Positions 1 to 64,000 are shown, numbered from the stretch's first letter. The stretch is 64,000 nt of DNA from Candidatus Argoarchaeum ethanivorans (GCA_004193545.1 RPGO01000033.1:129841-193840), one strand, 5' to 3'. Program-made: numbers and translations. The notes: generated by a model not told the origin, from the letters alone.

Positions 1-72
1 AGTGGTTCATCCAGTTTGCCATAGCTGGCACATGCACCTTTCTTTATATATCAACTTTGATTAACATTGGAA

Positions 73-92
73 CTGTCACATTACGTGGTGTT
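73..92 (-). repeat. 20-bp dispersed motif, copy 1
   Basis: On the minus strand this reads AACACCACGTAATGTGACAG. The same or a closely related 20-mer occurs at 388-407, 4879-4898, 6558-6577, 49371-49390 and 62601-62620. Function is unknown. Confidence 0.6.
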
Positions 93-220
93 TGGAGCAA
101 TCACGAATGCCACGAATCAACACTGCTAAATTCATGTCATTCGTGAAATCCACAAGATTTCCGGGCACAATCGGAAAATCCGAGTGTTGTCACTGTATCC
201 GCAAGTTTTACCGCAGAGCA

Positions 221-282
221 CGCGGAGAACGCAGAGACTCGGAGCGGTCTTAAAACTCCGCGTCCTCTGCGCTCTCCGCGGT
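221..282. repeat. GC-rich imperfect palindrome
   Basis: The left arm (221-244) and right arm (256-282) are near-complementary, with an 11-base loop. The right arm read in reverse is of the type GCGGAGAGCGCAGAGGACGC. The block is much richer in GC than its surroundings. It could be a mobile palindromic repeat or a transcription terminator; nothing in the sequence decides between them. Confidence 0.5.
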
Positions 283-387
283 GATAAGTCACTGGATTTT
301 TAGACAGTTCCGATTTCTGTGTTAATCTTGTGAAATCTCGTGGTTTTTTCGTCTCAGCTAAACACATACAATTTTTAAAACTGTAGT

Positions 388-407
388 AACACCAGATGGC
401 GTGACAG
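388..407 (+). repeat. 20-bp dispersed motif, copy 2
   Basis: Reads AACACCAGATGGCGTGACAG. It is closest to the copy at 6558-6577, which ends in the same GTGACAG. Confidence 0.55.
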
Positions 408-550
408 CCCTTTAACATTCTAACTGGCACAAATAAAATTCGTGCGCCGTGGTGTTTTCATATTGCAAAAGTGTCTTGGTCTAATTGATATAAGATAAAT
501 ACAAGATAAGCACATATCTGGAAAACATAACGAGTAAAATTCCACAAAGG

Positions 551-901
551 ATGAAAATGATGAGGTCGTCAAAAAGAAGGTCACTGAAAAAATGGGAGCA
601 GGACATGGCTCTCCAGCGGATATCGATTCTGTTCAAACTTGCCCACTTGTGCCACAGTAATCGCCCAGATAGAAGCAGGCGATATATGAAGCTTGCCTTA
701 GCAATCGCCATGCGTTATCGAGTGAGACTTCCAGCCGAGTTAAAAAAACGCGTATGTAAAACCTGTAATACTTACCTCATGCCATCTAATACCGTACGCA
801 TACGGCTTAGAAATGGCTATCTTGTCTACACATGCCTCGAGTGCGGAAGAGAAAAACGCTATCCTTATAAACGTATTTCATGGAGATCAGATAATAAATG
901 A
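551..901 (+). CDS. rnp4: RNase P protein component 4 (Rpr2/Rpp21 family)
   Basis: Zinc-binding protein subunit of archaeal RNase P, which removes 5' leaders from precursor tRNAs together with the catalytic RNA. The 116-residue product has a basic, helical N-terminal half and a zinc ribbon formed by Cys69, Cys72, Cys95 and Cys98 (CKTC and CLEC), the pattern and length expected for this family. An AAAGG sits directly before the ATG at 551; ATGs at 557 and 560 are alternatives. Its stop overlaps the next start (ATGA), so the two genes are probably translationally coupled. An AT-rich block near 488-500 could hold the promoter. The family call is firm; the exact start is less so. Confidence 0.88.
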   Translation: MKMMRSSKRRSLKKWEQDMALQRISILFKLAHLCHSNRPDRSRRYMKLALAIAMRYRVRLPAELKKRVCKTCNTYLMPSNTVRIRLRNGYLVYTCLECGREKRYPYKRISWRSDNK

Positions 902-1488
902 CAGATACCATAACTTATGAGGAATATGGCAACCTTTATTTGAACATTACTAACAGATGCACAGCAAGATGCGAATTTTGCATCAAATTTTATACAGATG
1001 GTGTTTATGGCTATAACTTACATCTTTCTAAAGAACCTGCGGTAGATGAGATTATCACAGCATTACAACAACACAATCTTTCACAATACAATGAAGTGGT
1101 GTTTGCAGGTTTTGGAGAACCGCTTACTCGCCTTGATGATGTACTTACTATCATCAAATGGCTTAAACAGTACAAAACATTCGTACGAATCGATACGATC
1201 GGGCATGTATTGCTTTATTATCCCAAAAGAAATGTTGTAGCAGAACTCAAAGCCTCCGGGCTGGATGCAATATCTATAAGTTTGAATGCTCACGATCAGA
1301 ACACATACAATCAACTCTGCCATCCTTCAAAGTTAGAAGCATACCAGTCAGTACTAAAGTTCGCAAGACAATCACAAAAAGCAGGTATTAAAACACGTCT
1401 GACAGTTGTAAAGCTTCCGATCATTGATATGAAAAAATGCCAGAGGATAGCAGAAGGATTGGGGGTAGATTTTAAAATAAGAGGATAA
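898..1488 (+). CDS. small radical SAM protein, TatD-associated type
   Basis: Compact radical SAM enzyme of 196 residues. The [4Fe-4S] motif is Cys21-x3-Cys25-x2-Cys28 in the context NRCTARCEFC, followed by a glycine-rich FAGFGEPLTR segment typical of SAM binding. Length and the N-terminal 'NLYLNITNRCTARCEFC' pattern resemble the family often found beside TatD nucleases (TIGR04038, from memory). No tatD lies in the window; here it is coupled by a 4-base overlap to an RNase P subunit, hinting at an RNA-related or housekeeping role. Substrate unknown. There are no auxiliary cluster cysteines, so a simple one-cluster chemistry is likely. It ends well before pycB. Confidence 0.75.
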   Translation: MTDTITYEEYGNLYLNITNRCTARCEFCIKFYTDGVYGYNLHLSKEPAVDEIITALQQHNLSQYNEVVFAGFGEPLTRLDDVLTIIKWLKQYKTFVRIDTIGHVLLYYPKRNVVAELKASGLDAISISLNAHDQNTYNQLCHPSKLEAYQSVLKFARQSQKAGIKTRLTVVKLPIIDMKKCQRIAEGLGVDFKIRG

Positions 1489-1603
1489 AAACAGTATATG
1501 ATCATATACGCATCACTACAAAGATTTGTGTGATGTGTATCGCAAATGTTTAATTAGTATACCTGGCTATTGCAAGCTATTATTTGAGATATGAGGTTTT
1601 TTA

Positions 1604-3328
1604 ATGGTAAAAGTACGAATTACTGATACGACATTCAGAGATGCGCACCAGTCTCTTTTTGCTACACGAATGCGAACTTATGATATGATACCAATTGCAA
1701 AGCAGATGGATGAGGCTGGATTCTATTCCATCGAAGCATGGGGCGGGGCTACTTTTGACTCCTGTATCAGATTTTTAAATGATGACCCATGGGAACGCAT
1801 CCAGGTGCTTTATGGAATCATCAAAAAAACGCCTCTCCAGATGCTTCTCAGGGGACAGAATCTTGTAGGCTATAGACACTATGCTGATGATGTTGTAAAG
1901 AAATTCGTAGAACTTGCAGCTAAAAACGGGGTTGGCGTATTTCGGATCTTTGATGCACTAAATGATATCCGAAATATGACAACTGCAATTAAAGCAGTTA
2001 TTGACACTGGTTTTCATGTGCAGGGTGCTGTATGCTATACCATAAGTCCTGTACACACCATTGAAAAATATGTAAAAATGGCAGAAGAGCTTGAGGCTAT
2101 GGAATGCGATTCACTCTGCATCAAGGATATGGCAGGGTTAATCTCACCAAAGGCAGCCTTTGATCTTATTACAGCCCTAAAAGAGAGAATTAGTATCCCC
2201 GTGTGTCTTCACAGTCATTGTACCAGCGGCATGGCGCCACTGAGTTATATGATGGCTTGCGAGGCTGGTGTTGACATTCTCGATACTGCTTTTTCACCGT
2301 TTAGTGGCGGCACATCACAGCCTTCAACAGAAGCTGTGGTTGCAGCATTCAGGGAAACTGATTGTGATACGGGTTTGTCTCTTACAGCACTTTCAGAAAT
2401 TAAAAAATATTTTGAAAAGCTTCGTGAAAAATATGGAGGGCTCATAGACCCAATTTCAGAGCGTATTGACACGAATGTGCTAATCTACCAGATACCGGGA
2501 GGAATGATCTCCAATCTTGTGTCGCAACTAAAAGAACAGAATGCACTGGAGCGTTTTGATGATGTGCTTGAGGAGATGCCACGTGTGCGTGAGGATCTTG
2601 GCTATCCGCCTCTTGTAACGCCAACAAGCCAGATCGTAGGCACACAAGCTGTGCTTAACGTGTTGATGGGCGAACGCTACAAAGTTATACCGCGTGAGGT
2701 GAAAGACTATGCAAAAGGTTTCTATGGGAAAACACCGGTTTCGATCAACAGGAAGCTGCTTGAAAAGATACTGCCTGATGAAGAGCTAATTACTGCACGA
2801 CCGGCAGATTTGATCTTACCCGAGCTTGAAAAACTAACAAAGGAGGCAGAAGAGCAGGGGCTTCTTAAAAAAGAAGAAGACGCAATGACTTATGCACTTT
2901 ATCCTGCTATTGCACCGAAGTTTTTACGCGGGGAGCTTACAGAAGAGCCGCTCCCCCAGAAAACAGAATCAATGCAACCAGTATCATCAACAACTATGTT
3001 AACAAATACAGAGTTTAAGGTAGAGGTGGATGGAGAAAGTTTTGATGTTAAGATTGTCCCTGCAGATGGTGGTTCAACATCTGAAATTGCAGAGTCTGGA
3101 AAACCGGAAATAGGCAAGAATACACTTGTTGCAAGTATGCAGGGAATGATGCTAAAAATCATCGCAAAAACTGGTGAGCAAGTGGAAAAAGATGATGTTG
3201 TGGCAGTGCTTGAGGCAATGAAAATGGAGAACAACATTCACGCTCATAAAAGTGGTGTGATACGAGAGATATATGTTGAAGAAGGAATTACTGTTTCAAG
3301 TGGTGAAGCAGTGATGTTGATCGAGTAA
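1604..3328 (+). CDS. pycB: pyruvate carboxylase subunit B (carboxyltransferase with biotin carrier domain)
   Basis: Transfers carboxyl from carboxybiotin to pyruvate, making oxaloacetate for biosynthesis through the incomplete TCA cycle. At 574 residues it has the carboxyltransferase TIM barrel at the N-terminus (TTFRDAHQS at residues 8-16), a conserved helical region, and a C-terminal biotinyl domain with EAMKM, so the biotinylated lysine is Lys540. The homologous oxaloacetate decarboxylase alpha subunit has the same layout. The next gene is the biotin carboxylase subunit 13 bases downstream and no decarboxylase membrane subunits follow, which favours the anaplerotic enzyme of methanogens. 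ATG start at 1604, preceded by GAGG some 12 bases upstream. Confidence 0.92.
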   Translation: MVKVRITDTTFRDAHQSLFATRMRTYDMIPIAKQMDEAGFYSIEAWGGATFDSCIRFLNDDPWERIQVLYGIIKKTPLQMLLRGQNLVGYRHYADDVVKKFVELAAKNGVGVFRIFDALNDIRNMTTAIKAVIDTGFHVQGAVCYTISPVHTIEKYVKMAEELEAMECDSLCIKDMAGLISPKAAFDLITALKERISIPVCLHSHCTSGMAPLSYMMACEAGVDILDTAFSPFSGGTSQPSTEAVVAAFRETDCDTGLSLTALSEIKKYFEKLREKYGGLIDPISERIDTNVLIYQIPGGMISNLVSQLKEQNALERFDDVLEEMPRVREDLGYPPLVTPTSQIVGTQAVLNVLMGERYKVIPREVKDYAKGFYGKTPVSINRKLLEKILPDEELITARPADLILPELEKLTKEAEEQGLLKKEEDAMTYALYPAIAPKFLRGELTEEPLPQKTESMQPVSSTTMLTNTEFKVEVDGESFDVKIVPADGGSTSEIAESGKPEIGKNTLVASMQGMMLKIIAKTGEQVEKDDVVAVLEAMKMENNIHAHKSGVIREIYVEEGITVSSGEAVMLIE

Positions 3329-3341
3329 GAGGTGCTTTATC

Positions 3342-4811
3342 TTGTTTTCTAAAATACTGGTTGCAAATCGTGGAGAGATCGCTATTCGGGTCATGCGTGC
3401 CTGTCGGGAGCTTGGAATAAGTACCGTAGCTGTTTACTCTGAGGCAGATAAAAACGCTCTGTTTGTAAAATATGCAGATGAAGCATATTTTATAGGGCCG
3501 CCCCAGTCATCACAAAGTTATCTTAACATGGATAACATCTTTAATGCAATACATGAAAGCGGTTCCGAAGCAGTGCATCCCGGATATGGTTTTCTTTCAG
3601 AGAATGCTGATTTTGTCAAACGCTGCAAGAGTGATGGCATCGTATTTATTGGTCCATCAGAGAAAACAATAAGGGGTGCTGGAAGTAAAATCGAAGCTCG
3701 CAAAACCATGCAAAAAGCAGGCATACCAGTAATTCCTGGCACCGAAGAGGGGATAAAAAATGTTGAACATGCCATAAGTGCTGCAGAAGAGATTGGATAC
3801 CCGGTAATAGTAAAATCTTCAGCAGGCGGTGGCGGAATCGGCATGAAGGTGGTTAAAGAAGCAACAGAGATTGAGCAGACAATCGAGTCCACGCAATCAG
3901 TAGCACGCTCTGTTTTTGGTGATGAAACAGTATTTATAGAAAAATACCTTGAAGAGCCAAGACACATCGAATTTCAAATACTTGCAGATTCACACGACAA
4001 TATCGTACACCTGTGTGACAGGGAATGCTCAATTCAGCGCAGGCATCAAAAACTCATCGAAGAGGCACCATCACCAGCAATGACACTAGAACTTCGAGAG
4101 AGAATGGGCGCATCAGCAATAAAAGCAGCAAAAGTCATAGACTATGTGAACTCTGGCACGATAGAGTTCCTTTATTCAAAAGGCGATTATTATTTCCTTG
4201 AGGTAAACACCCGCCTTCAGGTAGAACACCCGATTACAGAAGTAATCACTGGAGTTGATCTGGTAAAAGAACAAATTAACATAGCTTATGGAGGTGAAAT
4301 AAGCATGAAACAACGGGATGTTCACATCAATGGGTGGGCAATAGAATGTCGAATTAATGCAGAAGATCCGCTCAATGAATTTACACCATCGCCTGGCAAG
4401 ATCAGACGGTACCGCTCACCCGGTGGTCCTGGAGTCAGGGTAGACAGTGGCGTGTATGCAGGCTATACGATATCACCGTATTACGATTCACTCGTCTCAA
4501 AACTTAGTGTGTGGGCACCAAACCGTATGGAAGCAATCTCTCGAATGAAACGAGCACTCTATGAATACATCATAGTGGGAGTGAAAACAAATATACCTTT
4601 CCACAAAGCAGTAATGAATAATAGAGCTTTTCAGAATGGCAACCTTACCACACATTTTATTGATGACCATCACATTCTAAAAGAGGTTGAGAAATTAGCA
4701 TACGATGAAAAATCAAAGGATGGCAGCCTTGCAGCAGCCCTTGAAACAGATAACAAAAAAATTGCTGCTGTAACAGCCGCGGTTGGAGCATATCTTAACC
4801 AGAGAAGGTAA
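3342..4811 (+). CDS. pycA: pyruvate carboxylase subunit A (biotin carboxylase)
   Basis: ATP- and bicarbonate-dependent biotin carboxylase that charges the biotin on PycB. The 489-residue protein opens with the Rossmann-like KILVANRGEIAIRV segment. It continues into an ATP-grasp domain with the glycine loop KSSAGGGGIGMK near residues 160-170 and the ECSIQRRHQK and EVNTRLQVEHP motifs of the active site. The start is TTG at 3342, preceded by GAGGTG at 3330-3335, placed 13 bases after the pycB stop, so the two are one transcription unit. Length is typical for the separate archaeal subunit. No regulatory site is evident between the two genes. Confidence 0.93.
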   Translation: MFSKILVANRGEIAIRVMRACRELGISTVAVYSEADKNALFVKYADEAYFIGPPQSSQSYLNMDNIFNAIHESGSEAVHPGYGFLSENADFVKRCKSDGIVFIGPSEKTIRGAGSKIEARKTMQKAGIPVIPGTEEGIKNVEHAISAAEEIGYPVIVKSSAGGGGIGMKVVKEATEIEQTIESTQSVARSVFGDETVFIEKYLEEPRHIEFQILADSHDNIVHLCDRECSIQRRHQKLIEEAPSPAMTLELRERMGASAIKAAKVIDYVNSGTIEFLYSKGDYYFLEVNTRLQVEHPITEVITGVDLVKEQINIAYGGEISMKQRDVHINGWAIECRINAEDPLNEFTPSPGKIRRYRSPGGPGVRVDSGVYAGYTISPYYDSLVSKLSVWAPNRMEAISRMKRALYEYIIVGVKTNIPFHKAVMNNRAFQNGNLTTHFIDDHHILKEVEKLAYDEKSKDGSLAAALETDNKKIAAVTAAVGAYLNQRR

Positions 4812-4828
4812 AAAAAAGGTGATTATTT

Positions 4829-4903
4829 ATGAATATAATGAATATCACACCCTATATCTTCAAAACTGATCCAATCGCAACACCACGTAATGTGACACTC
4901 TGA
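4829..4903 (+). CDS. possible 24-residue peptide after pycA
   Basis: An ATG at 4829 is preceded by AAAAGGTGAT at a good distance and opens a 24-codon frame ending at 4903. Its last third is formed by the 20-bp dispersed motif (4879-4898), so the frame may be accidental. I list it because of the ribosome-binding site; there is no homology argument. Confidence 0.15.
   Translation: MNIMNITPYIFKTDPIATPRNVTL
4879..4898 (+). repeat. 20-bp dispersed motif, copy 3
   Basis: Reads AACACCACGTAATGTGACAC, nearly identical to the reverse strand of 73-92. It lies in the short gap between the convergent pycA and mmp7 genes. Confidence 0.55.
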
Positions 4904-4911
4904 TTTTTCAG

Positions 4912-5832
4912 TCACTCGCCAAAAAATGAGCCTGCTGTCGATTCTCTCTGTATTTTCACCAGAATCTGACCAGTGTAAGATTGGCTCACCTCTGCTGCAT
5001 CAGTAAGAGTTCTATTGTTTAGAATGTGCAGATTTTTAATATCATCTGCGTAGGTGTCATACGGCAATTTAATGCGCAGACTATCAAGCTTTAACGTAAC
5101 AGGAGCAGGTGAAAGACATGTTTCAATGGCAGGAACTTGCTCTTCAATCTCTTGCTTAAGATAAATCGGTGGAACCACAAGTGGATCATCTTTTAGCTCT
5201 TCTTTTATCTTTTTCACAGTTTCAAGCACAGCTTGTGTAACTTTATTCAAACGCTCCTGTTCATCACCTTTTCTAAAACTCATGAGTATGCGGGTCAGGC
5301 CGTCGACATAGGTAATATTGGACTTTTCTACTTCCATTGGCGGATAAGCCATTACTACTATTGGCATGTCGAGATCTTCTATCATCTTGAGCTTATATTC
5401 TTTAATGCAGTGCTCAAAGCTTCCGAACATAAACACTGCAAGATCGTGCTCTTCGATGAGAGCTCTCTCCATTGCACTCATTCGACATATCTCCAACCCA
5501 ACACCCCGCGCCATGGCAAGAGAATCTACCTTAGCTCCATTCTCTCGAAAATTTTGAATAATACCGCAATGAGGCATTGGAGCATGATGCCTGGAGTATG
5601 AAGGTGAGACCATTATAATCTCAGTACCTGCAAGTAGTGCAGACTTCAGATCTCCAAAAATCCGCCCACTCATCTCTTCTACCTTTTGAACGTCTTCCTT
5701 TGGTACGGCAAAAATTATAACTACTTCAGTGGTCTGCATGCTCTTGGAAATAATAAAACCACCAACGTCTTCAACAAGGTCTATCACCCAATCATATTTA
5801 TAGGGTGCACCGCGATATATCATGAATTCCAT
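4912..5832 (-). CDS. mmp7: methanogenesis marker protein 7
   Basis: Member of the marker-7 family found only in organisms with methyl-coenzyme M reductase and known from component A3 of the MCR activation complex. The 306-residue protein starts EFMIYRGAPYKYDWVIDLVEDVGG. It has the conserved SPSYSRHHAPMPHCGI and MARGVGLEICRMS segments (about residues 95-150) and a FMFGSFEHCIKEYK stretch, features I recognise from the family. The C-terminal 60 residues are less conserved. It overlaps the end of the upstream marker-17 gene by 13 bases, so the two are co-translated. Presence of this pair is the best metabolic marker in the window. Confidence 0.85.
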   Translation of the reverse strand: MEFMIYRGAPYKYDWVIDLVEDVGGFIISKSMQTTEVVIIFAVPKEDVQKVEEMSGRIFGDLKSALLAGTEIIMVSPSYSRHHAPMPHCGIIQNFRENGAKVDSLAMARGVGLEICRMSAMERALIEEHDLAVFMFGSFEHCIKEYKLKMIEDLDMPIVVMAYPPMEVEKSNITYVDGLTRILMSFRKGDEQERLNKVTQAVLETVKKIKEELKDDPLVVPPIYLKQEIEEQVPAIETCLSPAPVTLKLDSLRIKLPYDTYADDIKNLHILNNRTLTDAAEVSQSYTGQILVKIQRESTAGSFFGE

Positions 5833-6386
5833 TGCAATTTCTCCTTGGAATAATCAATCCACTCCTTTTCAATCGTTTTTTCTGATGCAATCACCAGTAC
5901 AGAATCACCAGCATATTCTACGCGCCTGACTCTGAAACCAACCGGGATTATATCAACAGCAAGAGTGATCAGTTGTTCATAAAAATCCTCTAATGGGTCA
6001 ACAACCATAACATCCAGAAGCTTCTCGACGTCGGCATCGTTACTTACTCCTTTGACAATAATATGCTGCCGCTCGGATTGTTCCACACGGTCCTGACCAT
6101 ATACGTCCCACAGCTTACGCAGCATGTCTGCTAAATAACGCTCTTCACCAATAACAAGGTCAACATCTTCTTCACCAACACGTTCAGTGGATAAATCTCT
6201 GATTTTGAGGGGAGTTCCACTTCGTTCAAAATCAACCCGGCACGAGAAAAAAAGAGCTGCTGGATCGGCATAGATATGAATAGCATCGAGACTTTTGACA
6301 CTCATGTCATTCAGCACATAGTCAACGATCTGCCGATACGCTTCGACAGCATGTTTGTCTTCAGATTCAATAAACAGCTTTTCCAT
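5820..6386 (-). CDS. mmp17: methanogenesis marker protein 17
   Basis: Marker-17 family protein, a partner of marker 7 in the MCR activation complex. I place the start at the ATG of MEKLFIESEDKHAVEAYRQI (6386, 188 residues) rather than at upstream in-frame codons (to 6458). The reason is a TATA-like GGTATATATTCC about 25-35 bases before it, giving an essentially leaderless message, and because the extra 24 residues fall in a dispersed repeat. The family features seen are the N-terminal sequence, the DAIHIYADPAALFFSCRV core and the C-terminal VGFRVRRVEY region. It is the first gene of a two-gene operon with mmp7. Confidence 0.82.
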   Translation of the reverse strand: MEKLFIESEDKHAVEAYRQIVDYVLNDMSVKSLDAIHIYADPAALFFSCRVDFERSGTPLKIRDLSTERVGEEDVDLVIGEERYLADMLRKLWDVYGQDRVEQSERQHIIVKGVSNDADVEKLLDVMVVDPLEDFYEQLITLAVDIIPVGFRVRRVEYAGDSVLVIASEKTIEKEWIDYSKEKLQWNS

Positions 6387-6411
6387 GTATAAACAGGTGA
6401 AATAGTGGATT

Positions 6412-6423
6412 GGAATATATACC
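6412..6423 (-). promoter_or_regulatory. TATA box of mmp17-mmp7
   Basis: The minus strand reads GGTATATATTCC. Its centre is about 30 bases upstream of the ATG at 6386, the usual distance from box A to a transcription start in archaea, so the transcript probably begins at or just before the start codon. Confidence 0.5.
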
Positions 6424-6437
6424 TTATGGTCGGCACA

Positions 6438-6642
6438 TTTCGGCTCTCTGTGTACCATCGCGTTGCAGTGAACTTATAACCCACATGGAAGAATCGGAAG
6501 CGTTTTGTGATTGGTTACAATGCAACCATCCAAATAACTGCTTCTTATAGCAGTGCAAACATCAGATGACGTGACAGTTTCTCTTCACCCGATCCACAAT
6601 TTTTCAGATCGACTCTTAACATCTTTGGATTCACCACCCATT
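6438..6642. repeat. long dispersed repeat, copy 1 (pairs with 62514-62685)
   Basis: This stretch matches 62514-62685 in the same orientation. Shared blocks include GGCTCTCTGTGTACCATCGC, the segment around GTTTTGTGATTGGTTACAATG, and the tail CACAATTTTTCAGAT. Copy 1 carries about 30 extra bases in the middle (near 6525-6560). The 20-bp motif is embedded in both copies (6558-6577 here). No open frame is shared, so it looks like a non-coding element. Confidence 0.7.
6558..6577 (+). repeat. 20-bp dispersed motif, copy 4
   Basis: Reads AACATCAGATGACGTGACAG inside the long repeat at 6438-6642. Confidence 0.5.
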
Positions 6643-6736
6643 AAAGCACCTGATAGTGGTTTTGTTTTGTAGCGCGATACAGTCCGGATACATGCAACGC
6701 GAATTTTCAAAGACCCGATAAAAAGAGTAAGGTAAG

Positions 6737-8746
6737 TCACGTTTGTTTCTCTTGTTGCGTCTTCTGCCACTGTTCAAAGTTGCATTGCGGGCAGCCGAGC
6801 TCCCACGGTCGTCTGCCTTTGTTGATGATTTTAATGTGATAAAGTTTGTGAACCTTACACTCTTTATCTGTCACGATGATCTGCCCGGTCCTTGGAAGTG
6901 GTAGCGAAAACGTACAATCAGGGTACCCGGTACAACCAACAAATCTTCCGCCTTTTCGTGAGCGGCGTACAACTATATCACTATTGCAAAGAGGACATTT
7001 ACCAAGTATTTTATCCTCGTGAACACCGTCCTTAAGCATCTGTGAAATCTGATCTTTGTTTGCCGTGAGGTCTTTAAACACGGTCTCGAGCATGGTTCTT
7101 GATTCCTCCACCACAAGGTCTTCGCTGGTTCTGCCTTCTGCAATATTGTCCATATCTTCTTCAAGTTTTTTTGTCATGCCTGGCTCTGTTATGGTCGAGG
7201 CATATTTTTCAAGTGAGTCAATAAGTGACATTGCTATTTTGGTTGGCTGGAGTGGATTTCCATGCACGTAGGCTCTGGAATAAAGTTTACTGATAATTTC
7301 ATGCCTGGTTGATTTAGTGCCAAGTCCAAGATCCTCCATCAGCTTAATAAGGCGTCCCTGACCATAGCGTGTAGGCGGCTGGGTTTCTTTGTCCAGTAGT
7401 TCAATTTTTGAAACATGCAGTTTCTGTCCTTTTTCAAGTACAGGGAGTATTCGATCTTCTGGCTTGTTGAAAGGATAATACCATCGCCAGCCAGCATCGA
7501 CCAGGCGTGCACCATTAGCCTTGAAGTTCTCGCCATTGATATCGATTAAGACTTTAAGGGTTTTCCATACTGTCTCATCAGCAAAAGTTGCAAAGAATCT
7601 GCGCACCACGAGTTCATAAATTTTCCACTCATCTTCTTTTAATTGATCGCGAAGGACAAGAGATGAGGGGTGTATTGGTGGATGGTCGGTGGTCTCTTTT
7701 TTACCTTTTGTCGGGATAAGTTTAGTTTTTAATAGTGCTTTTGCATGCTCTGAAAACTCACTTTTTAAAAAGAGAGAGATAATTTCCTTTGCATTCATTG
7801 TTGAAGGGTACACGGTGTTATCAGTACGAGGGTATGAAATGAAACCATTAACATACAAACCTTCAGCAAGTCTCATGGCAACTGACGCTGTAATACCGAT
7901 GCTACTTGCAGCCCGCAAAAACTCGGTAGTATTAAAGGGTGTAGGAGGTTTTTCAACTCGCTGCCCTTCCTCGACACTCTTCACGACACCAGTTTTAGTA
8001 AGCTTCGCCCGTACGGCTTCAACCTCTTTTTTATCCCGGAATCTTCCTTTTTCATGCTGTGCTTTAAAACCCTCGCTAAAGTGAGCATGTAATTCAAAGT
8101 ATGGTTCTGGTGTAAAGGCTATACGTTCCCGCTCGCGGTCCACAATCAAGGCAAGGGTTGGAGATTGCACACGCCCAACTGAAAGAAAGCTCCTGCCAAG
8201 TCGTTTTGACGAGAGGGATACAAATCGTGTAAGAGCAGCACCCCAAACAAGATCTGTTATCTGTCGACACTCTCCCGCCGATGCCAGACTAAAATCAAGC
8301 TTTGTTGGAGAAGAAAATGCTTTTTTAATCTCTTTTTGGGTTATCGTACTGTATTTTACCCGATCAAACATTATATCTTCATTTACTTTTTTTATAATAT
8401 TGAGTGATTCAACCCCGATTAATTCCCCTTCACGGTCATAGTCAGTGGCAATGGTAACATGCGCTGCCTTCTTACCAAGAGCTGTAAGTGTGCCAACAAT
8501 TTTTTTCTGGACTGGGACAGTAACAATATCAGCTCGAATAAGTTCAGTCACTTCGTTCTTCTGCCAGTTGTTAAACTCTTCCGGAAAATCGATACCAACG
8601 ACATGTCCACTCAGACCCATAACAATGGTATCATCAAACATGTAGGTGTCTACCCCGCCAACCCTTTTACGAACAGCTTTTTTATCTGCAAGTATGGCAG
8701 AGATTCTCTTTGCAGTATCGTGTTTTTCTGTGACAATAAGATGCAT
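6737..8746 (-). CDS. topA: DNA topoisomerase I (type IA)
   Basis: Relaxes negative supercoils by cutting one strand through a phosphotyrosine. The 669-residue protein has an N-terminal Toprim domain (MHLIVTEKHDTAKRISAIL, then TDYDREGELIG near residue 100). The cleavage domain carries GFISYPRTDNT, in which the tyrosine of SYPRTD is the catalytic residue (about 300). Further conserved segments include GLGTKSTRHEII. The C-terminus has cysteine pairs GKCPLCNSDI...GCTGYPDC and a second set CKVH...LGCPQCNFE, so it has two zinc-ribbon-like regions. ATG start at 8746. The next minus-strand gene upstream ends 244 bases away, so it is likely transcribed alone. Confidence 0.95.
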   Translation of the reverse strand: MHLIVTEKHDTAKRISAILADKKAVRKRVGGVDTYMFDDTIVMGLSGHVVGIDFPEEFNNWQKNEVTELIRADIVTVPVQKKIVGTLTALGKKAAHVTIATDYDREGELIGVESLNIIKKVNEDIMFDRVKYSTITQKEIKKAFSSPTKLDFSLASAGECRQITDLVWGAALTRFVSLSSKRLGRSFLSVGRVQSPTLALIVDRERERIAFTPEPYFELHAHFSEGFKAQHEKGRFRDKKEVEAVRAKLTKTGVVKSVEEGQRVEKPPTPFNTTEFLRAASSIGITASVAMRLAEGLYVNGFISYPRTDNTVYPSTMNAKEIISLFLKSEFSEHAKALLKTKLIPTKGKKETTDHPPIHPSSLVLRDQLKEDEWKIYELVVRRFFATFADETVWKTLKVLIDINGENFKANGARLVDAGWRWYYPFNKPEDRILPVLEKGQKLHVSKIELLDKETQPPTRYGQGRLIKLMEDLGLGTKSTRHEIISKLYSRAYVHGNPLQPTKIAMSLIDSLEKYASTITEPGMTKKLEEDMDNIAEGRTSEDLVVEESRTMLETVFKDLTANKDQISQMLKDGVHEDKILGKCPLCNSDIVVRRSRKGGRFVGCTGYPDCTFSLPLPRTGQIIVTDKECKVHKLYHIKIINKGRRPWELGCPQCNFEQWQKTQQEKQT

Positions 8747-8990
8747 TAGTCGCTCCCACAGTTCGAGTTGATGTAATAAATAGATTGGGGTAATAAGAGA
8801 TTGTCAGTTTTGCTGCCTACGCAGGGAGCATTTAAAAACTGCACAACTTCATTGTGCAGAAGCCACAGACCACGGATTGCTTCGCAAATCCGGGGCATCT
8901 TGTGGGTGCATAGGATTTTTTACGAAAAGCTTGGGGCACGGTATCATTTCCAATTATGTTTTTATTGAAAGATATTTTTAAAAATATTAA
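8747..8990. other. intergenic region with hairpins
   Basis: This gap between hsdS and topA has no gene. It contains a hairpin CTGCACAACTTCATTGTGCA(G) at 8839-8859 and a second one around GGATTGCTTCGCAAATCC near 8874-8891. Both are members of the modular hairpin family seen at seven places in the window. They sit at the 3' side of topA's promoter region and downstream of the hsdS stop. Confidence 0.6.
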
Positions 8991-9938
8991 TTAATTATAT
9001 GAATTAATATAATCATCTATTTGATTCCAATAAGGAGAATTCTTCACTAATTTTTCAATATAATCCTCGTCAATATTTTGATTTTCCATAACAGGTAAAT
9101 GGATGTTAGTTGCTGCAAATTTTGTTTTGTAACATTGCCTTCCATATGACCATCGCCATTTCACGTTGTCTAACATGAATTGAATGAAAAAAAGAGTGGT
9201 TATTCGAAAATTACATTTTGGCTCACATATAACAACATTATCAGTTGAAATGAAATCGTGTAGTTGAACAAAAGCATCCCCTGTAACTGTTGATACAGTA
9301 ATAAAATGTTTAGAATATATTTTTGCATTTTCTGGCTTATCATAATATCCAACAATTCCATTATTAAAAGCAACTCTTGAAACTGTTGGATACTTTCCTA
9401 TGTCAAGTCTATCCAATGCATGGAAATCCCCTCTATGTAAAGCGAACAACTTCTCAATATTAAACAATTTAAAATTGCGATTGTGTTCAATTTGAATTGA
9501 ATTAATTATATTTATTGGTAATGATTTATCTATCTTTTCATAATCTTTATTTTCATAAGGGATTATTTCCAAATCTTTAAATCTCTTTTCTGTCACCATT
9601 CTTCCAAAAGAAAATCTCCATTTTAAAGTATTATTAATATATGCTGAATAATATAGCAATTCGTCTTTATTCATTTTACTTTTAGGTTCAAGAATAATTA
9701 AACCACTGCCTCCATTACCTCTAGGAATAAAAGGTGGATCTTGAACAGTTGCATCACAAAAAGCTGAAACACAAATTCCTCTAAATCTAAAAACCCTATC
9801 AGTGTTAAAAGGTGATACAAAACCTACTACACCATTATTCATAACGCCATTTGATATAAATGGAATTGTACCATTATCATAATTCTTAAAACCCTTTGAT
9901 TTGGCATTATGTATATTGAACACATCGTTAATCTTCAT
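8991..9938 (-). CDS. specificity subunit of a BcgI-like restriction-modification system
   Basis: DNA-recognition subunit with two target-recognition halves. The start is ATG 9938 (MKINDVFNIHNAKSKGF), overlapping the end of the methylase gene by 11 bases; this gives 315 residues. The two halves are built alike: each contains an 'F.F.G..VT..RFKD' or 'W.W.YGRQCYKTKF' type block (about residues 120-150 and 270-290), as in HsdS proteins. The gene is AT-rich compared with topA. Together with the fused nuclease-methylase upstream, and with no separate HsdR, the arrangement matches type IIB BcgI A/B rather than a classical type I system. The recognition sequence cannot be read from here. Confidence 0.72.
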   Translation of the reverse strand: MKINDVFNIHNAKSKGFKNYDNGTIPFISNGVMNNGVVGFVSPFNTDRVFRFRGICVSAFCDATVQDPPFIPRGNGGSGLIILEPKSKMNKDELLYYSAYINNTLKWRFSFGRMVTEKRFKDLEIIPYENKDYEKIDKSLPINIINSIQIEHNRNFKLFNIEKLFALHRGDFHALDRLDIGKYPTVSRVAFNNGIVGYYDKPENAKIYSKHFITVSTVTGDAFVQLHDFISTDNVVICEPKCNFRITTLFFIQFMLDNVKWRWSYGRQCYKTKFAATNIHLPVMENQNIDEDYIEKLVKNSPYWNQIDDYINSYN

Positions 9939-11805
9939 TATAGGTCTCCTCTTGCTTTGTTCTAATAATGTAAGCAATAGTTTCTCGAATTAATTGTTCG
10001 ATTCCCTTTTCAAGCTCCTCTTCATTTGGTATTTTCTGGTCAAGATAAACCTCTGGAATTAATTCCAAGGCATTGTCATTAAGGTTTATAGGGGCAGATT
10101 TGTAAAATTCTGGAATACTTTCGCTAGACATATTCGGATTCATAATAAATGATTTTAATATGGGTGTAATAATTTCAAAATCATTTGGCTCTTTCTTATT
10201 TGGCAATCTTTTTCCTTTAACTTTTAAAAAGCCATCATGCAGAATCCTTGCCCAGAATACATTTTGATCTACTGGATGAGAGATTCCTTTTTTGATAAAT
10301 ATTCCTATTGTGTGAACACCTATTGGGTAGAAAAGTTCTGGTGGGAATGTTACAACTGATAATAATGTATTTTCTTTCAAGAGTTTATTTTCTCGCCATG
10401 CTTTCTCTTGCCCCCCTTCAAACATCACTGAAACTGGTAATACACTGAATAAAACACTGCCATCATCCATCTGGTCGAGTGCGTGCTGAATAAATTTATA
10501 TTCCTTTTCATCACTACTTTTTAGAGCAAAAGGTGGATTCATTAATACTTTAGAAATAATTTTATCTCCCGGTTTTGATGTATAACCTGCAGTTATATGG
10601 CCATCTATTGTTTTTTTGACTAAGTTTTTCTGAAAACAATTTCCTTCAATGATATTATTTTTACCATCTCCTCTAAAAATCATATTAACTATGGCTAAAG
10701 CTACTACTTCGGGTTCTTGTTCTACTCCAAACAAATTATGCTTTTTAAATTCATTAATTTGTTTTTTTGTTGAACTTTTCTTTATATAATCAAAAGCTGC
10801 TACCAAAAAACCGCCCGTTCCACATGTAGGATCATATACAAAATCTTGTTTTGATACATTCAGAATTTCAACAGCCCATTTTGTGATATGTCTTGGGGTT
10901 AAAACAATACCGATTTCTTTAGCTCCATTGCCATATTTGAGGAAAACTTCATAGAATTTTCCTAAAACATCAGCTCCAGAATTCATTGCTGACCTAATAT
11001 TCAAATTATTTAATTCTTGGATAGTTGAAACTAATGCCAGTTTGAATTTTATATGATTATCTTCTGTAGGTGGCAAAGATATATTTATAAAATTGTAAAA
11101 TTCTCCCTTTCCCTGTTGCTTTAATACTCTTTTTGCCCTACTATTTATTTCTTCTATCAAAATTGAAGGTGGTGCATCAATATTCGGAGGGACTTCATCA
11201 ATTAAGGCCAATAGCAATGCTGCCATGACCCTTGCCCGATAATTCTTATTTATTGCTCCAAGATGCAAAATTTGATTTATTTTTTCAGCCTTTGATAGAA
11301 ATAATCCCTCATCAATTGGTATATCTTCAATTATAGGATTGTTTGTATTTAATAGATGAATAGCAATTTCTTTTGAAATAAGGCTTGATATTTCCTTACC
11401 ATTTATAGTAATTCGTGTGAATTTTCCATTTTTTAAAAACCTGCTTTTAATAAGATAACCATCAGTTTGGTTTCCTGCAACCCCAGATACAATCAATGCG
11501 TTAACGGAATTGCTCTTGTTTATATGATTTGCATAATCTATTGCTTCAGAAAGAGCTTGATCCAATTGTGTGTGAGATCTTTTTGATTCGATTATCCAAA
11601 AATATTTTTCTGATAATTTAACAACATTTTCAGGTTTAAGTTGTCCTAAACATTTTTTTAATTCTGAATGGTTAAAAACTTCATTTTGAGTATATACTTC
11701 TCCGTTTGGATTTCTGGCAGGATTTCTGATATCCCATCCAATAGTTTTTAAATTTTCTTTAATAAATATATATGCATCAACCTCAGTATCTTTCGATTTT
11801 GCCAT
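9928..11805 (-). CDS. fused nuclease and N6-adenine methylase (BcgI A-like)
   Basis: The 625-residue protein has an N-terminal domain with a PD-(D/E)xK-like pattern. A glutamate lies in the PENVVKLSEK segment, followed by a strand and WIIESKR (about residues 57-76). A helical HsdM-type middle part and a gamma-class methylase follow, with the SAM motif DPTCGTGGF near residue 325 and the catalytic VLMNPPFA near residue 420. It probably both cuts and methylates DNA, guided by the downstream specificity subunit. Its length is close to that of the BcgI A subunit as I remember it (about 640). Start ATG 11805 follows AAAGGTGAAATT. Low GC and lack of housekeeping neighbours suggest horizontal transfer. 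A plain HsdM with an unusual N-terminus is the alternative. Confidence 0.78.
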   Translation of the reverse strand: MAKSKDTEVDAYIFIKENLKTIGWDIRNPARNPNGEVYTQNEVFNHSELKKCLGQLKPENVVKLSEKYFWIIESKRSHTQLDQALSEAIDYANHINKSNSVNALIVSGVAGNQTDGYLIKSRFLKNGKFTRITINGKEISSLISKEIAIHLLNTNNPIIEDIPIDEGLFLSKAEKINQILHLGAINKNYRARVMAALLLALIDEVPPNIDAPPSILIEEINSRAKRVLKQQGKGEFYNFINISLPPTEDNHIKFKLALVSTIQELNNLNIRSAMNSGADVLGKFYEVFLKYGNGAKEIGIVLTPRHITKWAVEILNVSKQDFVYDPTCGTGGFLVAAFDYIKKSSTKKQINEFKKHNLFGVEQEPEVVALAIVNMIFRGDGKNNIIEGNCFQKNLVKKTIDGHITAGYTSKPGDKIISKVLMNPPFALKSSDEKEYKFIQHALDQMDDGSVLFSVLPVSVMFEGGQEKAWRENKLLKENTLLSVVTFPPELFYPIGVHTIGIFIKKGISHPVDQNVFWARILHDGFLKVKGKRLPNKKEPNDFEIITPILKSFIMNPNMSSESIPEFYKSAPINLNDNALELIPEVYLDQKIPNEEELEKGIEQLIRETIAYIIRTKQEETYNED

Positions 11806-11820
11806 AATTTCACCTTTTAT

Positions 11821-11994
11821 TTAAAAAATATACTTTTGAATTTCCTGCTTTTTTACGGACAAATCACCATAATCAACCATGGCTTCAAGATAACCTGAAA
11901 TCATAGCCTTATCTTTATTTAGTTTTTTTGATAATTCAGAGTTAGTAAGAAACTGATCTTTTTCAAAAAAGGATTTAATTGTGGTGCGAAGCAT
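11821..11994 (-). CDS. small winged-helix-like protein leading the restriction-modification operon
   Basis: A 57-residue product (MLRTTIKSFFEK...IQKYIF). It has a helix-turn-helix-like core FLTNSELSKKLNKDKAMIS and a following GDLSVKKQE strand-type segment. It lies 15 bases upstream of the methylase gene in the same orientation, and a palindromic TATA box is centred about 25 bases before its ATG, so it heads the operon with a leaderless start. By position it could be a controller of the restriction genes, as small C proteins are in bacterial systems, but the fold assignment rests on inspection only. No family name is offered. Confidence 0.6.
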   Translation of the reverse strand: MLRTTIKSFFEKDQFLTNSELSKKLNKDKAMISGYLEAMVDYGDLSVKKQEIQKYIF

Positions 11995-12013
11995 GTTTTT
12001 TATTTTATTTATG

Positions 12014-12023
12014 CTTATATAAG
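12014..12023 (-). promoter_or_regulatory. TATA box of the restriction-modification operon
   Basis: CTTATATAAG, a perfect palindrome, is centred about 25 bases upstream of the ATG at 11994. The spacing predicts transcription starting at or next to the start codon. Confidence 0.55.
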
Positions 12024-12028
12024 TATTT

Positions 12029-12120
12029 GTCGATTAGTTTGTAGTTGAATCAATCGATTAATCTGTCGCTGAATCAATGGCCTAATCAATAGATCAATTT
12101 GTAGCTATATTAGTCGATTA
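12029..12120. promoter_or_regulatory. three 20-bp direct repeats upstream of the promoter
   Basis: Copies at 12041-12060 (GTAGTTGAATCAATCGATTA), 12065-12084 (GTCGCTGAATCAATGGCCTA) and 12101-12120 (GTAGCTATATTAGTCGATTA), plus a partial GTCGATTA at 12029-12036. They sit immediately upstream of the TATA box and are candidates for binding sites of the small winged-helix-like protein. This is inference from position and repetition. Confidence 0.45.
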
Positions 12121-12211
12121 GTTTAAGAGACAATTAAATATTTTGTTTTATTAAATAACTGGTGCCCCTGTTCTTTAGAACTTCTAACGATGCACATATC
12201 AACTATCCCGC

Positions 12212-12496
12212 AGTCACTATACTCCGTACTTATAGGTACATGGCTTGTTAGTGATTTTCTTCTTATAAACATTTTGGTTTCTCCCTGTAATTCTTACGTC
12301 CCAATATATTTCTCGACAACTTCCCATCTGTGACCAGTAGATCCATACACCAACCTCGATGAAGGCATTCCATACAAAGCTTGTGTCTATAAATATTTTA
12401 GTAAGTATTTATACAAATACATACAAGTTGTTTGCCATACGCATGAAAAACTTCATTATTGTTATTGTTTCTTCAAGCGATACCAATGTTTTTCAT
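12212..12496 (+). repeat. dispersed repeat, copy 1 (pairs with 28146-28404)
   Basis: Direct copy of the sequence at 28146-28404. Strong blocks are the start (AGTCACTATAC), CCAATATATTTCTC near 12301, GTTGTTTGCCATA near 12429 and TTCAAGCGATACCAATG near 12473. It ends at the stop codon of EcfT. No coding frame is shared between copies, which favours a non-coding mobile element or an RNA. Confidence 0.65.
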
Positions 12497-13338
12497 AGGA
12501 AAAATATGAGTGTAATGACAAAAACAATGACAATGGGAACAAAAATATAATCACAATGTCCAAATTTCAACTCATTATACATAGTCGGACGCTTTGTGTA
12601 TCCAAAGCCCCTGCATTGCATCGCTTCAGAAACTGTTTGTGATCTCCTCAAAAGAGATACAGTCATTGGAATAAACAATGACAGGAACTTGCCATAGTTT
12701 TTAAGTACACTGCCCCGGTCAAATTCAAGGCATCTCGAACGTTGAGCATCCATTATATTTCTCACGTCACTGCTCAGGTACGTAGTGGAACGGAGTGCAA
12801 GCCCAAGAGAAAAGCAGACAACGTACGGAATCCTGAACTTCCTGAGTCCCTTGACGAAATCTTCATACTTTGTGCTCATTATAAACAGCATCGAGATTCC
12901 AACGAACGTTAACAGCCGAAATCCCATCGCTGCGCTGTGAAATATGCCCTCGAACGTAATCTCCGGGTGGAGTATCCATAAATCAGCAGAGAATAAGACA
13001 TGCCCGTACGAAACCCTTGGGAAGAACATGTTCACAGCAACGATCATCACGAGGAATGGAACGATCCGTCTCATCACGTGCAGCCAGTATTTGAACATAC
13101 CAGAAACAGCTGCGAGTGCCACGATTGGACTGAACAGGATCGCCATCGGAACGAGTTCTTCAGTGAATAGAGAGACACAACTGAATAATATTACCATAAA
13201 AAATTTGGTTCGTGGGTCCAGTTGATGCAGGATTGAGTTTCCATCCACATACGTAACCAGTTCCCGCCTTCTTTTCTGTCCACCCCCATTCTCTCGTTTT
13301 CTCTTCCCGGACAGTTTATCGAAGATGAATTTTAACAT
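12493..13338 (-). CDS. ecfT: ECF transporter transmembrane subunit (EcfT)
   Basis: Membrane coupling subunit of an energy-coupling-factor importer; it links the ATPases to the substrate-binding S component. The 281-residue protein has a basic N-terminus, then HQLDPRTKFFMVILFSCV, a signature of EcfT/CbiQ proteins, and about five to six hydrophobic segments. Two coupling-helix motifs are seen near the C-terminal half (DAQRSRCLEFDRGS and EAMQCRGFGYTKR), each with the Ala/Cys-Arg-Gly type pattern. It overlaps the upstream ATPase gene by 7 bases and is the last gene of the seven-gene operon. Length is typical. Confidence 0.88.
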   Translation of the reverse strand: MLKFIFDKLSGKRKRENGGGQKRRRELVTYVDGNSILHQLDPRTKFFMVILFSCVSLFTEELVPMAILFSPIVALAAVSGMFKYWLHVMRRIVPFLVMIVAVNMFFPRVSYGHVLFSADLWILHPEITFEGIFHSAAMGFRLLTFVGISMLFIMSTKYEDFVKGLRKFRIPYVVCFSLGLALRSTTYLSSDVRNIMDAQRSRCLEFDRGSVLKNYGKFLSLFIPMTVSLLRRSQTVSEAMQCRGFGYTKRPTMYNELKFGHCDYIFVPIVIVFVITLIFFL

Positions 13339-15038
13339 TTGACCTGATCCCTCATCTCAATCTCATCAACGCTGAGCACATTACTCAAGCCAAGCCGCTT
13401 TCCGATCTCTGTAGCCTGTGGCAGATGCAGCGATGCTTCTTTGACTAATTCCTCTGATGTCAGCACCTCTCTTGCGCTACCATCACCAATAATTTCGCCT
13501 TTTGACAGCAATACAACCCTTTCCGCGTATGCCGCTGCAAACTCCACATCATGCGTTACCACGATTATCGCCCTGTTTTCTGCCTTCAACCGGTTAAGCA
13601 TGGCTGCAAGTTTAGCTTTGAGACCATGGTCGAGTCCAAGTGTTGGCTCATCCATAACGATCACCTCGGGACTGAGCGTGAGCACCCCTGCAATTGCGAC
13701 CCTCTGCATCTCGCCTCCGGATAAGACCAGTGGTGAGGACGAAAGTCCCAGTTCTTCCAGTCCGAGAGAGGTTGCTACCCCATTCACGCAATCTGCAATC
13801 TCGTCATCGGATAGCCCGATGTTCTTTGGTGCAAATGCGAGTTCACCATATATTGTCTCCTCGAAGAGCTGGTAACTCGCATTCTGAAAGACCAACCCCA
13901 CTGTTCGTCCAGCCTCTGCAATCGTTTTATTCGTTATATTCTCACCGTTTAAGATAACTTCCCCTTTATTGGGTCTGAGTAAGCCGTTGAGATGCTTTAT
14001 CAACGTCGTCTTACCAGAACCGTTTTCACCCATTATCACAGTAAACTCGCCGCAATAAAAATTAAGTGTCACACCACTTAGTGCACTCTGGTTTTTCGTT
14101 CCCGGATACCTGTAAAATATATTCTTAAGAGAGACTGCCGGTTCTCTGCTTCTGCTGCCACCACTACCACCATTACCACCATGACCATTAAACGTTGATC
14201 TCCAGCCGCAACAAGGATTTAAATCATCTACGGACCGATACTGGTGCAGCGGAAACCCAAACTTCTTTGAGAACTGCACCAGTGGTGGGATGAACACACC
14301 CATATTTTCAAGCCCGGTTTGGAACACTTCTTCCGGTGTGCCGTCACAGGTTATCTTTCCTTTTTTTAGCACGATCAGCCGTTTCATAACTCCAAGGAGC
14401 CGTTCGATTCGGTGCTCGACCAATATCACTGTTATGCCAAATTCCTTGTTCAGTCGTTTCAACGCATCCATCAGAAGAAAAGCCCCGGTTGGGTCCAATT
14501 CTGAAGTCGGCTCGTCAAAAACAAGTATATCCGGTTTCATGGCTATTGCCGATGCAATTGCAACCCGTTGCTTCTCGCCACCAGATAATTCGCTTATCAA
14601 CCGATCTCTCAGGTGTTCTATCCCGATGGAAGATATAGCCAGCGAGATTCTCTCAGCAACTTCATGTCTTCCTATCCCCAAATTTTCTGGTCCAAATGCA
14701 ATCTCAGACTCAACGTCATTTGAAAATAGCTGGTTATCAGGGTCCTGAAATACCATGCAAAGGTGTGGTGCAAATTCAAAGACCTCGTGTTCTGTTGTGT
14801 TCATGCCGCATACGGTAACCTCGCCATCCATCATGCCGCCGATTGCGTGCGGTATCAGCCCGTTCAGGCACTTGCAGAGCGTTGATTTGCCGCAACCGCT
14901 TGGTCCTGTTATAACAACAAATTCCCCACTATTAACTTGCAGATTTATATCACTCAAAGCACCTGTTGTCCCTCTTATAGATCCTCGCTCATACTCAAAT
15001 GAGAGGTTCCTGACATCAATCAACCGACTTCTTTTCAT
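13332..15038 (-). CDS. ECF transporter ATPase, fused A and A' subunits
   Basis: Drives uptake by hydrolysing ATP. The 568 residues hold two complete ABC domains. The first has Walker A GPSGCGKST (about 42-50), signature LSGGEKQR and Walker B DILVFDEPTSELD. The second has GENGSGKTT (about 335-343), signature LSGGEMQR and Walker B VIVMDEPTLGLD. A glycine-rich linker (GHGGNGGSGGSRS) joins them. Separate EcfA1 and EcfA2 are the usual state; the fused form is known in archaea. It overlaps the S-component gene upstream (23 bases) and EcfT downstream (7 bases). The symmetrical intact motifs indicate both sites are active. Confidence 0.9.
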   Translation of the reverse strand: MKRSRLIDVRNLSFEYERGSIRGTTGALSDINLQVNSGEFVVITGPSGCGKSTLCKCLNGLIPHAIGGMMDGEVTVCGMNTTEHEVFEFAPHLCMVFQDPDNQLFSNDVESEIAFGPENLGIGRHEVAERISLAISSIGIEHLRDRLISELSGGEKQRVAIASAIAMKPDILVFDEPTSELDPTGAFLLMDALKRLNKEFGITVILVEHRIERLLGVMKRLIVLKKGKITCDGTPEEVFQTGLENMGVFIPPLVQFSKKFGFPLHQYRSVDDLNPCCGWRSTFNGHGGNGGSGGSRSREPAVSLKNIFYRYPGTKNQSALSGVTLNFYCGEFTVIMGENGSGKTTLIKHLNGLLRPNKGEVILNGENITNKTIAEAGRTVGLVFQNASYQLFEETIYGELAFAPKNIGLSDDEIADCVNGVATSLGLEELGLSSSPLVLSGGEMQRVAIAGVLTLSPEVIVMDEPTLGLDHGLKAKLAAMLNRLKAENRAIIVVTHDVEFAAAYAERVVLLSKGEIIGDGSAREVLTSEELVKEASLHLPQATEIGKRLGLSNVLSVDEIEMRDQVKC

Positions 15039-15567
15039 TCCTTTTGATCACTCCGGATTTGTATAATCTGGCAAGGATAAGTGCTGAAATAATCCCACCA
15101 AGCCCGCCGAATATGAAATGAGAAAGCGATGCAAACCCGATACCAATAAGAATAAAGACCGCAGGTACTCCCAGCGTGAGATGGATATAGTAGTTCACAA
15201 CCATCTTTGAAAGATTTCCCGCAGCACCAAGTATGAATCCAACGGCAGGATTATCAAGGTGCTTTGCAAACGGAACTGTCAAGAGATCGATGGTAACCCC
15301 CATTACCAGGTATTTGAAAAGATCAAAGATGTGAAAACCACCCAGTCCAAAGAATGAGGCTAATATGCCCGAAATAAACCCAATGTACGTGCCGGCACCA
15401 AATTTCCTCACGATCGCAACACCCATGATTACAGGCACGACCCAGAATATGCCGGTGTGACCCGGGATGTGCAGGGGTATTCGTAATACGGTTCTCAGTA
15501 TAAAAACCAGGGCTCCCAGCAGTGACAACACTGCAATTTCATACAAGCTGAAATATGCTTTTCTCAT
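15016..15567 (-). CDS. ECF transporter substrate-binding S component
   Basis: A 183-residue integral membrane protein with about six hydrophobic helices, starting MRKAYFSLYEIAVLSLLGAL. Size and topology fit ECF S components, and genes for the ATPase and EcfT follow with overlaps. The S component sets the substrate, but I cannot assign one. It lacks the obvious signatures I associate with biotin (BioY) or riboflavin (RibU) carriers, and CbiM-type histidines are absent from the N-terminus. Its start overlaps the end of a secreted-protein gene by 4 bases, which ties import to that cell-surface protein. Substrate prediction is left open. Confidence 0.75.
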   Translation of the reverse strand: MRKAYFSLYEIAVLSLLGALVFILRTVLRIPLHIPGHTGIFWVVPVIMGVAIVRKFGAGTYIGFISGILASFFGLGGFHIFDLFKYLVMGVTIDLLTVPFAKHLDNPAVGFILGAAGNLSKMVVNYYIHLTLGVPAVFILIGIGFASLSHFIFGGLGGIISALILARLYKSGVIKRNEKKSVD

Positions 15568-16415
15568 GTAATAAGATCCCGTGGCGATTTATAACCGCTC
15601 GATTTTATATGCAGTAGAAAATCATCCGGTATGTCTCCACTTATCGCAACCATCAGTACAGCATCATCACAAAATCCCCGTCCGCCTGTATTCGATATGT
15701 AAAATACTCCGGATCGATTCGCGGTATACGTCACCTGACCTTCCGGGTTATCCGGGTCTGTTGTTATATGAAGTGAATTCAAACCTCCGCCAGTGTGATC
15801 GAATTTCATGTAATACGTGCTATCGTTATAATCGTCATACTCTGCACCATTGTCATTTGCAACCATGACATGAGTGTAGTGGCATCCCTCAAGTTTCTCT
15901 GTTTTTGGTGTATTGGCGCTTCCATCTTTTAGTCCAGTCACATAATAACCGCTCACGCCAGGTCCCTTCACACTATTTGTCCATGACACGCCTCTGCCGC
16001 GATTGGATTTCTCACAGTACCCATAGGTGTGAAAAGCTGCAAAGCCACAGAGATTCCCAAACGTGTATTCAACTCTGACCGCACCCGAGTCTGTCAGGTT
16101 CGAGAGCTTCCCAATTGGCGCTGCATAAAGGTCTATGAACATAATATAAAAATCACCACTTATATTTCCATCAGTTTCACCCACGGGTACAATAGGGAGT
16201 TTTGATGTGTATGGCTTCCACGTCTGGGGACCGTAAACAAAATCTTCTTTTGTAAATGTCTCGTTTATTGCATCGATCACGTAAGTTTCACAGACGATTT
16301 CTTCCATAGCGTCCTGCTGCGTTGTGCCAGCACATACATACTGCAGCAAAAACATAGAACCCACGAACACAAGAAGTAAAGAAATGGATAGGAATGTTTT
16401 GTTGTTTAGATTCAT
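15564..16415 (-). CDS. secreted surface protein with A-B domain order
   Basis: A 283-residue protein with an N-terminal signal-like hydrophobic segment (residues about 7-28). It has two domains shared with the proteins at 17126-18517 and 18549-19517. Domain A spans about residues 45-165 (NETFTKEDFVYGPQTWKP ... GRGVSWTNSV). Domain B spans about 180-275 (VANDNGAEYDDYND ... DDFLLHIKSSGY). In the other two proteins the order is B then A. There is no C-terminal membrane anchor or dockerin, so this one may be soluble or lipid-free outside the cell. It lies between the TiaS-like gene and the S component with a 4-base overlap. A role in capturing the ECF substrate is inference. Confidence 0.7.
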   Translation of the reverse strand: MNLNNKTFLSISLLLVFVGSMFLLQYVCAGTTQQDAMEEIVCETYVIDAINETFTKEDFVYGPQTWKPYTSKLPIVPVGETDGNISGDFYIMFIDLYAAPIGKLSNLTDSGAVRVEYTFGNLCGFAAFHTYGYCEKSNRGRGVSWTNSVKGPGVSGYYVTGLKDGSANTPKTEKLEGCHYTHVMVANDNGAEYDDYNDSTYYMKFDHTGGGLNSLHITTDPDNPEGQVTYTANRSGVFYISNTGGRGFCDDAVLMVAISGDIPDDFLLHIKSSGYKSPRDLIT

Positions 16416-16416
16416 A

Positions 16417-17118
16417 TCAGTCCTTTTTTAATGCTATAAACTCGCTACCACATTTCTCTACAAACAGCACGGCTTTACCCTGTACAAAAGAAGGTTTTGG
16501 GGATTTCTGCAGATCAATGAACCCATCGGTTACGATTTGTCCATCCAGCGTCATGATCTGGTCGATGCCAGCGCTCAAAATATCTGCTATGTGTTGTGTT
16601 CCAGTCAGTTCCCTAGTCCTATCTTTTAGAACAAACCTGCCATCACATTTCATCGAGGCTAACCCGATTCCAGCAACCGCACCTATTACACCATCCTCGG
16701 TTCCTCCAAGTCCTCCTAGAAGGGTGTTGGTGTTCTTTGCGATATCTCTCGCCCTCTCCTGTGTCAAAACTGTCCTCTTTGCATCCATGCCAAAATAAAC
16801 AATGCAAGGCGATATCTTGTCACTTGAAGCAACTGCCAAACCAGGATCGCTCCCTTCGATAAAATCCGCAAGCATCATCTCCTTTGTAGTCTTAAAGAGG
16901 TCTTTTAACGTTCCATCCTCATTATCTTTTAGGTGAATTACAGCACAGCTGTTGTGAGATGTAAATGGAATATCTTCGTGGACGTAGAGCTGATGCCTTG
17001 TAACTCCAAATATCGTGTGCGACTTCGAGAGTTCCGCTGCGATCATTCTTGCGAGTCTCCCGGTACCTCTTGATTCCAGGTTGTCTGTATCATCTATGCT
17101 GATATAAATCATATTCAT
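16417..17118 (-). CDS. TiaS-like protein lacking the tRNA-binding part
   Basis: The 233 residues resemble the N-terminal kinase-like and ferredoxin-like part of TiaS, the enzyme that adds agmatine to cytidine 34 of tRNA-Ile2. It starts MNMIYISIDDTDNLESRGTG, with the IDDTD motif at about residues 8-12, and has GLGGTEDGVIGAVAGIGLAS near residue 135. Full TiaS is about 420 residues with OB-fold and zinc-ribbon domains; neither is present. It therefore may act on a small molecule or another target. It sits between two surface-protein genes (7 and 1 bases away), an odd place for a tRNA enzyme. A bona fide tiaS may lie elsewhere in the genome. Confidence 0.65.
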   Translation of the reverse strand: MNMIYISIDDTDNLESRGTGRLARMIAAELSKSHTIFGVTRHQLYVHEDIPFTSHNSCAVIHLKDNEDGTLKDLFKTTKEMMLADFIEGSDPGLAVASSDKISPCIVYFGMDAKRTVLTQERARDIAKNTNTLLGGLGGTEDGVIGAVAGIGLASMKCDGRFVLKDRTRELTGTQHIADILSAGIDQIMTLDGQIVTDGFIDLQKSPKPSFVQGKAVLFVEKCGSEFIALKKD

Positions 17119-17125
17119 TTTATTC

Positions 17126-18517
17126 TTATCTCCATTTTATTAAATAAGCCACTGCCAATAGTCCGATAAATGCAAATAATACTCCAAATCCTGCTGATTC
17201 AGGTTCTGGCGAGGAAGGGAAAGTAGGAGATGGATGTTGTGTTGCTTCTGGGGTAGTTGGAGCTTGTAGAGTGTTTGGAGTTGGTGTCACGTTTGCCGGT
17301 GACTCTTCAGTTGGTGCTGGGGTGGGTGTTGGTACCGTTTCATTCGCGGTTTCATTCAACGTCTCAGCCATAGTTATAACAGGAGTGAACTGGTGGTCTT
17401 CTTCAATGTCTTCATCATCGTCCTGATTTTCATTGTCCTCGGCACCTGTAGGAAACCGTACTGTTACATTCATAGTTCCATTCACATTTCCATGTTCTGC
17501 TGTTATCGTGGCATTCCCCGGAGAAAGTGCAGTGAATAACCCGTTTTCACCGATCATTCCAACGGTTTCATTGCTGCTTGTCCATGTGAAAGACACGTCT
17601 ATCATTTCATCGCCATCTTGATCGTATGCGGTTGCATTGAACTGTTGTGTGCAACTTACATTCAGGGCTGTGTTGGGTGATGAGACTGTAATCGATGTCA
17701 AAACCGGTGGTGCTACACCGATCACGTTATATCCACTGTGCTGGCCGGTTCCTGTGAGTCGGTTGGTCCAGAATACGCCTTTTCCGCGGTTTGACTGGTT
17801 GCACCATGCGTAAGCATTGAACACCGCAAAGCTGTGGAGGTTCTCAAACCTGTACTTGATCTTTATTGCACCGCTGTCTGTCAGGTTGATCAGATCGTCA
17901 TCCTCACACAATACGCCCACATTCAGATCAATGAAGACAAGATTGAATACATTGTCGCAATCGCCCGTGTTCTGTCCATCATGGATTGGGTAATCCGCGC
18001 AGTTCATTGGTCTCCATGTCTGTGGTCCGTAGATCAGGTCAGTTATTGTGAATGTCTCGTTTACAGCGCAATCCACGTAGCTCACCTCATCCATCGCAGG
18101 TTTCTGACTCTTTGCAGGTACTGGAGTCCAGTCATATCCACTCGATTTGATGTGAATCTCAAAGTCATTCGATATTGTCCCATTTACCGCAAGCATGAGG
18201 ATTACCGCGTCATCGAATCCTTTTCCACCACCGGGATATGTGATGTAAAACGTACCGGATTGATTACTTGTTGTCGTCACCTGCCCTTCTGGAACCGATA
18301 TGTCATTAGTTACATAAAGCGATCCAAGTCCCTGTGTTGCTGACCCATTGAATACGAAATGGTAGGTATTGTTACCATAAATATCGTATTTTGCACCGGG
18401 ATCGTTTGCCACCTGTACGTATACCTGATGGTAGTCCGGGAGCGGGTCTGCACTCACGGACGCTGCTAACATACACGCGGCAAGCAGCAATAACAGCGAT
18501 CTGATAGCCTGCTCCAT
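17126..18517 (-). CDS. membrane-anchored surface protein, B-A domains plus Big-2 repeat
   Basis: A 463-residue secreted protein. A signal peptide (residues 1-23, ending SVSA-D) is followed by domain B (about 28-130, VQVANDPGAKYDIYGNN ... DFEIHIKSSGYDWTP). Domain A follows (about 148-265, NETFTITDLIYGPQTWRP ... GKGVFWTNRL). Then comes a Big-2-like immunoglobulin fold (LTSITVSSPNTALNVSCTQQF to VNGTMNVTVRF, about 273-355). A Glu/Asp stretch and a long Thr-Pro-rich spacer lead to a C-terminal helix FGVLFAFIGLLAVAYLI with KWR at the end. This is a typical archaeal stalk-and-anchor layout. Together with its neighbours it is probably part of a cell-envelope complex. Confidence 0.75.
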   Translation of the reverse strand: MEQAIRSLLLLLAACMLAASVSADPLPDYHQVYVQVANDPGAKYDIYGNNTYHFVFNGSATQGLGSLYVTNDISVPEGQVTTTSNQSGTFYITYPGGGKGFDDAVILMLAVNGTISNDFEIHIKSSGYDWTPVPAKSQKPAMDEVSYVDCAVNETFTITDLIYGPQTWRPMNCADYPIHDGQNTGDCDNVFNLVFIDLNVGVLCEDDDLINLTDSGAIKIKYRFENLHSFAVFNAYAWCNQSNRGKGVFWTNRLTGTGQHSGYNVIGVAPPVLTSITVSSPNTALNVSCTQQFNATAYDQDGDEMIDVSFTWTSSNETVGMIGENGLFTALSPGNATITAEHGNVNGTMNVTVRFPTGAEDNENQDDDEDIEEDHQFTPVITMAETLNETANETVPTPTPAPTEESPANVTPTPNTLQAPTTPEATQHPSPTFPSSPEPESAGFGVLFAFIGLLAVAYLIKWR

Positions 18518-18548
18518 TCATAACTCCGATTCAACTGTCGTTACCGTT

Positions 18549-19517
18549 TCAGTCCTTTTCGACAGAGTACCCGCTGCTTCCACTTCCGGAAACCTGATTC
18601 GTCCATGATACACCCTGCCCGCTGTTTGATTGGTTGCACCATGCATAGGCATTGAATGCTGCAAAGGTTTCAAGGTTTTCGATGGAGTATTCGACTTTTA
18701 CGAAACCATTATCAATCAAACTATTGTTCATGCCCAGTACTCCAACATTAAGGTCGATGAACATGAGCTTGAATGTGTTACTTTCTTCACTCATATCCTG
18801 CCCGTAATATAGTGGGTAATTCTTTGATTTGGATGGCTTCCATGTCTGCGGCCCGTACATGAAGTCGGATTTTGTGAATGTCTCGTTTACCGCTTCATTT
18901 ATGTAGTTGATTTCACCAGATTCGGGTGCTACATCGCCCGGGGTTGGGGTCCAGTTGTATCCGCTTGATTTAATGTGAATCGCAAAGGCATCCGATATCG
19001 TCTCGTTTACAGCAAGCATGAAAATCGCATTGTCTTTGAATCCTTTTCCACCGGTATCTGTGATGTAAAATGTGCCAGATTGAGTACTTGTTGTCGTCAC
19101 CTGCCCATCTGGTATCGATGTGTCATTAGTTACATGAAGCGAGTTCAACCCTGCTTTGTCAAATCTGATATAATACGTATCGTTGCCATAGATGTCATAT
19201 TTCACACCAGCGTCGTTTGCCACATTTACATGGATGTGGTGGTGGTCAGGAAGCATTGCTCCATTTGCATCTTGTGCATCCACTTCCTGTAGAATCATCA
19301 ACGCATCAAGCGAGGTGACCTTGCCGTCTCCGTTCATATCAGCAACAAGATCGGTTGGGATGCTGCCGACAGCCATCTGCAATGCGCGTGACGCATCGGC
19401 AGTTGTGAGTGTTTCCGCAGTGTACTTTGTTGTGTTTAATTCCGTTGTGGCTACAAGTGCAGCCGAACTTGCCATCGCAATGCACAGCAGCATTGTCAAT
19501 ATCATATTTTTTTTCAT
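18549..19517 (-). CDS. secreted surface protein with dockerin-like and B-A domains
   Basis: A 322-residue protein and the first gene of the operon. A signal peptide (about 1-22) is followed by a dockerin-like module with the calcium loop DMNGDGKVTSLDALMIL (about residues 62-78). The preceding half-repeat lacks the calcium residues. Domain B follows (HVNVANDAGVKYDIYGND to IHIKSSGYNWTP), then domain A (NETFTKSDFMYGPQTWKP to SGQGVSWTNQVSGSG). There is no membrane anchor, so attachment could be through the dockerin to a cohesin-bearing protein; none is visible in this window. It is separated by 31 bases from the anchored paralogue downstream. Confidence 0.75.
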   Translation of the reverse strand: MKKNMILTMLLCIAMASSAALVATTELNTTKYTAETLTTADASRALQMAVGSIPTDLVADMNGDGKVTSLDALMILQEVDAQDANGAMLPDHHHIHVNVANDAGVKYDIYGNDTYYIRFDKAGLNSLHVTNDTSIPDGQVTTTSTQSGTFYITDTGGKGFKDNAIFMLAVNETISDAFAIHIKSSGYNWTPTPGDVAPESGEINYINEAVNETFTKSDFMYGPQTWKPSKSKNYPLYYGQDMSEESNTFKLMFIDLNVGVLGMNNSLIDNGFVKVEYSIENLETFAAFNAYAWCNQSNSGQGVSWTNQVSGSGSSGYSVEKD

Positions 19518-19605
19518 CTTATTTATCCTCTTTTTAACATATTTTTAATCATTTTAGTACATAGTAGTGTGTATATTTTCCTATAATTAATTGCGAAGTA
19601 ATCAA

Positions 19606-19665
19606 CTACTGCCTCTCTGTTTACCGCATCTACCAGTTAACACAAACAGAGTAATCTGATAGTAG
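19606..19665 (-). promoter_or_regulatory. foldable 5' leader of the surface/ECF operon
   Basis: On the minus strand two nested helices can form: an 8-bp stem between AAACAGAG and CTCTGTTT (19615-19622 with 19644-19651) inside a 5-bp stem (19606-19610 with 19661-19665). It would lie in a predicted leader of about 215 bases between the TATA box and the first ATG. It may be a riboswitch-like element, but helices this short can occur by chance. Confidence 0.3.
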
Positions 19666-19731
19666 ACTTGTGCTACAACTAAAAACAGGATCATTATCGC
19701 TGATTCAATATTTTTGATTACAGTACTTCGA

Positions 19732-19749
19732 TGTGTTCCCATGAACACA
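19732..19749. promoter_or_regulatory. operator-like palindrome at the predicted transcription start
   Basis: TGTGTTCCCATGAACACA has perfect 7-bp arms around a 4-base centre. It lies just downstream of the TATA box at 19757-19765 and would cover the transcription start, the usual place for an archaeal repressor site. Confidence 0.45.
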
Positions 19750-19756
19750 GCATATT

Positions 19757-19765
19757 GTTTATAAG
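19757..19765 (-). promoter_or_regulatory. TATA box of the surface/ECF operon
   Basis: The minus strand reads CTTATAAAC within ATACTTATAAACAATATG. A start about 25 bases downstream falls near 19733, inside the palindrome. Confidence 0.45.
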
Positions 19766-19986
19766 TATTTCTAAAATATGAAACACATATTAATTATTAA
19801 TATATATTAATTTTAATGTTGGTAGCAATCATGAACATGCTTAACTATCGTATGGAAGTCCACATAAAACTATGAGATTAACAAAGAAATCTCGTGGAAA
19901 TCTGTGTAATCTTGTGGTTAAAATCCTGAAACCCATGGCTTATATGTGAAAGACAAGGCAAAAAGATAGATCCTTTATTTTTCACG

Positions 19987-21042
19987 TCATCCGGTGTGTA
20001 TCAATTTGCTTGAAGCTTTTTTTAATCGATTCATCGCAGCAAGTCCAACCCCTTCCACACTAAACGAGCCGTCAGCAATGATTAACTCAACATGTTGTTT
20101 ATCAAGCAATCTTAGAGAATAGAACAGGTTTCTTGCAATCGATTCTACATCGTTTCTTGATCCAAGTATGATTTTTTCCCCCATATCTCCAACAGTCTCT
20201 GCCGTCTCTCTACACAGTAAAAGACCAACTTTTCCTTCATATTCTTCTGCAAGCTTTCTGATTGCACCAGCAACACCATCCCCTGTTACAAGCACCACTG
20301 TTGCTTCCGGAGAGTAATGAGTATACTTCACACCAGGAGAACGTGGAATACTGACATCTTCCGGTGTGCTGACCCGTATTCTTCCTATGATTTCTTGCAG
20401 CTCCTCGATTCCTACTCCACCAGGTCGTAGCAGTACTGGAATGTTCCCGGTAACATCTATTACTGTGGATTCAACCCCTATCACAACTCTGCCACCATCA
20501 ATGATCATATCAATCCTTCCTCCAAGATCATCCATCACGTGCTGTGCAGTGGTTGGGCTTGGCTTGCCCGAAGTGTTTGCACTTGGGGCGGCTACCGGGA
20601 CGCCAGCTTCTCTGATCAACTCAAGAGCAGCAAGGTGGTCTGGCATTCTCACTGCAACAGTATCAAGCCCACCCGTGGTAACGTCTGGAACTATATTTTT
20701 TCTTGGCAGTACAAGTGTCAAAGGACCTGGCCAGAAAGCATCCATCAACACCTGTGCAATTTTTGGAGTGTTCTTTGCAACACGTTTAACCTCATCTGTG
20801 TTGGATACGTGTACAATCAGTGGGTTATCTGCCGGGCGTTCCTTGGCACTAAAGATGTTCCTCACAGCTTGCTGGTTTAGTGCATCTGCTCCAAGTCCAT
20901 ACACTGTTTCAGTGGGAAACGCAACCAACTCACCACGTCTGATAACCTCCCCGGCAAAACGGCAGACTTCCAGAGTGTTGTTCTGGTTGATGTGTAACAC
21001 ACGTGTGGATTTACTGAAAATAGGCTCTCCTGGAATCATCAA
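19987..21042 (-). CDS. sua5: L-threonylcarbamoyladenylate synthase (Sua5 type)
   Basis: Makes threonylcarbamoyl-AMP from threonine, bicarbonate and ATP, the precursor of t6A at position 37 of ANN-decoding tRNAs. The 351 residues hold the YrdC domain with AFPTETVYGLGADAL (about 38-52), KERPADNPLIVH and the S-A-N-T-S-G-K-P segment. A flexible linker (RSPGVKYTHYSPEA) leads to the C-terminal Sua5 domain (about 245-345). It is the long Sua5 rather than the short YrdC/TsaC form. It is apparently a single-gene unit on the minus strand. The IS630-type element begins 54 bases upstream of its start and could affect its expression. Confidence 0.92.
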   Translation of the reverse strand: MMIPGEPIFSKSTRVLHINQNNTLEVCRFAGEVIRRGELVAFPTETVYGLGADALNQQAVRNIFSAKERPADNPLIVHVSNTDEVKRVAKNTPKIAQVLMDAFWPGPLTLVLPRKNIVPDVTTGGLDTVAVRMPDHLAALELIREAGVPVAAPSANTSGKPSPTTAQHVMDDLGGRIDMIIDGGRVVIGVESTVIDVTGNIPVLLRPGGVGIEELQEIIGRIRVSTPEDVSIPRSPGVKYTHYSPEATVVLVTGDGVAGAIRKLAEEYEGKVGLLLCRETAETVGDMGEKIILGSRNDVESIARNLFYSLRLLDKQHVELIIADGSFSVEGVGLAAMNRLKKASSKLIHTG

Positions 21043-21116
21043 ACTAAAAATAAAAACTGAACAACAGTACGATCATTTGATATATACACTTAACTAGTGT
21101 CTCGACAATTTAGTTC

Positions 21117-21773
21117 TTAGACATAATACTTGGACAGTTTCTTATCCGCCTTCCCCCTCGTAAACCCCCAGTTGATTTTCTTTTCATCGTCATTCCGTCT
21201 CCTGGTCCACGCTGTCACCTCATGAGTCAGTATCTCCATATCTCCAATCCGTCTGTCAGTGCATTCGATATCCATCACATTGATCTCGATTTCAGCGGCA
21301 TTAAGCCAGCTTGCATGTTTTGGCGTGTAATGAAACTCGATCTTGCTCAAAATCCTTTCCGCCTCCTCCTCACTGAATGCCTCGTAAAATGACTTTTCCT
21401 TGTGAGTATTGAGGTTATCCATGACCAGTCGGATGTTTTCAACGTCCGGGTATTCTTCATCGACAAGCATCCTCACAAATTGTGCAAAATCCACCATGGT
21501 TCTTCTTTTGGTGATCTGGGTCACACGTTTCCCTGCTTTGAATTCGACCGCCATGAATATGTTTGCTGTGCCGTTCCTGACGTATTCATAATCATATTTC
21601 TCAGGGATTCCGGGCTCCATAGGAATGGAAATCCTTTTATCTCCAAGAAGTTGCTTTGGTTTCTCGTCAAAACAGACAATGGGACTTCCCGGGTCGTACG
21701 GTTCTTCGTACAGATCGAGAACATCGTACATCCGTTCTCTGTATTCGGTGTCGATCGTCTGTATGCACCACAT
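21117..21773 (-). CDS. IS630 transposase, C-terminal DDE part
   Basis: Catalytic portion of 218 residues listed from the first ATG. It contains VCFDEKP (first acidic residue, about residue 35), VMDNLNTHKEKSF (second aspartate, about 122) and NAAEIEINVMDIE (glutamate), the DDE triad of IS630 elements. The open frame extends upstream of the ATG through KPWLRR, which joins logically to the N-terminal gene. It is therefore probably made mainly as a fusion by minus-one frameshifting, not from its own start. No internal stops. Confidence 0.85.
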   Translation of the reverse strand: MWCIQTIDTEYRERMYDVLDLYEEPYDPGSPIVCFDEKPKQLLGDKRISIPMEPGIPEKYDYEYVRNGTANIFMAVEFKAGKRVTQITKRRTMVDFAQFVRMLVDEEYPDVENIRLVMDNLNTHKEKSFYEAFSEEEAERILSKIEFHYTPKHASWLNAAEIEINVMDIECTDRRIGDMEILTHEVTAWTRRRNDDEKKINWGFTRGKADKKLSKYYV

Positions 21774-21778
21774 CCGCC

Positions 21779-22210
21779 TTAACCAAGGTTTAGTTTTGCT
21801 TTTTTTAAAATAAGCCTGATACTCTCTTTGTTTATCGTTTCAAACCCATCCTTCTTTCGCATTTCTTCTGTTAGTAGTGTAAGTGTCCATCTCTTGCGCC
21901 CATCAGGTGATTCGGTGCATGCCTGCGCTATAACTTCCGCCGCATGTTTCTCTGTATACTTTTTAGGCTGACCGGATCTTGGTTTCTCCGCGAGGGCGTT
22001 TTGGAGACTTTCTTCGCGGTATTTCTTCTTGGTGTTGGAAACGGTTGCCCTGCTGATCCGCAGCGTATCTTTTATCTCCATTTCCTTTTTTCCATCATTG
22101 ACCAGAAGCAAAATATGTGCCCGGGTCAATTCTCTCGCGCTTTTACGCCCCATTTTCACGAAATCGTTGAGATACTCCACCTCTTTCTCTGTAAGTTTTA
22201 TTTTTTCCAT
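21779..22210 (-). CDS. IS630 transposase, N-terminal helix-turn-helix part
   Basis: DNA-binding portion, 143 residues, starting MEKIKLTEKEVEYLNDFVKMGRK. A first helix-turn-helix (REL-TRAHILLLVNDGKKEMEIKDTLRISRATVSNTKK, about residues 24-62) is followed by the EKPRSGQPKKYTEK linker and a second HTH-like segment. The frame stops just after KAKLNLG. An A7 run upstream of this stop allows a minus-one shift into the catalytic frame. The ATG at 22210 lies 60 bases inside the right end of the element. Confidence 0.85.
   Translation of the reverse strand: MEKIKLTEKEVEYLNDFVKMGRKSARELTRAHILLLVNDGKKEMEIKDTLRISRATVSNTKKKYREESLQNALAEKPRSGQPKKYTEKHAAEVIAQACTESPDGRKRWTLTLLTEEMRKKDGFETINKESIRLILKKAKLNLG
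21800..21806 (-). other. candidate minus-one frameshift site
   Basis: The minus strand carries A7, read in the N-terminal frame as A AAA AAA. Slipping back one base continues into a frame reading KKSKTKPWLRRMWCI and on into the DDE domain, restoring the conserved KPW...MWCI junction of IS630 transposases. Confidence 0.5.
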
Positions 22211-22274
22211 AGAATATGGTTGGACTCACAGGTTTATAAACTTTGTCTAAAAATTAAGTTGCTGAGACACTAGT

Positions 22275-23476
22275 TAAACGTAAGAAGGCAAAAGAACTGC
22301 ATGAGAATGGTTGGAGTAACCGCAAAATAGCACGTCATCTACTGGCAAGCAAAAACAGTGTAGGTAAATGGGTGCAGATGGGTGAAAACGGAATATCAAG
22401 CGATAATAGAGGCTGGAAAAATGGAAAATCGAGAAAATACACGCCTGAAATAAAACGGCAAATTATAAAAATAAGAACAGATTTAGAGAGAGAAGACAGC
22501 TATTTTATTGGTTCGGATGTGGTCCAGCAAAACTATGAAAAGCAGACGGGCGAAAAAGTCTCAAAGTCATATATATGCCGAGTATTGAAGGGGGCAGGAA
22601 TGGTGAAAAGCCAGGAAAAAAAGAAAAAAGGGAAGAGCAAATACATGAAATATCCAGAATATACCCTGACCAAATTTGGTAAAAGCATGATGAGCATTGA
22701 CTTTATCGGTCCAAGGTATCTCAAAGGATCTGATAACAGAATTAATTTCCTTTCTTGCAAATACATCCGCCCGCAAAAGCAGGGAATAGTAAGAAGAATT
22801 GGGGGGCAGACTACTGAAGAGACGATAAAGGCATTGAAAGAAATCTGGAAGATACACCCCATCCCAGAAATACTGAAAATAGACAACGATTCAGCATTTG
22901 GGGCTAATTTACCGCACAAGAGACATATTGGCAAACTTGCATTCTTCCTGCTTAATCTGGGCGTTTGTCTCTTGTACGTAGCTCCGAGAAGCCCATGGAA
23001 CAATTAGGCAGGTGGAAGGATTTAACAGCGTCTTTTCAAAGAAATTCTGGAATAAACTGCAATTCAGCGATGAACAAGAGATCGATGTCAAAATCAAGGA
23101 TTTTAACGTTGCTTATGAGAAATATTCGCAGTTAGTTTCAAATAATCCAAAAATCAAAGAGGGGGGCATCAAGCATATAGATGATTTCAAAGACGTGAAT
23201 CTGGAAAATAAGTGTGTCAAACATTTTAAGGCAGATAAAATCTGTTTTTTACGGATTGTACGTCGAAAGAACGATAAATGCGGCGATAACGAGTACGGGT
23301 TCATTGATATTCTGAAGCATGAGATAAAATTGCCAAAAGACCTGATTAACTTGTTCGTATTCTGTGTTTTGAATCTTAAATCAAAGCTTCTTAAGATTAA
23401 TATCGAGCTGGATGGTGGATCTTTGAAAGTAATAAAATCAATAACATTCGTAATAAAAAATGTTATATATGATTGA
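22275..23476 (+). pseudogene. decayed IS481-like transposase
   Basis: Reading from 22275, the frame begins VKRKKAKELHENGWSNRKIA, a helix-turn-helix, and contains MSIDFIGPRY (first aspartate) and KIDNDSAFGANL (second aspartate). It then meets a stop at 23005. The protein continues in another frame as QVEGFNSVFSKKFWNK (catalytic glutamate) to 23476. One extra base in the codon after 'PWNN' accounts for the shift. Its start is missing because the IS630-type element inserted there. So it is a rve-family transposase broken at both the 5' end and the catalytic site. It was probably inactive before or soon after the IS630 insertion. Confidence 0.75.
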
Positions 23477-23539
23477 GCATAGTTAATAACACAAAGGTGC
23501 GTCTGAGTGTCCCAGTTTCATTCCAAACTTAACCATTAG

Positions 23540-23803
23540 TTAGTAAGATTGAAGGTTTGTTCCGGTATCTTGATTATGACATTCCAAAAAACATCCAATC
23601 AAGCAGAACATATTTTTTCCCTTTTTCAACCGATTATTGATGGTGCAAAGAGTTTTTCAACGGGCGCTGGAAACTTTTTCAAGACTATTATGTTTTATAA
23701 AAATTTCCATTTCTATTCTTCGGGATCAAATAAAGATAAGAATACAATGCATTCCATAGGAGTTAATTCAGATTCGATGTTTGATTTTATCCAATTGCAT
23801 TAA
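23540..23803 (+). pseudogene. transposase C-terminal remnant
   Basis: A stretch reading NQAEHIFSLFQPIIDGAKSFSTGAGNFFKTIMFYKNFHFYSSG looks like the tail of a transposase. The codons before it (RYLDYDIPK) are in a different frame. No start or other domain remains. It fills part of the 444-base gap between the IS481-like pseudogene and pus10. Confidence 0.45.
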
Positions 23804-23832
23804 GAGCGCCAACATGTAATGTAATGGTCACG

Positions 23833-23877
23833 AAAAAGAGATAGCCTTTTAAATCAAAAAGCTAATTTGACGGCTTC
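23833..23877. repeat. 45-bp perfect inverted repeat, left copy
   Basis: This block is the exact reverse complement of 26723-26767. It contains GCTAATTTGACGGCTTC at its inner end. The two copies bracket pus10, rpl21e, rpoF and the DUF655 gene. Confidence 0.85.
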
Positions 23878-23920
23878 CTTTAAGTCTGGTTTTTTTCACG
23901 AAATATATATAGGTTATTAA

Positions 23921-25240
23921 ATGCTTTTACCTAAGTATCTCATGGATAATAATATTCTTCAGATGGCTTCTTCTATTCTCAGCGAAGGTAGTATTTGTGA
24001 TCACTGCATGGGGCGGATGTTTGCAAATCTTTCCACCGATCTTTCAAATGATATACGAGGTGCAGCTATCAAGCTTGTACTCTCGATGGAGTGTGATAGA
24101 ATGCGCAAGGAGTCTGGCAGCACTGAATGGTTGGAGAAGCTTTCAAAAAGCAGCAGGTATGCAAGAAAGGTATTGGGTAAAGGTGGTGATGAGGATGTGT
24201 GCTGGGTGTGTGGAAACCTGTTTAACAACATTGAATTGTGGGTAGAACGCGTTATTGATGCACTTTCGGCAGTTGAGTATAATTCGTTTCTTATCAGTAC
24301 AAAGATGACAGGACTACTAAGTGAAAACGAAGAAATATTATGGAGTGAATCCGGTACTCGTTTTGCAGAGCCAATCAAAACCGAGTTGAATCGTGAAGTT
24401 GGAAAGATTGTTGAGAAACGAACAGGCAAAAAAGCACAGCTTGGAAGACCTGATGTTGTTGTTGTGATAGAACTTGAAAACGATAGGGTTGGACTTGATA
24501 TTAATTCGTTATTTATTTATGGCAGATACCGAAAGCTTGTTCGCGGCATACCACAGACGCGATGGGCATGTAGATTCTGTGGGGGTAAGGGATGTGAAGA
24601 GTGTGGATTTACTGGAAAACTGTACCCAGAGTCTGTGGAGGAACTAATCTCAGAGACTGTAATCAAAGCTTTTAATGCCACTGGTACTGTATTTCACGGA
24701 GCTGGAAGAGAAGATGTTGATGCACTTATGCTTGGCAATGGTCGTCCATTCGCACTTGAGGTGCGAGGTGCTAAAAAACGAAGTAGCATCGATCTTTCTG
24801 CCCTTCAGCAAGAGACTAATACCTTTACTTCTTACAAAGTAGAAGTGTCCAACCTGGAATATGTGGACCATAGTAAGGTTAAACAAATTAAAGAGGTGCG
24901 CACTGATAAAGCTTATAGGCTAACAGTTATGTTGGGAGGGGACGTACCAGAGGAAAGACTTAAATTATGTAGTAATAAATTAAGAGGAGTAATTACACAA
25001 CAAACACCAACCCGAGCACTTCATCACAGAGCAGATCGTTTGCGTAAACGATCTGTGCGTTCGATTGAGCTTGAAAGCTTTGATGAAAATGTTGCAGTTT
25101 TCATAGTTACATGCGAGAGTGGCTTGTATGTGAAGGAGCTTATCTCTGGAGATGGAGGACGCACAACCCCAAGTCTCGGCGGAGAACTGGGCATTTGTGC
25201 AAAAGTTATTAGTATTGATGTTATCAATATAGAATCTTGA
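23921..25240 (+). CDS. pus10: tRNA pseudouridine synthase Pus10
   Basis: Makes pseudouridine 54 and 55 in the T-loop of archaeal tRNAs. The 439-residue protein begins with a zinc-finger and THUMP-containing part: SICDHCMGRMFANL near residues 25-38 and VCWVCGNLF near 94 give the CxxC pairs. The catalytic domain follows, with GAGREDVDALMLGNGRPFALEV near residue 255, where the aspartate of REDVD is the likely catalytic residue. Conserved HHRADRLRKRSVRSIE and ESGLYVKELISGDGGRTTPS segments come near the end. Adjacency to L21e and Rpo4 is a common archaeal order. I keep the first ATG at 23921; ATG 23942 is an alternative. Confidence 0.92.
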   Translation: MLLPKYLMDNNILQMASSILSEGSICDHCMGRMFANLSTDLSNDIRGAAIKLVLSMECDRMRKESGSTEWLEKLSKSSRYARKVLGKGGDEDVCWVCGNLFNNIELWVERVIDALSAVEYNSFLISTKMTGLLSENEEILWSESGTRFAEPIKTELNREVGKIVEKRTGKKAQLGRPDVVVVIELENDRVGLDINSLFIYGRYRKLVRGIPQTRWACRFCGGKGCEECGFTGKLYPESVEELISETVIKAFNATGTVFHGAGREDVDALMLGNGRPFALEVRGAKKRSSIDLSALQQETNTFTSYKVEVSNLEYVDHSKVKQIKEVRTDKAYRLTVMLGGDVPEERLKLCSNKLRGVITQQTPTRALHHRADRLRKRSVRSIELESFDENVAVFIVTCESGLYVKELISGDGGRTTPSLGGELGICAKVISIDVINIES

Positions 25241-25334
25241 TTGCTTTGCAATCAAGAATTAAATGTTTCGAGAGTTAATTTCTGCACAACGAAGTTGTGC
25301 AGTTACTGATTATCTCTGCATACGAAGTATGCAG
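25235..25334. repeat. modular hairpin cluster (C-A-B)
   Basis: Three perfect or near-perfect palindromes in a row: TTGATTGCTTTGCAATCAA (25235-25257 with flanks), CTGCACAACGAAGTTGTGCA(G) (25282-25302) and CTGCATACGAAGTATGCAG (25316-25334). The first overlaps the end of pus10. The linkers resemble those in the clusters at 28.9 and 31.5 kb. Confidence 0.75.
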
Positions 25335-25350
25335 TTTGGAGGAATAAATA

Positions 25351-25647
25351 TTGCCAAAATCACACGGTGAGAGAAGAAAAACACGATATAAGCTTAAAAA
25401 AAGTATTCGAGCACGCGGTATATCACCAGTTAGTAAATCGATCAGTGAATTTGAAGTTGGAGAGCATGTACACATAATACTTGATCCAAGTATCCATCAT
25501 GGGATGCCCAACCCCAAGTTTCACGGGCGTACAGGCACAGTTATTGACAAGCGCGGCCGTGGATATGTCTTGAAGGTAAGAGATAAAAACTCGTTAAAAG
25601 AGATTATAGCATTCCCTGAGCACCTGACTACACAGACATTCAAATAA
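25351..25647 (+). CDS. rpl21e: ribosomal protein L21e
   Basis: Large-subunit ribosomal protein shared by archaea and eukaryotes. The 98 residues start (from TTG at 25351, after GGAGG at 25338-25342) [17 protein letters not shown]. They carry the typical [12 protein letters not shown]-x-V-G-E-x-V-H-I-x-x-D-P-S-I-H-x-G-M-P-x-P-x-F-H-G-R-T-G and RGRGYVLKV motifs of the SH3-like fold. Length is standard. It is 17 bases ahead of rpoF, forming a translation-transcription gene pair seen in many euryarchaea. The non-ATG start is supported by the good ribosome-binding site and by the conserved N-terminus. Confidence 0.95.
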
Positions 25648-25664
25648 CATTACCAAGATCTAAA

Positions 25665-26015
25665 ATGATTGTTAAACATATTGTCAGTGAAGAATTACTA
25701 ACAATAGCAGAGGTAAAGCAGCTTCTGGAAAACGTTAAATCGGAGCGTGCCAGTGAAGAAGAGCTTGGTTATGAATTGCGACGAGCCATTTATCATGCTG
25801 AGACCTTTGCTAAGTTATCTGCTCAAAAATCAAGAGAACTTGTCAATAAACTGCTTTCACTTGAAAAGATAAAACCAGAGATTGCAGTTAGAATAGCTGA
25901 CATACTGCCTGCATCCTATGATGAAATACGATCAATCTACGCAAAGGAACGATTTACCCTCTCCGAAGAAGATTTAAAGCAGATCTTAGATATAGTAACA
26001 GAAGCCCAAGAATGA
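25665..26015 (+). CDS. rpoF: RNA polymerase subunit Rpo4 (RpoF, Rpb4 homologue)
   Basis: Forms the stalk of archaeal RNA polymerase with Rpo7. It is a 116-residue, mostly helical protein with the family's opening (IVKHIVSEELLTIAEVKQLLE) and an HRDC-like C-terminal half (KIKPEIAVRIADILPASYDEIRSIYAKER). Its position between L21e and a DUF655 protein is a well-known archaeal arrangement and supports the call. ATG start at 25665; no strong ribosome-binding site, suggesting coupling to L21e. Confidence 0.92.
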   Translation: MIVKHIVSEELLTIAEVKQLLENVKSERASEEELGYELRRAIYHAETFAKLSAQKSRELVNKLLSLEKIKPEIAVRIADILPASYDEIRSIYAKERFTLSEEDLKQILDIVTEAQE

Positions 26016-26092
26016 ACAGGCTCAATTGATAGAATATAAATAGTAATAAATATAAGATACACATCAAGTTGAGATGGAACGGGTAGATAGCT

Positions 26093-26707
26093 ATGCCAAT
26101 GAAAGAAAAAAAACCAGAGAAAGAGACTGTAGCATGGATTTTAGATTATCTACCCCATGGCCATCTGGACGACAGACGTCCTATCTATCAGAAAAAACCA
26201 CTGGTTCAAGCAATCGGAGAGGAACGGTTTGTTTTAATGGAAATGTACCAGGCAGAGAATACATCATCAATGGTCATGGACCGAGTGAATATTACTGATG
26301 ATCATATCTTTCATGTAAAACGTAGACTGAGATATAGGGATATAACAAACAGCTCCCAGAAGGAATTGCCTTTTGTAATTGAGAAGATCATTCTTAAAAA
26401 TGAAGAACGATTTATCGACTTCTTCAACAATGCTTATCCCATCACTGCAAGACTTCACATGTTGGAACTGCTCCCTGGTATTGGTAAAAAGCTTATGTGG
26501 AGTATAATTGAAGAGCGGGAGAAAGGCAAGTTCAACAGCTTTGCTGAACTTGTTGAACGGGTCAAAGGCTTGTATAATCCGGAAAAGTTCATCACTCACC
26601 GGGTTCTAGAAGAACTGAAGGATGACAGTATTAAGTATCGCATGTTTACCACGCCAATGAAACATGTTGGAGAGAAAGAAACACCGATACGACACCGGCG
26701 GCACTGA
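26093..26707 (+). CDS. DUF655 protein with helix-hairpin-helix domain
   Basis: A 204-residue archaeal conserved protein. The N-terminal half is an OB-like domain (AWILDYLPHGHLDDRRPIYQKKPLVQAIGEERFVLMEM). The C-terminal half has two helix-hairpin-helix units (LHMLELLPGIGKKLMWSIIEERE and FNSFAELVERVKGLYNPEKFITHRVLEEL), which bind DNA or RNA non-specifically. In many archaea it sits between rpoF and the KsgA dimethylase gene; ksgA is not next here because the region is cut off by repeats. Its function is unproven, probably RNA-related. Start ATG at 26093 in GATAGCTATG. Confidence 0.88.
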   Translation: MPMKEKKPEKETVAWILDYLPHGHLDDRRPIYQKKPLVQAIGEERFVLMEMYQAENTSSMVMDRVNITDDHIFHVKRRLRYRDITNSSQKELPFVIEKIILKNEERFIDFFNNAYPITARLHMLELLPGIGKKLMWSIIEEREKGKFNSFAELVERVKGLYNPEKFITHRVLEELKDDSIKYRMFTTPMKHVGEKETPIRHRRH

Positions 26708-26722
26708 AGCAGCCCATGAATC

Positions 26723-26767
26723 GAAGCCGTCAAATTAGCTTTTTGATTTAAAAGGCTATCTCTTTTT
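26723..26767. repeat. 45-bp perfect inverted repeat, right copy
   Basis: Exact reverse complement of 23833-23877. It starts GAAGCCGTCAAATTAGC and ends in a T run, just after the DUF655 stop. Confidence 0.85.
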
Positions 26768-26952
26768 TTGGATATGACTTGGCTTGCAGGCATGCTGCCT
26801 CCCTACCGACAGCTATAGCGTCTCAGCAACTTAATTTTTAGGCATGCGAGAATCTGTGAAGATGTCAGCCCCAACCTATCCACCATCGGAATAAATTCCG
26901 AGGCATCCCCGTTTGCCATAAGACTGGCATTTCTTCTATGTTTAGTCTATAT

Positions 26953-27279
26953 TTAAAAAATAATTAATAAAAGTCCAACCGAAAACCCCACCCCGTAAAT
27001 TACTAAACCGATTCTCCAATCATCCATTTTTGTAATTGTCAGCAAAAATGCGAACAAAGAACTTAACATAACAAACGAAGAGATTGGAGTGATGAATCCC
27101 CAGCAATTAAATTGAGCGGTCATTCCTTCTATTGCTTTACAGATTTCTTTCATAATTAAAATTAAGATACTACCTTCGTCAGGAGAAATACCTGTTTTGA
27201 ATCCAATTCCTGCCATTAGTCCGGTTATGAATCCTTCTACTAAAATTCTAAATTCCACAGGCATATAAGAGTTTGCCAT
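26953..27279 (-). CDS. small membrane protein, unknown
   Basis: A 108-residue protein I do not recognise. Two to three hydrophobic segments are visible: about 12-30 (LVEGFITGLMAGIGFKTGI, partly), 58-82 (FITPISSFVMLSSLFAFLLTI) and 90-107 (IGLVIYGVGFSVGLLLII). It is 48 bases downstream of the next gene on the same strand, so the two are probably one operon. The pair is enclosed by IS630-type ends, so it may be mobile cargo. ATG at 27279 follows GAGG. Confidence 0.55.
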   Translation of the reverse strand: MANSYMPVEFRILVEGFITGLMAGIGFKTGISPDEGSILILIMKEICKAIEGMTAQFNCWGFITPISSFVMLSSLFAFLLTITKMDDWRIGLVIYGVGFSVGLLLIIF

Positions 27280-27327
27280 ACCTCATTTTTCCTCTATTTT
27301 TTCAAAAATTTCATTTTATAATCTCCC

Positions 27328-28026
27328 TCAGTGACAGACAAAAGAATCTACAACCTCATTAAATAATTCATTTGTTTCTTCGCTACTATAAGTATCAATT
27401 CCTACATAGTATAATCGCTGACTTTGGTCACAATACCACATGCAATAAATATCATAGCTTGGCAATCCATAGTAAATATAGCTCAGCGGTGCGTACACTC
27501 CTTGATGTTCATTTATCGTTATCGTTTTTATTTCTTCCACTTTCACATTCGATACCCCCTCAAGTTTCATGGATTCATCCATCGTTTCTTTTAAAGTATC
27601 TTTCAAAGGGTAAAGTAATTCTGGTTCTGTTGCAGTTAGCCATGTGATATAGATTGATTTAGTCCCTTTATCATTTGTAACCTCAATCCCTCCAGAATTT
27701 TCATCTGGTTTTTCACTTAGATAACCCTCTTCTAAAATATTCATCACATCTGGTGGACATGTAAAAGAAAAGCCATATTTTTCATATTGGTAAGGAACTG
27801 GTGTAAATGGAATGGGTTCATATTCATCTGGATATTCATAAAAAGCATATTGGTAGACACTCCCAACCATACCAACCATAAAACCAAATAATAGGAACAT
27901 TATTATGAGTATAGCAAATGTCTTATTGCTTTTTGGTGACTCCCTCTTTACCCATTTCCAGCCAAAGTGGATAAAAAGATATGCAATGAGCAAGATACCA
28001 GTAAGATAACCCAAAAACTCTGGCAT
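27328..28026 (-). CDS. membrane protein with PsbP-like extracellular domain
   Basis: A 232-residue protein. Two transmembrane helices near the N-terminus (about 5-21 and 35-60, separated by a KWVKRESPKSNK loop) are followed by an extracellular domain from about residue 80. That domain starts YEKYGFSFTCPPDVMNI and shares the pattern of PsbP-like domains (a short hydrophobic F-S-F-x-C-P/Y-P-x-x-W start, then IYITWL and a VYAPLSYIYYG strand). Such domains occur in many archaeal membrane proteins of unknown job. It is probably co-transcribed with the 108-residue gene downstream. Confidence 0.55.
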   Translation of the reverse strand: MPEFLGYLTGILLIAYLFIHFGWKWVKRESPKSNKTFAILIIMFLLFGFMVGMVGSVYQYAFYEYPDEYEPIPFTPVPYQYEKYGFSFTCPPDVMNILEEGYLSEKPDENSGGIEVTNDKGTKSIYITWLTATEPELLYPLKDTLKETMDESMKLEGVSNVKVEEIKTITINEHQGVYAPLSYIYYGLPSYDIYCMWYCDQSQRLYYVGIDTYSSEETNELFNEVVDSFVCH

Positions 28027-28145
28027 GCTTTCTGTTTTAGTTATACCTTCTGTTATGCGAAAAGGGAAACTACCAATCCATACGCATCCTATGAAAAGAA
28101 AAATCCATCCAAATATCTTTTTTGTTCCTATTTTTATCTCTCTAA

Positions 28146-28404
28146 GTCACTATACCCTATACTTAAGTACAGAGCCAGTACAATCGCGTTTTCCCCCTTT
28201 TGCACATAATTCTGCGTCCTAATATATTTCTCAACAACTTCCTATTCACACAACTTTTGTGAGTGCATCCTACATAAAACTTACGGCTACGAAATATTTT
28301 GGTAAATATTCATACAAACACATACAGGTTGTTTGCCATAAGCATGAAGCATGAAAAACTTCATTAATGTTATTGATTCTTCAAGCGATACCAATGTTTT
28401 TCTA
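28146..28404 (+). repeat. dispersed repeat, copy 2 (pairs with 12212-12496)
   Basis: Direct copy of 12212-12496, about 25 bases shorter. The best-kept part is the last 110 bases, from AAATATTTTGGTAAATATTC to TTCAAGCGATACCAATGTTT. It begins about 120 bases upstream of the gene ending the mobile segment and lies within that segment. Confidence 0.65.
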
Positions 28405-28552
28405 TATGAAATCTTACAAATCTGCCTGGTTAAGAGCCGAAAACAATGTATTGATTGTGCCGCATTCTTCTTGCTGATTCATGCGGTGTGCAGCACTGCT
28501 TAGGAAACTCACAAATAATGATTTATCTGAACTATATCATTTTTATTTTTTA

Positions 28553-28686
28553 GTGGTTGTAAAGTTATTGGGTGTTGGTATTGTTTCGACCTGGTTGTAT
28601 ATTCAGGTATAATGTCTACTGTTCTGGGTTTGAACGTATGAAAGAAATTAGAGTTCTGGTATAACACCCAACAATTTGACAGCCCC
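28553..28686 (+). repeat. 134-bp MITE-like element, copy 1
   Basis: The same 134-base sequence occurs on the opposite strand at 38786-38919, with about a dozen differences by eye. Its ends are imperfect inverted repeats: GTAAAGTTATTGGGTGTT at the start and, reversed, GTCAAATTGTTGGGTGTT at the end. It has no coding frame. Confidence 0.75.
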
Positions 28687-28897
28687 ATTTTTTAGGAATT
28701 TTTAAGACACAGATTTACACAGTATTACTGGCAATAAATTCGGTTAATTTGTGGTGATGGACTATATTATGTCTGAAAATTAAATTGTCGTGACGCTATA
28801 TACTGTGCCATGTCTTTTTACTGATGATATAAATTTCAAAAGTTTTCGAAGGAGTCCAATCCACAGACTCGCTCGAGAACTACCTGGCTTCAAGAAA

Positions 28898-29051
28898 CTG
28901 CACAACTTCGTTGTGCAGAAAATAGCCAGCAACTGCATACTTCGTATGCGGAGATAATCAGTAACCTTTAATTTTTGATTGCGAAGCACTGCACACTTCG
29001 TGTACAGAAAATAATCAGTAGCTCTTAAGTCTTGATTGCGCAGCAATCAAG
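28898..29051. repeat. modular hairpin cluster
   Basis: Four palindromes: CTGCACAACTTCGTTGTGCA(G) at 28898-28918, CTGCATACTTCGTATGCGG at 28933-28951, CTGCACACTTCGTGTACAG at 28989-29007 and CTTGATTGCGCAGCAATCAA(G) at 29031-29051. Linkers contain GATAATCAGTAACCTTTAA and close variants. The order is the reverse of the cluster at 25.3 kb. Confidence 0.75.
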
Positions 29052-29177
29052 TGCAGAAAATACCGGTAACTTGTGAGTTCCTTGACACAACTTCAGCTAT
29101 CAACATTTTTGATTGAATCAGACTAATATAATTACAAAAAACCAGATAAAAATTTCAGGTCTGCTTAGGCAACACGC

Positions 29178-29239
29178 CTTCCCATGACAAAACCAAAGAA
29201 GCCTCAATAGAATAAAAAAAGACCTGTTAAATTAGAAAC
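29178..29239 (+). repeat. 62-bp direct repeat, copy 1 (pairs with 33065-33126)
   Basis: Begins CTTCCCATGACAAAACCAAA and ends TTAAATTAGAAAC. The copy at 33065-33126 differs at only a few positions. It lies about 90 bases upstream of the gene at 29330. Confidence 0.7.
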
Positions 29240-29329
29240 ACGAAATTTCCTATGTAATTTGATAACCTCAAGTTAACAGCCCAGTTCAATCATAATGTTA
29301 AAATATAGCCTGTTCTGTATATAGCTACA

Positions 29330-30199
29330 ATGGACAACAAAGGCGCTAAAATCCTTGCTATATTTCTGGTATCAACAATGGTGTTATCATCCATTGCATA
29401 TTTTGTAGGGAATACTGATGAAAACCAGACTAATGAGACTCTTCCGACCGATGAGCCTACTGACTTTTTCGATGTTGGTGGACAGTTGATAAGTGAACCA
29501 TTCACATCAATGCAGGATGCACTTAAAATAACACCTTCCGGAGCAGTGCATGCAGAATATGTTAACCTAAAGACAGTGGCAAACACTTCGATGGAATCGT
29601 TTGTTTTGAGTCAACTTCAAAGCGAAGGTCTGCCTGTCGAACAGTTAAACAAGCTCTATGATGCGAACACCGATTGCATATATTTTGCAGGTTTTAACAG
29701 CAGTTTTATATTAATGACTACATTCAAACCGCAGTATGTAACATTTAATTTTGTTGCAACGCCATACAGGTACTATAATCTTCTGCTGCGGCAGGACACC
29801 GATGCCACAAACGTGATGGGTAATCCAACCATATACGGGGCACAAAACGATGTGATCAACACACTTGACGTAATCGATGGAGTCACCAACCACACATCCT
29901 ATGATGACTATGAGGCAGTACTCACAAAAGCGCCGCCGGCAGAATATCAACGAATCACAAACAGCGTCCCTTTTGCAGAACAGTTCTATTCCGGACTAAC
30001 GAATCAGGAAAATAATACTGTTCTCAGAACAACCATTTATTATAATTTGAACGAAACAACACAATCAAAATTCGAGGCATTGCAGCAAAACAGCACAGAG
30101 AGGGGATTCAGCGAATATAATATTACAACAGCAGACAACCTGACAGTGGTTAATATCAAATCTACATTCTTAAACGTGATAAGCGAAGACGATCGGTAG
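29330..30199 (+). CDS. exported, membrane-anchored protein, unknown
   Basis: A 289-residue protein I do not recognise. An N-terminal hydrophobic helix (KILAIFLVSTMVLSSIAYFVG, about residues 7-27) acts as a signal anchor. An acidic, Thr-rich spacer (TDENQTNETLPTDEPTD) follows, then a soluble domain of about 240 residues with many predicted N-glycosylation sequons (NNT, NHT, NTS, NSS, NST, NLT). These features put it outside the cell. It stands alone on the plus strand upstream of dnaJ, 158 bases away. The start ATG at 29330 lies about 20 bases after a possible TATA-like AAAATATAG. Confidence 0.6.
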   Translation: MDNKGAKILAIFLVSTMVLSSIAYFVGNTDENQTNETLPTDEPTDFFDVGGQLISEPFTSMQDALKITPSGAVHAEYVNLKTVANTSMESFVLSQLQSEGLPVEQLNKLYDANTDCIYFAGFNSSFILMTTFKPQYVTFNFVATPYRYYNLLLRQDTDATNVMGNPTIYGAQNDVINTLDVIDGVTNHTSYDDYEAVLTKAPPAEYQRITNSVPFAEQFYSGLTNQENNTVLRTTIYYNLNETTQSKFEALQQNSTERGFSEYNITTADNLTVVNIKSTFLNVISEDDR

Positions 30200-30308
30200 G
30201 TCCTGCTGGACAAGACATTAAGCAGTATGCAGACGCGAACAGGTTCGTATTAACTGGCAGATGCTGCTTACAAAAGCTATTTACGAATTAATAAACCATA
30301 GCAAAGTT

Positions 30309-30323
30309 TATACTTTCGTATAC
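30309..30323. promoter_or_regulatory. palindrome upstream of dnaJ
   Basis: TATACTTTCGTATA has 5-bp arms around TTTC, within TTTATACTTTCGTATACATT. It lies about 35-50 bases before the dnaJ ATG, so it could overlap the promoter. A related ACGAAAGTATAAACG occurs near 55228-55242. Possible heat-shock operator; this is inference. Confidence 0.3.
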
Positions 30324-30357
30324 ATTAACAAAGTTGTTCTTTTAACAAGGTTATAAG

Positions 30358-31512
30358 ATGGCACAAAAAAGAGATTACTATGAGATACTTGGCATACCAA
30401 AGACTGCAAATGTTGACGAGATGAAGAAGGCATATCGCAAGCTTGCAATGAAATATCATCCCGATAAAAACAAAGCTCCTGATGCGGAAGACAGGTTTAA
30501 GGAAATATCGGAAGCTTATGGTGTGCTCTCAGATGAAACAAAACGCAAACAATACGATCAATTCGGACATGCTGGAATAGACAGCAAATACTCAAGGGAA
30601 GATATATTTAAAAATATTCACTTTGAGGATTTCTTTGGTGGTGGTGGCAGCAGGGGCAGCGGCAGCATATTTGACATATTTTTTGGTGGAGGAGGAGGCG
30701 CAAGAGAACATCGGCCGCAGCAGGGAGATGACCTCATCTACAAACTACAAATACCTTTTAAAACAGCAGTATTTGGTGTAAAAAGGGTTGTTGAGATACT
30801 CAAAACTGAAACATGCGGCGTTTGCGGCGGCAGCGGAGCAAAACCCGGAACTACCCCAAAAACATGCAGAGTATGCGGCGGGACAGGTCAAGTACAGCGC
30901 ACCCAGAACACCCCCTTCGGCAGATTTGCGACTTCAAGCACCTGCACAGCCTGCCATGGAACTGGAAAAATAATAGAGCATCCGTGTACAACCTGCCATG
31001 GAACTGGGGTTGTGAAGCGCAAGAAAAGAATATCAGTAAAAATACCTGCAGGAATAAGCAGCGGCTCAAGACTCCGCATCAGCGGTGAAGGTGAAGCAGG
31101 AAAACTTGGGGGACCTCCTGGCGACCTCTATGTTGATATATATGTTAGTCCAGATCCAATCTTCACGCGAGATGGTGATGATGTAATAATCAAGCAATCA
31201 ATAAGCATCACCCAGGCATCACTTGGCAGTGAAATCAAAGTATCAACACTTGATGGGGAGGTAAAAATAAAAATACCACATGGTACACAGACAGGAAAGA
31301 TCTTTAGAATAAAAGGCAAAGGGGTACTGCATTTGCATGGATATGGACGCGGTGATCAGCTTGTGGTTGTTACAGTTAAAACACCTGAAAAGCTTACCGC
31401 ACACCAGAAAGAGTTGTTGAGACAGATTGCACAATCATTTGGAGAAACAACTCACAGTAAGTCTGGTAGTATCCTCGACAAGGTAGTAAATGGCGTCAAG
31501 GAACATTTATAA
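30358..31512 (+). CDS. dnaJ: chaperone DnaJ (Hsp40)
   Basis: Co-chaperone that stimulates the DnaK ATPase and delivers unfolded proteins. The 384-residue protein has a J domain (residues 4-70, with YHPDKNKAP carrying the HPD triad at about 34-36). A Gly/Phe-rich region ([23 protein letters not shown]) follows. Then come four zinc repeats ([32 protein letters not shown], about residues 155-220) and the C-terminal peptide-binding domains. The full type I architecture is intact. grpE and dnaK are not in the window on either side, so the usual grpE-dnaK-dnaJ order ends or is broken upstream. ATG at 30358, preceded by AAGG. Confidence 0.95.
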
Positions 31513-31529
31513 AACTTAAGGCTACACAT

Positions 31530-31632
31530 CTCGATTGCTTCGCAATCGAGAGTTATTTTCGCACACGATGTGTGCGGTTCTGCACAACGAAGGTGCATAG
31601 TTGCTGGTAATTTCTGCATACGCAGTATGCAG
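31530..31632. repeat. modular hairpin cluster downstream of dnaJ
   Basis: Hairpins CTCGATTGCTTCGCAATCGA(G) at 31530-31550, GCACACGATGTGTGC at 31561-31575, an imperfect CTGCACAACGAAGGTGCATA(G) at 31580-31600 and CTGCATACGCAGTATGCAG at 31614-31632. A partial direct duplication of 'aaggaacatttataaaa...aaggctacacatct' brackets the cluster (31499-31531 and 31669-31701). Confidence 0.7.
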
Positions 31633-31693
31633 TGCTTGCACAATCGAGAGTTATTTCTATACAGGTATCAAGGAACATTTATAAAATTCAAGG

Positions 31694-32674
31694 CTACACA
31701 TCTACCTGGGGCACAAGGTCGCAACCACCACATGGCAAACACATGGTTTGTGACTGGTCTACACGAAGCTTGTATTTGTCAAGTTTTTCTTTTGTGATTT
31801 TTGCAAGTTTAAGCAAACGCTGTGGACTTGGGCGATTAGCAGTAATTTCCTTAGAGCGCAAAGGATGGACATCAATAGCACGCAGTATTGGTATTACGCC
31901 TATGCGAGCCAGTTCTTCAACACCCTGCTCCACGGTCTCGTCTGATTCCCCAAGTCCTATCAGCATATTTGAGTAAACCTTGTTTCTGCCAAAGACGCTA
32001 ACAGATTCCTTCAGTGCTTCAAGAATGAAATCAAGGTCAAGTCCAGGACACACCAGACTAAAAATGTTGCGATCCATTGTTTCAACATTGTATTTTATTT
32101 CATCGGCACCAGCCTCTTTTAGCATCACGGTAGAGTTTGCTGCAGGACATACTGATACGCCTATCGGGACATTATATTTTTTAAGAGCTTTTATCACCTC
32201 CACCGCACGTTTCACTTCTCTTCCAGGAGAATCTGCTACACCAGAGGTGATGGCTATCGCCTTAAGAAGCTGGGTGTGATATGCTCCTTCCACGAGTTCC
32301 TTAATCTCTTTAGTGTTTTTAATTTTACCATCTCTCAGCGGCACAGTGCAAAATTTGCAGTCATATATACACCGCTCGCTGATCGTTATGTAAGCCTGTT
32401 CCGGGCAGTGGATAAGTTCTTCTTCTATTCTCCCGCGTGTGAGTTCCCTGTTATCCATTAAAATAACAATGTCTTCCCCATCGAGAGCAGTATGTAATGG
32501 TGATTTGCGGTCGATTGTAAGTCGCACCCTGCGCTCCCCTGATCTAAAAAAGATAGACTTTTCACCAGCAGCAGGTCCTGCTGTTGACATACCAATTTTC
32601 CCAACAAGCGAAACATCAATATCAATAGAGCCAATCGATATAAGAACTGCTTTTATTTCAGCATCCATTTTCAT
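31694..32674 (-). CDS. radical SAM protein of the methanogen-conserved type
   Basis: A radical SAM enzyme of about 326 residues. An N-terminal region of about 100 residues comes first, then AYITISERCIYDCKFCTVPL with the Cys-x3-Cys-x2-Cys motif near residues 103-110. ITSGV and a TIM-barrel with KYNVETMDRNIFS and YSNMLIGLGES segments follow. The C-terminus ends CLPCGGCDLVPQVDV, so three further cysteines could bind a second cluster. Biotin-synthase-like barrel features are visible, but I cannot name the substrate. Similar proteins are known to me from methanogens. Start: ATG 32674 or 32668; an upstream TTG at 32677 is possible. It converges on dnaJ. Confidence 0.72.
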   Translation of the reverse strand: MKMDAEIKAVLISIGSIDIDVSLVGKIGMSTAGPAAGEKSIFFRSGERRVRLTIDRKSPLHTALDGEDIVILMDNRELTRGRIEEELIHCPEQAYITISERCIYDCKFCTVPLRDGKIKNTKEIKELVEGAYHTQLLKAIAITSGVADSPGREVKRAVEVIKALKKYNVPIGVSVCPAANSTVMLKEAGADEIKYNVETMDRNIFSLVCPGLDLDFILEALKESVSVFGRNKVYSNMLIGLGESDETVEQGVEELARIGVIPILRAIDVHPLRSKEITANRPSPQRLLKLAKITKEKLDKYKLRVDQSQTMCLPCGGCDLVPQVDV

Positions 32675-32715
32675 CAATCATCAAACCTTAACTGACGGCG
32701 CTATTTTACTATAGC

Positions 32716-32952
32716 TCAATGCTCTCTTATCTGGTGCATCTTTTTTATTTCATCCTCGGCAGCAGTCATAATTTCAAGATTTTCATCGTATATCTTCTTT
32801 ACGTTCTTGAGTGCCAGCCCAAGTTTTTTTTTCAATATTAACAGTTCCCGCGAAGACAAATGGTATTCAGGTGTATGCTCTATCCAAAGTTGTTCGACAT
32901 CGATAAGAGCATTAATAGCAGCTTTTGTTTGATCAACAACAATCCGATCCAT
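32716..32952 (-). CDS. small coiled-coil-like protein, unknown
   Basis: A 78-residue, highly helical, charged product (MDRIVVDQTKAAINALIDVE ... MTAAEDEIKKMHQIREH) that I do not recognise. I start it at ATG 32952 because CAGGA lies eight bases upstream; an in-frame ATG at 32985 would add 11 residues. The leucine and lysine spacing in SRELLILKKKLGLALKNVKKIYDENLEIM suggests a coiled coil. It precedes the radical SAM gene by about 40 bases on the same strand and may be in the same operon. Confidence 0.5.
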   Translation of the reverse strand: MDRIVVDQTKAAINALIDVEQLWIEHTPEYHLSSRELLILKKKLGLALKNVKKIYDENLEIMTAAEDEIKKMHQIREH

Positions 32953-32985
32953 ATTATTTTCCTGTTTATCGAACTCATGCAACAT

Positions 32986-33297
32986 AAAACTTGGTGCATT
33001 GGTCTTTGGTTAAGAGCCTATCCAAAAAGTTGAGAATCCCATGGAGAATACAGCCGATGTCGCGCTTTCCCATGACAAAACCAAAGAAGACTCAATAGAA
33101 CAAAAAAGACCTGTCAAATTAGAAACCGGAACTCTTAAACCCAATTTGACAGCCGCCCTCGAAAATACTACAATAAACGAAATGTATTTATAAAAAGAAA
33201 TCCAGAACAGGGGGTGGATTACAAGGAAGTTAGAATCTGCATGTAACCTAATAATAAAAAAGATAGAGTCTCATAAACCAAAAGGGAATTTAAGCAA
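32986..33297. other. gene-free region upstream of the CBS gene
   Basis: It contains copy 2 of the 62-bp direct repeat (33065-33126), a short AATTTGACAGCC motif shared with other repeat edges, and an AT-rich TATA-like TATTTATAAAA near 33184. No gene is seen. Confidence 0.55.
33065..33126 (+). repeat. 62-bp direct repeat, copy 2
   Basis: Matches 29178-29239 in the same orientation (CTTTCCCATGACAAAACCAA ... CAAATTAGAAAC). Confidence 0.7.
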
Positions 33298-34140
33298 ATG
33301 ATAGATATTGCCGTTGAAGATATAATGACAAGAGATGTAGTATATGCTACTATTCCAGGCTCAAGAGATGATGTACTGGATCTGTTAAAGAAGAAATTTG
33401 TCTCAGGCGTACCAGTAGTTAAGGATGGTAACCTCATTGGAATTGTCACTCGCACGAACCTTTTAGAGAATCCAGAGGAAGAACAAACGGCTTTGATAAT
33501 GGCCAGAAATCCAATCACAGCTTCACCTTACGAAGGAATTGAGGTTGCAGCTGCTCGATTAATCCAACATAATATTCGCCGTCTTCCAGTAATTGAAAAC
33601 AATAAATTGATAGGAATTATAACAGTTTCAGATATCATTAGCACGATAGGGGATATGGACATGAAAGAACCGGCAGGCAACTATATTGAAAACCATATTG
33701 TATCAGTATGGGAACAAACACCTCTTCCACTTGTTGGTAAAATCATGGAGCTTGCAGGAGTAAAAGCTGTGCCAGTACTCGATGCAGAGAATAATCTGGT
33801 TGGAATTGTAAGTGATAAAGACTTAATTCATGCAAGCAGCATAGTTGACACCGTTGAAAAATCAGATATGTCGGCAGGCTCGGATGAAGACGCCTGGACA
33901 TGGGATTCTATGAGGGATACGATGAGTTTATACTATAGCGTTTCCAGGATACAGCTTCCAAACGTTCCTGTTAAGGATGTTATGAGAGATCATGATGCGA
34001 CTATTATGTCTACAACGCCAGTCAGCGAGTGTGCACGAAAAATGCGCCGCGGGAAGATAGAATACCTGCCTGTGATAAGACCAAATCAAAAAATAAAAGG
34101 GTTAATAAAAGACAGGGATTTGTTAAAAGCCATAGCATAA
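33298..34140 (+). CDS. protein with four CBS domains
   Basis: A 280-residue cytoplasmic protein made of four CBS motifs in tandem (about 5-60, 68-125, 130-190 and 218-280). Each carries the pattern ...D-V-M-T/R...V-x-x-x...P-V-V/I-D...L-x-G-I-V-S/T-x-x-D-L. Examples are VEDIMTRDVVYATIPGS, GIVTRTNLL, GIITVSDI, GIVSDKDLI and GLIKDRDLL. CBS pairs bind adenosine nucleotides or SAM and act as sensors. Stand-alone four-CBS proteins are common in methanogens, and their partners are mostly unknown. It is separated by 48 bases from thg1 and may share a message. ATG at 33298. Confidence 0.85.
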   Translation: MIDIAVEDIMTRDVVYATIPGSRDDVLDLLKKKFVSGVPVVKDGNLIGIVTRTNLLENPEEEQTALIMARNPITASPYEGIEVAAARLIQHNIRRLPVIENNKLIGIITVSDIISTIGDMDMKEPAGNYIENHIVSVWEQTPLPLVGKIMELAGVKAVPVLDAENNLVGIVSDKDLIHASSIVDTVEKSDMSAGSDEDAWTWDSMRDTMSLYYSVSRIQLPNVPVKDVMRDHDATIMSTTPVSECARKMRRGKIEYLPVIRPNQKIKGLIKDRDLLKAIA

Positions 34141-34188
34141 ACGCTATTATTATTACATAGATACTGAAACGTTAAACATCTTTGTTTC

Positions 34189-34887
34189 ATGAAAGAAAGA
34201 GAGATTTTTTCAGGTCTCAGGGCCCCTCCTCCAATTTTTGTTAGAGTGGATGGTCGTGGTTTTAAAAAAGCAATACACGGTCTTGGTTTTAAAAAACCTT
34301 ACGACAGAGCCTTTGCTTCAGCAATGGCTGATTGTACAAGCATGTTTTTTGAAAAGAGTGGCTTTAACACGGTTTTAGCATATCTTTTTTCTGATGAGAT
34401 AAACCTGTTTTTCACGGACATACCTTTCAAAGCGCGAGTTGAAAAAATAGATTCTGTTATCGCAAGTTTTTTTGCCTCTGCACTCACGATACAGCTTGAA
34501 TTAATCACTCCAATTTCCTTTGATACCAGAATTGTTCCAATTGCTGCAAACGATGTGACCAAATACCTCAGTTGGCGGCAGAATGAAGCATGGAACAACT
34601 GTGTAGCATCCTATGGATACTATATATTATTAAAACAGGGTCTAAAACCACACGATGCAGCAGCAAGGCTTAAGAACATGAAACAAGGTGAAATACATGA
34701 GCTGACATTTCAAAACGGTGTAAATCTTGGAAAAACGCCTTGCTGGCAGCGTCGAGGGATTATGGTATATGGTAAAGCTTCAAACAATCATGCAGCCAAT
34801 AAAAAAATAATACAGAACTGGAACATACCGCTCTTTAAAACAACAGAGGGCAGAATGCTGATAGAAATGCTGATCGGCACTATCTAA
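34189..34887 (+). CDS. tRNA(His) guanylyltransferase-like protein (Thg1 family)
   Basis: 3'-to-5' polymerase that in archaea repairs tRNA 5' ends or adds the G-1 of tRNA-His. The 232-residue protein opens ERE-IFSGLRAPPPIFVRVDGRGFKK; the aspartate of VRVDGRGF is a metal ligand (about residue 21). It continues with AYLFSDEINLFF (the SDE motif, second metal ligand) and SWRQNEAWNNC near residue 130. These are the family landmarks, and the length is usual. Archaeal members are often called Thg1-like proteins and work template-dependently. It is the last gene before a convergent homoserine dehydrogenase. Confidence 0.85.
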   Translation: MKEREIFSGLRAPPPIFVRVDGRGFKKAIHGLGFKKPYDRAFASAMADCTSMFFEKSGFNTVLAYLFSDEINLFFTDIPFKARVEKIDSVIASFFASALTIQLELITPISFDTRIVPIAANDVTKYLSWRQNEAWNNCVASYGYYILLKQGLKPHDAAARLKNMKQGEIHELTFQNGVNLGKTPCWQRRGIMVYGKASNNHAANKKIIQNWNIPLFKTTEGRMLIEMLIGTI

Positions 34888-34982
34888 AAATCCGGGTGTT
34901 TTATCACCGCGGAGCCAGGCAGAGAATCACAGGTGTGCCAAGCACGGCCAGCAAAAAGAGCAAAGATCAGATACCTGCCTGT

Positions 34983-35996
34983 TCATCGAGTGTTTGCCAG
35001 ACAAGCTCTGTATATATGAATGATATCGCTCAGAATCGCACTGGCGGTTTCGATAGAACCAGCACCGATTCCACTTATAGTGACCATCTTCGAGAGATCG
35101 GTGTGAATGGTTGCAATATTAAGCGTGCCCCCGACTGCTAAGGGGTGTTTTTTTGGAACAAGCTTTGGTGCAACTGAAAGCACTTGTTCACTTACCTCAC
35201 AGATCAAACGCACCCTATAGCCATTCTTGTCAGCAAGCTCTAATGCCTGTGGCGTTATCTTGGTAATACCTGTAATACTCACATCATCAAAGACCGTATT
35301 GTTGTTGTATGCAGTGTTTGCGAGAATGACCAGTTTGCAGGCTGCATCGATTCCCATTACATCGTAAGTGGGGTCAGCTTCAGCAATCCCAAGTTCCTGT
35401 GCTTCGAGGAGAGCGTGCTGATAGTCAAGAGTCTCCTCCCCCATGCGTGTTAAAATATAATTACATGTTCCATTGAGGATGCCATCAATCCTCTCTATTG
35501 TGTTACCTGCGAGATTCTCCTCGATAAGATTGATAATCGGCATGGCACCACCAACAGTAGCCTCGTAACGCAGTACAACACCATGATCTTTTGCTGCTTT
35601 CATCAATTTTGCATAGTTGCGTGCAAAAGGGCCCTTATTTGATGTTACAACATGCTTTCCACTTTCTATTGCTGTCAGGATATTGGTAAGCCCAGGCTCA
35701 CCAGTATTAATGTCTGTTGGCGTAACCTCAACAACAAGGTCGTGGTCAGTATTCTTAATTATTTCGGCAGTGGTACTTCCTCTCCTTCCAACGATCCCAG
35801 TATTCCTTTTGACCTTGACTGCTTTTTTAAGATCAATCCCGTCAGCGTTTACAAGAGAAGATCTGGAATCAGCAATAGCGACAACTTTGATATTCACACC
35901 AAGCTTCTCAAGTGTTTGTTGTTTTTGACTCAGCACCTGCACCACACCCTGCCCAACATCACCAAAACCGATGATTGAAATCTTTATATCCTTCAT
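34983..35996 (-). CDS. hom: homoserine dehydrogenase
   Basis: Reduces aspartate semialdehyde to homoserine for threonine and methionine synthesis. The 337-residue protein has an N-terminal NAD(P) domain (SIIGFGDVGQGVVQVL, residues about 6-21). The catalytic domain has GGAMPIINLIEENLAGN, NGTCNYILTRM and EAQELGIAEADPTYDVMGIDAACKLVILAN. There is no C-terminal ACT domain. Instead a separate two-ACT-like gene lies immediately upstream (19 bases), which is a plausible split regulatory subunit. Length is typical of the short archaeal form. Confidence 0.93.
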   Translation of the reverse strand: MKDIKISIIGFGDVGQGVVQVLSQKQQTLEKLGVNIKVVAIADSRSSLVNADGIDLKKAVKVKRNTGIVGRRGSTTAEIIKNTDHDLVVEVTPTDINTGEPGLTNILTAIESGKHVVTSNKGPFARNYAKLMKAAKDHGVVLRYEATVGGAMPIINLIEENLAGNTIERIDGILNGTCNYILTRMGEETLDYQHALLEAQELGIAEADPTYDVMGIDAACKLVILANTAYNNNTVFDDVSITGITKITPQALELADKNGYRVRLICEVSEQVLSVAPKLVPKKHPLAVGGTLNIATIHTDLSKMVTISGIGAGSIETASAILSDIIHIYRACLANTR

Positions 35997-36015
35997 CTAC
36001 ACCACCGTTGTATCC

Positions 36016-36519
36016 TCAAATCGTATTTTTTATAGGCTCAATCATAAGCAGTTCCTTTCTATCAGCCGTTTTATGCAAAATATCGAGTGCTGACATCAGG
36101 TTTTCTTTAGTGCTTGCATGAATCATCATAAAAGCAGATGAAACCTGTTCAATCCCTGGCATACTTAGAGCCAGATCAACAACCTCAGCACAACCTGTTG
36201 AATCGACCGCATCAATGGTATCGCGTATATCGGTATGCACAATGTGCCCGATAAGCATCACAGACATCTTTTCATGCAAACGCTTTTCACCGACACGAGC
36301 CACCAGCACGCCATTTTTTTCAAGCTGCCAAATCAACTCATCCAGTTTGTCCTTGTCAAGTTCGAAGAGTACATGCACAGGAATACTGCCGCGTGGTGTG
36401 CGCTCATCATGGTGATGTACCACACTTAGAATATTACCTTTGATTCCAGAGATTGGCTGAAGTGCGAGTACCAGTTGTCCTGGTATATCCTTCAACTCAA
36501 GGTTCATAGAAACTCTCAT
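36016..36519 (-). CDS. ACT-domain regulatory protein
   Basis: A 167-residue protein. The first half is an ACT-like domain (MRVSMNLELKDIPGQLVLALQPI...GNILSVVHHHDER). The second half is probably another (MSVMLIGHIVHTDIRDTIDAVDS). ACT domains bind amino acids, and this gene lies directly ahead of hom on the same strand. I infer that it senses threonine or methionine and controls homoserine dehydrogenase as a partner subunit, because hom itself lacks an ACT domain. The ATG is at 36519. The IS beginning 59 bases upstream may have cut its native promoter region. Confidence 0.8.
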   Translation of the reverse strand: MRVSMNLELKDIPGQLVLALQPISGIKGNILSVVHHHDERTPRGSIPVHVLFELDKDKLDELIWQLEKNGVLVARVGEKRLHEKMSVMLIGHIVHTDIRDTIDAVDSTGCAEVVDLALSMPGIEQVSSAFMMIHASTKENLMSALDILHKTADRKELLMIEPIKNTI

Positions 36520-36577
36520 TTGTTGTACTCAAATGCGGAAGGTAGTAATAACTTTTTGGTGGCGTATCAGTACCTGT

Positions 36578-38772
36578 CCATAGCGTCAGGAATGGCTTGG
36601 GTTTATCATTATAAGCATCAGCAAACTGCTTCCATGCTCATTTTTACCCCTAAAGTGGCTTGAAGGGTAGAAATCAATTCACCCGATGGTTTAGTCGACT
36701 CCAAAACTTCAATAAAATCTTCCAGAACACATATTCGCTTCACATCAGCGATTGGTATAGCAGGCCCCCTTCTAATTTCACGGTATTCTTTTCGGAGTCT
36801 TGGAATATCCTTCACAAACGGGCTCAGAGAACATCCAAGATCTTTCATATCAAGTAAAATTTCTTTCTGGTATGTCTCATTCCATAAGTTAGAGAGAATT
36901 GCCAATAAATCTCCGAATTGTTCCATCTCACGATTAGTTTCCGACCTACCAGTTCGCTCACGTATAGCCTTTCTTGTTCTGCGATGACTGCTTTCCAACC
37001 CATTATTATGGCGTCTGAATGAAACTCTTTTTCCATCAATAATCGGATCAGGGACAAACAGCTCTTCCCAATGCCTTTTAAAAACATCATTAATATTAGA
37101 AGCAATTTGTTGATACTGTTTTCCCAATTTACTACTTTCCATACGTATCTTAACCAATACGCCTTTTGTTTCTGCAATAATCTTATCGAGATCAATATCA
37201 GTTGGCGAAGAATCTTTCAAATTTGTTTTGCGGCTAATCCTTAGAATGTCACGTAACTCATCCAACCATTGCAACGTTTTTTCCAAAAGGCAATAATAAT
37301 CAAACACTATGGAGTCCTTCAAAACAGACTTCAAACATGCATACAATTCCATCAACGGCTTGTAGACAAAATTATTCGAGGCATTCCATGAGACCAATCT
37401 TCGAACAAGACCATAGACCCCCTTGATCCTACGGTATTGGATGAAATATGATATTGGTCGGCTTATCCATTTGACACGTCTTTCTATCGGATAAAGCAAA
37501 TAATCAACTGCTATGTGTACCCAACGCCCTTGAAGTTTCTTTATCCCATCCCAACCCTCTCCACTTCCGTCATTAACAACAGAGCTTTTCAATTTTTTTA
37601 TGATATTCGGTTATCAGGTCTTTCTCAAGGTTCCTGATGAAATGTACCTGGCATATCTGTTGAGGCTTATTTGGAAAAATCGTTGAACAACTCAACGCAA
37701 GACCTTTTGCCATATCTCGAACTATGACAAGAGGTGAACCATATGTTTTTTTGAATTCTGATAGAAGCGGATTTACATGCTCTTCAGCTTCAGATGGTAT
37801 TAAATCTGCATCAAGTACTATGTTATCCAGTCCCTCTTGTAGCACAAAGACAACTCTTCCACCTGACTTGTGAGTCCCGCCAATGTGGAGAATCATGCAT
37901 CCTTTACGTTCAATCAATGCCTTTATTTCTTTTGACTTATTTTTGTGAAGTTGTTTGAAAAGCAAAAGGAAATCGAGGCTCCGATTCGATATAGTCCCTA
38001 TCGGGAGGTATATGCCTTTTGTATTGAGATATGCACGTATTTCATTACGTTTCATGCTTAGATGCCAACAAAGGAGCCCAATCAATATGATTACGTTGAG
38101 GTCTGTATTGCATTTTGGTATTAGCGGTGCTTCTGTTGCATCTTGAATAAAGATGCGTTCGTCTGGGTGGTCTTCAGATGCCAGGACTTTTACTTTAGCA
38201 GGTTTCGTTCCATGGAGGGTTGTTATTTTTCGTGAATAGGTGTAATTTACTTTGAATCTTCGACTACAGATTGCACATCGTTCTTTCTTTTTTTTGGAAA
38301 TACCAAATGAAGGCGAGTTTTTTTTTCATTTAGTTTGTAACGAATGAGAATATCTTTGATTTCTTTGCGTTCTACGGATTTCCCCATCCCATCGAGCATG
38401 AGATAAATGTCATCAGTAGAGAGGGTGTCACATAGAATTAGCTGAGCTAAATATCCGAAGTGAATTTTTTCAATATTGAATGAACTTGGTTCTGGAAGAT
38501 TGTTTGGATCACTACCTAAATAACGGACATGATGTTGAATTACCTTTTTTCCTCGTCGTTCGTTCCATACTTCGGAATATCTAATTTTGTCACCTTGCCT
38601 GATTTTGCGGATGAAGGTTTTATGTTCAGCCATAATGTAGTGTATATACACTACATAATATGTAACTTTTTCTGTTTTGATCGTTAAGCAATTCTAAGGC
38701 GCAGGCTAAGCTTTTCTAATTAAGAATGGAGTGGATAATTTAGGAAGTTACAAGCCAATCCTAACGCTATGG
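36578..38772 (-). mobile_element. insertion sequence, about 2.2 kb, with broken transposase
   Basis: Ends are inverted repeats of about 21 bp with two mismatches (CATAGCGTCAGGAATGGCTT at 36579; CATAGCGTTAGGATTGGCTT on the reverse strand at 38771). A palindromic GTAGTGTATATACACTAC at 38638-38655 lies at the likely transposase promoter. The transposase is in three pieces on the minus strand. I cannot fix the family; the catalytic region has D-x and 'GLESSHRRTRKAIRERTG' features. A clear target duplication is not visible. Confidence 0.65.
36618..38651 (-). pseudogene. transposase split by two frameshifts
   Basis: Three consecutive frames make one protein: 38651-38247 (N-terminal, MYIHYIMAEHKTFIRK...), 38260-37590 (zinc-ribbon ERCAICSRRFKVNY through LLCWHLSMK and VIVRDMAKGLALS) and 37592-36618 (DGSGEGWDG... 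to SMEAVC). The first break is at an A8 run near 38290 that a minus-one slip could repair. The second is at an A7 run near 37590 and needs a plus-one. Both breaks at A runs suggest either replication or sequencing slippage, or in the first case programmed shifting. As it stands, no full-length product is predicted. Confidence 0.65.
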
Positions 38773-38785
38773 GTATCTATTATAT

Positions 38786-38919
38786 GGGGCTGTCAACTTA
38801 TTGGGTGTTATACCAGAACTCTAATTTATTTCATGCATTTAAACCCAGAACAGTAGACATTATACCTGAATATACAACCAGGTCGAAATAATGCCAACAT
38901 CCAACAACTTTACAACCAC
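38786..38919 (-). repeat. 134-bp MITE-like element, copy 2
   Basis: Reverse-strand copy of 28553-28686, the same length with about a dozen substitutions and no gaps by eye. It is adjacent to the outer end of the IS. Confidence 0.75.
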
Positions 38920-38979
38920 AATTTGACGGCTTCCATCTGATGTTTTCAGCGTTGCATGCTCTGGCGTGTCAAGTTATAG

Positions 38980-38990
38980 GGTATAAAATA
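38980..38990 (+). promoter_or_regulatory. TATA box of the oxygen-stress operon
   Basis: GGTATAAAATA lies about 50 bases before the ATG at 39038. A start near 39012 would leave a leader of about 25 bases containing AAGG. Confidence 0.45.
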
Positions 38991-39037
38991 AGCTGTAATA
39001 GAAAAATTGATAAGGAATAAAGTAGAGAACATAACGT

Positions 39038-39313
39038 ATGTTAAGTGAATTACCGATAGATTTGGAAAAGGTGAGTAAAGCGAATAGAGATAAAGAGATA
39101 TTGCGTGTTGGAATGATAGCAGAGCTGGATGCCGTGAATTTGTATGAGCAACTCGCAGCGATGGCGGAGCAGGAAGAAGTCAAAGCAGTTCTCTTAGATA
39201 TAGCAAAAGAAGAGAAGACACACATGGGTGAATTCCAGGCTCTGCTTCTAAGACAAGACAGGGAACAGGTCGAGGAACTGGAGAAGGGTAAAAGAGAAGT
39301 TGAGGAGATGTAA
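39038..39313 (+). CDS. encapsulated-ferritin-like protein (EncFtn type)
   Basis: A 91-residue two-helix ferroxidase. Family residues are in register: Glu29, Tyr36, Glu59 and His62 (AELDAVNLYEQ ... AKEEKTHMGEF), the same spacing as the metal site of encapsulin-linked ferritins. The sequence closely resembles the N-terminal domain I remember from the Pyrococcus encapsulin fusion. Such proteins form decamers and oxidise Fe(II) for storage inside encapsulin shells. No shell-protein gene is in the window, so it may work alone or be loaded into a shell encoded elsewhere. It is the first gene of the stress operon; the next gene starts 3 bases after it. Confidence 0.8.
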   Translation: MLSELPIDLEKVSKANRDKEILRVGMIAELDAVNLYEQLAAMAEQEEVKAVLLDIAKEEKTHMGEFQALLLRQDREQVEELEKGKREVEEM

Positions 39314-39315
39314 AA

Positions 39316-39666
39316 ATGGAATTTGGAAATTTGATAAAAGGAGCAGAAGCCGAAGGCAAAGAGAAGCACGTCCCCTATATTGAAATTGGCAAGGGACGAG
39401 GAATAGAAGGCGTGGATGTTGTACGTGTAGTTGTAGGTAAAGACGTCCAGCATCCCAACACGATGGAGCACCACATCGCATGGGCAGAACTCTACGGAGT
39501 AAAAAAGGATGGGCAGTTGGTTTGTCTCGGAAGAACAGCTTTTGCAGCTGGTTACACCAACCCAAACACCAGGTTTCAGGTGCCTGTTGGAGATTTTAAA
39601 GCGTTCTGTGCTATCGCGTACTGCAATATCCACGGGGTGTGGCAAAACTGTATAGCAGTGGAGTAG
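39316..39666 (+). CDS. superoxide reductase (neelaredoxin type)
   Basis: Reduces superoxide to hydrogen peroxide without making oxygen, suited to an anaerobe. The 116 residues show the non-haem iron site: Lys17/His18 (EKHVP), His46 and His52 (QHPNTMEHH), Cys103 and His106 (CNIHGVW). The N-terminal rubredoxin-like domain of desulfoferrodoxin is absent, making this the one-iron form. Electrons may come from the rubredoxin encoded 3.5 kb downstream in the same gene set. The peroxide it produces can be removed by the catalase and peroxiredoxin that follow. Confidence 0.9.
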   Translation: MEFGNLIKGAEAEGKEKHVPYIEIGKGRGIEGVDVVRVVVGKDVQHPNTMEHHIAWAELYGVKKDGQLVCLGRTAFAAGYTNPNTRFQVPVGDFKAFCAIAYCNIHGVWQNCIAVE

Positions 39667-39678
39667 GGCGGAGACATC

Positions 39679-41142
39679 ATGAAAGGAAAAAAAGAAAGAT
39701 ATTTGACCACAAACCAAGGTGTCCCGATCACGGACAACCAGAACTCGTTGACCGTTGGCGAACGCGGTCCGGTGTTGCTACAAGACGTTCAGTTTATCGA
39801 GAAGATGGCTCATTTTGATAGGGAGCGTATTCCCGAAAGGGTTGTCCATGCCAAGGGAGCAGGGGCACACGGCTACTTTCAGGTTTACAAGAGCATGGAA
39901 CCTTATACGAAGGCGAAGTTCCTTCAGGATCCGGATAAAAAGACTCCTGTATTTGTTCGATTTTCAACTGTAACGGGTGGACGTGGATCTGCTGATACTG
40001 TGCGTGATCCCCGTGGATTTGCCGTTAAGTTCTACACTGAGGAGGGGAACTACGATCTTGCAGGGAACAACCTGCCTGTCTTTTTCATCCGGGACGCCAT
40101 CAAGTTCCCGGATATGGTTCATGCCTTCAAGGGCGCACCGAATAGCAATATTCCCTCTGCCTCTTCCGCGCATAACCGCTTTTGGGATTTTATATCTCTA
40201 ACGCCGGAATCAACCCACATGATTACCTGGCTTTTTTCCGATAGAGGGACGCCAAAAAGATATCAGATGCAGGAAGGTTTTGGTGTCAATACCTATGTGT
40301 GGGTGAACGCCGAAGGAAAGGCGATGTATGTGAAATACCACTGGAAACCAAAATTGGGTGTGCATAACCATGACCGTCATGAAGCAGCACGGTTGGCTGG
40401 TGACGACCCCGATTACCTTACTCGTGATCTTTGGGATACGATCGCCAGCGGCGAAGAGGTTGAGTACGAACTCAATGCCCAGTTGATGGATATTGCTGAC
40501 GAATTGAAACAAAATTTTGATCCACTCGACGCAACAAAAACCTGGCCTGAGGACAAATTTTCGCTGATGCCGGTAGGCAAAATGGTGCTCAATCGCAATC
40601 CCGAAAACTTCTTCGCCGAAGTGGAGCAGGCGGCTTTCTGTCCAGCCACAATCGTTCCCGGGATCGAGTTTTCCGGTGACAAGTTGCTCCAGGGTCGAAC
40701 GTTCTCCTATAATGATACTCAGCGCTATCGGTTGGGAGCGAACTACCTGCAACTTTCCATCAACCGCCCTCTGGTACCAGTCGACAACAATCAGCGCGAT
40801 GGAGCCATGCAGTCTGGAAGTTTCAGTGGGCCGGTCAATTACGAACCCAATAGCTTAGCTGGTGGTATGCCCATGGAGGCTCCGGCGGGTATATCTCGTG
40901 TATATCGCGTAGAGGGTGAAGTAACTCGGCGTAAGATTGGCATAACGGATGATTTCGGACAGGCAGGAGAGAGATATCGCTCCTTGAGCAAGATGGACCA
41001 GGAACATCTGGTAGATAACCTTATTGCGGATCTTACGCACATAGACAAACCGATTCAGCAGCGGGTGATTGATAACCTGACAAAGGCTGACCCGGAGTTG
41101 GGGCAATCCGTAGCTGAAGGTCTAAAATTTGAAATAGAATAG
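39679..41142 (+). CDS. katA: haem catalase (monofunctional, clade of small subunits)
   Basis: Disproportionates hydrogen peroxide. The 487-residue protein has the distal site [20 protein letters not shown] (catalytic His about residue 56), [20 protein letters not shown] and the [14 protein letters not shown] asparagine segment. The proximal haem ligand motif [14 protein letters not shown] (Tyr about 338) is followed by [10 protein letters not shown]. Length fits small-subunit catalases. The coding sequence looks richer in GC than the neighbouring genes and the family is bacterial, so it was probably acquired. Some Methanosarcina species also carry such a catalase. AGGGCGGAGAC precedes the ATG at 39679. 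Confidence 0.95.
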
Positions 41143-41156
41143 GAGGAATGCATAAA

Positions 41157-41804
41157 ATGGAAGAAAAAGTAAGTATGCCCCTGATTGGGGAAAAATTTCC
41201 GGATATGGAAGTACAGACAACACATGGAAGAAAGAAACTGCCAGATGAGTACAAGGGCAAATGGTTTGTCCTGTTCAGTCATCCTGCAGATTTTACACCG
41301 GTGTGCACGACAGAGTTCGTGGCTTTTCAAAGACGATTCGAGGAGTTTAAAAAACTCGACTGCGAGCTTATTGGATTGAGCATAGACCAGGTTTTCAGCC
41401 ACATTAAATGGGTGGAATGGATAAAGGAGAACCTGGACGAGGAGATAAAGTTTCCAATAATTGCAGACGACACAGGAAGAGTTGCTAAGATACTGGGGCT
41501 TATTCATTCCAGCAAGGGAACAAATACGGTCAGGGCGGTATTTGCCGTTGACCCGCAGGGAATCATGAGAGCCATGATTTATTATCCGCAGGAACTTGGC
41601 AGGAACATGGATGAAATACTGAGAATGGTCAGAGGTCTTCGAACTGTCGATGAAAACGGCGTTGCGATACCTGCAAATTGGCCAAACAACGAGTTGATCG
41701 GTGACGAGGTTATAATTCCACCGGCAACAGATGAGAAAACCGCGAAGGAACGAGTCAAGCAGTACGAATGTTATGATTGGTGGTTCTGTCACAAAAAGCA
41801 GTAG
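41157..41804 (+). CDS. peroxiredoxin (Prx6-like archaeal type)
   Basis: Thiol peroxidase that reduces hydrogen and organic peroxides. With the start at 41157 (11 bases after AGGAGG; the upstream ATG at 41148 is too close to it) the protein has 215 residues. The peroxidatic cysteine is Cys50 in [13 protein letters not shown]. The long C-terminal region with [12 protein letters not shown] and the final [10 protein letters not shown] places it with archaeal Prx6-type enzymes, in which C-terminal cysteines resolve the disulfide. It follows catalase by 14 bases. Its partner reductase is not in the operon. Confidence 0.92.
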
Positions 41805-41814
41805 GTGAAATAAC

Positions 41815-42339
41815 ATGCTAAGCGAAAAAATGCAGGAAGCGCTGAATGGTCAACTCAACAAGGAGATGTATTCGGCGTATCTGTATATGGCAATGTCTGC
41901 TCACAGCACGTACACCGGACTCAAAGGGTTTGCCAACTGGTTCATGGTTCAGTACCAGGAGGAGATGATGCACGCGATGAAAATCTACGACTACATCAAC
42001 GACCAGGGCGAACAGGTAAAGCTGGCAGCAATCGAGCAACCCGCAACAGAATTCGAGTCGCCTCTGGATATGTTTGAAAAGACTCTGGAGCATGAGAAGT
42101 TCATCACGACGAGTATCAATGAGCTCGTGGACCTTGCTATCGCAGAGAAAGACCACGCTACAAACATCTTTTTACAATGGTACGTTACTGAACAGATAGA
42201 AGAGGAAGGCAACGACAATGAAATCATTGCCAGGTTGAAGCTCGTTGGAAAAGACGGGAATGGCTTGCTCATGCTCGACAAGGAACTGGTAGCACGGGTA
42301 TTTACGCCTCCCGCGGTATCTGAAGCAGGGGGTGCATAA
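41815..42339 (+). CDS. ftnA: ferritin
   Basis: Iron-storage protein; 24 subunits form a shell that oxidises Fe(II). The 174-residue four-helix protein starts MLSEKMQEALNGQLNKEMYSAYLYMAMSAH. It has ferroxidase ligands in Glu (EMYSAYL), Glu-x2-His (EEMMHAMKI) and the later EQIEEEGNDNEII. This is the non-haem bacterial/archaeal FtnA type. Ten bases separate it from the peroxiredoxin, with GGTGAAATAAC before the ATG. It is the second iron-storage protein of this operon besides the EncFtn-like one. Confidence 0.93.
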   Translation: MLSEKMQEALNGQLNKEMYSAYLYMAMSAHSTYTGLKGFANWFMVQYQEEMMHAMKIYDYINDQGEQVKLAAIEQPATEFESPLDMFEKTLEHEKFITTSINELVDLAIAEKDHATNIFLQWYVTEQIEEEGNDNEIIARLKLVGKDGNGLLMLDKELVARVFTPPAVSEAGGA

Positions 42340-42343
42340 AAGG

Positions 42344-42694
42344 ATGAACAAGAAGGTAGCTATCTTTGCATTTAACGGAGAACCAATGTGTTTTGCACAT
42401 ACGCTGTTGAATACCCTAAATATGAAGAATAAGGAATACGATGTGAAATTGATAATAGAGGGCACAGCCACGAAGCAGGTAGAAGAACTCTCAGATCCTA
42501 AAAAACCGTTCGCAAATCTGTATGCAGAAGTCAAAAAAGCGGGGATAATTGATTGTGTCTGCAAAGCATGCTCTACTCAGACCGGGGCGTTAAAGAGTGC
42601 AGAGGAGCAAGAGCTACCGATATGTGGTGAGATGTCCGGACACCCAAGCCTGTCCAGATACATGGAAGCGGGATACGAAGTGATAGTATTCTAA
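42344..42694 (+). CDS. DsrE-like sulfur-relay family protein
   Basis: A 116-residue protein (from ATG 42344 after AAAAGG; a GTG at 42332 would add four residues). It has a DsrE/F-like fold: KKVAIFAFNGEPMCFAHTLLNTLNM, KLIIEGTATKQV and a C-terminal SRYMEAGYEVIVF strand. A CVCKACST segment near residue 74 and a cysteine in LPICGEM could carry persulfide. Similar small proteins sit in methanogen stress operons; their job is not known. A role in sulfur transfer to iron-sulfur repair is a guess. Confidence 0.6.
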   Translation: MNKKVAIFAFNGEPMCFAHTLLNTLNMKNKEYDVKLIIEGTATKQVEELSDPKKPFANLYAEVKKAGIIDCVCKACSTQTGALKSAEEQELPICGEMSGHPSLSRYMEAGYEVIVF

Positions 42695-42711
42695 AAAGAG
42701 ATGAGGACAAA

Positions 42712-43143
42712 ATGGCAAAAGCTATAATAATTTATGAAACACGTTCGGGCAATACAGAAATGATGGCAAAAGCAATCGAAACAGGCTTGAAAGAATCGGG
42801 TGTTGAAGTCGGATTGAAAAAAGGGGCACGTGCAAATGCGGATGACCTCAAAGACGTGGATGCTATAGTTCTCGGCTCTCCGACGTATGTTCGTAGTTTG
42901 ATTGCAGCGATGAAGACCCTTCTTTTCGAGATGGATAAAGTGGACTTGAAAGGAAAGGTTGGTGCAGCATTCGGGTCTTATGGCTGGAGTGGCGAATCGA
43001 TTGCGATACTGACAGAAACGATGAAGAATCTCGCAGGGATGAACGTGATAGAACCTGGACTGAGAATAAATCGCAGACCAACCGAAAAGGGTCTGGAAGA
43101 ATGCCGAGAGTTCGGCAAGAAGATTGCCGAGAGGATAAAATAA
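42712..43143 (+). CDS. flavodoxin-fold FMN protein
   Basis: A 143-residue flavodoxin. The FMN phosphate loop [16 protein letters not shown] (about residues 7-22) and [22 protein letters not shown] plus [17 protein letters not shown] bind the isoalloxazine. The latter segments closely resemble the flavodoxin domain of the FprA protein encoded 160 bases downstream, so it may have arisen from the same lineage as a separate module. It probably shuttles electrons between F420H2- or ferredoxin-linked donors and the stress enzymes. AGATGAGGAC precedes the ATG. Confidence 0.88.
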
Positions 43144-43165
43144 ATTAATAGGAGGAAAAAGAAAA

Positions 43166-43303
43166 ATGGCAAAATGGAAATGTACCGTCTGTGGATATAT
43201 TTACGACGAAGAAGAAGCCGGAACGGCATTTGAGGATTTGCCTGACGATTGGGCATGTCCTGTCTGCGGTGTTGGCAAAGAAGAATTCGAAAAGGAAGAT
43301 TGA
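43166..43303 (+). CDS. rubredoxin, short-loop form
   Basis: One-iron electron carrier of 45 residues. The two knuckles are Cys6-x2-Cys9 ([10 protein letters not shown]) and Cys31-x2-Cys34 ([11 protein letters not shown]). The segment between them is 21 residues, shorter than the about 29 of standard rubredoxins, so the middle loop is trimmed. AGGAGG lies 11 bases before the ATG. Its stop is directly adjacent to the FprA start (TGA ATG), so the two are translated together. It is a likely electron donor for FprA or for the superoxide reductase upstream. Confidence 0.92.
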
Positions 43304-44503
43304 ATGAGTCTCAGAAGAGAATTAAAACCGGACATTTACGCAGTGGGAGCAATTGACTGGGACAGGAGGTTGTTTGATGAGCTCGTACCGCTGCCAGATG
43401 GAACGAGCTATAATTCCTATTTGATAAAAGGAAGTGAGAAGACGGCACTGATAGACACGGTGGACCCAACCATGGCGGATGTGCTGGTAAGAAACCTTGA
43501 AGAACTTGAGGCTGGCGATATAGATTATGTAATCGCCGATCACGCCGAGCAGGACCATTCAGGGTCATTACCACGGATACTCGGCATTTATCCCAGAGCT
43601 AAGGTTGTTTGCACACCGAAATGCAAAGATATGCTCATGGATCTGCTTTTAATACCAGAGAATAAGTTCATAACCGTGGCTGATGGGGAGACTTTGCCAC
43701 TTGGCAACAAAACACTGGAGTTTATTCATGCACCGTGGGTTCACTGGCCAGAGACGATGCTGACATATTTAAGAGAAGACAAGATGCTTTTTACAGGTGA
43801 TTTTCTTGGCTCGCATATCGCAACAAGTGATTTGTTTGTGACAGATGAAGCAATGGTCTATGAGGCAGCCAAGCGATACTATGCCGAGATTATGATGCCT
43901 TTCCGGCCAATTATCAGGAAAAATTTAGAGAAGATAAAAGATTTACCGATAGACATAATCGCACCAAGTCATGGTCCAGCTTATGATAAGCCAGCCTTCA
44001 TCCTCAATGCTTACAGGGATTGGGCTTCTGACGAGGTGAAGAATGAGGTAATCATCCCATACATCTCAATGCACGGCAGCACGAAGAAGATGGTAGATTA
44101 CTTTGCAGAGAGGTTGATTGAACGTGGCATAACAGTAAAGCAGTTCAATCTGTCAGAACCGGATATTGGGAAACTGGCGATGGCATTGGTAGACGCGGCT
44201 ACAGTTGTGATTGGCTCACCCACAGTTCTGGTCGGGCCGCATCCAAAAGTCGTTTATGCCGCCTGTCTTGCAAATGCTTTGAGACCAAAACTGAAATTCG
44301 TGTCCATAATCGGGTCTTACGGTTGGGGCAGCAGGATGGTGGAACAACTTGCAGGAATGATTACCAGCTTAAAGGTTGAAATACTGGATCCGGTTGTAGT
44401 TAAAGGAGTTCCAAAAGAGGAAGATTTTATAGCATTGGATAAATTAGCAGATGAAATTGTAAACAAGCACAGGGAACACAATATAATCAAAGCAAAAGCG
44501 TAA
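43304..44503 (+). CDS. fprA: F420H2 oxidase or flavodiiron protein (FprA)
   Basis: Reduces oxygen to water (or NO to N2O) at a di-iron site. The 399-residue protein has a beta-lactamase-like domain with the metal motif ADHAEQDHSG near residue 80 (the His-x-Glu-x-Asp-His ligands), PWVHWPETM and GDFLGSH segments and SHGPAYDKPAFI. A flavodoxin domain with PYISMHGSTKKMVDYFAE and GSYGWGSRMVEQL follows. In methanogens this enzyme uses F420H2 directly; coupling to the adjacent rubredoxin is also possible. It closes the stress operon. Confidence 0.93.
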   Translation: MSLRRELKPDIYAVGAIDWDRRLFDELVPLPDGTSYNSYLIKGSEKTALIDTVDPTMADVLVRNLEELEAGDIDYVIADHAEQDHSGSLPRILGIYPRAKVVCTPKCKDMLMDLLLIPENKFITVADGETLPLGNKTLEFIHAPWVHWPETMLTYLREDKMLFTGDFLGSHIATSDLFVTDEAMVYEAAKRYYAEIMMPFRPIIRKNLEKIKDLPIDIIAPSHGPAYDKPAFILNAYRDWASDEVKNEVIIPYISMHGSTKKMVDYFAERLIERGITVKQFNLSEPDIGKLAMALVDAATVVIGSPTVLVGPHPKVVYAACLANALRPKLKFVSIIGSYGWGSRMVEQLAGMITSLKVEILDPVVVKGVPKEEDFIALDKLADEIVNKHREHNIIKAKA

Positions 44504-44509
44504 AAAAAA

Positions 44510-44640
44510 TGAAAATGATAGAAGAAAAAAGAGGGACCTGTTAGAGAAAGGGGAATTATTATCAAAGAGAGATTATGAAACCTATAAAAAACAAATAGGT
44601 AGACATATTAAGGATATAGTTTTTGAGGAGTTCACAACGG
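44510..44640 (+). pseudogene. small frameshifted frame before nifB
   Basis: ATG at 44510 reads MKMIEEKRG and then hits a stop. One base out, the same stretch continues as DLLEKGELLSKRDYETYK and on through GRHIKDIVFEEFTTEIF to 44642. The charged helical pattern and the clean join suggest a small gene that lost one base near a GGG run. It could equally be an artefact of an AT-rich spacer. No family is recognised. Confidence 0.25.
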
Positions 44641-44652
44641 AGATATTTTGAT

Positions 44653-45561
44653 ATGAATCTTGCAGAAAAAGAGGAGGCACCCCTACCAGTAACAAAAGTA
44701 GAGGGAAAAGAAATACCTTGGGACCCATCGCAACTGAGGAGAATTCAGGAACACCCCTGTTTCAGTAAGAATGCCAGCCATCTCTTTGGAAGAATGCATC
44801 TCGCGGTAGCTCCGAAGTGTAACATCCAGTGTAATTACTGTATTCGCAAGTTCGATTGTGTGAATGAATCCCGACCAGGCGTGACAAGCAAAGTTCTAAC
44901 ACCAGGGGAAGCGTTGGAACGAGTAAAGGAAGTGCTTGAACAGGCACACTACATCAAGGTTGTTGCTGTTGCCGGACCTGGTGAGCCGCTGTACAACGAG
45001 GAGACTTTTGAGACTTTCAGGCTTGTAAAGAAGGAGTTTCCACACCTCATACGATGTATGAGTACGAACGGGCTACTTCTACCAGACAGAATCGATGACA
45101 TCGAAGAGCTTGGAATCAGCAATGTTACTGTTACGTTAAATGCCATAGATCCAAACATCGGCAAGAACATCTATTCGTTTGTCAATTACGAGGGTAAAAA
45201 ATACAAGGGGATAGAAGCAGCTGAAATATTGCTCAAAAATCAGTTAAAAGGAATAGAAGAAGCGGTAAAAAGGAAAATAATTGTGAAAATAAACACGGTT
45301 CTCATTCCTACTGTAAACGAAAAACACATCATTGACATAGCAAAAAAAATGGGAGAAATGGGTGTTTATTTGCAGAACATTATCCCCTTAATCCCGCAAT
45401 ACAAGTTTGCCAACATCACACCACCGACACCACAAGAAAAGAAGGAGGCGCAGGACAAATGCAAAGCGTATATAATGCAGATGTCACACTGTCGCCAGTG
45501 CCGTGCGGATGCCATCGGGAAACTTGGAAAGGATATACAACACTGCTTAATAACAAAGTAA
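44653..45561 (+). CDS. nifB: NifB-type radical SAM protein
   Basis: Builds the NifB-co iron-sulfur-carbide core for nitrogenase cofactor. The 302-residue protein (ATG 44653 after CGGAG; a TTG at 44623 is less likely) has HPCFSKNASHLFGRMHLAVAP. The radical SAM triad Cys56-x3-Cys60-x2-Cys63 follows in KCNIQCNYCIRKFDC, then VNESRPGVTSKVL, all characteristic of NifB. Further cysteines in SHCRQCRADAIG near the end would bind the K-clusters. It is the short archaeal form without the NifX-like domain. No nifHDK is in the window; methanogens often carry isolated nifB. Position after the oxygen-defence operon may protect an oxygen-sensitive product. Confidence 0.88.
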   Translation: MNLAEKEEAPLPVTKVEGKEIPWDPSQLRRIQEHPCFSKNASHLFGRMHLAVAPKCNIQCNYCIRKFDCVNESRPGVTSKVLTPGEALERVKEVLEQAHYIKVVAVAGPGEPLYNEETFETFRLVKKEFPHLIRCMSTNGLLLPDRIDDIEELGISNVTVTLNAIDPNIGKNIYSFVNYEGKKYKGIEAAEILLKNQLKGIEEAVKRKIIVKINTVLIPTVNEKHIIDIAKKMGEMGVYLQNIIPLIPQYKFANITPPTPQEKKEAQDKCKAYIMQMSHCRQCRADAIGKLGKDIQHCLITK

Positions 45562-45567
45562 TATCTT

Positions 45568-45699
45568 CTGCACTTGATTGCTTGCGTAACTCGACTACTT
45601 CGTAATTGAGAATCACCGGTTATTTTCTGCACAACGAAGTTGTGCAGTGCTGCGTAATTGAGAGTTGCAAATTAATTTCTGCACAACGAAGTTGTGCAG
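45568..45699. repeat. modular hairpin cluster downstream of nifB
   Basis: Two identical hairpins CTGCACAACGAAGTTGTGCA(G) lie at 45627-45647 and 45679-45699. Before them are decayed C-type modules (CTTGATTGCTTGCG..., CTACTTCGTAATTGAG). The linker TTGAGAGTTGCAAATTAATTT resembles the one at 25.26 kb. Confidence 0.7.
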
Positions 45700-45741
45700 T
45701 TCAGAAACATTTATTAATCACACTCCTCTAATAATATAACT

Positions 45742-47196
45742 ATGCAAGTCATCACTTCAACGGAAATGGCGGCTCTTGATGCAAACTGCGAGTATTACGG
45801 GCTTGCACGAATGCAGTTAATGGAAAACGCCGGGGCTTCTCTTGCAAATATAATAAAACAAAAATTCCCACAAGACACACCTGTCACGATTTTTGCAGGA
45901 AGGGGAAGCAATGGGGGCGATGCGTTTGTTGCAGCAAGGCACCTTGCAGGCTATAATGTTCAGGTATTTTTGCTTGGAAGAGGAGACGAAATAAAAACGG
46001 CTGGAGCCAGATGGAATTTTAGCATTCTCAAAAAAGCAGGAACTCCGATTATTGAGATTACAGATTCAACACAGATACCGGAACCGGACAAGGATTGCGT
46101 AATCATCGATGCGATTTTTGGGACAGGTATAAAAGGCAGGCTTCGGCCCCTCGAGTCAACCGCTATTGACCGGATAAACAACTGTGCTTCTAAAGTAGTT
46201 TCCGTGGATGTGCCAAGCGGACTTGATCCTGATACAGGAGACTTTGAAAAAGCAGTAAGATCGAATCTAACCATAACCTTCCACAAGCCAAAACCAGCAC
46301 TACTCCGCCAGGAACTAAAAACATATACTGGTGAACTGGTAACAGCACCAATTGGAATACCCCTGTTTTTTGAACGATTGATCGGCAAAGGCGACCTTGA
46401 ACGACTTGCCACTCGAAAACCAGAAAGCCATAAAGGCGATGCTGGAAGCATGCTTATTATAGGAGGAGGTCCTTACTCAGGAGCACCAGCACTGTGCGCT
46501 ATGGCTGCTCTTCGGTGCGGCGTAGATCTTGTGCACATTGCAGCACCAGAGGCGGTCTCAAATATTATAGCCTCCTTTTCACCAAATCTTATCACAGCAG
46601 CACTAACAGGTAACCATCTAAACGAAAGCGACATTCCCTTGCTTAAAAAAATGATTCCAACTGTTGATGTTGTGGTGATTGGCATGGGACTTGGAAAGCA
46701 CCCTGAAACACAATCTGCTCTCAAGGAGATTATCCCGCTCTGCAAAAAGGCGGTAATAGACGCTGATGGATTGTATGCACTCGATTTTCAACAAAAGAAC
46801 TATTCTGACATAATAATAACGCCCCACAGTTACGAGTTCAACCGGATTACAGAACTTAAGACTCCGGAAAACCTTAACACACGCATGCAGGTTGTCACAG
46901 GCTTTGCAGAAGCAAGCAATACAACGATACTTCTGAAAGGCAAAACCGATGTAATTGCAAAAGGCAGTGTTGCGAAAATCAACACCACTGGAACAAGCAG
47001 CATGACAGTCGGTGGCACTGGCGACGTGCTTGCAGGAATCACAGCAGCACTCTTCACAACAAACGATGCACTGCTCTCTGCATGCTGTGCAGCATTCATC
47101 AGTGGGCGTGCAGGGGAAATCTGTCATCAAAAATACGGCAGTGGACTTACCGCAACAGACATAATCGAATGCATACCAGAAGCTCGCAACCCATGA
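45742..47196 (+). CDS. nnr: bifunctional NAD(P)H-hydrate epimerase and dehydratase
   Basis: Repairs hydrated NADH and NADPH. The 484 residues combine the YjeF N-terminal epimerase (about 1-215; NENAGASLANI, FAGRGSNGGDAFVAARHLA and VSVDVPSGLDPDTG) with the C-terminal ribokinase-like dehydratase (about 225-484; HKGDAGSMLIIGGGPYSGAPALCA, TPHSYEFNR and GTSSMTVGGTGDVLAGITA). Fusion of both domains is standard in archaea and bacteria. Its stop overlaps the next gene's ATG (ATGA at 47193-47196). An AT-rich promoter-like TCTAATAATATAAC lies just ahead of the ATG. Confidence 0.94.
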   Translation: MQVITSTEMAALDANCEYYGLARMQLMENAGASLANIIKQKFPQDTPVTIFAGRGSNGGDAFVAARHLAGYNVQVFLLGRGDEIKTAGARWNFSILKKAGTPIIEITDSTQIPEPDKDCVIIDAIFGTGIKGRLRPLESTAIDRINNCASKVVSVDVPSGLDPDTGDFEKAVRSNLTITFHKPKPALLRQELKTYTGELVTAPIGIPLFFERLIGKGDLERLATRKPESHKGDAGSMLIIGGGPYSGAPALCAMAALRCGVDLVHIAAPEAVSNIIASFSPNLITAALTGNHLNESDIPLLKKMIPTVDVVVIGMGLGKHPETQSALKEIIPLCKKAVIDADGLYALDFQQKNYSDIIITPHSYEFNRITELKTPENLNTRMQVVTGFAEASNTTILLKGKTDVIAKGSVAKINTTGTSSMTVGGTGDVLAGITAALFTTNDALLSACCAAFISGRAGEICHQKYGSGLTATDIIECIPEARNP

Positions 47197-47810
47197 AGAA
47201 AGGATTTTTAATCACTGTTGAAGGCATAGACGGCGCTGGAAAACATACGTTGTGCTCGTTCATCAAAAAGTTTTTAGAATCAGAGAATATTGAAGTAATC
47301 CGGATGGAGTATCCGGATTACTCAAGCATCTGGGGTAAAATGATTAACGATTATCTTCATAATAAAATAGAATTTAGTAATAACGAACAGTTTTTTTTGT
47401 ATCTCATAGACATATTAAAAGATCAAGATAAAATCCGTAGACTACTGATGGGGGGCAGTGTTGTAATATCAGATAGATATTTTTCTTCCACGGTTGCTTT
47501 CCAGTGTGCTAAAAGTTTTAATTACCAGCAAGCAATATCAATAATTAAAGCAGTGAATATTATTGTACCTGATTTAACCTTGTTTATTCAAATTCCACCA
47601 GAAGTAACTTTAAAAAGAAAAATCAAACAAAAAGGATCCACAGACAGACACGAAAAAAATATTGAATTATTACGAAATGTCAATGCTGTGTATGAAAAAA
47701 TGCTGAAAGAAGAGATACTATCTAAAAAATGGGTAAAAATAGATGGAAATCAAGATTTGAGCATAATAGAGAATAGTGCAAAATATATAATAAAAAATTC
47801 TTTAATATAG
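47193..47810 (+). CDS. tmk: thymidylate kinase
   Basis: Phosphorylates dTMP to dTDP. From ATG 47193 (coupled to nnr by a 4-base overlap) it has 205 residues. It shows the P-loop EGIDGAGKHTL (about residues 9-18), DRYFSSTVAFQ (the DR-Y/F-x-x-S base-binding motif) and DLTLFIQIPPEVTLKRK (about 120-136). Reading further upstream in this frame is possible but falls inside nnr and has no support. Codon use is AT-rich compared with nnr, and it carries many Ile and Lys residues. Confidence 0.85.
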   Translation: MKKGFLITVEGIDGAGKHTLCSFIKKFLESENIEVIRMEYPDYSSIWGKMINDYLHNKIEFSNNEQFFLYLIDILKDQDKIRRLLMGGSVVISDRYFSSTVAFQCAKSFNYQQAISIIKAVNIIVPDLTLFIQIPPEVTLKRKIKQKGSTDRHEKNIELLRNVNAVYEKMLKEEILSKKWVKIDGNQDLSIIENSAKYIIKNSLI

Positions 47811-47817
47811 TCAAATT

Positions 47818-47867
47818 GCGACGGCACACCCCGCCGCAGAGCAGCGGGGCATGTTCCGTGCCGTCGC
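47818..47867. repeat. large GC-rich stem-loop
   Basis: GCGACGGCAC (47818-47827) pairs exactly with GTGCCGTCGC (47858-47867), and an inner stem CCCCGCCGC / GCAGCGGGG (47829-47837 with 47841-47849, one mismatch) forms within. A related small palindrome CCGCAGCAGAGCTGCGG lies at 47932-47948. They stand just after tmk, where they could end transcription or be palindromic repeats. Confidence 0.6.
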
Positions 47868-48022
47868 TTTGTTATCCAGTCTTATTCAAAAATCTAAAAG
47901 TTCCATCTGACTATACTCCTCTTTGTCCCAACCGCAGCAGAGCTGCGGGGTATAATAATTAAATTAAAGATTTTTTATTTGGTAAAATAAATTATGATGC
48001 CCGGGTCACTCTGACATCAATA

Positions 48023-48166
48023 ATGGAAGGTGAAAAGCGGAAACAAATTTTAGCTAAGATGCGGGGGGTGGAATGCTTAAAGTATTGTACTCATCCACTA
48101 AATAAGATTAATGAGTTAATTGAATATCTTTCTTTGCCTGAAAAATATCATTCATCAATCCTTTAA
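48023..48166 (+). CDS. small ORF, 47 residues, unknown
   Basis: From ATG 48023, reads MEGEKRKQILAKMRGVECLKY and ends at 48166. The helix-rich, charged composition is protein-like and GGAAGGT is at the start region, but no family is recognised. It is the only frame between tmk and the attC-like site (48 bases after its stop), which is the layout of an integron gene cassette. It may therefore be a captured cassette; it may also be chance. Confidence 0.35.
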   Translation: MEGEKRKQILAKMRGVECLKYCTHPLNKINELIEYLSLPEKYHSSIL

Positions 48167-48213
48167 AAATATCTAAGTGAGGCTTTGAAATTAACAAAAA
48201 TGTGGCATACAGC

Positions 48214-48295
48214 GTATAACACGGTGTGAAAGACTACGCTTCGCTTCGTCCAAATTCTGCTTCGCAGAACTTCTTTTACACCGGGAACGTTAGGC
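48214..48295 (+). other. attC-like recombination site
   Basis: The left end has GTATAAC (48214-48220) and the right end GTTAGGC (48289-48295), resembling the R'' and R' boxes (RYYYAAC, GTTRRRY) of integron attC sites. One Y position in the left box is violated. Inside, ACGGTGTGAAAG and CTTTTACACCGGGAAC form a near-perfect stem (10 bp, one mismatch) capped by a variable region with a TCTGCTTCGCAGA hairpin. The spacing (asymmetric spacers of 2 and 6 bases) matches attC sites I remember from Leptospira. No integrase gene is in the window. Confidence 0.45.
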
Positions 48296-48346
48296 GAAAT
48301 CGCCTGCTGAAAATAGCTAATAAACGGGTTAAGGGGAAGAAAGCCA

Positions 48347-48517
48347 TTGAAAAATGGGATAATCATTGTCGCTGTACTAGCTGTATTGGCAGGAGCTTTC
48401 ATGCTCGCTGAGACACATATTGGTAAATACTTCCAACAAAAATGTTTTCGTGAATCTTACAAACTGCAAACTACGTTTACAGAAGGCAATCAGTACAAAG
48501 GAGCAACACTGTTATGA
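48347..48517 (+). CDS. small membrane protein, unknown
   Basis: A 56-residue product starting TTG at 48347 (after GGGGAAG): KNGIIIVAVLAVLAGAFMLAE then THIGKYFQQKCFRESYK... One N-terminal transmembrane helix (about residues 3-22) is clear; the rest is polar. The stop overlaps the first of two start regions of the pps gene (TTATGA). It directly follows the attC-like site, so it could be the next captured gene. The non-ATG start and absence of a known family keep this tentative. Confidence 0.4.
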   Translation: MKNGIIIVAVLAVLAGAFMLAETHIGKYFQQKCFRESYKLQTTFTEGNQYKGATLL

Positions 48518-48594
48518 AACTTTGGCATACCAGGAAACTACAAACTATGTTTGCAGAAAAGAGTCAGGCACAAAGGAGCAATACTGATATGAAA
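48461..48594 (+). repeat. tandem duplication of the pps start region
   Basis: Two units of about 59 bp (48461-48519 and 48535-48594) separated by 15 bases. Each carries ACAAAGGAGCAA as ribosome-binding site and ends with ATGAAA. The ATGs (48514 and 48589) are 75 bases apart, so they are in frame. Confidence 0.8.
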
Positions 48595-49341
48595 ATGGAC
48601 ATTCCAAAAACACACCCACGATACCAGTCCCTCATCACCAGGGAAAAGATAGCAGAAGGAATAGAGATTGGTATAACAGGGGAGATCGGACTGATAGCAC
48701 ACGGGCGTGGTGAAGCCTTTGATTATCTGATAGGTGAAAAAACAACCGTTTCAGCATACAGGGCAGAAACCGCAGCAGCAGCAGCACTCTTACTCGCGAG
48801 ACACCCGGTAATATCTGTAAACGGCAACACAGCAGCACTTGTCCCGGGAGAGATTATAAAGCTTGCAAACACCACAGATGCAGGCATCGAAGTAAACCTC
48901 TTCTACCGCACAAAAGAGCGCCACCAGAATATCCTGAAACATCTGCAAAAACACGGTGCATCAAAATTATACACCAGTACAGATGCAAAAATACCTAACT
49001 TGCCTCACAGCCGTGCAATCGTGGACTCGCTTGGAATCTACAAAGCAGACACCGTACTTGTACCGCTCGAAGACGGGGACCGATGCAGTGCCCTTAAGCG
49101 AATGGGAAAAAACATCATAACAATAGACCTGAACCCAATGTCACGCACAGCAAAAACAGCAGACATAACTATTGTTGACAATCTCACAAGAGCTATCCCA
49201 AACATCATAACAATTGCAGAAGAGCTAAAAAATAAGACAACAACAGAGCTTCAACAACTCCTCAAGAATTATAACAATCAGCAAACACTAAAGGATGCGA
49301 TAAAAGAAATAATAGCACACTTGAACAACCAACCAGTTTGA
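48589..49341 (+). CDS. 4-phosphopantoate-beta-alanine ligase
   Basis: Archaeal route to CoA: joins 4-phosphopantoate and beta-alanine to 4-phosphopantothenate. From ATG 48589 the protein has 250 residues and starts MKMDIPKTHPRYQSLITREKI, as the family does. Further family features are GRGEAFDYLIGEKT, AAAAALLLARHPVISVNGNTAAL, SKLYTSTDAKIPNLPHSRAIVD, VLVPLEDGDRC and IDLNPMSRTAKTADITIVDN. An in-frame ATG 75 bases upstream (48514) in the first unit of a tandem duplication would add 25 residues not seen in the family. The gene ends at 49341 before a cluster of broken ISs. Confidence 0.9.
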   Translation: MKMDIPKTHPRYQSLITREKIAEGIEIGITGEIGLIAHGRGEAFDYLIGEKTTVSAYRAETAAAAALLLARHPVISVNGNTAALVPGEIIKLANTTDAGIEVNLFYRTKERHQNILKHLQKHGASKLYTSTDAKIPNLPHSRAIVDSLGIYKADTVLVPLEDGDRCSALKRMGKNIITIDLNPMSRTAKTADITIVDNLTRAIPNIITIAEELKNKTTTELQQLLKNYNNQQTLKDAIKEIIAHLNNQPV

Positions 49342-49370
49342 ATGTGCAGAGATTACAATGTTTCAACTGC

Positions 49371-49390
49371 AACACCACATAATGTGACCG
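49371..49390 (+). repeat. 20-bp dispersed motif, copy 5
   Basis: Reads AACACCACATAATGTGACCG, very near the copies at 73-92 and 4879-4898. It lies between the pps stop and the IS481-like pseudogene. Confidence 0.5.
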
Positions 49391-49814
49391 TCTTTTCTGA
49401 CTGTAGTATCCCGAAATTATTTCGCCTGTATTTTGTACATAGAACTCAACACACCTGGTCCATGGTAAAAATGAGTGACCGGAAGATACGATTAGCTATT
49501 AACTGGGTATTGAAAAAAGGTGAAACAACCTCTGACGTGGCCAGGGATCTAAAAGTATCGCAACGACGGATTCAGCAATTTGTAAAACATTTTAAAGAAA
49601 TAGGAGAATATCTGGTTTTAAATATGAATCGACGCCCTAAGACCTATTTGACCGATGAACAGAAAAAAAATTCATTGGTGATCGGTTAAGGAATCTAATA
49701 GCCTCCTTGCTTATGGTTTTTAGAAAAATGAGTACATCTATAACTGATTAAAAGCTGTCTGTAAAAGTTTAAATATATTTACATGAATATCCCATCCATT
49801 CGGAGGGAATCTGA

Positions 49815-50398
49815 GTGGCGAAAAAGAAACAAAAAGCAAAAGTAATAGAAGAAGACCTCAGTAGATTATTTTCACCAGAATTTCTTCAAAAAACAGCCAA
49901 AGAAACGGGATTTATCAAGCGAGACAGAAAGATAAATCCTGTACTTATGTTCTGGACATTATCATTAGGATTTGGAGTGCAGCTTCAGAGAACGTTAGCA
50001 AGTTTGCGACGTCCTTTATGAAGAAAAAGGTGAAATACACATCAGTAGTAGTAGTTTTTATGATCGTTTCACACCAGAACTTGTGAAATTTATTCATGCC
50101 TGTATCTTACATGGTCCGGAAGACATTACGCAAAGCTCTAATCGGAAACTGAATGATAAACTATCCGGTTTCAAAGACATCGTTGCTCAGGATAGTACAA
50201 TCATTCGATTACATGAGAGATTAGCTGATAAATGGCCTGCTGCAAGAACAAGAAAAACAGCTGCTGGTGTTAAAATAAGTCTTCTTCAACTATTCAGATA
50301 TTGATGCAAGCCTTATAGAGCTATTTGAAGTTTATCAAAGTCAAGCGCTTGATCCGAACGTAAATCGGAAGAGATTAATGGATGAGTGGAGAGCTTAA
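49815..50398 (+). pseudogene. IS4-family transposase remnant
   Basis: Starts MAKKKQKAKVIEEDLSRLFS and shifts frame near 50015 (RRPL-stop, continuing as LYEEKGEIHISSSSFYDRF). It reaches the first catalytic aspartate region AQDSTIIRLHERLADKWPA, then VKISL. The next codons are already the family's C-terminal tail (NYSDIDASLIELFEVYQSQ ... LMDEWRA), so most of the catalytic core is deleted. It cannot make an active transposase. The tail's stop codon falls inside the right inverted repeat. Confidence 0.7.
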
Positions 50399-50413
50399 CC
50401 GATCACGCATGGA
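50288..50413 (+). repeat. duplicated right end of the IS4-like element, unit 1
   Basis: About 126 bases (AACTATTCAGATATTGATGC to CACGCATGGA) identical by eye to 50429-50554; unit period is 141 bases. The 15 bases between units are part of the original gene context (ATTATTGTAAGACTAAA). Confidence 0.85.
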
Positions 50414-50428
50414 TTATTGTAAGACTAA

Positions 50429-50554
50429 AACTATTCAGATATTGATGCAAGCCTTATAGAGCTATTTGAAGTTTATCAAAGTCAAGCGCTTGATCCGAAC
50501 GTAAATCGGAAGAGATTAATGGATGAGTGGAGAGCTTAACCGATCACGCATGGA
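50429..50554 (+). repeat. duplicated right end of the IS4-like element, unit 2
   Basis: Second copy of 50288-50413, forming the actual right boundary next to the AAAAAAATT target duplication. Confidence 0.85.
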
Positions 50555-51112
50555 AAAAAATTATACAACGAGCTCATGTAGAATCGTTTCTTGGAGCAAA
50601 ATTTCTGAGGCATCACATAAGCACAAAATATGGCCAAAATATCCCGCAAAATAAAATTCACAAGTATCTTTCGGAATTAGGATTGGCAAAACCAAATATT
50701 AGAGAACAAAAAAAGCGTAAACGGTGTAGATATGAAAGGGAACACATTATTTCCCTGCTTCACGCAGATTGGTGTGAATATAAGGGAAAACAGGTAATCG
50801 CATACGAAGATGATGCATCCAGGAAGATCCTGTCAATTAGAGAATTCGATAATGCGACTACTGAAAATGCAATCGATGTCTTGAAAGAGGCTGAAAACCA
50901 GGCAGCTGTATTCAATGCACTTATTGAGGGTTTAAACTCGACTTTCAAAGAAGCGTAGATTGACCCCTAAACTTTCCTCAAAAACCGTTAGCCGTCGGAC
51001 TTGTTGCCGTTTTCCAATCTGTATGACCTAACTTTTGATATTAGTATAATGCCACAATAAATATCGATTATAACAAATAACTATAGATAGCAGTATGACC
51101 TAATACACCTAC

Positions 51113-52770
51113 ATGGTGTCATTGAGAAAGAAGAAGATCAAAGGTCACATCTATTGGTATGCTGCCCAAAATGGCAAGAGTTGATGGCAAGCCCAGGCAG
51201 ATGTGGCAAAAGTACCTCGGAACTGCTGAAAAGATCGTCGAACTGAAAAAAAGGGCAACAGGACTACCACACATCAAGCTAACATCATTCCAATACGGAA
51301 AAACCGCCGCGCTCCTTGCCATATCCGAGGAACTGAACTTCATCGACATCGTAAACCGACATACCAACAAGAAGAAGATAGAAGGCTTAACAGTTGGCGA
51401 GTATCTCCTCTTGAACATCATCGGAAGGTGTGATGGAGCGTTATCAGAGAATGCCATGCAGAAATGGTTCGATAAATCCACATTAAGCCTGCTCTGGAAG
51501 TTTTCACACAGACTTACCTGCCAGAACTTCTTAAACCACTACAAATACGTAGATCACGAAACCAGCAAGAAGATCGAAGACGACCTGTGCAAGGCTCTTA
51601 TCGAGAAGGGTCTGACGCCCCGAATACTTTTCCTTGATGAAACCAACTGGTTCAACTATATCACGAAAGGAGAAGAGCTGCCGCAGAACGGGAAGAACAA
51701 ACAGTACAGAAACCATATGAAACAGGTGTGCACGGGGCTTGCCGTATCCGAAGATAATGTGCCATTCATGCACGAAGTCTACGAGGGGGACAGACACGAT
51801 TCCAAGATATTTCCGGAACTGCTGGATGCGCTCACGGAGCGGCTGACCAATCTGAAAATAACGACTGACGACATGATACTGGTCTTTCCATAGGGTAACT
51901 CAAAAGTAAATATCGAAGGTGTGACATCCCAAATGAATGTTGTAGCTTCTGCGAAACATAATCAAGCGGAAGAACTTTTGGAAATATCGCTTGATGATTA
52001 CAAATATTTGTATACAAATTCAAAGGGCAATAAGATATACGGTTATCGTACAAAGCATGAATTCTTCGGGAAGGAATTCACTACTGTTGTCCTCTACAGT
52101 GCTGCCTCGCACAAAAAACAGATGGAAAGCTATGAAAGAAGAAAGGCAAAGATGCTTGAGAAACTTGGCTGATCTGCAACGAAGGCTTGAGAGCAACCGA
52201 GGGAAGGAGCGGGATTATTTACAAGGATTTCAGATCGGTGTTTGGGTATAAAATTGGCGCGGTGCTACCTGGCAAGAAAAAGCCGACTCCGGAGGTGTGG
52301 ACCCTGGATGATGTGGAAAAGAAGCGTTATGCGGGTTTTGGAAAGACTATTGTTTTTACTGATCTACATGCATGGCATTCCAAAAAGATTGCGAAGACGT
52401 ACAACCAGAAGTATCTTGTTGAGGACGATTTCAAGCTGCTAAATGATGTACTTCTTGTTCCGGTTGGACCGGTTAACCATCATAAGGATTTCAACATCCG
52501 GGCGCACATTTTCTTATGTGTTGTGGGTATGATTTTCTACAGGTATCTGGCATGGAAATGCAAACATCTTCGATTGAGCATTGTGCGGCTTGTTGATGAG
52601 TTGGGGGGATACGTCTTGCTCTTGTGCAGGAGAAGACTGGTGGGGACATTGTGATGATGGTTGAAGAGATGGATGTAAAACAAGCTCGATTATTTTCTCT
52701 GCTGGATATGGAAAAATTTATGGTAAGTTGGGGAAATCGGTGGCAAGGGGGTTTATGTTTTGATAGGTCA
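51113..52770 (+). pseudogene. IS1634-type transposase with several lesions
   Basis: The protein can be assembled from three frames. MVSLRKKKIKGHIYWYAAQNG comes first; an extra base near 51175 shifts to RVDGKPRQMWQKYLG and the long run to DMILVF. A stop at 51891 (TTTCCATAG) breaks the GN-S-K motif after the first aspartate region (FLDETNWFNY, YEGDRHDSK). The next part, EGVTSQMNVVASAKHNQAEELL, continues to 52168, and a further shift leads to YKDFRSVFGYKIG, VFTDLHAWHSKKIAKTYNQK and RAHIFLCVVGMIFYRYL. With at least three lesions it is dead. Clear terminal repeats were not found. Confidence 0.75.
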
Positions 52771-52954
52771 TACATCGATTGGGTCGGATGATGGTGTTTT
52801 TTGGGGTATGTTTGAAAGTCAAGGTAAAGTCTGCTATCGAGAGAAATTTTTTCATCTTGCCGTAGAATCTGCTTTAGATATTGGATAGATTATAATCTCT
52901 GCATACGCAGTATGCAGTGCTTGCAATTCAAATCACAGAGAGGGGCGAATTTTT
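52771..52954. other. region between dead IS and tgtA
   Basis: It holds a B-type hairpin CTGCATACGCAGTATGCAG (52899-52917) followed by TGCTTGCAATTC, the same continuation as at 31633. There is no gene. Confidence 0.6.
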
Positions 52955-54394
52955 TTATACAATTTCAGCATACAGCTTCAATTGTTGAGTGAACTCTTTC
53001 TTCATTCCTGAAGGCTTTTTAAACACAAAAAGAGCCCCTGGATTGCACTGGATTAATCGTATCACATTGTCAACAGCAACGCACAATGCTTCATAATCAT
53101 AGTCATTTACCTCTGCATTGAACGGATATGATTCACGAAGAAGGGCAGGGTATGCACCAAAAGGCGGTTTAAAATCAAGGACGTAATCGAAACCATCCGC
53201 ATCCATTTTTTCATATCTTTCTTTAATGAGCACCTTTCCAGAAAACTCAAATCGCTCAATATAACGATTATACCGCAAAACTTCAGACCTTCCCGCGGAC
53301 TCACTGCCGCAGTAAAAAAAGGTGGACTTTGGCATAGAATCAACACGTTCAATCCATCCGGAATGCTTGACTGCAGCTTTCAAACCAGCAAGGAGAGAGG
53401 GATGAGAACGACATCGCTGTTCTACAAGTTCCCAGAGTGAGCCGTCTTTAATGCACTGTTTGATAAGAAGTATCTCTTCAAAGATGGCATACAGGTTGTG
53501 GCGTGCAATAAGCTTCACATCATCTTTTAAATCCTTCACATCACAAGATGAGCATACTGGGCAGGAGCAGGGCAGATAGTGCAAATCTTCGATATGATAT
53601 GTACCGCGACTCGTCATGTATCTGCCGTCTCTTGCATACAATGCGTAGGCAGCAGAATCAAAGAGATCACACCCGAGTGCAACTGCAAGAGCAAACATCA
53701 TCGGATGCCCGGCACCAAACAAATGCACAGGTGCACACGGTGAAAGCCCCTGCTTTGAAGATACAATAACATCTACTAGATCACGATAACGATACGACTC
53801 CATCAGTGGAACAACAGCACCAATCGGGCATAGATCAAACCCGATCTTGCAGACCTCCTCTGCAGCATGCTTTCTGAGCCTTGTAAAAGTAGAACCCTGG
53901 ACAGGTCCTGCAAGCAGCATATCACCGCAGTCGATATCCTTCATTTCTCTTAGACGTTGAAGTGTGATCTCAAGCTCCTTTTCGGCACGAGAAAAACTAA
54001 CATCAGGCGGTGTTGGAATATCAAGCGGCACACCAATATCACTACCGATTGCAGATTGAAACTTTACAATCTGTTCTGATGGTACGTCTACATCATTGTA
54101 CAGATATAATTGAAACGAGCCTGAATCAGTCATAATTGGCCCATTGAAACCAAGAAGCGTATGCAAACCAGTATCGATTGCAGCATTACGAAGACGACTA
54201 CTCCGATAAATGGTATAAGAATTGGTTATTAGTGCCTGCGCACCATAGTTTTTTAATTCAGATGGTGCAATAAACTCGATATTGGGATTGATCACCGGCA
54301 AGACGGTTGGTGTTTCAATCACCCCGTGCGCGGTGTATAATTTACCAATGCGTCCTGCACAATCCTTATTGAGTATTTCAAAAACAGTAGACAT
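52955..54394 (-). CDS. tgtA: archaeosine tRNA-guanine transglycosylase, catalytic protein
   Basis: Replaces guanine 15 of archaeal tRNA D-loops by preQ0 on the way to archaeosine. The 479-residue protein starts FEILNKDCAGRIGKLYTAHG. It has the catalytic GPIMTDSGSFQLY (nucleophile or acid aspartate about residue 92), LAGPVQGSTFTRLRKHAA, HLFGAGHPMMFALAVALGCDLFD and the zinc site CSCPVCSSC (about residues 280-288). It continues about 190 residues beyond, but the C-terminal PUA domain of the 580-residue version is not evident, so the PUA part may be encoded elsewhere. It precedes purN downstream-to-upstream: purN starts at 55017 and ends 11 bases before this gene, so purN is the first gene of the pair. 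Confidence 0.9.
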   Translation of the reverse strand: MSTVFEILNKDCAGRIGKLYTAHGVIETPTVLPVINPNIEFIAPSELKNYGAQALITNSYTIYRSSRLRNAAIDTGLHTLLGFNGPIMTDSGSFQLYLYNDVDVPSEQIVKFQSAIGSDIGVPLDIPTPPDVSFSRAEKELEITLQRLREMKDIDCGDMLLAGPVQGSTFTRLRKHAAEEVCKIGFDLCPIGAVVPLMESYRYRDLVDVIVSSKQGLSPCAPVHLFGAGHPMMFALAVALGCDLFDSAAYALYARDGRYMTSRGTYHIEDLHYLPCSCPVCSSCDVKDLKDDVKLIARHNLYAIFEEILLIKQCIKDGSLWELVEQRCRSHPSLLAGLKAAVKHSGWIERVDSMPKSTFFYCGSESAGRSEVLRYNRYIERFEFSGKVLIKERYEKMDADGFDYVLDFKPPFGAYPALLRESYPFNAEVNDYDYEALCVAVDNVIRLIQCNPGALFVFKKPSGMKKEFTQQLKLYAEIV

Positions 54395-54405
54395 AAAAAA
54401 CAGTG

Positions 54406-55017
54406 TTATAAACTTTTGATTTTTACTTTTCGCTCCTCTATTACAAGTCGCCCCTCGATAAATAACTTTACCGCCTCAGAGTAGATCTGGTGTTCCTCTA
54501 CAAGGATGCGATTTGCAAGCGAATCTGATGTGTCATCTTCTAATACCGGTACACACCGCTGCAGGATTATAGGGCCGGTATCAATACCACTGTCTACAAA
54601 ATGCACGGTACAACCTGAAACTTTGACGCCATAGTTAAATGCCTGCTCCTGCGCATGAAGCCCCTGAAATGCCGGGAGGAGGGCGGGATGGATATTTATC
54701 ATCCGACCATAATAAGCGTCAAGCAGTACGCTGCCTATTACGCGCATGTAACCTGCAAGAAGCACCAGATCTGCTTTTGCCTCGTGCAGCAGTTCCAGTA
54801 TGTGTTTCTCATACGTTTCCCTGCTGTCAAAGGAATCAGGGTCAACGTGTACTGCTTTTATGCCATGTTTTTCCGCACGTGTTAGTGCATAGGCGTCCCC
54901 AACATCACTGACGACCAGTGCTATCACCGCACCTTTGATGTAACCACTCTCAATGTTATCGATTATTGCCTGGAGGTTTGAGCCCCTGCCAGATACTAAT
55001 ACTGCAATCTTTTTCAC
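54406..55017 (-). CDS. purN: phosphoribosylglycinamide formyltransferase
   Basis: Third step of purine synthesis: transfers a formyl group from formyl-tetrahydropterin to GAR. The 203-residue protein begins KIAVLVSGRGSNLQAIID (phosphate-binding loop). It has the catalytic INIHPALLPAFQGLHA, where Asn and His are conserved (about residues 106-108), and SGCTVHFVDSGIDTGPIILQ with the catalytic aspartate. It is followed by tgtA after 11 bases on the same strand. Many archaea use the formate-dependent PurT instead; the presence of PurN here is worth noting. ATG at 55017. Confidence 0.93.
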   Translation of the reverse strand: MKKIAVLVSGRGSNLQAIIDNIESGYIKGAVIALVVSDVGDAYALTRAEKHGIKAVHVDPDSFDSRETYEKHILELLHEAKADLVLLAGYMRVIGSVLLDAYYGRMINIHPALLPAFQGLHAQEQAFNYGVKVSGCTVHFVDSGIDTGPIILQRCVPVLEDDTSDSLANRILVEEHQIYSEAVKLFIEGRLVIEERKVKIKSL

Positions 55018-55744
55018 GTCAACACCTTTTTTAATATCACATATTTTAGTCTCTGCATACTGCGTATGCAGAGATAAACGGTAGCTTTCAACTCTTGATT
55101 ACTTTGTAATCAAGTTGTGCAACACTACATACTTCATATGCAGAGATAAACAAGTATGTTTTATATTTTCCTATATGTTTAAAAAGTTTGCAGTATTGAA
55201 AGCATTTAATTTCTCGCATTTCACTTTTTACGAAAGTATAAACGTATTTATTTATCTTGCTCTTTGAAATTCGGTGCATGATGAGGATACATCACACGTT
55301 ATTTTCTGCTCGCGTTGTGTACAGTTTCTTGAAAATAGCACAGTTCAAGTAAATTATTATTTGTGAATTTCCTTATATGGCACAAAGAAAGGGAAATTAA
55401 AATGGCATCAGAAGGTATTGAAGAGTTACCTACCGCATGGGCCAGATAAACAGTAGAAATCTGGATATGTTAATATTGCATGATGTATATTTAAATCATG
55501 GATGTGATCCAAATATTAAACGGGGAGAAGTAATGAAAATGCTTTGGTTGCTTAACTGAACAGAAATGGATTTAATCTTGGAAAAAAAGCTGTTTGTCTA
55601 TTCATAATTGGGATTTATATAATGTGAACTGCAACACAATGTTAGCAGAAAAAAACTAGTCTTGTTATACAAAACTGGTGTGGTTCTCGAAGATGAATTG
55701 CTGTAACTATGTAGATTTTAAGGTAAGTTGGATGTGGTTTTAAG
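55018..55744. other. 727-base region with hairpins and a transposase-tail remnant
   Basis: It holds a hairpin cluster (55051-55146), an ACGAAAGTATAAACG string near 55228, then near 55394-55558 a decayed frame reading LDMLILHDVYLNHGCDPNIK. That frame resembles the tail of the IS4-like transposase (ELFEVYQSQALDPNVNRKR). A TATA-like ATTTATATAATG near 55611 is a possible promoter for mobA. No intact gene is seen. Confidence 0.5.
55051..55146. repeat. modular hairpin cluster upstream of purN
   Basis: CTCTGCATACTGCGTATGCA(GAG) at 55051-55073, CTTGATTACTTTGTAATCAA(G) at 55094-55114 and an imperfect ACATACTTCATATGCAGA near 55126-55146. The linkers GATAAACGGTAGC and AGATAAACAAG resemble those elsewhere. 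Confidence 0.7.
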
Positions 55745-56353
55745 ATGAGTTGTAACTATGCAGCCGCTGTAGTTCTTGCAGGGGGAAAAGGATCTCGCAT
55801 GGGTTATGTTGAAAAGGCACTGATCATGTTTGACAATACACCACTCCTCATGCAGACTCTAAGAAAACTCTCGCAGGTTGTGGATACGATTGTTGTTGCT
55901 CTCAGGGACGATCGTCAGAGAGAAGACTTCTCTAAGTTGTTTCCATCTGTTGTTTTTGTGACTGACCAGTATCATAACATAGGTCCACTCGCTGGCATTG
56001 AAGCCGGGCTCGCTGCTTCCAATAAAGAGTACACACTGGTTGTTGGGTGTGATATGCCTTTTATCAACACTGATGTAATCAGGTACCTGCTGCATAAATG
56101 CAGAGGTTTTGATGTCACTATCCCACGATGGGATGATGGAAAACTTGAACCTTTGCATGCCGTGTATCGAACAAGTGTAATAAGAGAAGAAATAGGAAGG
56201 TGTATTAAGCATGGGGAGCGATTTATTCTTGCACCGGTTTTCAAAAGAAAACTAGTCCAGTATATCGATGTTTGTGAGTTAACAAAGTTTGACTTAACAC
56301 TTGACACTTTTAAGAATGTGAATAGTGAAACAGATGTGAACAGCATAGTTTAA
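55745..56353 (+). CDS. mobA: molybdenum cofactor guanylyltransferase
   Basis: Adds GMP to molybdopterin to give the guanine dinucleotide cofactor used by formate and formylmethanofuran dehydrogenases. The 202-residue protein has the nucleotidyltransferase start AAVVLAGGKGSRMGYVEKAL (about residues 7-26; the usual K of the G-G-x-S-x-R-M-G-x-x-K motif is present). It also has GPLAGIEAGLAASNKEYTLVVGCDMPFI with the metal-binding aspartate near residue 100. It is two bases ahead of fdhD, so both belong to one operon for formate-dehydrogenase-type enzymes. Confidence 0.9.
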   Translation: MSCNYAAAVVLAGGKGSRMGYVEKALIMFDNTPLLMQTLRKLSQVVDTIVVALRDDRQREDFSKLFPSVVFVTDQYHNIGPLAGIEAGLAASNKEYTLVVGCDMPFINTDVIRYLLHKCRGFDVTIPRWDDGKLEPLHAVYRTSVIREEIGRCIKHGERFILAPVFKRKLVQYIDVCELTKFDLTLDTFKNVNSETDVNSIV

Positions 56354-56355
56354 CC

Positions 56356-57066
56356 ATGATAAAAAGTTACGCTAAAACATATAAAGCTCTTGCAGTAAAA
56401 AACAGCAGTATTAAAGAGGCAGAGGTCAGTGTTGCCTGCGAAAAGGCTGTTGAATTGTTTGTTAACAACAAACATCTTGTTTCTATCCTTGCAACGCCAA
56501 ACTTACTTGAAGAACTATCTTTGGGTTTTCTTGTCTGCGAAGGTGTAGTAAACAGTCCAGAGGACATTATATCTATAGACGTTGAAGATTCGAGAATTAT
56601 GGCGATGATAAAAGAGCAGAGCAAACCAGCTTCATCTCATCAGGATATACGCATAGCGTGTGATACAATCTTTGAGAGACAGGTCATTCTTGACTCTGTT
56701 AAATATCTTGAATCCGAGGCATATTATTCCACAAGAGGCACGCATGCAGCATGCATCGTAAACAAGCAGGGTGAATGTAAAAAGAGACTGGCCGATGTTG
56801 GACGGCATAATGCGATTGACAAGGTTGTGGGATATGCCTTGCACGAACACCTTGATCTCTGTAATCATTTTTTGATTTCCACTGGTAGACAATCTGCAAG
56901 TATGGTGTTGAAAGCTGTTAGAGCTGGCATACCATTGATCGTGACAAATACAGCTCCTCTTGATAGTGGTATAGATGCAGCAGATCAATATAATATCTGT
57001 CTTGTCTGCTTTGCCGAACCAGATTACATGTTGATAACAACACATCCAGAAAGAATAAAAATATGA
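56356..57066 (+). CDS. fdhD: FdhD-family sulfurtransferase
   Basis: Sulfurates the molybdenum or tungsten cofactor of formate dehydrogenases. The 236 residues include NLLEELSLGFLVCEGVVNSPEDI, YSTRGTHAACIVNKQGECKKRLADVGRHNAIDKV, ISTGRQSASMVLKAVRAGIPLIVTNTAPLDSGIDAA, all family landmarks. The CxxC loop known from the bacterial enzyme is not seen in its usual place before the THAA segment, so the active-site details may differ. It overlaps nothing, but follows mobA by 2 bases and precedes pyrC by 10. Confidence 0.88.
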   Translation: MIKSYAKTYKALAVKNSSIKEAEVSVACEKAVELFVNNKHLVSILATPNLLEELSLGFLVCEGVVNSPEDIISIDVEDSRIMAMIKEQSKPASSHQDIRIACDTIFERQVILDSVKYLESEAYYSTRGTHAACIVNKQGECKKRLADVGRHNAIDKVVGYALHEHLDLCNHFLISTGRQSASMVLKAVRAGIPLIVTNTAPLDSGIDAADQYNICLVCFAEPDYMLITTHPERIKI

Positions 57067-57076
57067 GACTTGAAGT

Positions 57077-58396
57077 ATGACTGATACGATCATTAAAAAT
57101 GTCAGGATGTTAGTTAACAACCGAATCAGTGAAGTGAACATCTTAATCAATGATTCTAAAATTGAGAAAATATCCAAAATCGTTAGCATTAATGCGGTCG
57201 ATAATATAATCAATGGACGAGGAGACCTCGCACTTCCATCAGGAATCGATGTTCATGTTCACTTTCGGGACATGAAAGAAAAACATAAGGAGGACTGGTA
57301 CACTGGCTCGTGTGCAGCAGCAGCAGGCGGTATTACAACAGTAGTTGATCATCCGAACACACAGCCACCAACACTCAACAAAAAAAGTTTTTATCAGAAA
57401 CTAATCAAAGCAAGAAGCAAATCCGTCATCGATTTTGGGCTAAATGGTGGAGTTGAGAGTAAAAACACTAAAGAGCTAACAGAACTCTGGAATCTTGGAG
57501 TAACTGCTTTTGGAGAGATATTTGGCAGCCAGAACCTTGGTGAAGCACTCGATAAAATAAAAAGACTTGGAGCAGTTGCTTGCATACATGCAGAAGACGA
57601 AACAATCAATAGAAAGTTAATGGAAAAATATAAAAATAATCATAACCCGGAAGTGCACAGTCTCATTCGACCACCAGAATCAGAAGAAGCCGCAGTAGCA
57701 GCACTACTAAAAAAACAGTTGACACTGCATTTTTGTCACATCAGTACGAAAAACGCTGTAAACCTTATCCACTCTGCAAAAGAGAAAGGAGAAAATGTTA
57801 CCTGTGAAGTTGCGCCACACCACCTGTTTCTATCAACTAAAAGCTGGGGGAGACTTGGAAGCCGTGGTAAGATGAATCCGCCACTTCGAGAGCCCTGTCA
57901 CATACCGCCTCTATGGGAAGCTCTTAACGATCATACGATTGATATGGTGGCATCAGATCATGCCCCGCACACAATCGAAGAAAAAAACACGGATATACAC
58001 GATGCACCACCCGGAGTTCCCGGTGTTGAGACACTCCTCCCACTCATGCTCGAAGCAGCAAAACACAATCATATAACTCTAAAACGATTGATAGAAGTAA
58101 CACGTTTAAACCCGGCAAAACGCTTTGGATTTGATGCACACAACAAAGGAGACATTAAAAAAGGATTCGACGCAGATATTATTATCGTTAATACGAGTAA
58201 CACAACACCCATACGAGGAGAAAAGCTTCACAGTAAAGCAGGATGGACGCCTTTTGAAGGAACGCCAGCACTATTTCCAAGGCTCACACTTCTTCGCGGC
58301 AAGGTAATCTGGGATGAAGGCATTACTGTTAAAAAAGGGTATGGAAATCATTGTTTACGAAATGCATCTTATGGAGAAAATGATAACACCTATTGA
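57077..58396 (+). CDS. pyrC: dihydroorotase
   Basis: Cyclises carbamoyl-aspartate to dihydroorotate in pyrimidine synthesis. The 439 residues have the zinc site DVHVHFRDM (about residues 59-67), SCAAAAGGITTVVDHPNT, HCHISTKNAVNL (His ligand near 220), CEVAPHHLFLS and MVASDHAPHTIEEK (Asp near 300). This is the type I long form common in archaea. The C-terminal end overlaps the truD start by about 26 bases. No regulatory features are visible. The first ATG at 57077 follows GACTTGAAGT. Confidence 0.92.
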   Translation: MTDTIIKNVRMLVNNRISEVNILINDSKIEKISKIVSINAVDNIINGRGDLALPSGIDVHVHFRDMKEKHKEDWYTGSCAAAAGGITTVVDHPNTQPPTLNKKSFYQKLIKARSKSVIDFGLNGGVESKNTKELTELWNLGVTAFGEIFGSQNLGEALDKIKRLGAVACIHAEDETINRKLMEKYKNNHNPEVHSLIRPPESEEAAVAALLKKQLTLHFCHISTKNAVNLIHSAKEKGENVTCEVAPHHLFLSTKSWGRLGSRGKMNPPLREPCHIPPLWEALNDHTIDMVASDHAPHTIEEKNTDIHDAPPGVPGVETLLPLMLEAAKHNHITLKRLIEVTRLNPAKRFGFDAHNKGDIKKGFDADIIIVNTSNTTPIRGEKLHSKAGWTPFEGTPALFPRLTLLRGKVIWDEGITVKKGYGNHCLRNASYGENDNTY

Positions 58397-59675
58397 CGAA
58401 ACCATCGGAATTGAGACGTATGCTACGAGTGGCGATGGTACCGCAGGCATTCTCAAAAGTCAGATTGATGACTTTGTGGTAGAGGAAATCAGCAACCGGG
58501 AAGAAGGAGAGAGCGGGAAGTATCTTATTTTGGAAGTTGAAAAGCGTAACTGGGATACCTACAAGTTGATTCGCGACCTCTCTCGCATACTAAAAGTAAG
58601 CAGGAATCGTTTTGGCTGGGCTGGAACCAAGGATAAACGTGCAATCACAAGACAGAAAATCAGCATCTGGGATATGGAAGAAGAAGAGATAAACCGAATT
58701 CGTTTAACAGACGTGTCTTTACGCGTGCTTGGACGTTCTAATAAAAAAATAAGCCTTGGGGATTTGTATGCTAATAAATTTCGCATCACTGTGCGAAAGA
58801 TACCACATACCATAGATGAAACAAGTAACAGAATAGAAAAAATCGAAAAAGAGCTTGTTGAGGTCGAGGGTGCTCCCAATTTTTTCGGGGTGCAGCGATT
58901 TGGAGAGATCCGCCCGATTACTCATCTTGTAGGGCGAGCAATCATTGAAGGCGACTTTGAACAGGCGGTGATGATCTATCTTGCAAAAGTCTATGCAGGT
59001 GAAAGTGAGGAGAATCAAGAGGCACGAAAGTGTCTTGCAGAAACACACGACTTTAACCGCTGCATAAAATTATACCCGAAAAAACTCAACCATGAGCTTG
59101 CAATGTTACACCATCTTGCTAAAAACCCAACTGATTATCTGGGGGCACTTGCAAAACTATCAGAAAACCTCCAGCGCATGTTCGTCCATGCATACCAATC
59201 CTACCTGTTCAATCTTACCTTAAGCAGGCGCATAAAGCAGCAAATTCCACTGAACATGGCAACTCCCGGCGATATTGTGTGTTTTAAGAACGCTGTCGGG
59301 CTTCCGGATACAAGACGCATACAAAAAGTAACAGACCAAAACATTGAAGGCATGAATAACCTCATAAAGCGTGGACGAGCTTTTATCACAGCACCACTGT
59401 TTGGGTATGAAACGCATCTAGCAACTGGCATTCCCGGGGAGATAGAACAGCAGGTGATAGAAGAACAATCCATTAAGCTAAAAGATTTCAATGTCAGAGA
59501 TGCCACAAAGTATGCATCAAAAGGACTCAGAAGAGAGGTGCTTATACACGCAAACCGAACATACAATGTGACTCTCGATGAACTTAACAGCGATTATTGC
59601 AAGCTGATTGTTGATTTTACCCTTCAGAAGGGAAGTTATGCGACAACGCTGCTTCGCGAATATATGAAAAATTGA
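58371..59675 (+). CDS. truD: tRNA pseudouridine synthase TruD
   Basis: Makes pseudouridine 13 in tRNA. I place the start at ATG 58371 (MEKMITPIDETIGIETYAT, 434 residues), inside the end of pyrC, rather than further upstream, because this is the N-terminus typical of the family. It has the RNWDTYKLIRDLSRIL segment and the catalytic GWAGTKDKRAITRQKISI (Asp of TKDK about residue 85). Insertion-domain features PNFFGVQRFGEIRP and HAYQSYLFNL follow, then a LKDFNVRDATKYASKGLRREV stretch. It ends two bases from the convergent DUF3795 gene. Confidence 0.92.
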   Translation: MEKMITPIDETIGIETYATSGDGTAGILKSQIDDFVVEEISNREEGESGKYLILEVEKRNWDTYKLIRDLSRILKVSRNRFGWAGTKDKRAITRQKISIWDMEEEEINRIRLTDVSLRVLGRSNKKISLGDLYANKFRITVRKIPHTIDETSNRIEKIEKELVEVEGAPNFFGVQRFGEIRPITHLVGRAIIEGDFEQAVMIYLAKVYAGESEENQEARKCLAETHDFNRCIKLYPKKLNHELAMLHHLAKNPTDYLGALAKLSENLQRMFVHAYQSYLFNLTLSRRIKQQIPLNMATPGDIVCFKNAVGLPDTRRIQKVTDQNIEGMNNLIKRGRAFITAPLFGYETHLATGIPGEIEQQVIEEQSIKLKDFNVRDATKYASKGLRREVLIHANRTYNVTLDELNSDYCKLIVDFTLQKGSYATTLLREYMKN

Positions 59676-59677
59676 CT

Positions 59678-60133
59678 TCATTTTAACGTGGAATACCAGT
59701 ATTTTTTTCCATCAAGGAATTTATCGACACCAACTTTTTTAATTCTTCTCAAATTCTTTAGATGGGCATCCCCGTGACTGGTTTTTAAAAAGTCCAGCTT
59801 TTCACACGTTTCAAAATCACTGCATTCCCAGCATCCTTTGATACTTTTTTTCTGGCAGCATTTTCTAATCTTGCAAAAAGGTGGGCCGCCACCGCCATTA
59901 CATGCGTTCTTGCAGCGGAATTTTACCATTGCTCCAAGTACCTCATAGCACTGCCCGTAGTTTTCAAATACCTTGAAGAATGGAATGGTAGACAACGACT
60001 CTGCGGTCTTATCGAATCTTGACTGCCTTAATTCTTTCCTAAGATCCCTTGCCAGATCAGCAAGCTTTCCCTTGTATGCAAAGCAATCTCCACAGTAAAG
60101 ACCGCAGTATGCAATCAGCTTTTCGTCAATCAT
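59678..60133 (-). CDS. DUF3795 cysteine-rich protein
   Basis: A 151-residue protein with many cysteines: IAYCGLYCGDCFAYKG near the start, FRCKNACNGGGGPPFCKIRKCCQKKSIKGCWECSDFETCEKL in the middle. The pattern is of the DUF3795 family, which is common in anaerobes and thought to bind zinc or iron-sulfur. Function unknown. Its stop lies 2 bases from the stop of truD (59675), so the two genes converge without a terminator between them. The ATG is at 60133. Confidence 0.75.
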   Translation of the reverse strand: MIDEKLIAYCGLYCGDCFAYKGKLADLARDLRKELRQSRFDKTAESLSTIPFFKVFENYGQCYEVLGAMVKFRCKNACNGGGGPPFCKIRKCCQKKSIKGCWECSDFETCEKLDFLKTSHGDAHLKNLRRIKKVGVDKFLDGKKYWYSTLK

Positions 60134-60365
60134 CGTACCTATTCACATCCCACTGAAGATTTTTGTATTTCTTCCCCTGACAAACTTGGTATTTCAACCA
60201 TTTTTATCACCTTAGGTTCAATATGATTTTTGATTATTTATAGATTGGCACATATCATCCTTAAGTCAATAATCTTCTTCTTAATAAGGAGGCATCAGGA
60301 TGATGCTTGGGATTTTTGTTTTTATTCTGGATTAAAAGTCAAATAAACAATTAAATTATCGAATT

Positions 60366-60974
60366 TTATTCTTCAGTAAGTTTTAAAATTTCTTCGACTA
60401 AATTATAAATTTGAGTAGAGGGGTTACTTTCAACACTTATTTGTTTTATTTCATTCCTTTCATGTATTTTTATTAACTTTTTTGCATTTATAATTGCTTC
60501 TGGTCTTTCATTGATTAATAAATCATAGACGTTCATATTCTTCTTATATTTAGGTATGTATTTTTTTAATTTTTGAATTACTTCAGAACGCTCTAGTTTA
60601 GTTACATACAATTCAAAATGCAAAAGATACCATAATTCAAAATTTGGATTTGAAAAAGAAATTCTAATATCTTTACCGGCAATTTTACATGCTTCAGTTA
60701 AATCATTATTTTCATTTTCGTCACAATCAAAAACACACCAGATAGCATCTCCATTATCAAAAATTAAATTTTCTTCATTAATTTGTTTTTTTGCAAATTT
60801 TATAAGATTCTTTGGGTCTGTATACTTTGAGTCAGGTGTTTTTATTGAAAGATTAGAATATCTTGTCCGATATTTCTCAAAATAAATCCTTTCAGTTTTC
60901 TTTCCCTCACAAACAATCACATAAACTTTGCGTGGAATTCTTGTATTCTTTTTTCTGCGTTTATACCCACTCAT
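60366..60974 (-). CDS. RloB-like protein with Toprim-type motifs
   Basis: A 202-residue protein of the RloB/AbiLii type, started at ATG 60974 (MSGYKRRKKNTRIPRK), which is separated by one base from the stop of the upstream ATPase (TGATATG). The Toprim pattern is visible: VIVCEGKKTERIYFEKYR (Glu, about residue 25) and WCVFDCDENEN (the Asp-x-Asp, about residues 85-90), with NPNFELWYLLHFE conserved in RloB. It probably acts as the nuclease or effector of a two-gene antiviral pair. The gene is strongly AT-rich, like its partner, suggesting recent transfer. Confidence 0.7.
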   Translation of the reverse strand: MSGYKRRKKNTRIPRKVYVIVCEGKKTERIYFEKYRTRYSNLSIKTPDSKYTDPKNLIKFAKKQINEENLIFDNGDAIWCVFDCDENENNDLTEACKIAGKDIRISFSNPNFELWYLLHFELYVTKLERSEVIQKLKKYIPKYKKNMNVYDLLINERPEAIINAKKLIKIHERNEIKQISVESNPSTQIYNLVEEILKLTEE

Positions 60975-60975
60975 A

Positions 60976-62238
60976 TCAAAATATCCTATCATCACCTATG
61001 AATGGTATAGCGCCATATCGTCCTGCAAGATATCCTTTTTGAATATTCTTATCTTTGCGAGGTCTAAATTCTATGAGAGAGTAAAGATCTGTACTTCCTT
61101 TACTATGATTCTTTTCTGTAAACCAGATTTGATCCCTTCTGAATATATCCAGATCAAGTAAATTTGTGTTGTGTGTTGTAAATATTAATTGAGCATTATT
61201 CTTATTTTGAGTAGGATCATTAAATAGCTTAATTAAAAAAACATTCAATAGATGATGTAGTTTAGTATCTAATTCATCTACAATTAAAACTCGACCGTTG
61301 TTTAGTGAGTCAATCCAAAGACCAATTAATGAAAACAATTTTTTTGTCCCTTCAGATTCTTCTCCAAAATCAAATTCGACATAATTTTCATCACCTACTT
61401 CATTAAGAACTTTATGTATTGTCTTAATATCAATTTTCTCAAGTTTTCCTTCAATATCTGGCATCATGGTTTTTAATCGTTCTCGAATTGGAATTGGAAT
61501 TTCATCCATTGGAACCACTTCAATAGATGCAGATAGATCGTTAATTCCTAAGTCTGCTTCAATAAGAGCGTTTAAAATGAATTTTTTCATTTTTTTATCT
61601 TCATTGAGTTTCTGGATAGTATATTCAATTAATCGGGGGTGATCTGCTCCTACAATTCCCAAATTATCTTTAAACCAATCAAAAGCTTCGGAAGTCTTCT
61701 TGTAGTTCAATTGAGTTGAATTTGAAAGATAAGGAATATTATCCAAGGTTTTTTCAGAAATAAATTTTTGTTCTTTTTTATCAATAGTAAACCTATAATT
61801 ATTGGTATCTCTTCTCTCAAAAATAAGTGCTCTACGGCCTTTAGGATAATAATATAAATATTCATCAATGATCTTTTCACTATTATGAGATATTCCGTAA
61901 ACATATTTGATATTGTTTTTAATAAAAACAACTTTGAATTTACTTGGCTTGGATAGACATTTTTTGTCAAGTTTAAAAGGAAAATAATTAATTTTAGTAC
62001 CTTTTTGGAACGTATGTGCCGTCTCCACAAAATTTTTCAAAAAATTAAAAGCTAAGATAACATTGCTTTTTCCTGAAGCATTTGCCCCATAAATTACTGC
62101 ACTCCGTAACAGATTATCTCTTAACAAATCTGTTTTAATTAAATTATTATCTAACGAGTTATCTGTAGAAGCTACTAAACTAAAAGTGACTTCTTCTTTA
62201 ATAGAGCGAAAATTCTGTACATTAAATTCAATCAGCAT
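60976..62238 (-). CDS. RloA-like AAA ATPase, defence partner
   Basis: The 420-residue ATPase belongs to the OLD/RecF-like AAA group. An N-terminal NFRSIKEEVTFSL strand comes first, Walker A is GANASGKSN (about residues 54-62), and Walker B is VLIVDELDTKLHH (about 325-337), with LIFTTHNTNLLD after it. A long insertion separates the two. Paired with the RloB-like gene that follows (one base), it matches AbiL-type abortive-infection loci as I remember them (ATPase plus Toprim-like RloB). No other defence gene is adjacent. The AT-rich composition indicates horizontal gain. Confidence 0.72.
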   Translation of the reverse strand: MLIEFNVQNFRSIKEEVTFSLVASTDNSLDNNLIKTDLLRDNLLRSAVIYGANASGKSNVILAFNFLKNFVETAHTFQKGTKINYFPFKLDKKCLSKPSKFKVVFIKNNIKYVYGISHNSEKIIDEYLYYYPKGRRALIFERRDTNNYRFTIDKKEQKFISEKTLDNIPYLSNSTQLNYKKTSEAFDWFKDNLGIVGADHPRLIEYTIQKLNEDKKMKKFILNALIEADLGINDLSASIEVVPMDEIPIPIRERLKTMMPDIEGKLEKIDIKTIHKVLNEVGDENYVEFDFGEESEGTKKLFSLIGLWIDSLNNGRVLIVDELDTKLHHLLNVFLIKLFNDPTQNKNNAQLIFTTHNTNLLDLDIFRRDQIWFTEKNHSKGSTDLYSLIEFRPRKDKNIQKGYLAGRYGAIPFIGDDRIF

Positions 62239-62513
62239 TTTACCCGACCATTTAGATTAGAATGATATTTTTGTGAAAAATTCACAGATATAGGTAGCAA
62301 AGTCAAAATAGTATATAATTCTTCTGGTTTTTAAAAAATTAATTTACTGAATAACATCATTGAAATAAAAATAATACATGCCTTTCATACATTCAAATCT
62401 TCTTCTCTAAATTTATTCAATCCACCAATCGCAAAAAATATAGATGTTCCTGTATATGGGTTGATGAGCTCCAATATGGAAGACGTTGCTGCTGAAAAGC
62501 CAAAATCAATACA

Positions 62514-62685
62514 TTTTTGGCTCTCTGTGTACCATCGCGCTGCAGTGAACTTACAACCCACCTGGAAGATTCGGAAGCATTCTGTGGTTAGTCACAATGT
62601 AACCACCAGGTGGCGTAACAGTTTCCCTTCACACAGTCCACAATTTTTCAGATTGACTCTCAACTTTTTCGGATTCGCCATCAAT
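62514..62685. repeat. long dispersed repeat, copy 2 (pairs with 6438-6642)
   Basis: Same orientation as 6438-6642, shorter by about 33 bases in the middle. Shared text includes GGCTCTCTGTGTACCATCGC, AACCCAC.TGGAAGA and CACAATTTTTCAGAT. It includes the 20-bp motif variant AACCACCAGGTGGCGTAACA (62601-62620). Confidence 0.7.
62601..62620 (+). repeat. 20-bp dispersed motif, copy 6
   Basis: Reads AACCACCAGGTGGCGTAACA inside the long repeat at 62514-62685; it is the most diverged copy. Confidence 0.45.
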
Positions 62686-62760
62686 GGAAGTCTTTAATAA
62701 AGGAATCCACCGATGCCAGGTGGTATTTCAGCGAAGTTTTATTCAGAACTTCAATCGTAT

Positions 62761-64000
62761 TCAGGCTCTTGTTATCTTTCGTTGTCGCAGACGGCGCAGT
62801 ATTACCTCACCTAAGAATATAATCAGTGAAGCTATGATAAATGGCATTTTCGCACTGGCAGGTTCGTTTACGACTCTCACAGAGTTTGCTTTAATATCTC
62901 CAAGGAGAAGTGTTTTTGCTTCTTCAAAATTGCGAACTGAGCCATTGCACTCTTCTATATGGGCCCCCATCTCATCGTTGAATCCGATTTCCCGGTATTC
63001 GAGTGGATAGTTTGCTGCTATTTCGTACCCGGCAATGTTATAGAATCCATCCTTTTTTGGATCGATTACAGCTGTGTATTGGTTTCCTTCTTTTGTAAAG
63101 CTCAAACGTTTGTTGTCGAAGCTCACATCCGGGATGCTTGTGGTTTTGATTATTATTCTGCCGGGTGTTCCAAGCCAGGTGTCAGGTGCTGTGATCGTGT
63201 CGCCTGTCGGGCGTGGGTCGCCTATTAGCCAGTTCACGGTCGAGGATATTAGTTTTGAGTTTGGTTCTGTGTAGAGTACACCTGCCCATTTGTTGCCGTT
63301 GTCGGTACTGATAGCTGCTGTGCGCCCAAGTCCGAAGTTCCATACGGTAATTACTGGCTTTCCGATTGTTATTGCGACAAGCCTTCTGGCGCCGATTTTT
63401 GGTGTAATGTCGTTGTAGCCAGTAAGATCGCCTGAAACGTTCCGGTCTCGTGTGATGAAGTGCTCGCTGTCTGTGATTATCAGTCCAAACTGATGCAGTG
63501 TCACCTCCTCTTCCTCTTCTTCTGGCGCTTCCGGTAGTGGTTCAAACTGGATGTTAAGTCCTTTTGTGCCAATATATTCGTAATCTGCTCCAGTCGTTTC
63601 TGCGATCTCTCCCATTGTTATGAATGTCTCTTCTTTTCCGTAACCGATTTGTCTGAAGTAGAGAGTTGTTCCATCGTCTACCAGTTCTTTTGCTGCTGTT
63701 TCAATCTCGTTTTTGTTTTCTCTTATGTTTCCATCTGATAGTACAATGACAATTTTTACTCCTGACGCTTCTTTTAACATTTCCTGCGCTGCTATTAATC
63801 CTTGATCCATGTTTGTAGGTATTCCGCCGCCTTCAGGACCGATATTAGCTATTTTTTTGTTCAGTATCATTTTGTTTTCAGATGTTGCGCTTAGAAAGCC
63901 AATTTCCTCGGCGTTTGATCCAAATGCAATTACACCGATCTTGGTATCAGCGCCAATGTTTCTGTTGTTGACGATGCTCTGTGCAAGTGCATCGATGTGC
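62761..64000 (-). CDS. VWA-domain membrane protein (5' end beyond the window)
   Basis: The reading frame stays open from 62761 to the window edge (at least 413 residues), so the start lies outside. It begins HIDALAQSIVNNRNIGADT. Then comes a von Willebrand A fold with VIAFGSNAEEIGF, NMDQGLIAAQEML, VIVLSDGNIRENKNEIETAAKEL and FRQIGYGKEETFITMGEIAETTGADY. A Glu-rich linker and a beta-rich extracellular domain (LRPTGDTITAPDTWLG... INIAGYEIAANYP) follow. A C-terminal helix FIIASLIIFLGEVILR with RLRQRKITRA is the membrane anchor. The usual metal-site DxSxS is upstream and not seen. Confidence 0.8.
   Translation of the reverse strand, partial: HIDALAQSIVNNRNIGADTKIGVIAFGSNAEEIGFLSATSENKMILNKKIANIGPEGGGIPTNMDQGLIAAQEMLKEASGVKIVIVLSDGNIRENKNEIETAAKELVDDGTTLYFRQIGYGKEETFITMGEIAETTGADYEYIGTKGLNIQFEPLPEAPEEEEEEVTLHQFGLIITDSEHFITRDRNVSGDLTGYNDITPKIGARRLVAITIGKPVITVWNFGLGRTAAISTDNGNKWAGVLYTEPNSKLISSTVNWLIGDPRPTGDTITAPDTWLGTPGRIIIKTTSIPDVSFDNKRLSFTKEGNQYTAVIDPKKDGFYNIAGYEIAANYPLEYREIGFNDEMGAHIEECNGSVRNFEEAKTLLLGDIKANSVRVVNEPASAKMPFIIASLIIFLGEVILRRLRQRKITRA

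Follow-up and report, generated by a model that had tools for sequence, protein, structure and literature searches.

A conserved archaeal gene cassette joins paired A/B-domain surface proteins to an ECF importer and may encode a surface-capture relay

In many archaea the cell is covered by an S-layer and lacks an outer membrane, and little is known about how scarce nutrients cross such a coat to reach an importer in the membrane. The 64,000-nucleotide stretch of Candidatus Argoarchaeum ethanivorans DNA analysed here (the window, positions 129841-193840 of its contig; the source genome is 1.99 Mb and 82% complete) raises the question of whether surface proteins and an ECF importer encoded side by side work together, and in what way. 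The original prediction of a seven-gene minus-strand operon with a complete ECF importer agreed with the open reading frames, junctions and domain matches that we found. Seven consecutive ORFs run from 19517 to 12493 and overlap or are spaced by at most 31 bases (in this direction, gaps of 31, 7 and 1 base, then overlaps of 4, 23 and 7 bases):

18549..19517, minus strand: surface protein 1 (gene 7), 322 aa; signal peptide, dockerin-like segment, domain A, domain B
17126..18517, minus strand: surface protein 2 (gene 6), 463 aa; domain A, domain B, Big_2, Thr/Pro-rich linker, PGF-CTERM anchor
16417..17118, minus strand: TCKD-type kinase-like protein (TiaSL), 233 aa; profile matches to TiaS and Mmp11
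15564..16415, minus strand: transporter-linked surface protein, 283 aa; N-terminal membrane helix, domain B, domain A
15016..15567, minus strand: ECF S component, 183 aa; YkoE-like, six helices
13332..15038, minus strand: fused EcfA-EcfA' ATPase, 568 aa; two P-loops, two LSGGE signatures
12493..13338, minus strand: EcfT, 281 aa, CbiQ family; PF02361

The last three genes contain the parts of a transporter. EcfT matched the CbiQ/EcfT family PF02361 (1.6e-31), and the fused ATPase scored above the cut-off for TIGR04520 and for TIGR04521. Co-encoding of S, T and two ATPase units, which defines group I (dedicated) ECF transporters, was kept in 24 further loci, and we infer that the operon encodes a dedicated importer, with import as its predicted role. 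The S component matched PF09819 at 6.7e-5 (23.5 bits, just below the cut-off of 25.2), as did 23 of its 24 homologues when E values up to 1 were admitted (best 6e-10). PDB sequence searches with the S component and with the transporter-linked surface protein gave no useful match. An AlphaFold2 model of the S component (six helices, pLDDT 84.9, pTM 0.80) had YkoE (5edl) as its top PDB match (E 1e-3, probability 1.0), with other S components next in rank; as modelled, the S component is of the YkoE-like group I type.

All three surface proteins are mutually homologous, each with one domain A (~105 aa; the other copies are 69% and 54% identical to the first) and one domain B (~120 aa). The product of 15564-16415, originally described simply as a secreted protein, is indeed a surface protein, more precisely an N-terminally membrane-anchored homologue of the other two. 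Neither domain had a Pfam or NCBIfam match or, in a PDB sequence search, a solved relative, and by these comparisons A and B appear to be two undescribed domain families. Their order differs with position: genes 6 and 7 encode A-B proteins, and the gene adjoining the S component encodes a B-A protein. The same rule held across 77 A/B-domain ORFs (25 B-A, 39 A-B, 9 ABAB, 3 ABABAB and 1 BAB), among which A and B were constantly paired and neither stood alone. All 25 B-A ORFs were the transporter-linked gene, with an N-terminal membrane helix called in 23, and the 51 complete other ORFs, a count that leaves out the single BAB ORF truncated by the end of its fetched stretch, were all A-B or (AB)n.

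The A-B proteins carry two kinds of putative attachment segment. Gene 6 matched PF02368 (Big_2) and PF18204 (PGF-CTERM), and the dockerin-like segment of gene 7 matched PF00404 at 23.7 bits against a cut-off of 22.9, over profile positions 35-54 of 57 only, which is part of a profile whose family has two calcium-binding repeats. The source genome encodes two cohesin-domain matches and a PGF-CTERM processing enzyme, so both attachment routes are available, and dockerins have been described on ABC substrate-binding proteins in ANME (PMC9012536). The extra A-B proteins of relatives resemble those of the window in format, some being small and secreted, some dockerin-like and some tail-anchored.

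The remaining gene, originally termed TiaS-like, encodes a stand-alone protein that shares with TiaS (agmatidine synthetase) and methanogenesis marker protein 11 (Mmp11) a TCKD-type kinase domain with a DDTD motif. In profile comparison it matched the TCKD domain of TiaS (96.9%, E 2e-10) and the C-terminal half of Mmp11 (96.3%), with matches spanning about 150 residues and, in TiaS, residues ~1-170 only. DDTD was invariant in 21 of 21 sequences, and RGTG, RHQL, GSDPG and GLGGTEDGVIG were invariant or nearly so in the same set. However, its C-terminal part is different and the rest of TiaS is missing (233 aa against ~420 aa, without the domains after TCKD; 28 bits against a family cut-off of 600), and with only the kinase domain of TiaS the protein is not TiaS. 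Identity with Mmp11 was likewise rejected: the N-terminal half is missing and full-length TIGR03280 was not matched (48.5 bits against 255.8, over profile positions 132-284 of 292 only). A second Mmp11 match, of Mmp11 length, lies elsewhere in the genome. TiaSL may function as a kinase; of the proposal that it modifies the substrate, the TCKD-type kinase domain stands and the rest was dropped.

Evidence that the surface proteins and the importer belong together came from other genomes. The core of TiaSL, B-A protein, S component, A-A' ATPase and EcfT was present in all 24 other loci, which come from Methanomicrobiales (named relatives are Methanofollis, Methanoregula, Methanospirillum and Methanoculleus) and one presumed member of Methanocellales (locus L087). 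In all 24, TiaSL, B-A, S and A-A' were contiguous and in constant order, and EcfT came straight after A-A' in all but L085 and L092, in which giant A-B genes on the same strand separate the two. In 23 of the 24, additional A-B surface genes lay no more than about 10 kb away; the exception, L087, has the core without an extra A-B protein, which indicates that the core does not depend on A-B proteins. In L085, L092 and L124, surface genes are embedded among the ECF genes, all on one strand, and L124 reads two A-B genes, T, A-A', S, B-A, TiaSL, X, VWA, DUF58, MoxR and A-B. The predicted link between surface and ECF genes was thus upheld, with the genes adjacent in 24 other loci and surface genes between ECF genes in some. 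Given the conserved core, the nearby A/B genes, the A/B pairing and the order rule, we conclude that a functional link between the surface proteins and the ECF importer is strongly supported. That the genes are neighbours merely by chance in the window genome is very improbable: the cassette was absent from the other genomes of the family examined, but this reading is refuted by an order conserved in 24 of 24 loci and several archaeal families, far beyond chance.

The two halves of the system also co-occurred when counted independently within the phylum, with one genome per species. A search of 394 genomes found domain A in 25, and a search of 388 found the S component in 23, both counts including the source genome and the second also a weak match in genome G202. 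All 21 other genomes with a strong S match were positive for domain A, and among the 24 other A-positive genomes an S match was missing only in G257; G470 and G472 were outside the match list of the S search, but S was present in their fetched loci. Co-occurrence of S and domain A was highly significant (Fisher's exact test, 9e-34, assuming the same draw of genomes and uncorrected for phylogeny). The S-like protein of G202 (32% identity) was excluded, as its locus has neither TiaSL nor A/B proteins and a PDB sequence search with it gave no useful match. A contig scan with strict patterns returned five loci only.

A search for co-occurrence in Methanosarcinales and ANME genomes, which the original prediction had proposed, found none; the relatives are Methanomicrobiales. 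No S component was found in five other genomes of the window's family (only one of them >90% complete) and no A/B surface protein in 149 other genomes from its order. Such scattered occurrence within the order points to lateral transfer, and the window's host seems to have gained the cassette in this way. A tree of S, TiaSL, A-A' and T (unrooted, midpoint) joined the window with genome G175, which carries L087, and a long branch separated the two from the Methanomicrobiales as a whole. NifE-like and TrkH genes downstream of the cassette occurred in one genus only and were taken as flanking genes. Several closed Methanomicrobiales genomes carry the cassette, so this conserved unit, which combines two undescribed domain families, a strict distal/proximal order rule and a methanogenesis-marker-related kinase domain, is testable in organisms that include culturable genera.

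The explanation that we favour for this arrangement, with a probability of roughly one half, is a surface-capture relay in which a dedicated ECF importer is supplied with some small nutrient in short supply by its own set of surface receptors. A-B surface proteins, held by PGF-CTERM anchors or by dockerin on cohesin, would gather substrate at a distance from the membrane; the B-A protein, itself anchored in the membrane, would take it over through contact between B-A and A-B and load the S component; and S, EcfT and the fused A-A' ATPase would carry it inside at the expense of ATP. The TCKD-type protein would then probably phosphorylate the imported substrate, or act at a step that depends on it, leading to retention or activation. 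Substrate capture is the role that we consider most plausible for the surface proteins. Ligand binding by A and B is putative, as neither has a solved relative and the two-domain B-A model gave weak Foldseek matches (beta-sandwich, lectin and CorA folds, TM about 0.2-0.3) that we did not count as evidence. The operon, its domain content, the conserved core linked to A/B surface proteins and the order rule were observed directly; the fold of S comes from a model, and binding of substrate to A/B, its transfer from A-B to B-A proteins, phosphorylation by TiaSL and use of the ATPase for import are predicted.

The premise that ECF importers usually lack dedicated extracellular domains was too strong: CbiN is a known accessory protein of ECF importers, and NikK/NikL and LhaSTA are also known. 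LhaSTA is a haem ECF transporter encoded among surface-receptor genes in the isd locus of Staphylococcus lugdunensis (PMC7299338). Like the window, that locus has a dedicated ECF importer amid genes for anchored surface receptors; unlike it, the surface proteins are Isd proteins, the transporter functions without them, there is no TCKD kinase and the domains are unrelated. The Isd NEAT relay (PMC7815599) likewise uses one module in distal and membrane-proximal proteins, as the window has A/B modules in all three surface proteins, distal and membrane-proximal, with B-A at the transporter; loading of the transporter would be by analogy. However, that relay serves a classical ABC importer with a separate binding protein, IsdE, and NEAT is dissimilar in sequence to A and B; no NEAT domain was found in the window's surface proteins (Pfam, E up to 1). 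On the best reading, the relay would work like Isd/LhaSTA haem uptake while being built from unrelated parts. No description of an A/B-ECF system was found in the literature searched, in agreement with the original statement that no described system with such content was known.

A more specific form of the relay, which we regard as a tentative possibility, assigns meaning to the opposite domain orders: A-B in distal receptors and B-A at the membrane would distinguish donor from acceptor, the cargo would be a cofactor of alkane or methane metabolism or its precursor, and the Mmp11/TiaS-type kinase would trap it.

A different and doubtful reading holds that the A/B proteins are adhesins or an S-layer coat, and that the ECF-like complex and the B-A protein drive assembly or release of surface proteins with MoxR-DUF58-VWA as chaperone; FtsEX-type complexes do act with extracellular partners. 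Giant A/B surface proteins of Methanomicrobiales, up to 3441 aa with adhesin-like NosD/beta-helix, PKD, Big_2 and PEGA domains, are consistent with this idea, as is the presence of MoxR and DUF58 in 18 of the 24 relatives' loci and of VWA in 16. The MoxR-DUF58-VWA cluster, which has no place in the relay model, counts against that model. However, the cluster is missing at the window locus and at its nearest relative, L087, and the only MoxR found in the source genome lies elsewhere, without DUF58 or VWA neighbours. The S component, moreover, keeps a YkoE-like six-helix fold and conserved polar residues in the membrane (D94 in 24 of 24 sequences, K121 and N125 in 23 each), and to our knowledge all characterised ECF modules are importers, both of which argue against a role in assembly.

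If the complex imports, its cargo might be nickel, cobalt or another metal, with metal-binding surface proteins as in NikKMLQO or CbiMNQO, a reading that we consider unlikely. PF09819 bears the Pfam name ABC_cobalt, the B-A model weakly matched the fold of copper-binding CorA, and tungstate/molybdate ABC genes lie near 5 of the 24 relatives' loci (probably about three independent cases). NikK-type surface proteins exist, and NikKMLQO (PMC2667541) resembles the window in being an ECF importer with accessory genes beside the S gene. It differs in its NikM-type S component, its DUF4198-type NikK and its lack of A/B domains. The window's S component had no match to PF01891 (CbiM/NikM-type), of which true members occur elsewhere in the genome, and the structurally solved S component of PF09819 type binds thiamine (PMC5037267). 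Furthermore, the source genome has two further EcfT genes, one in a CbiM-CbiQ-CbiO locus and the other beside genes for a DUF4198/PGF-CTERM (NikK-like) protein and NikM-, NikL-, NikQ- and NikO-like proteins. These separate cobalt and nickel loci argue against either metal as cargo here, and the NikK-like protein adjoining a NikM-type importer sets a precedent for a surface protein beside an ECF importer.

Less likely still is a thiamine or HMP importer like YkoEDC of Bacillus subtilis (PMC5037267), with the surface proteins secondary. The architecture is shared, in that YkoEDC too has a dedicated S component of the PF09819 superfamily, found in 23 of 24 homologues here and with 5edl as nearest solved fold, a fused A-A' ATPase and its own EcfT; it has neither surface proteins nor a TCKD protein. 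Modelling of the S component, suggested earlier as a guide to its substrate, recovered the YkoE-like fold. The thiamine contacts W49, E77 and Q95 of YkoE (PMC5037267) have no counterparts here by inspection anchored on the invariant proline of H2: the S proteins have V, C or A in H2 after invariant P45, no Glu in H3 and no conserved Gln in H4; besides the polar residues named above, S147 (23 of 24) and H79 (21 of 24) are conserved. With the contact residues missing, the cargo of S is probably not thiamine. An Rfam scan of the 64-kb window found no TPP riboswitch and no other RNA family, and no thiamine gene was among the annotated recurrent neighbours. Overall, thiamine is disfavoured as cargo of the surface-capture relay, and so are plain nickel and cobalt.

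The sole MCR alpha found in the source genome had ethyl-coenzyme M reductase (7b1s) as best match at 942 bits, the next structure scoring 482, which points to an ethane-oxidising archaeon near Ca. Argoarchaeum / Ca. Ethanoperedens as its owner. MCR was found in 11 of 12 genomes tested, the exception being the weak-match genome G202; among these the A/B-ECF system has so far been seen only in MCR-bearing archaea.

Both upstream elements of the original description, a TATA box (here TATA-like) and an operator-like palindrome, exist:

19760..19767, minus strand: TATA-like element TACTTATA with GAAA before it, position approximate, read by eye
19732..19749, no strand assigned: perfect inverted repeat TGTGTTC-N4-GAACACA with 7-bp arms, just downstream of the TATA-like element

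The suggested search upstream in relatives found no counterpart of the palindrome, which rules it out as a conserved operator. Its position beside the expected transcription start would fit control by a repressor.

Surface proteins carrying the undescribed A and B domains have tungstate/molybdate ABC transporter genes close by at five of the 24 loci compared, which perhaps amount to three independent cases. This proximity may be a hint to the cargo, or it may be mere chance. Beside the ECF core, 16 to 18 of the 24 loci have a MoxR-DUF58-VWA (BatA-like) cluster, together with a secreted, membrane-anchored protein of ∼500 aa. Downstream of the ECF locus, one genus has NifE-like, NifH-sized and TrkH genes.

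Neighbouring genes and the loci at which they are listed
Matches to TupA, TupB, WtpA, WtpB and WtpC: L088, L092, L126, L080, L079
MoxR-DUF58-VWA cluster: L074, L076, L078, L080, L082, L084, L085, L092, L117, L120, L121, L123-L128, L039
NifE-like, NifH-sized and TrkH genes, downstream of EcfT: L120, L121, L122, L123, L125, L127, L074

The following regions lie elsewhere in the genome of the archaeal host (G000).

L143 (G000:C28:14000-25000), 2416-6443: cluster of NikK-like (DUF4198 and PGF-CTERM), NikM, NikL-like, NikQ and NikO genes
L144 (G000:C13:1-9000), 312-5110: two neighbouring surface-protein ORFs, overlapping the genome's two cohesin-domain matches
L132 (G000:C14), 337-2268: divergent MCR alpha subunit, nearest to ethyl-coenzyme M reductase 7b1s

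NikMN-type systems were the only type reported for archaea in a 2009 survey (PMC2667541). The cohesin-matching surface proteins are possible docking partners of the operon's dockerin protein. The host itself probably oxidises ethane.

Immediately downstream of the operon, a gene pair of low GC content (31%) at window 8991-11805 looks like type I restriction-modification genes, for the S and M subunits. Upstream, at window 21117-23476, split transposase-like ORFs (143 and 218 aa) and integrase-like ORFs would fit a region that is mobile or has been rearranged.
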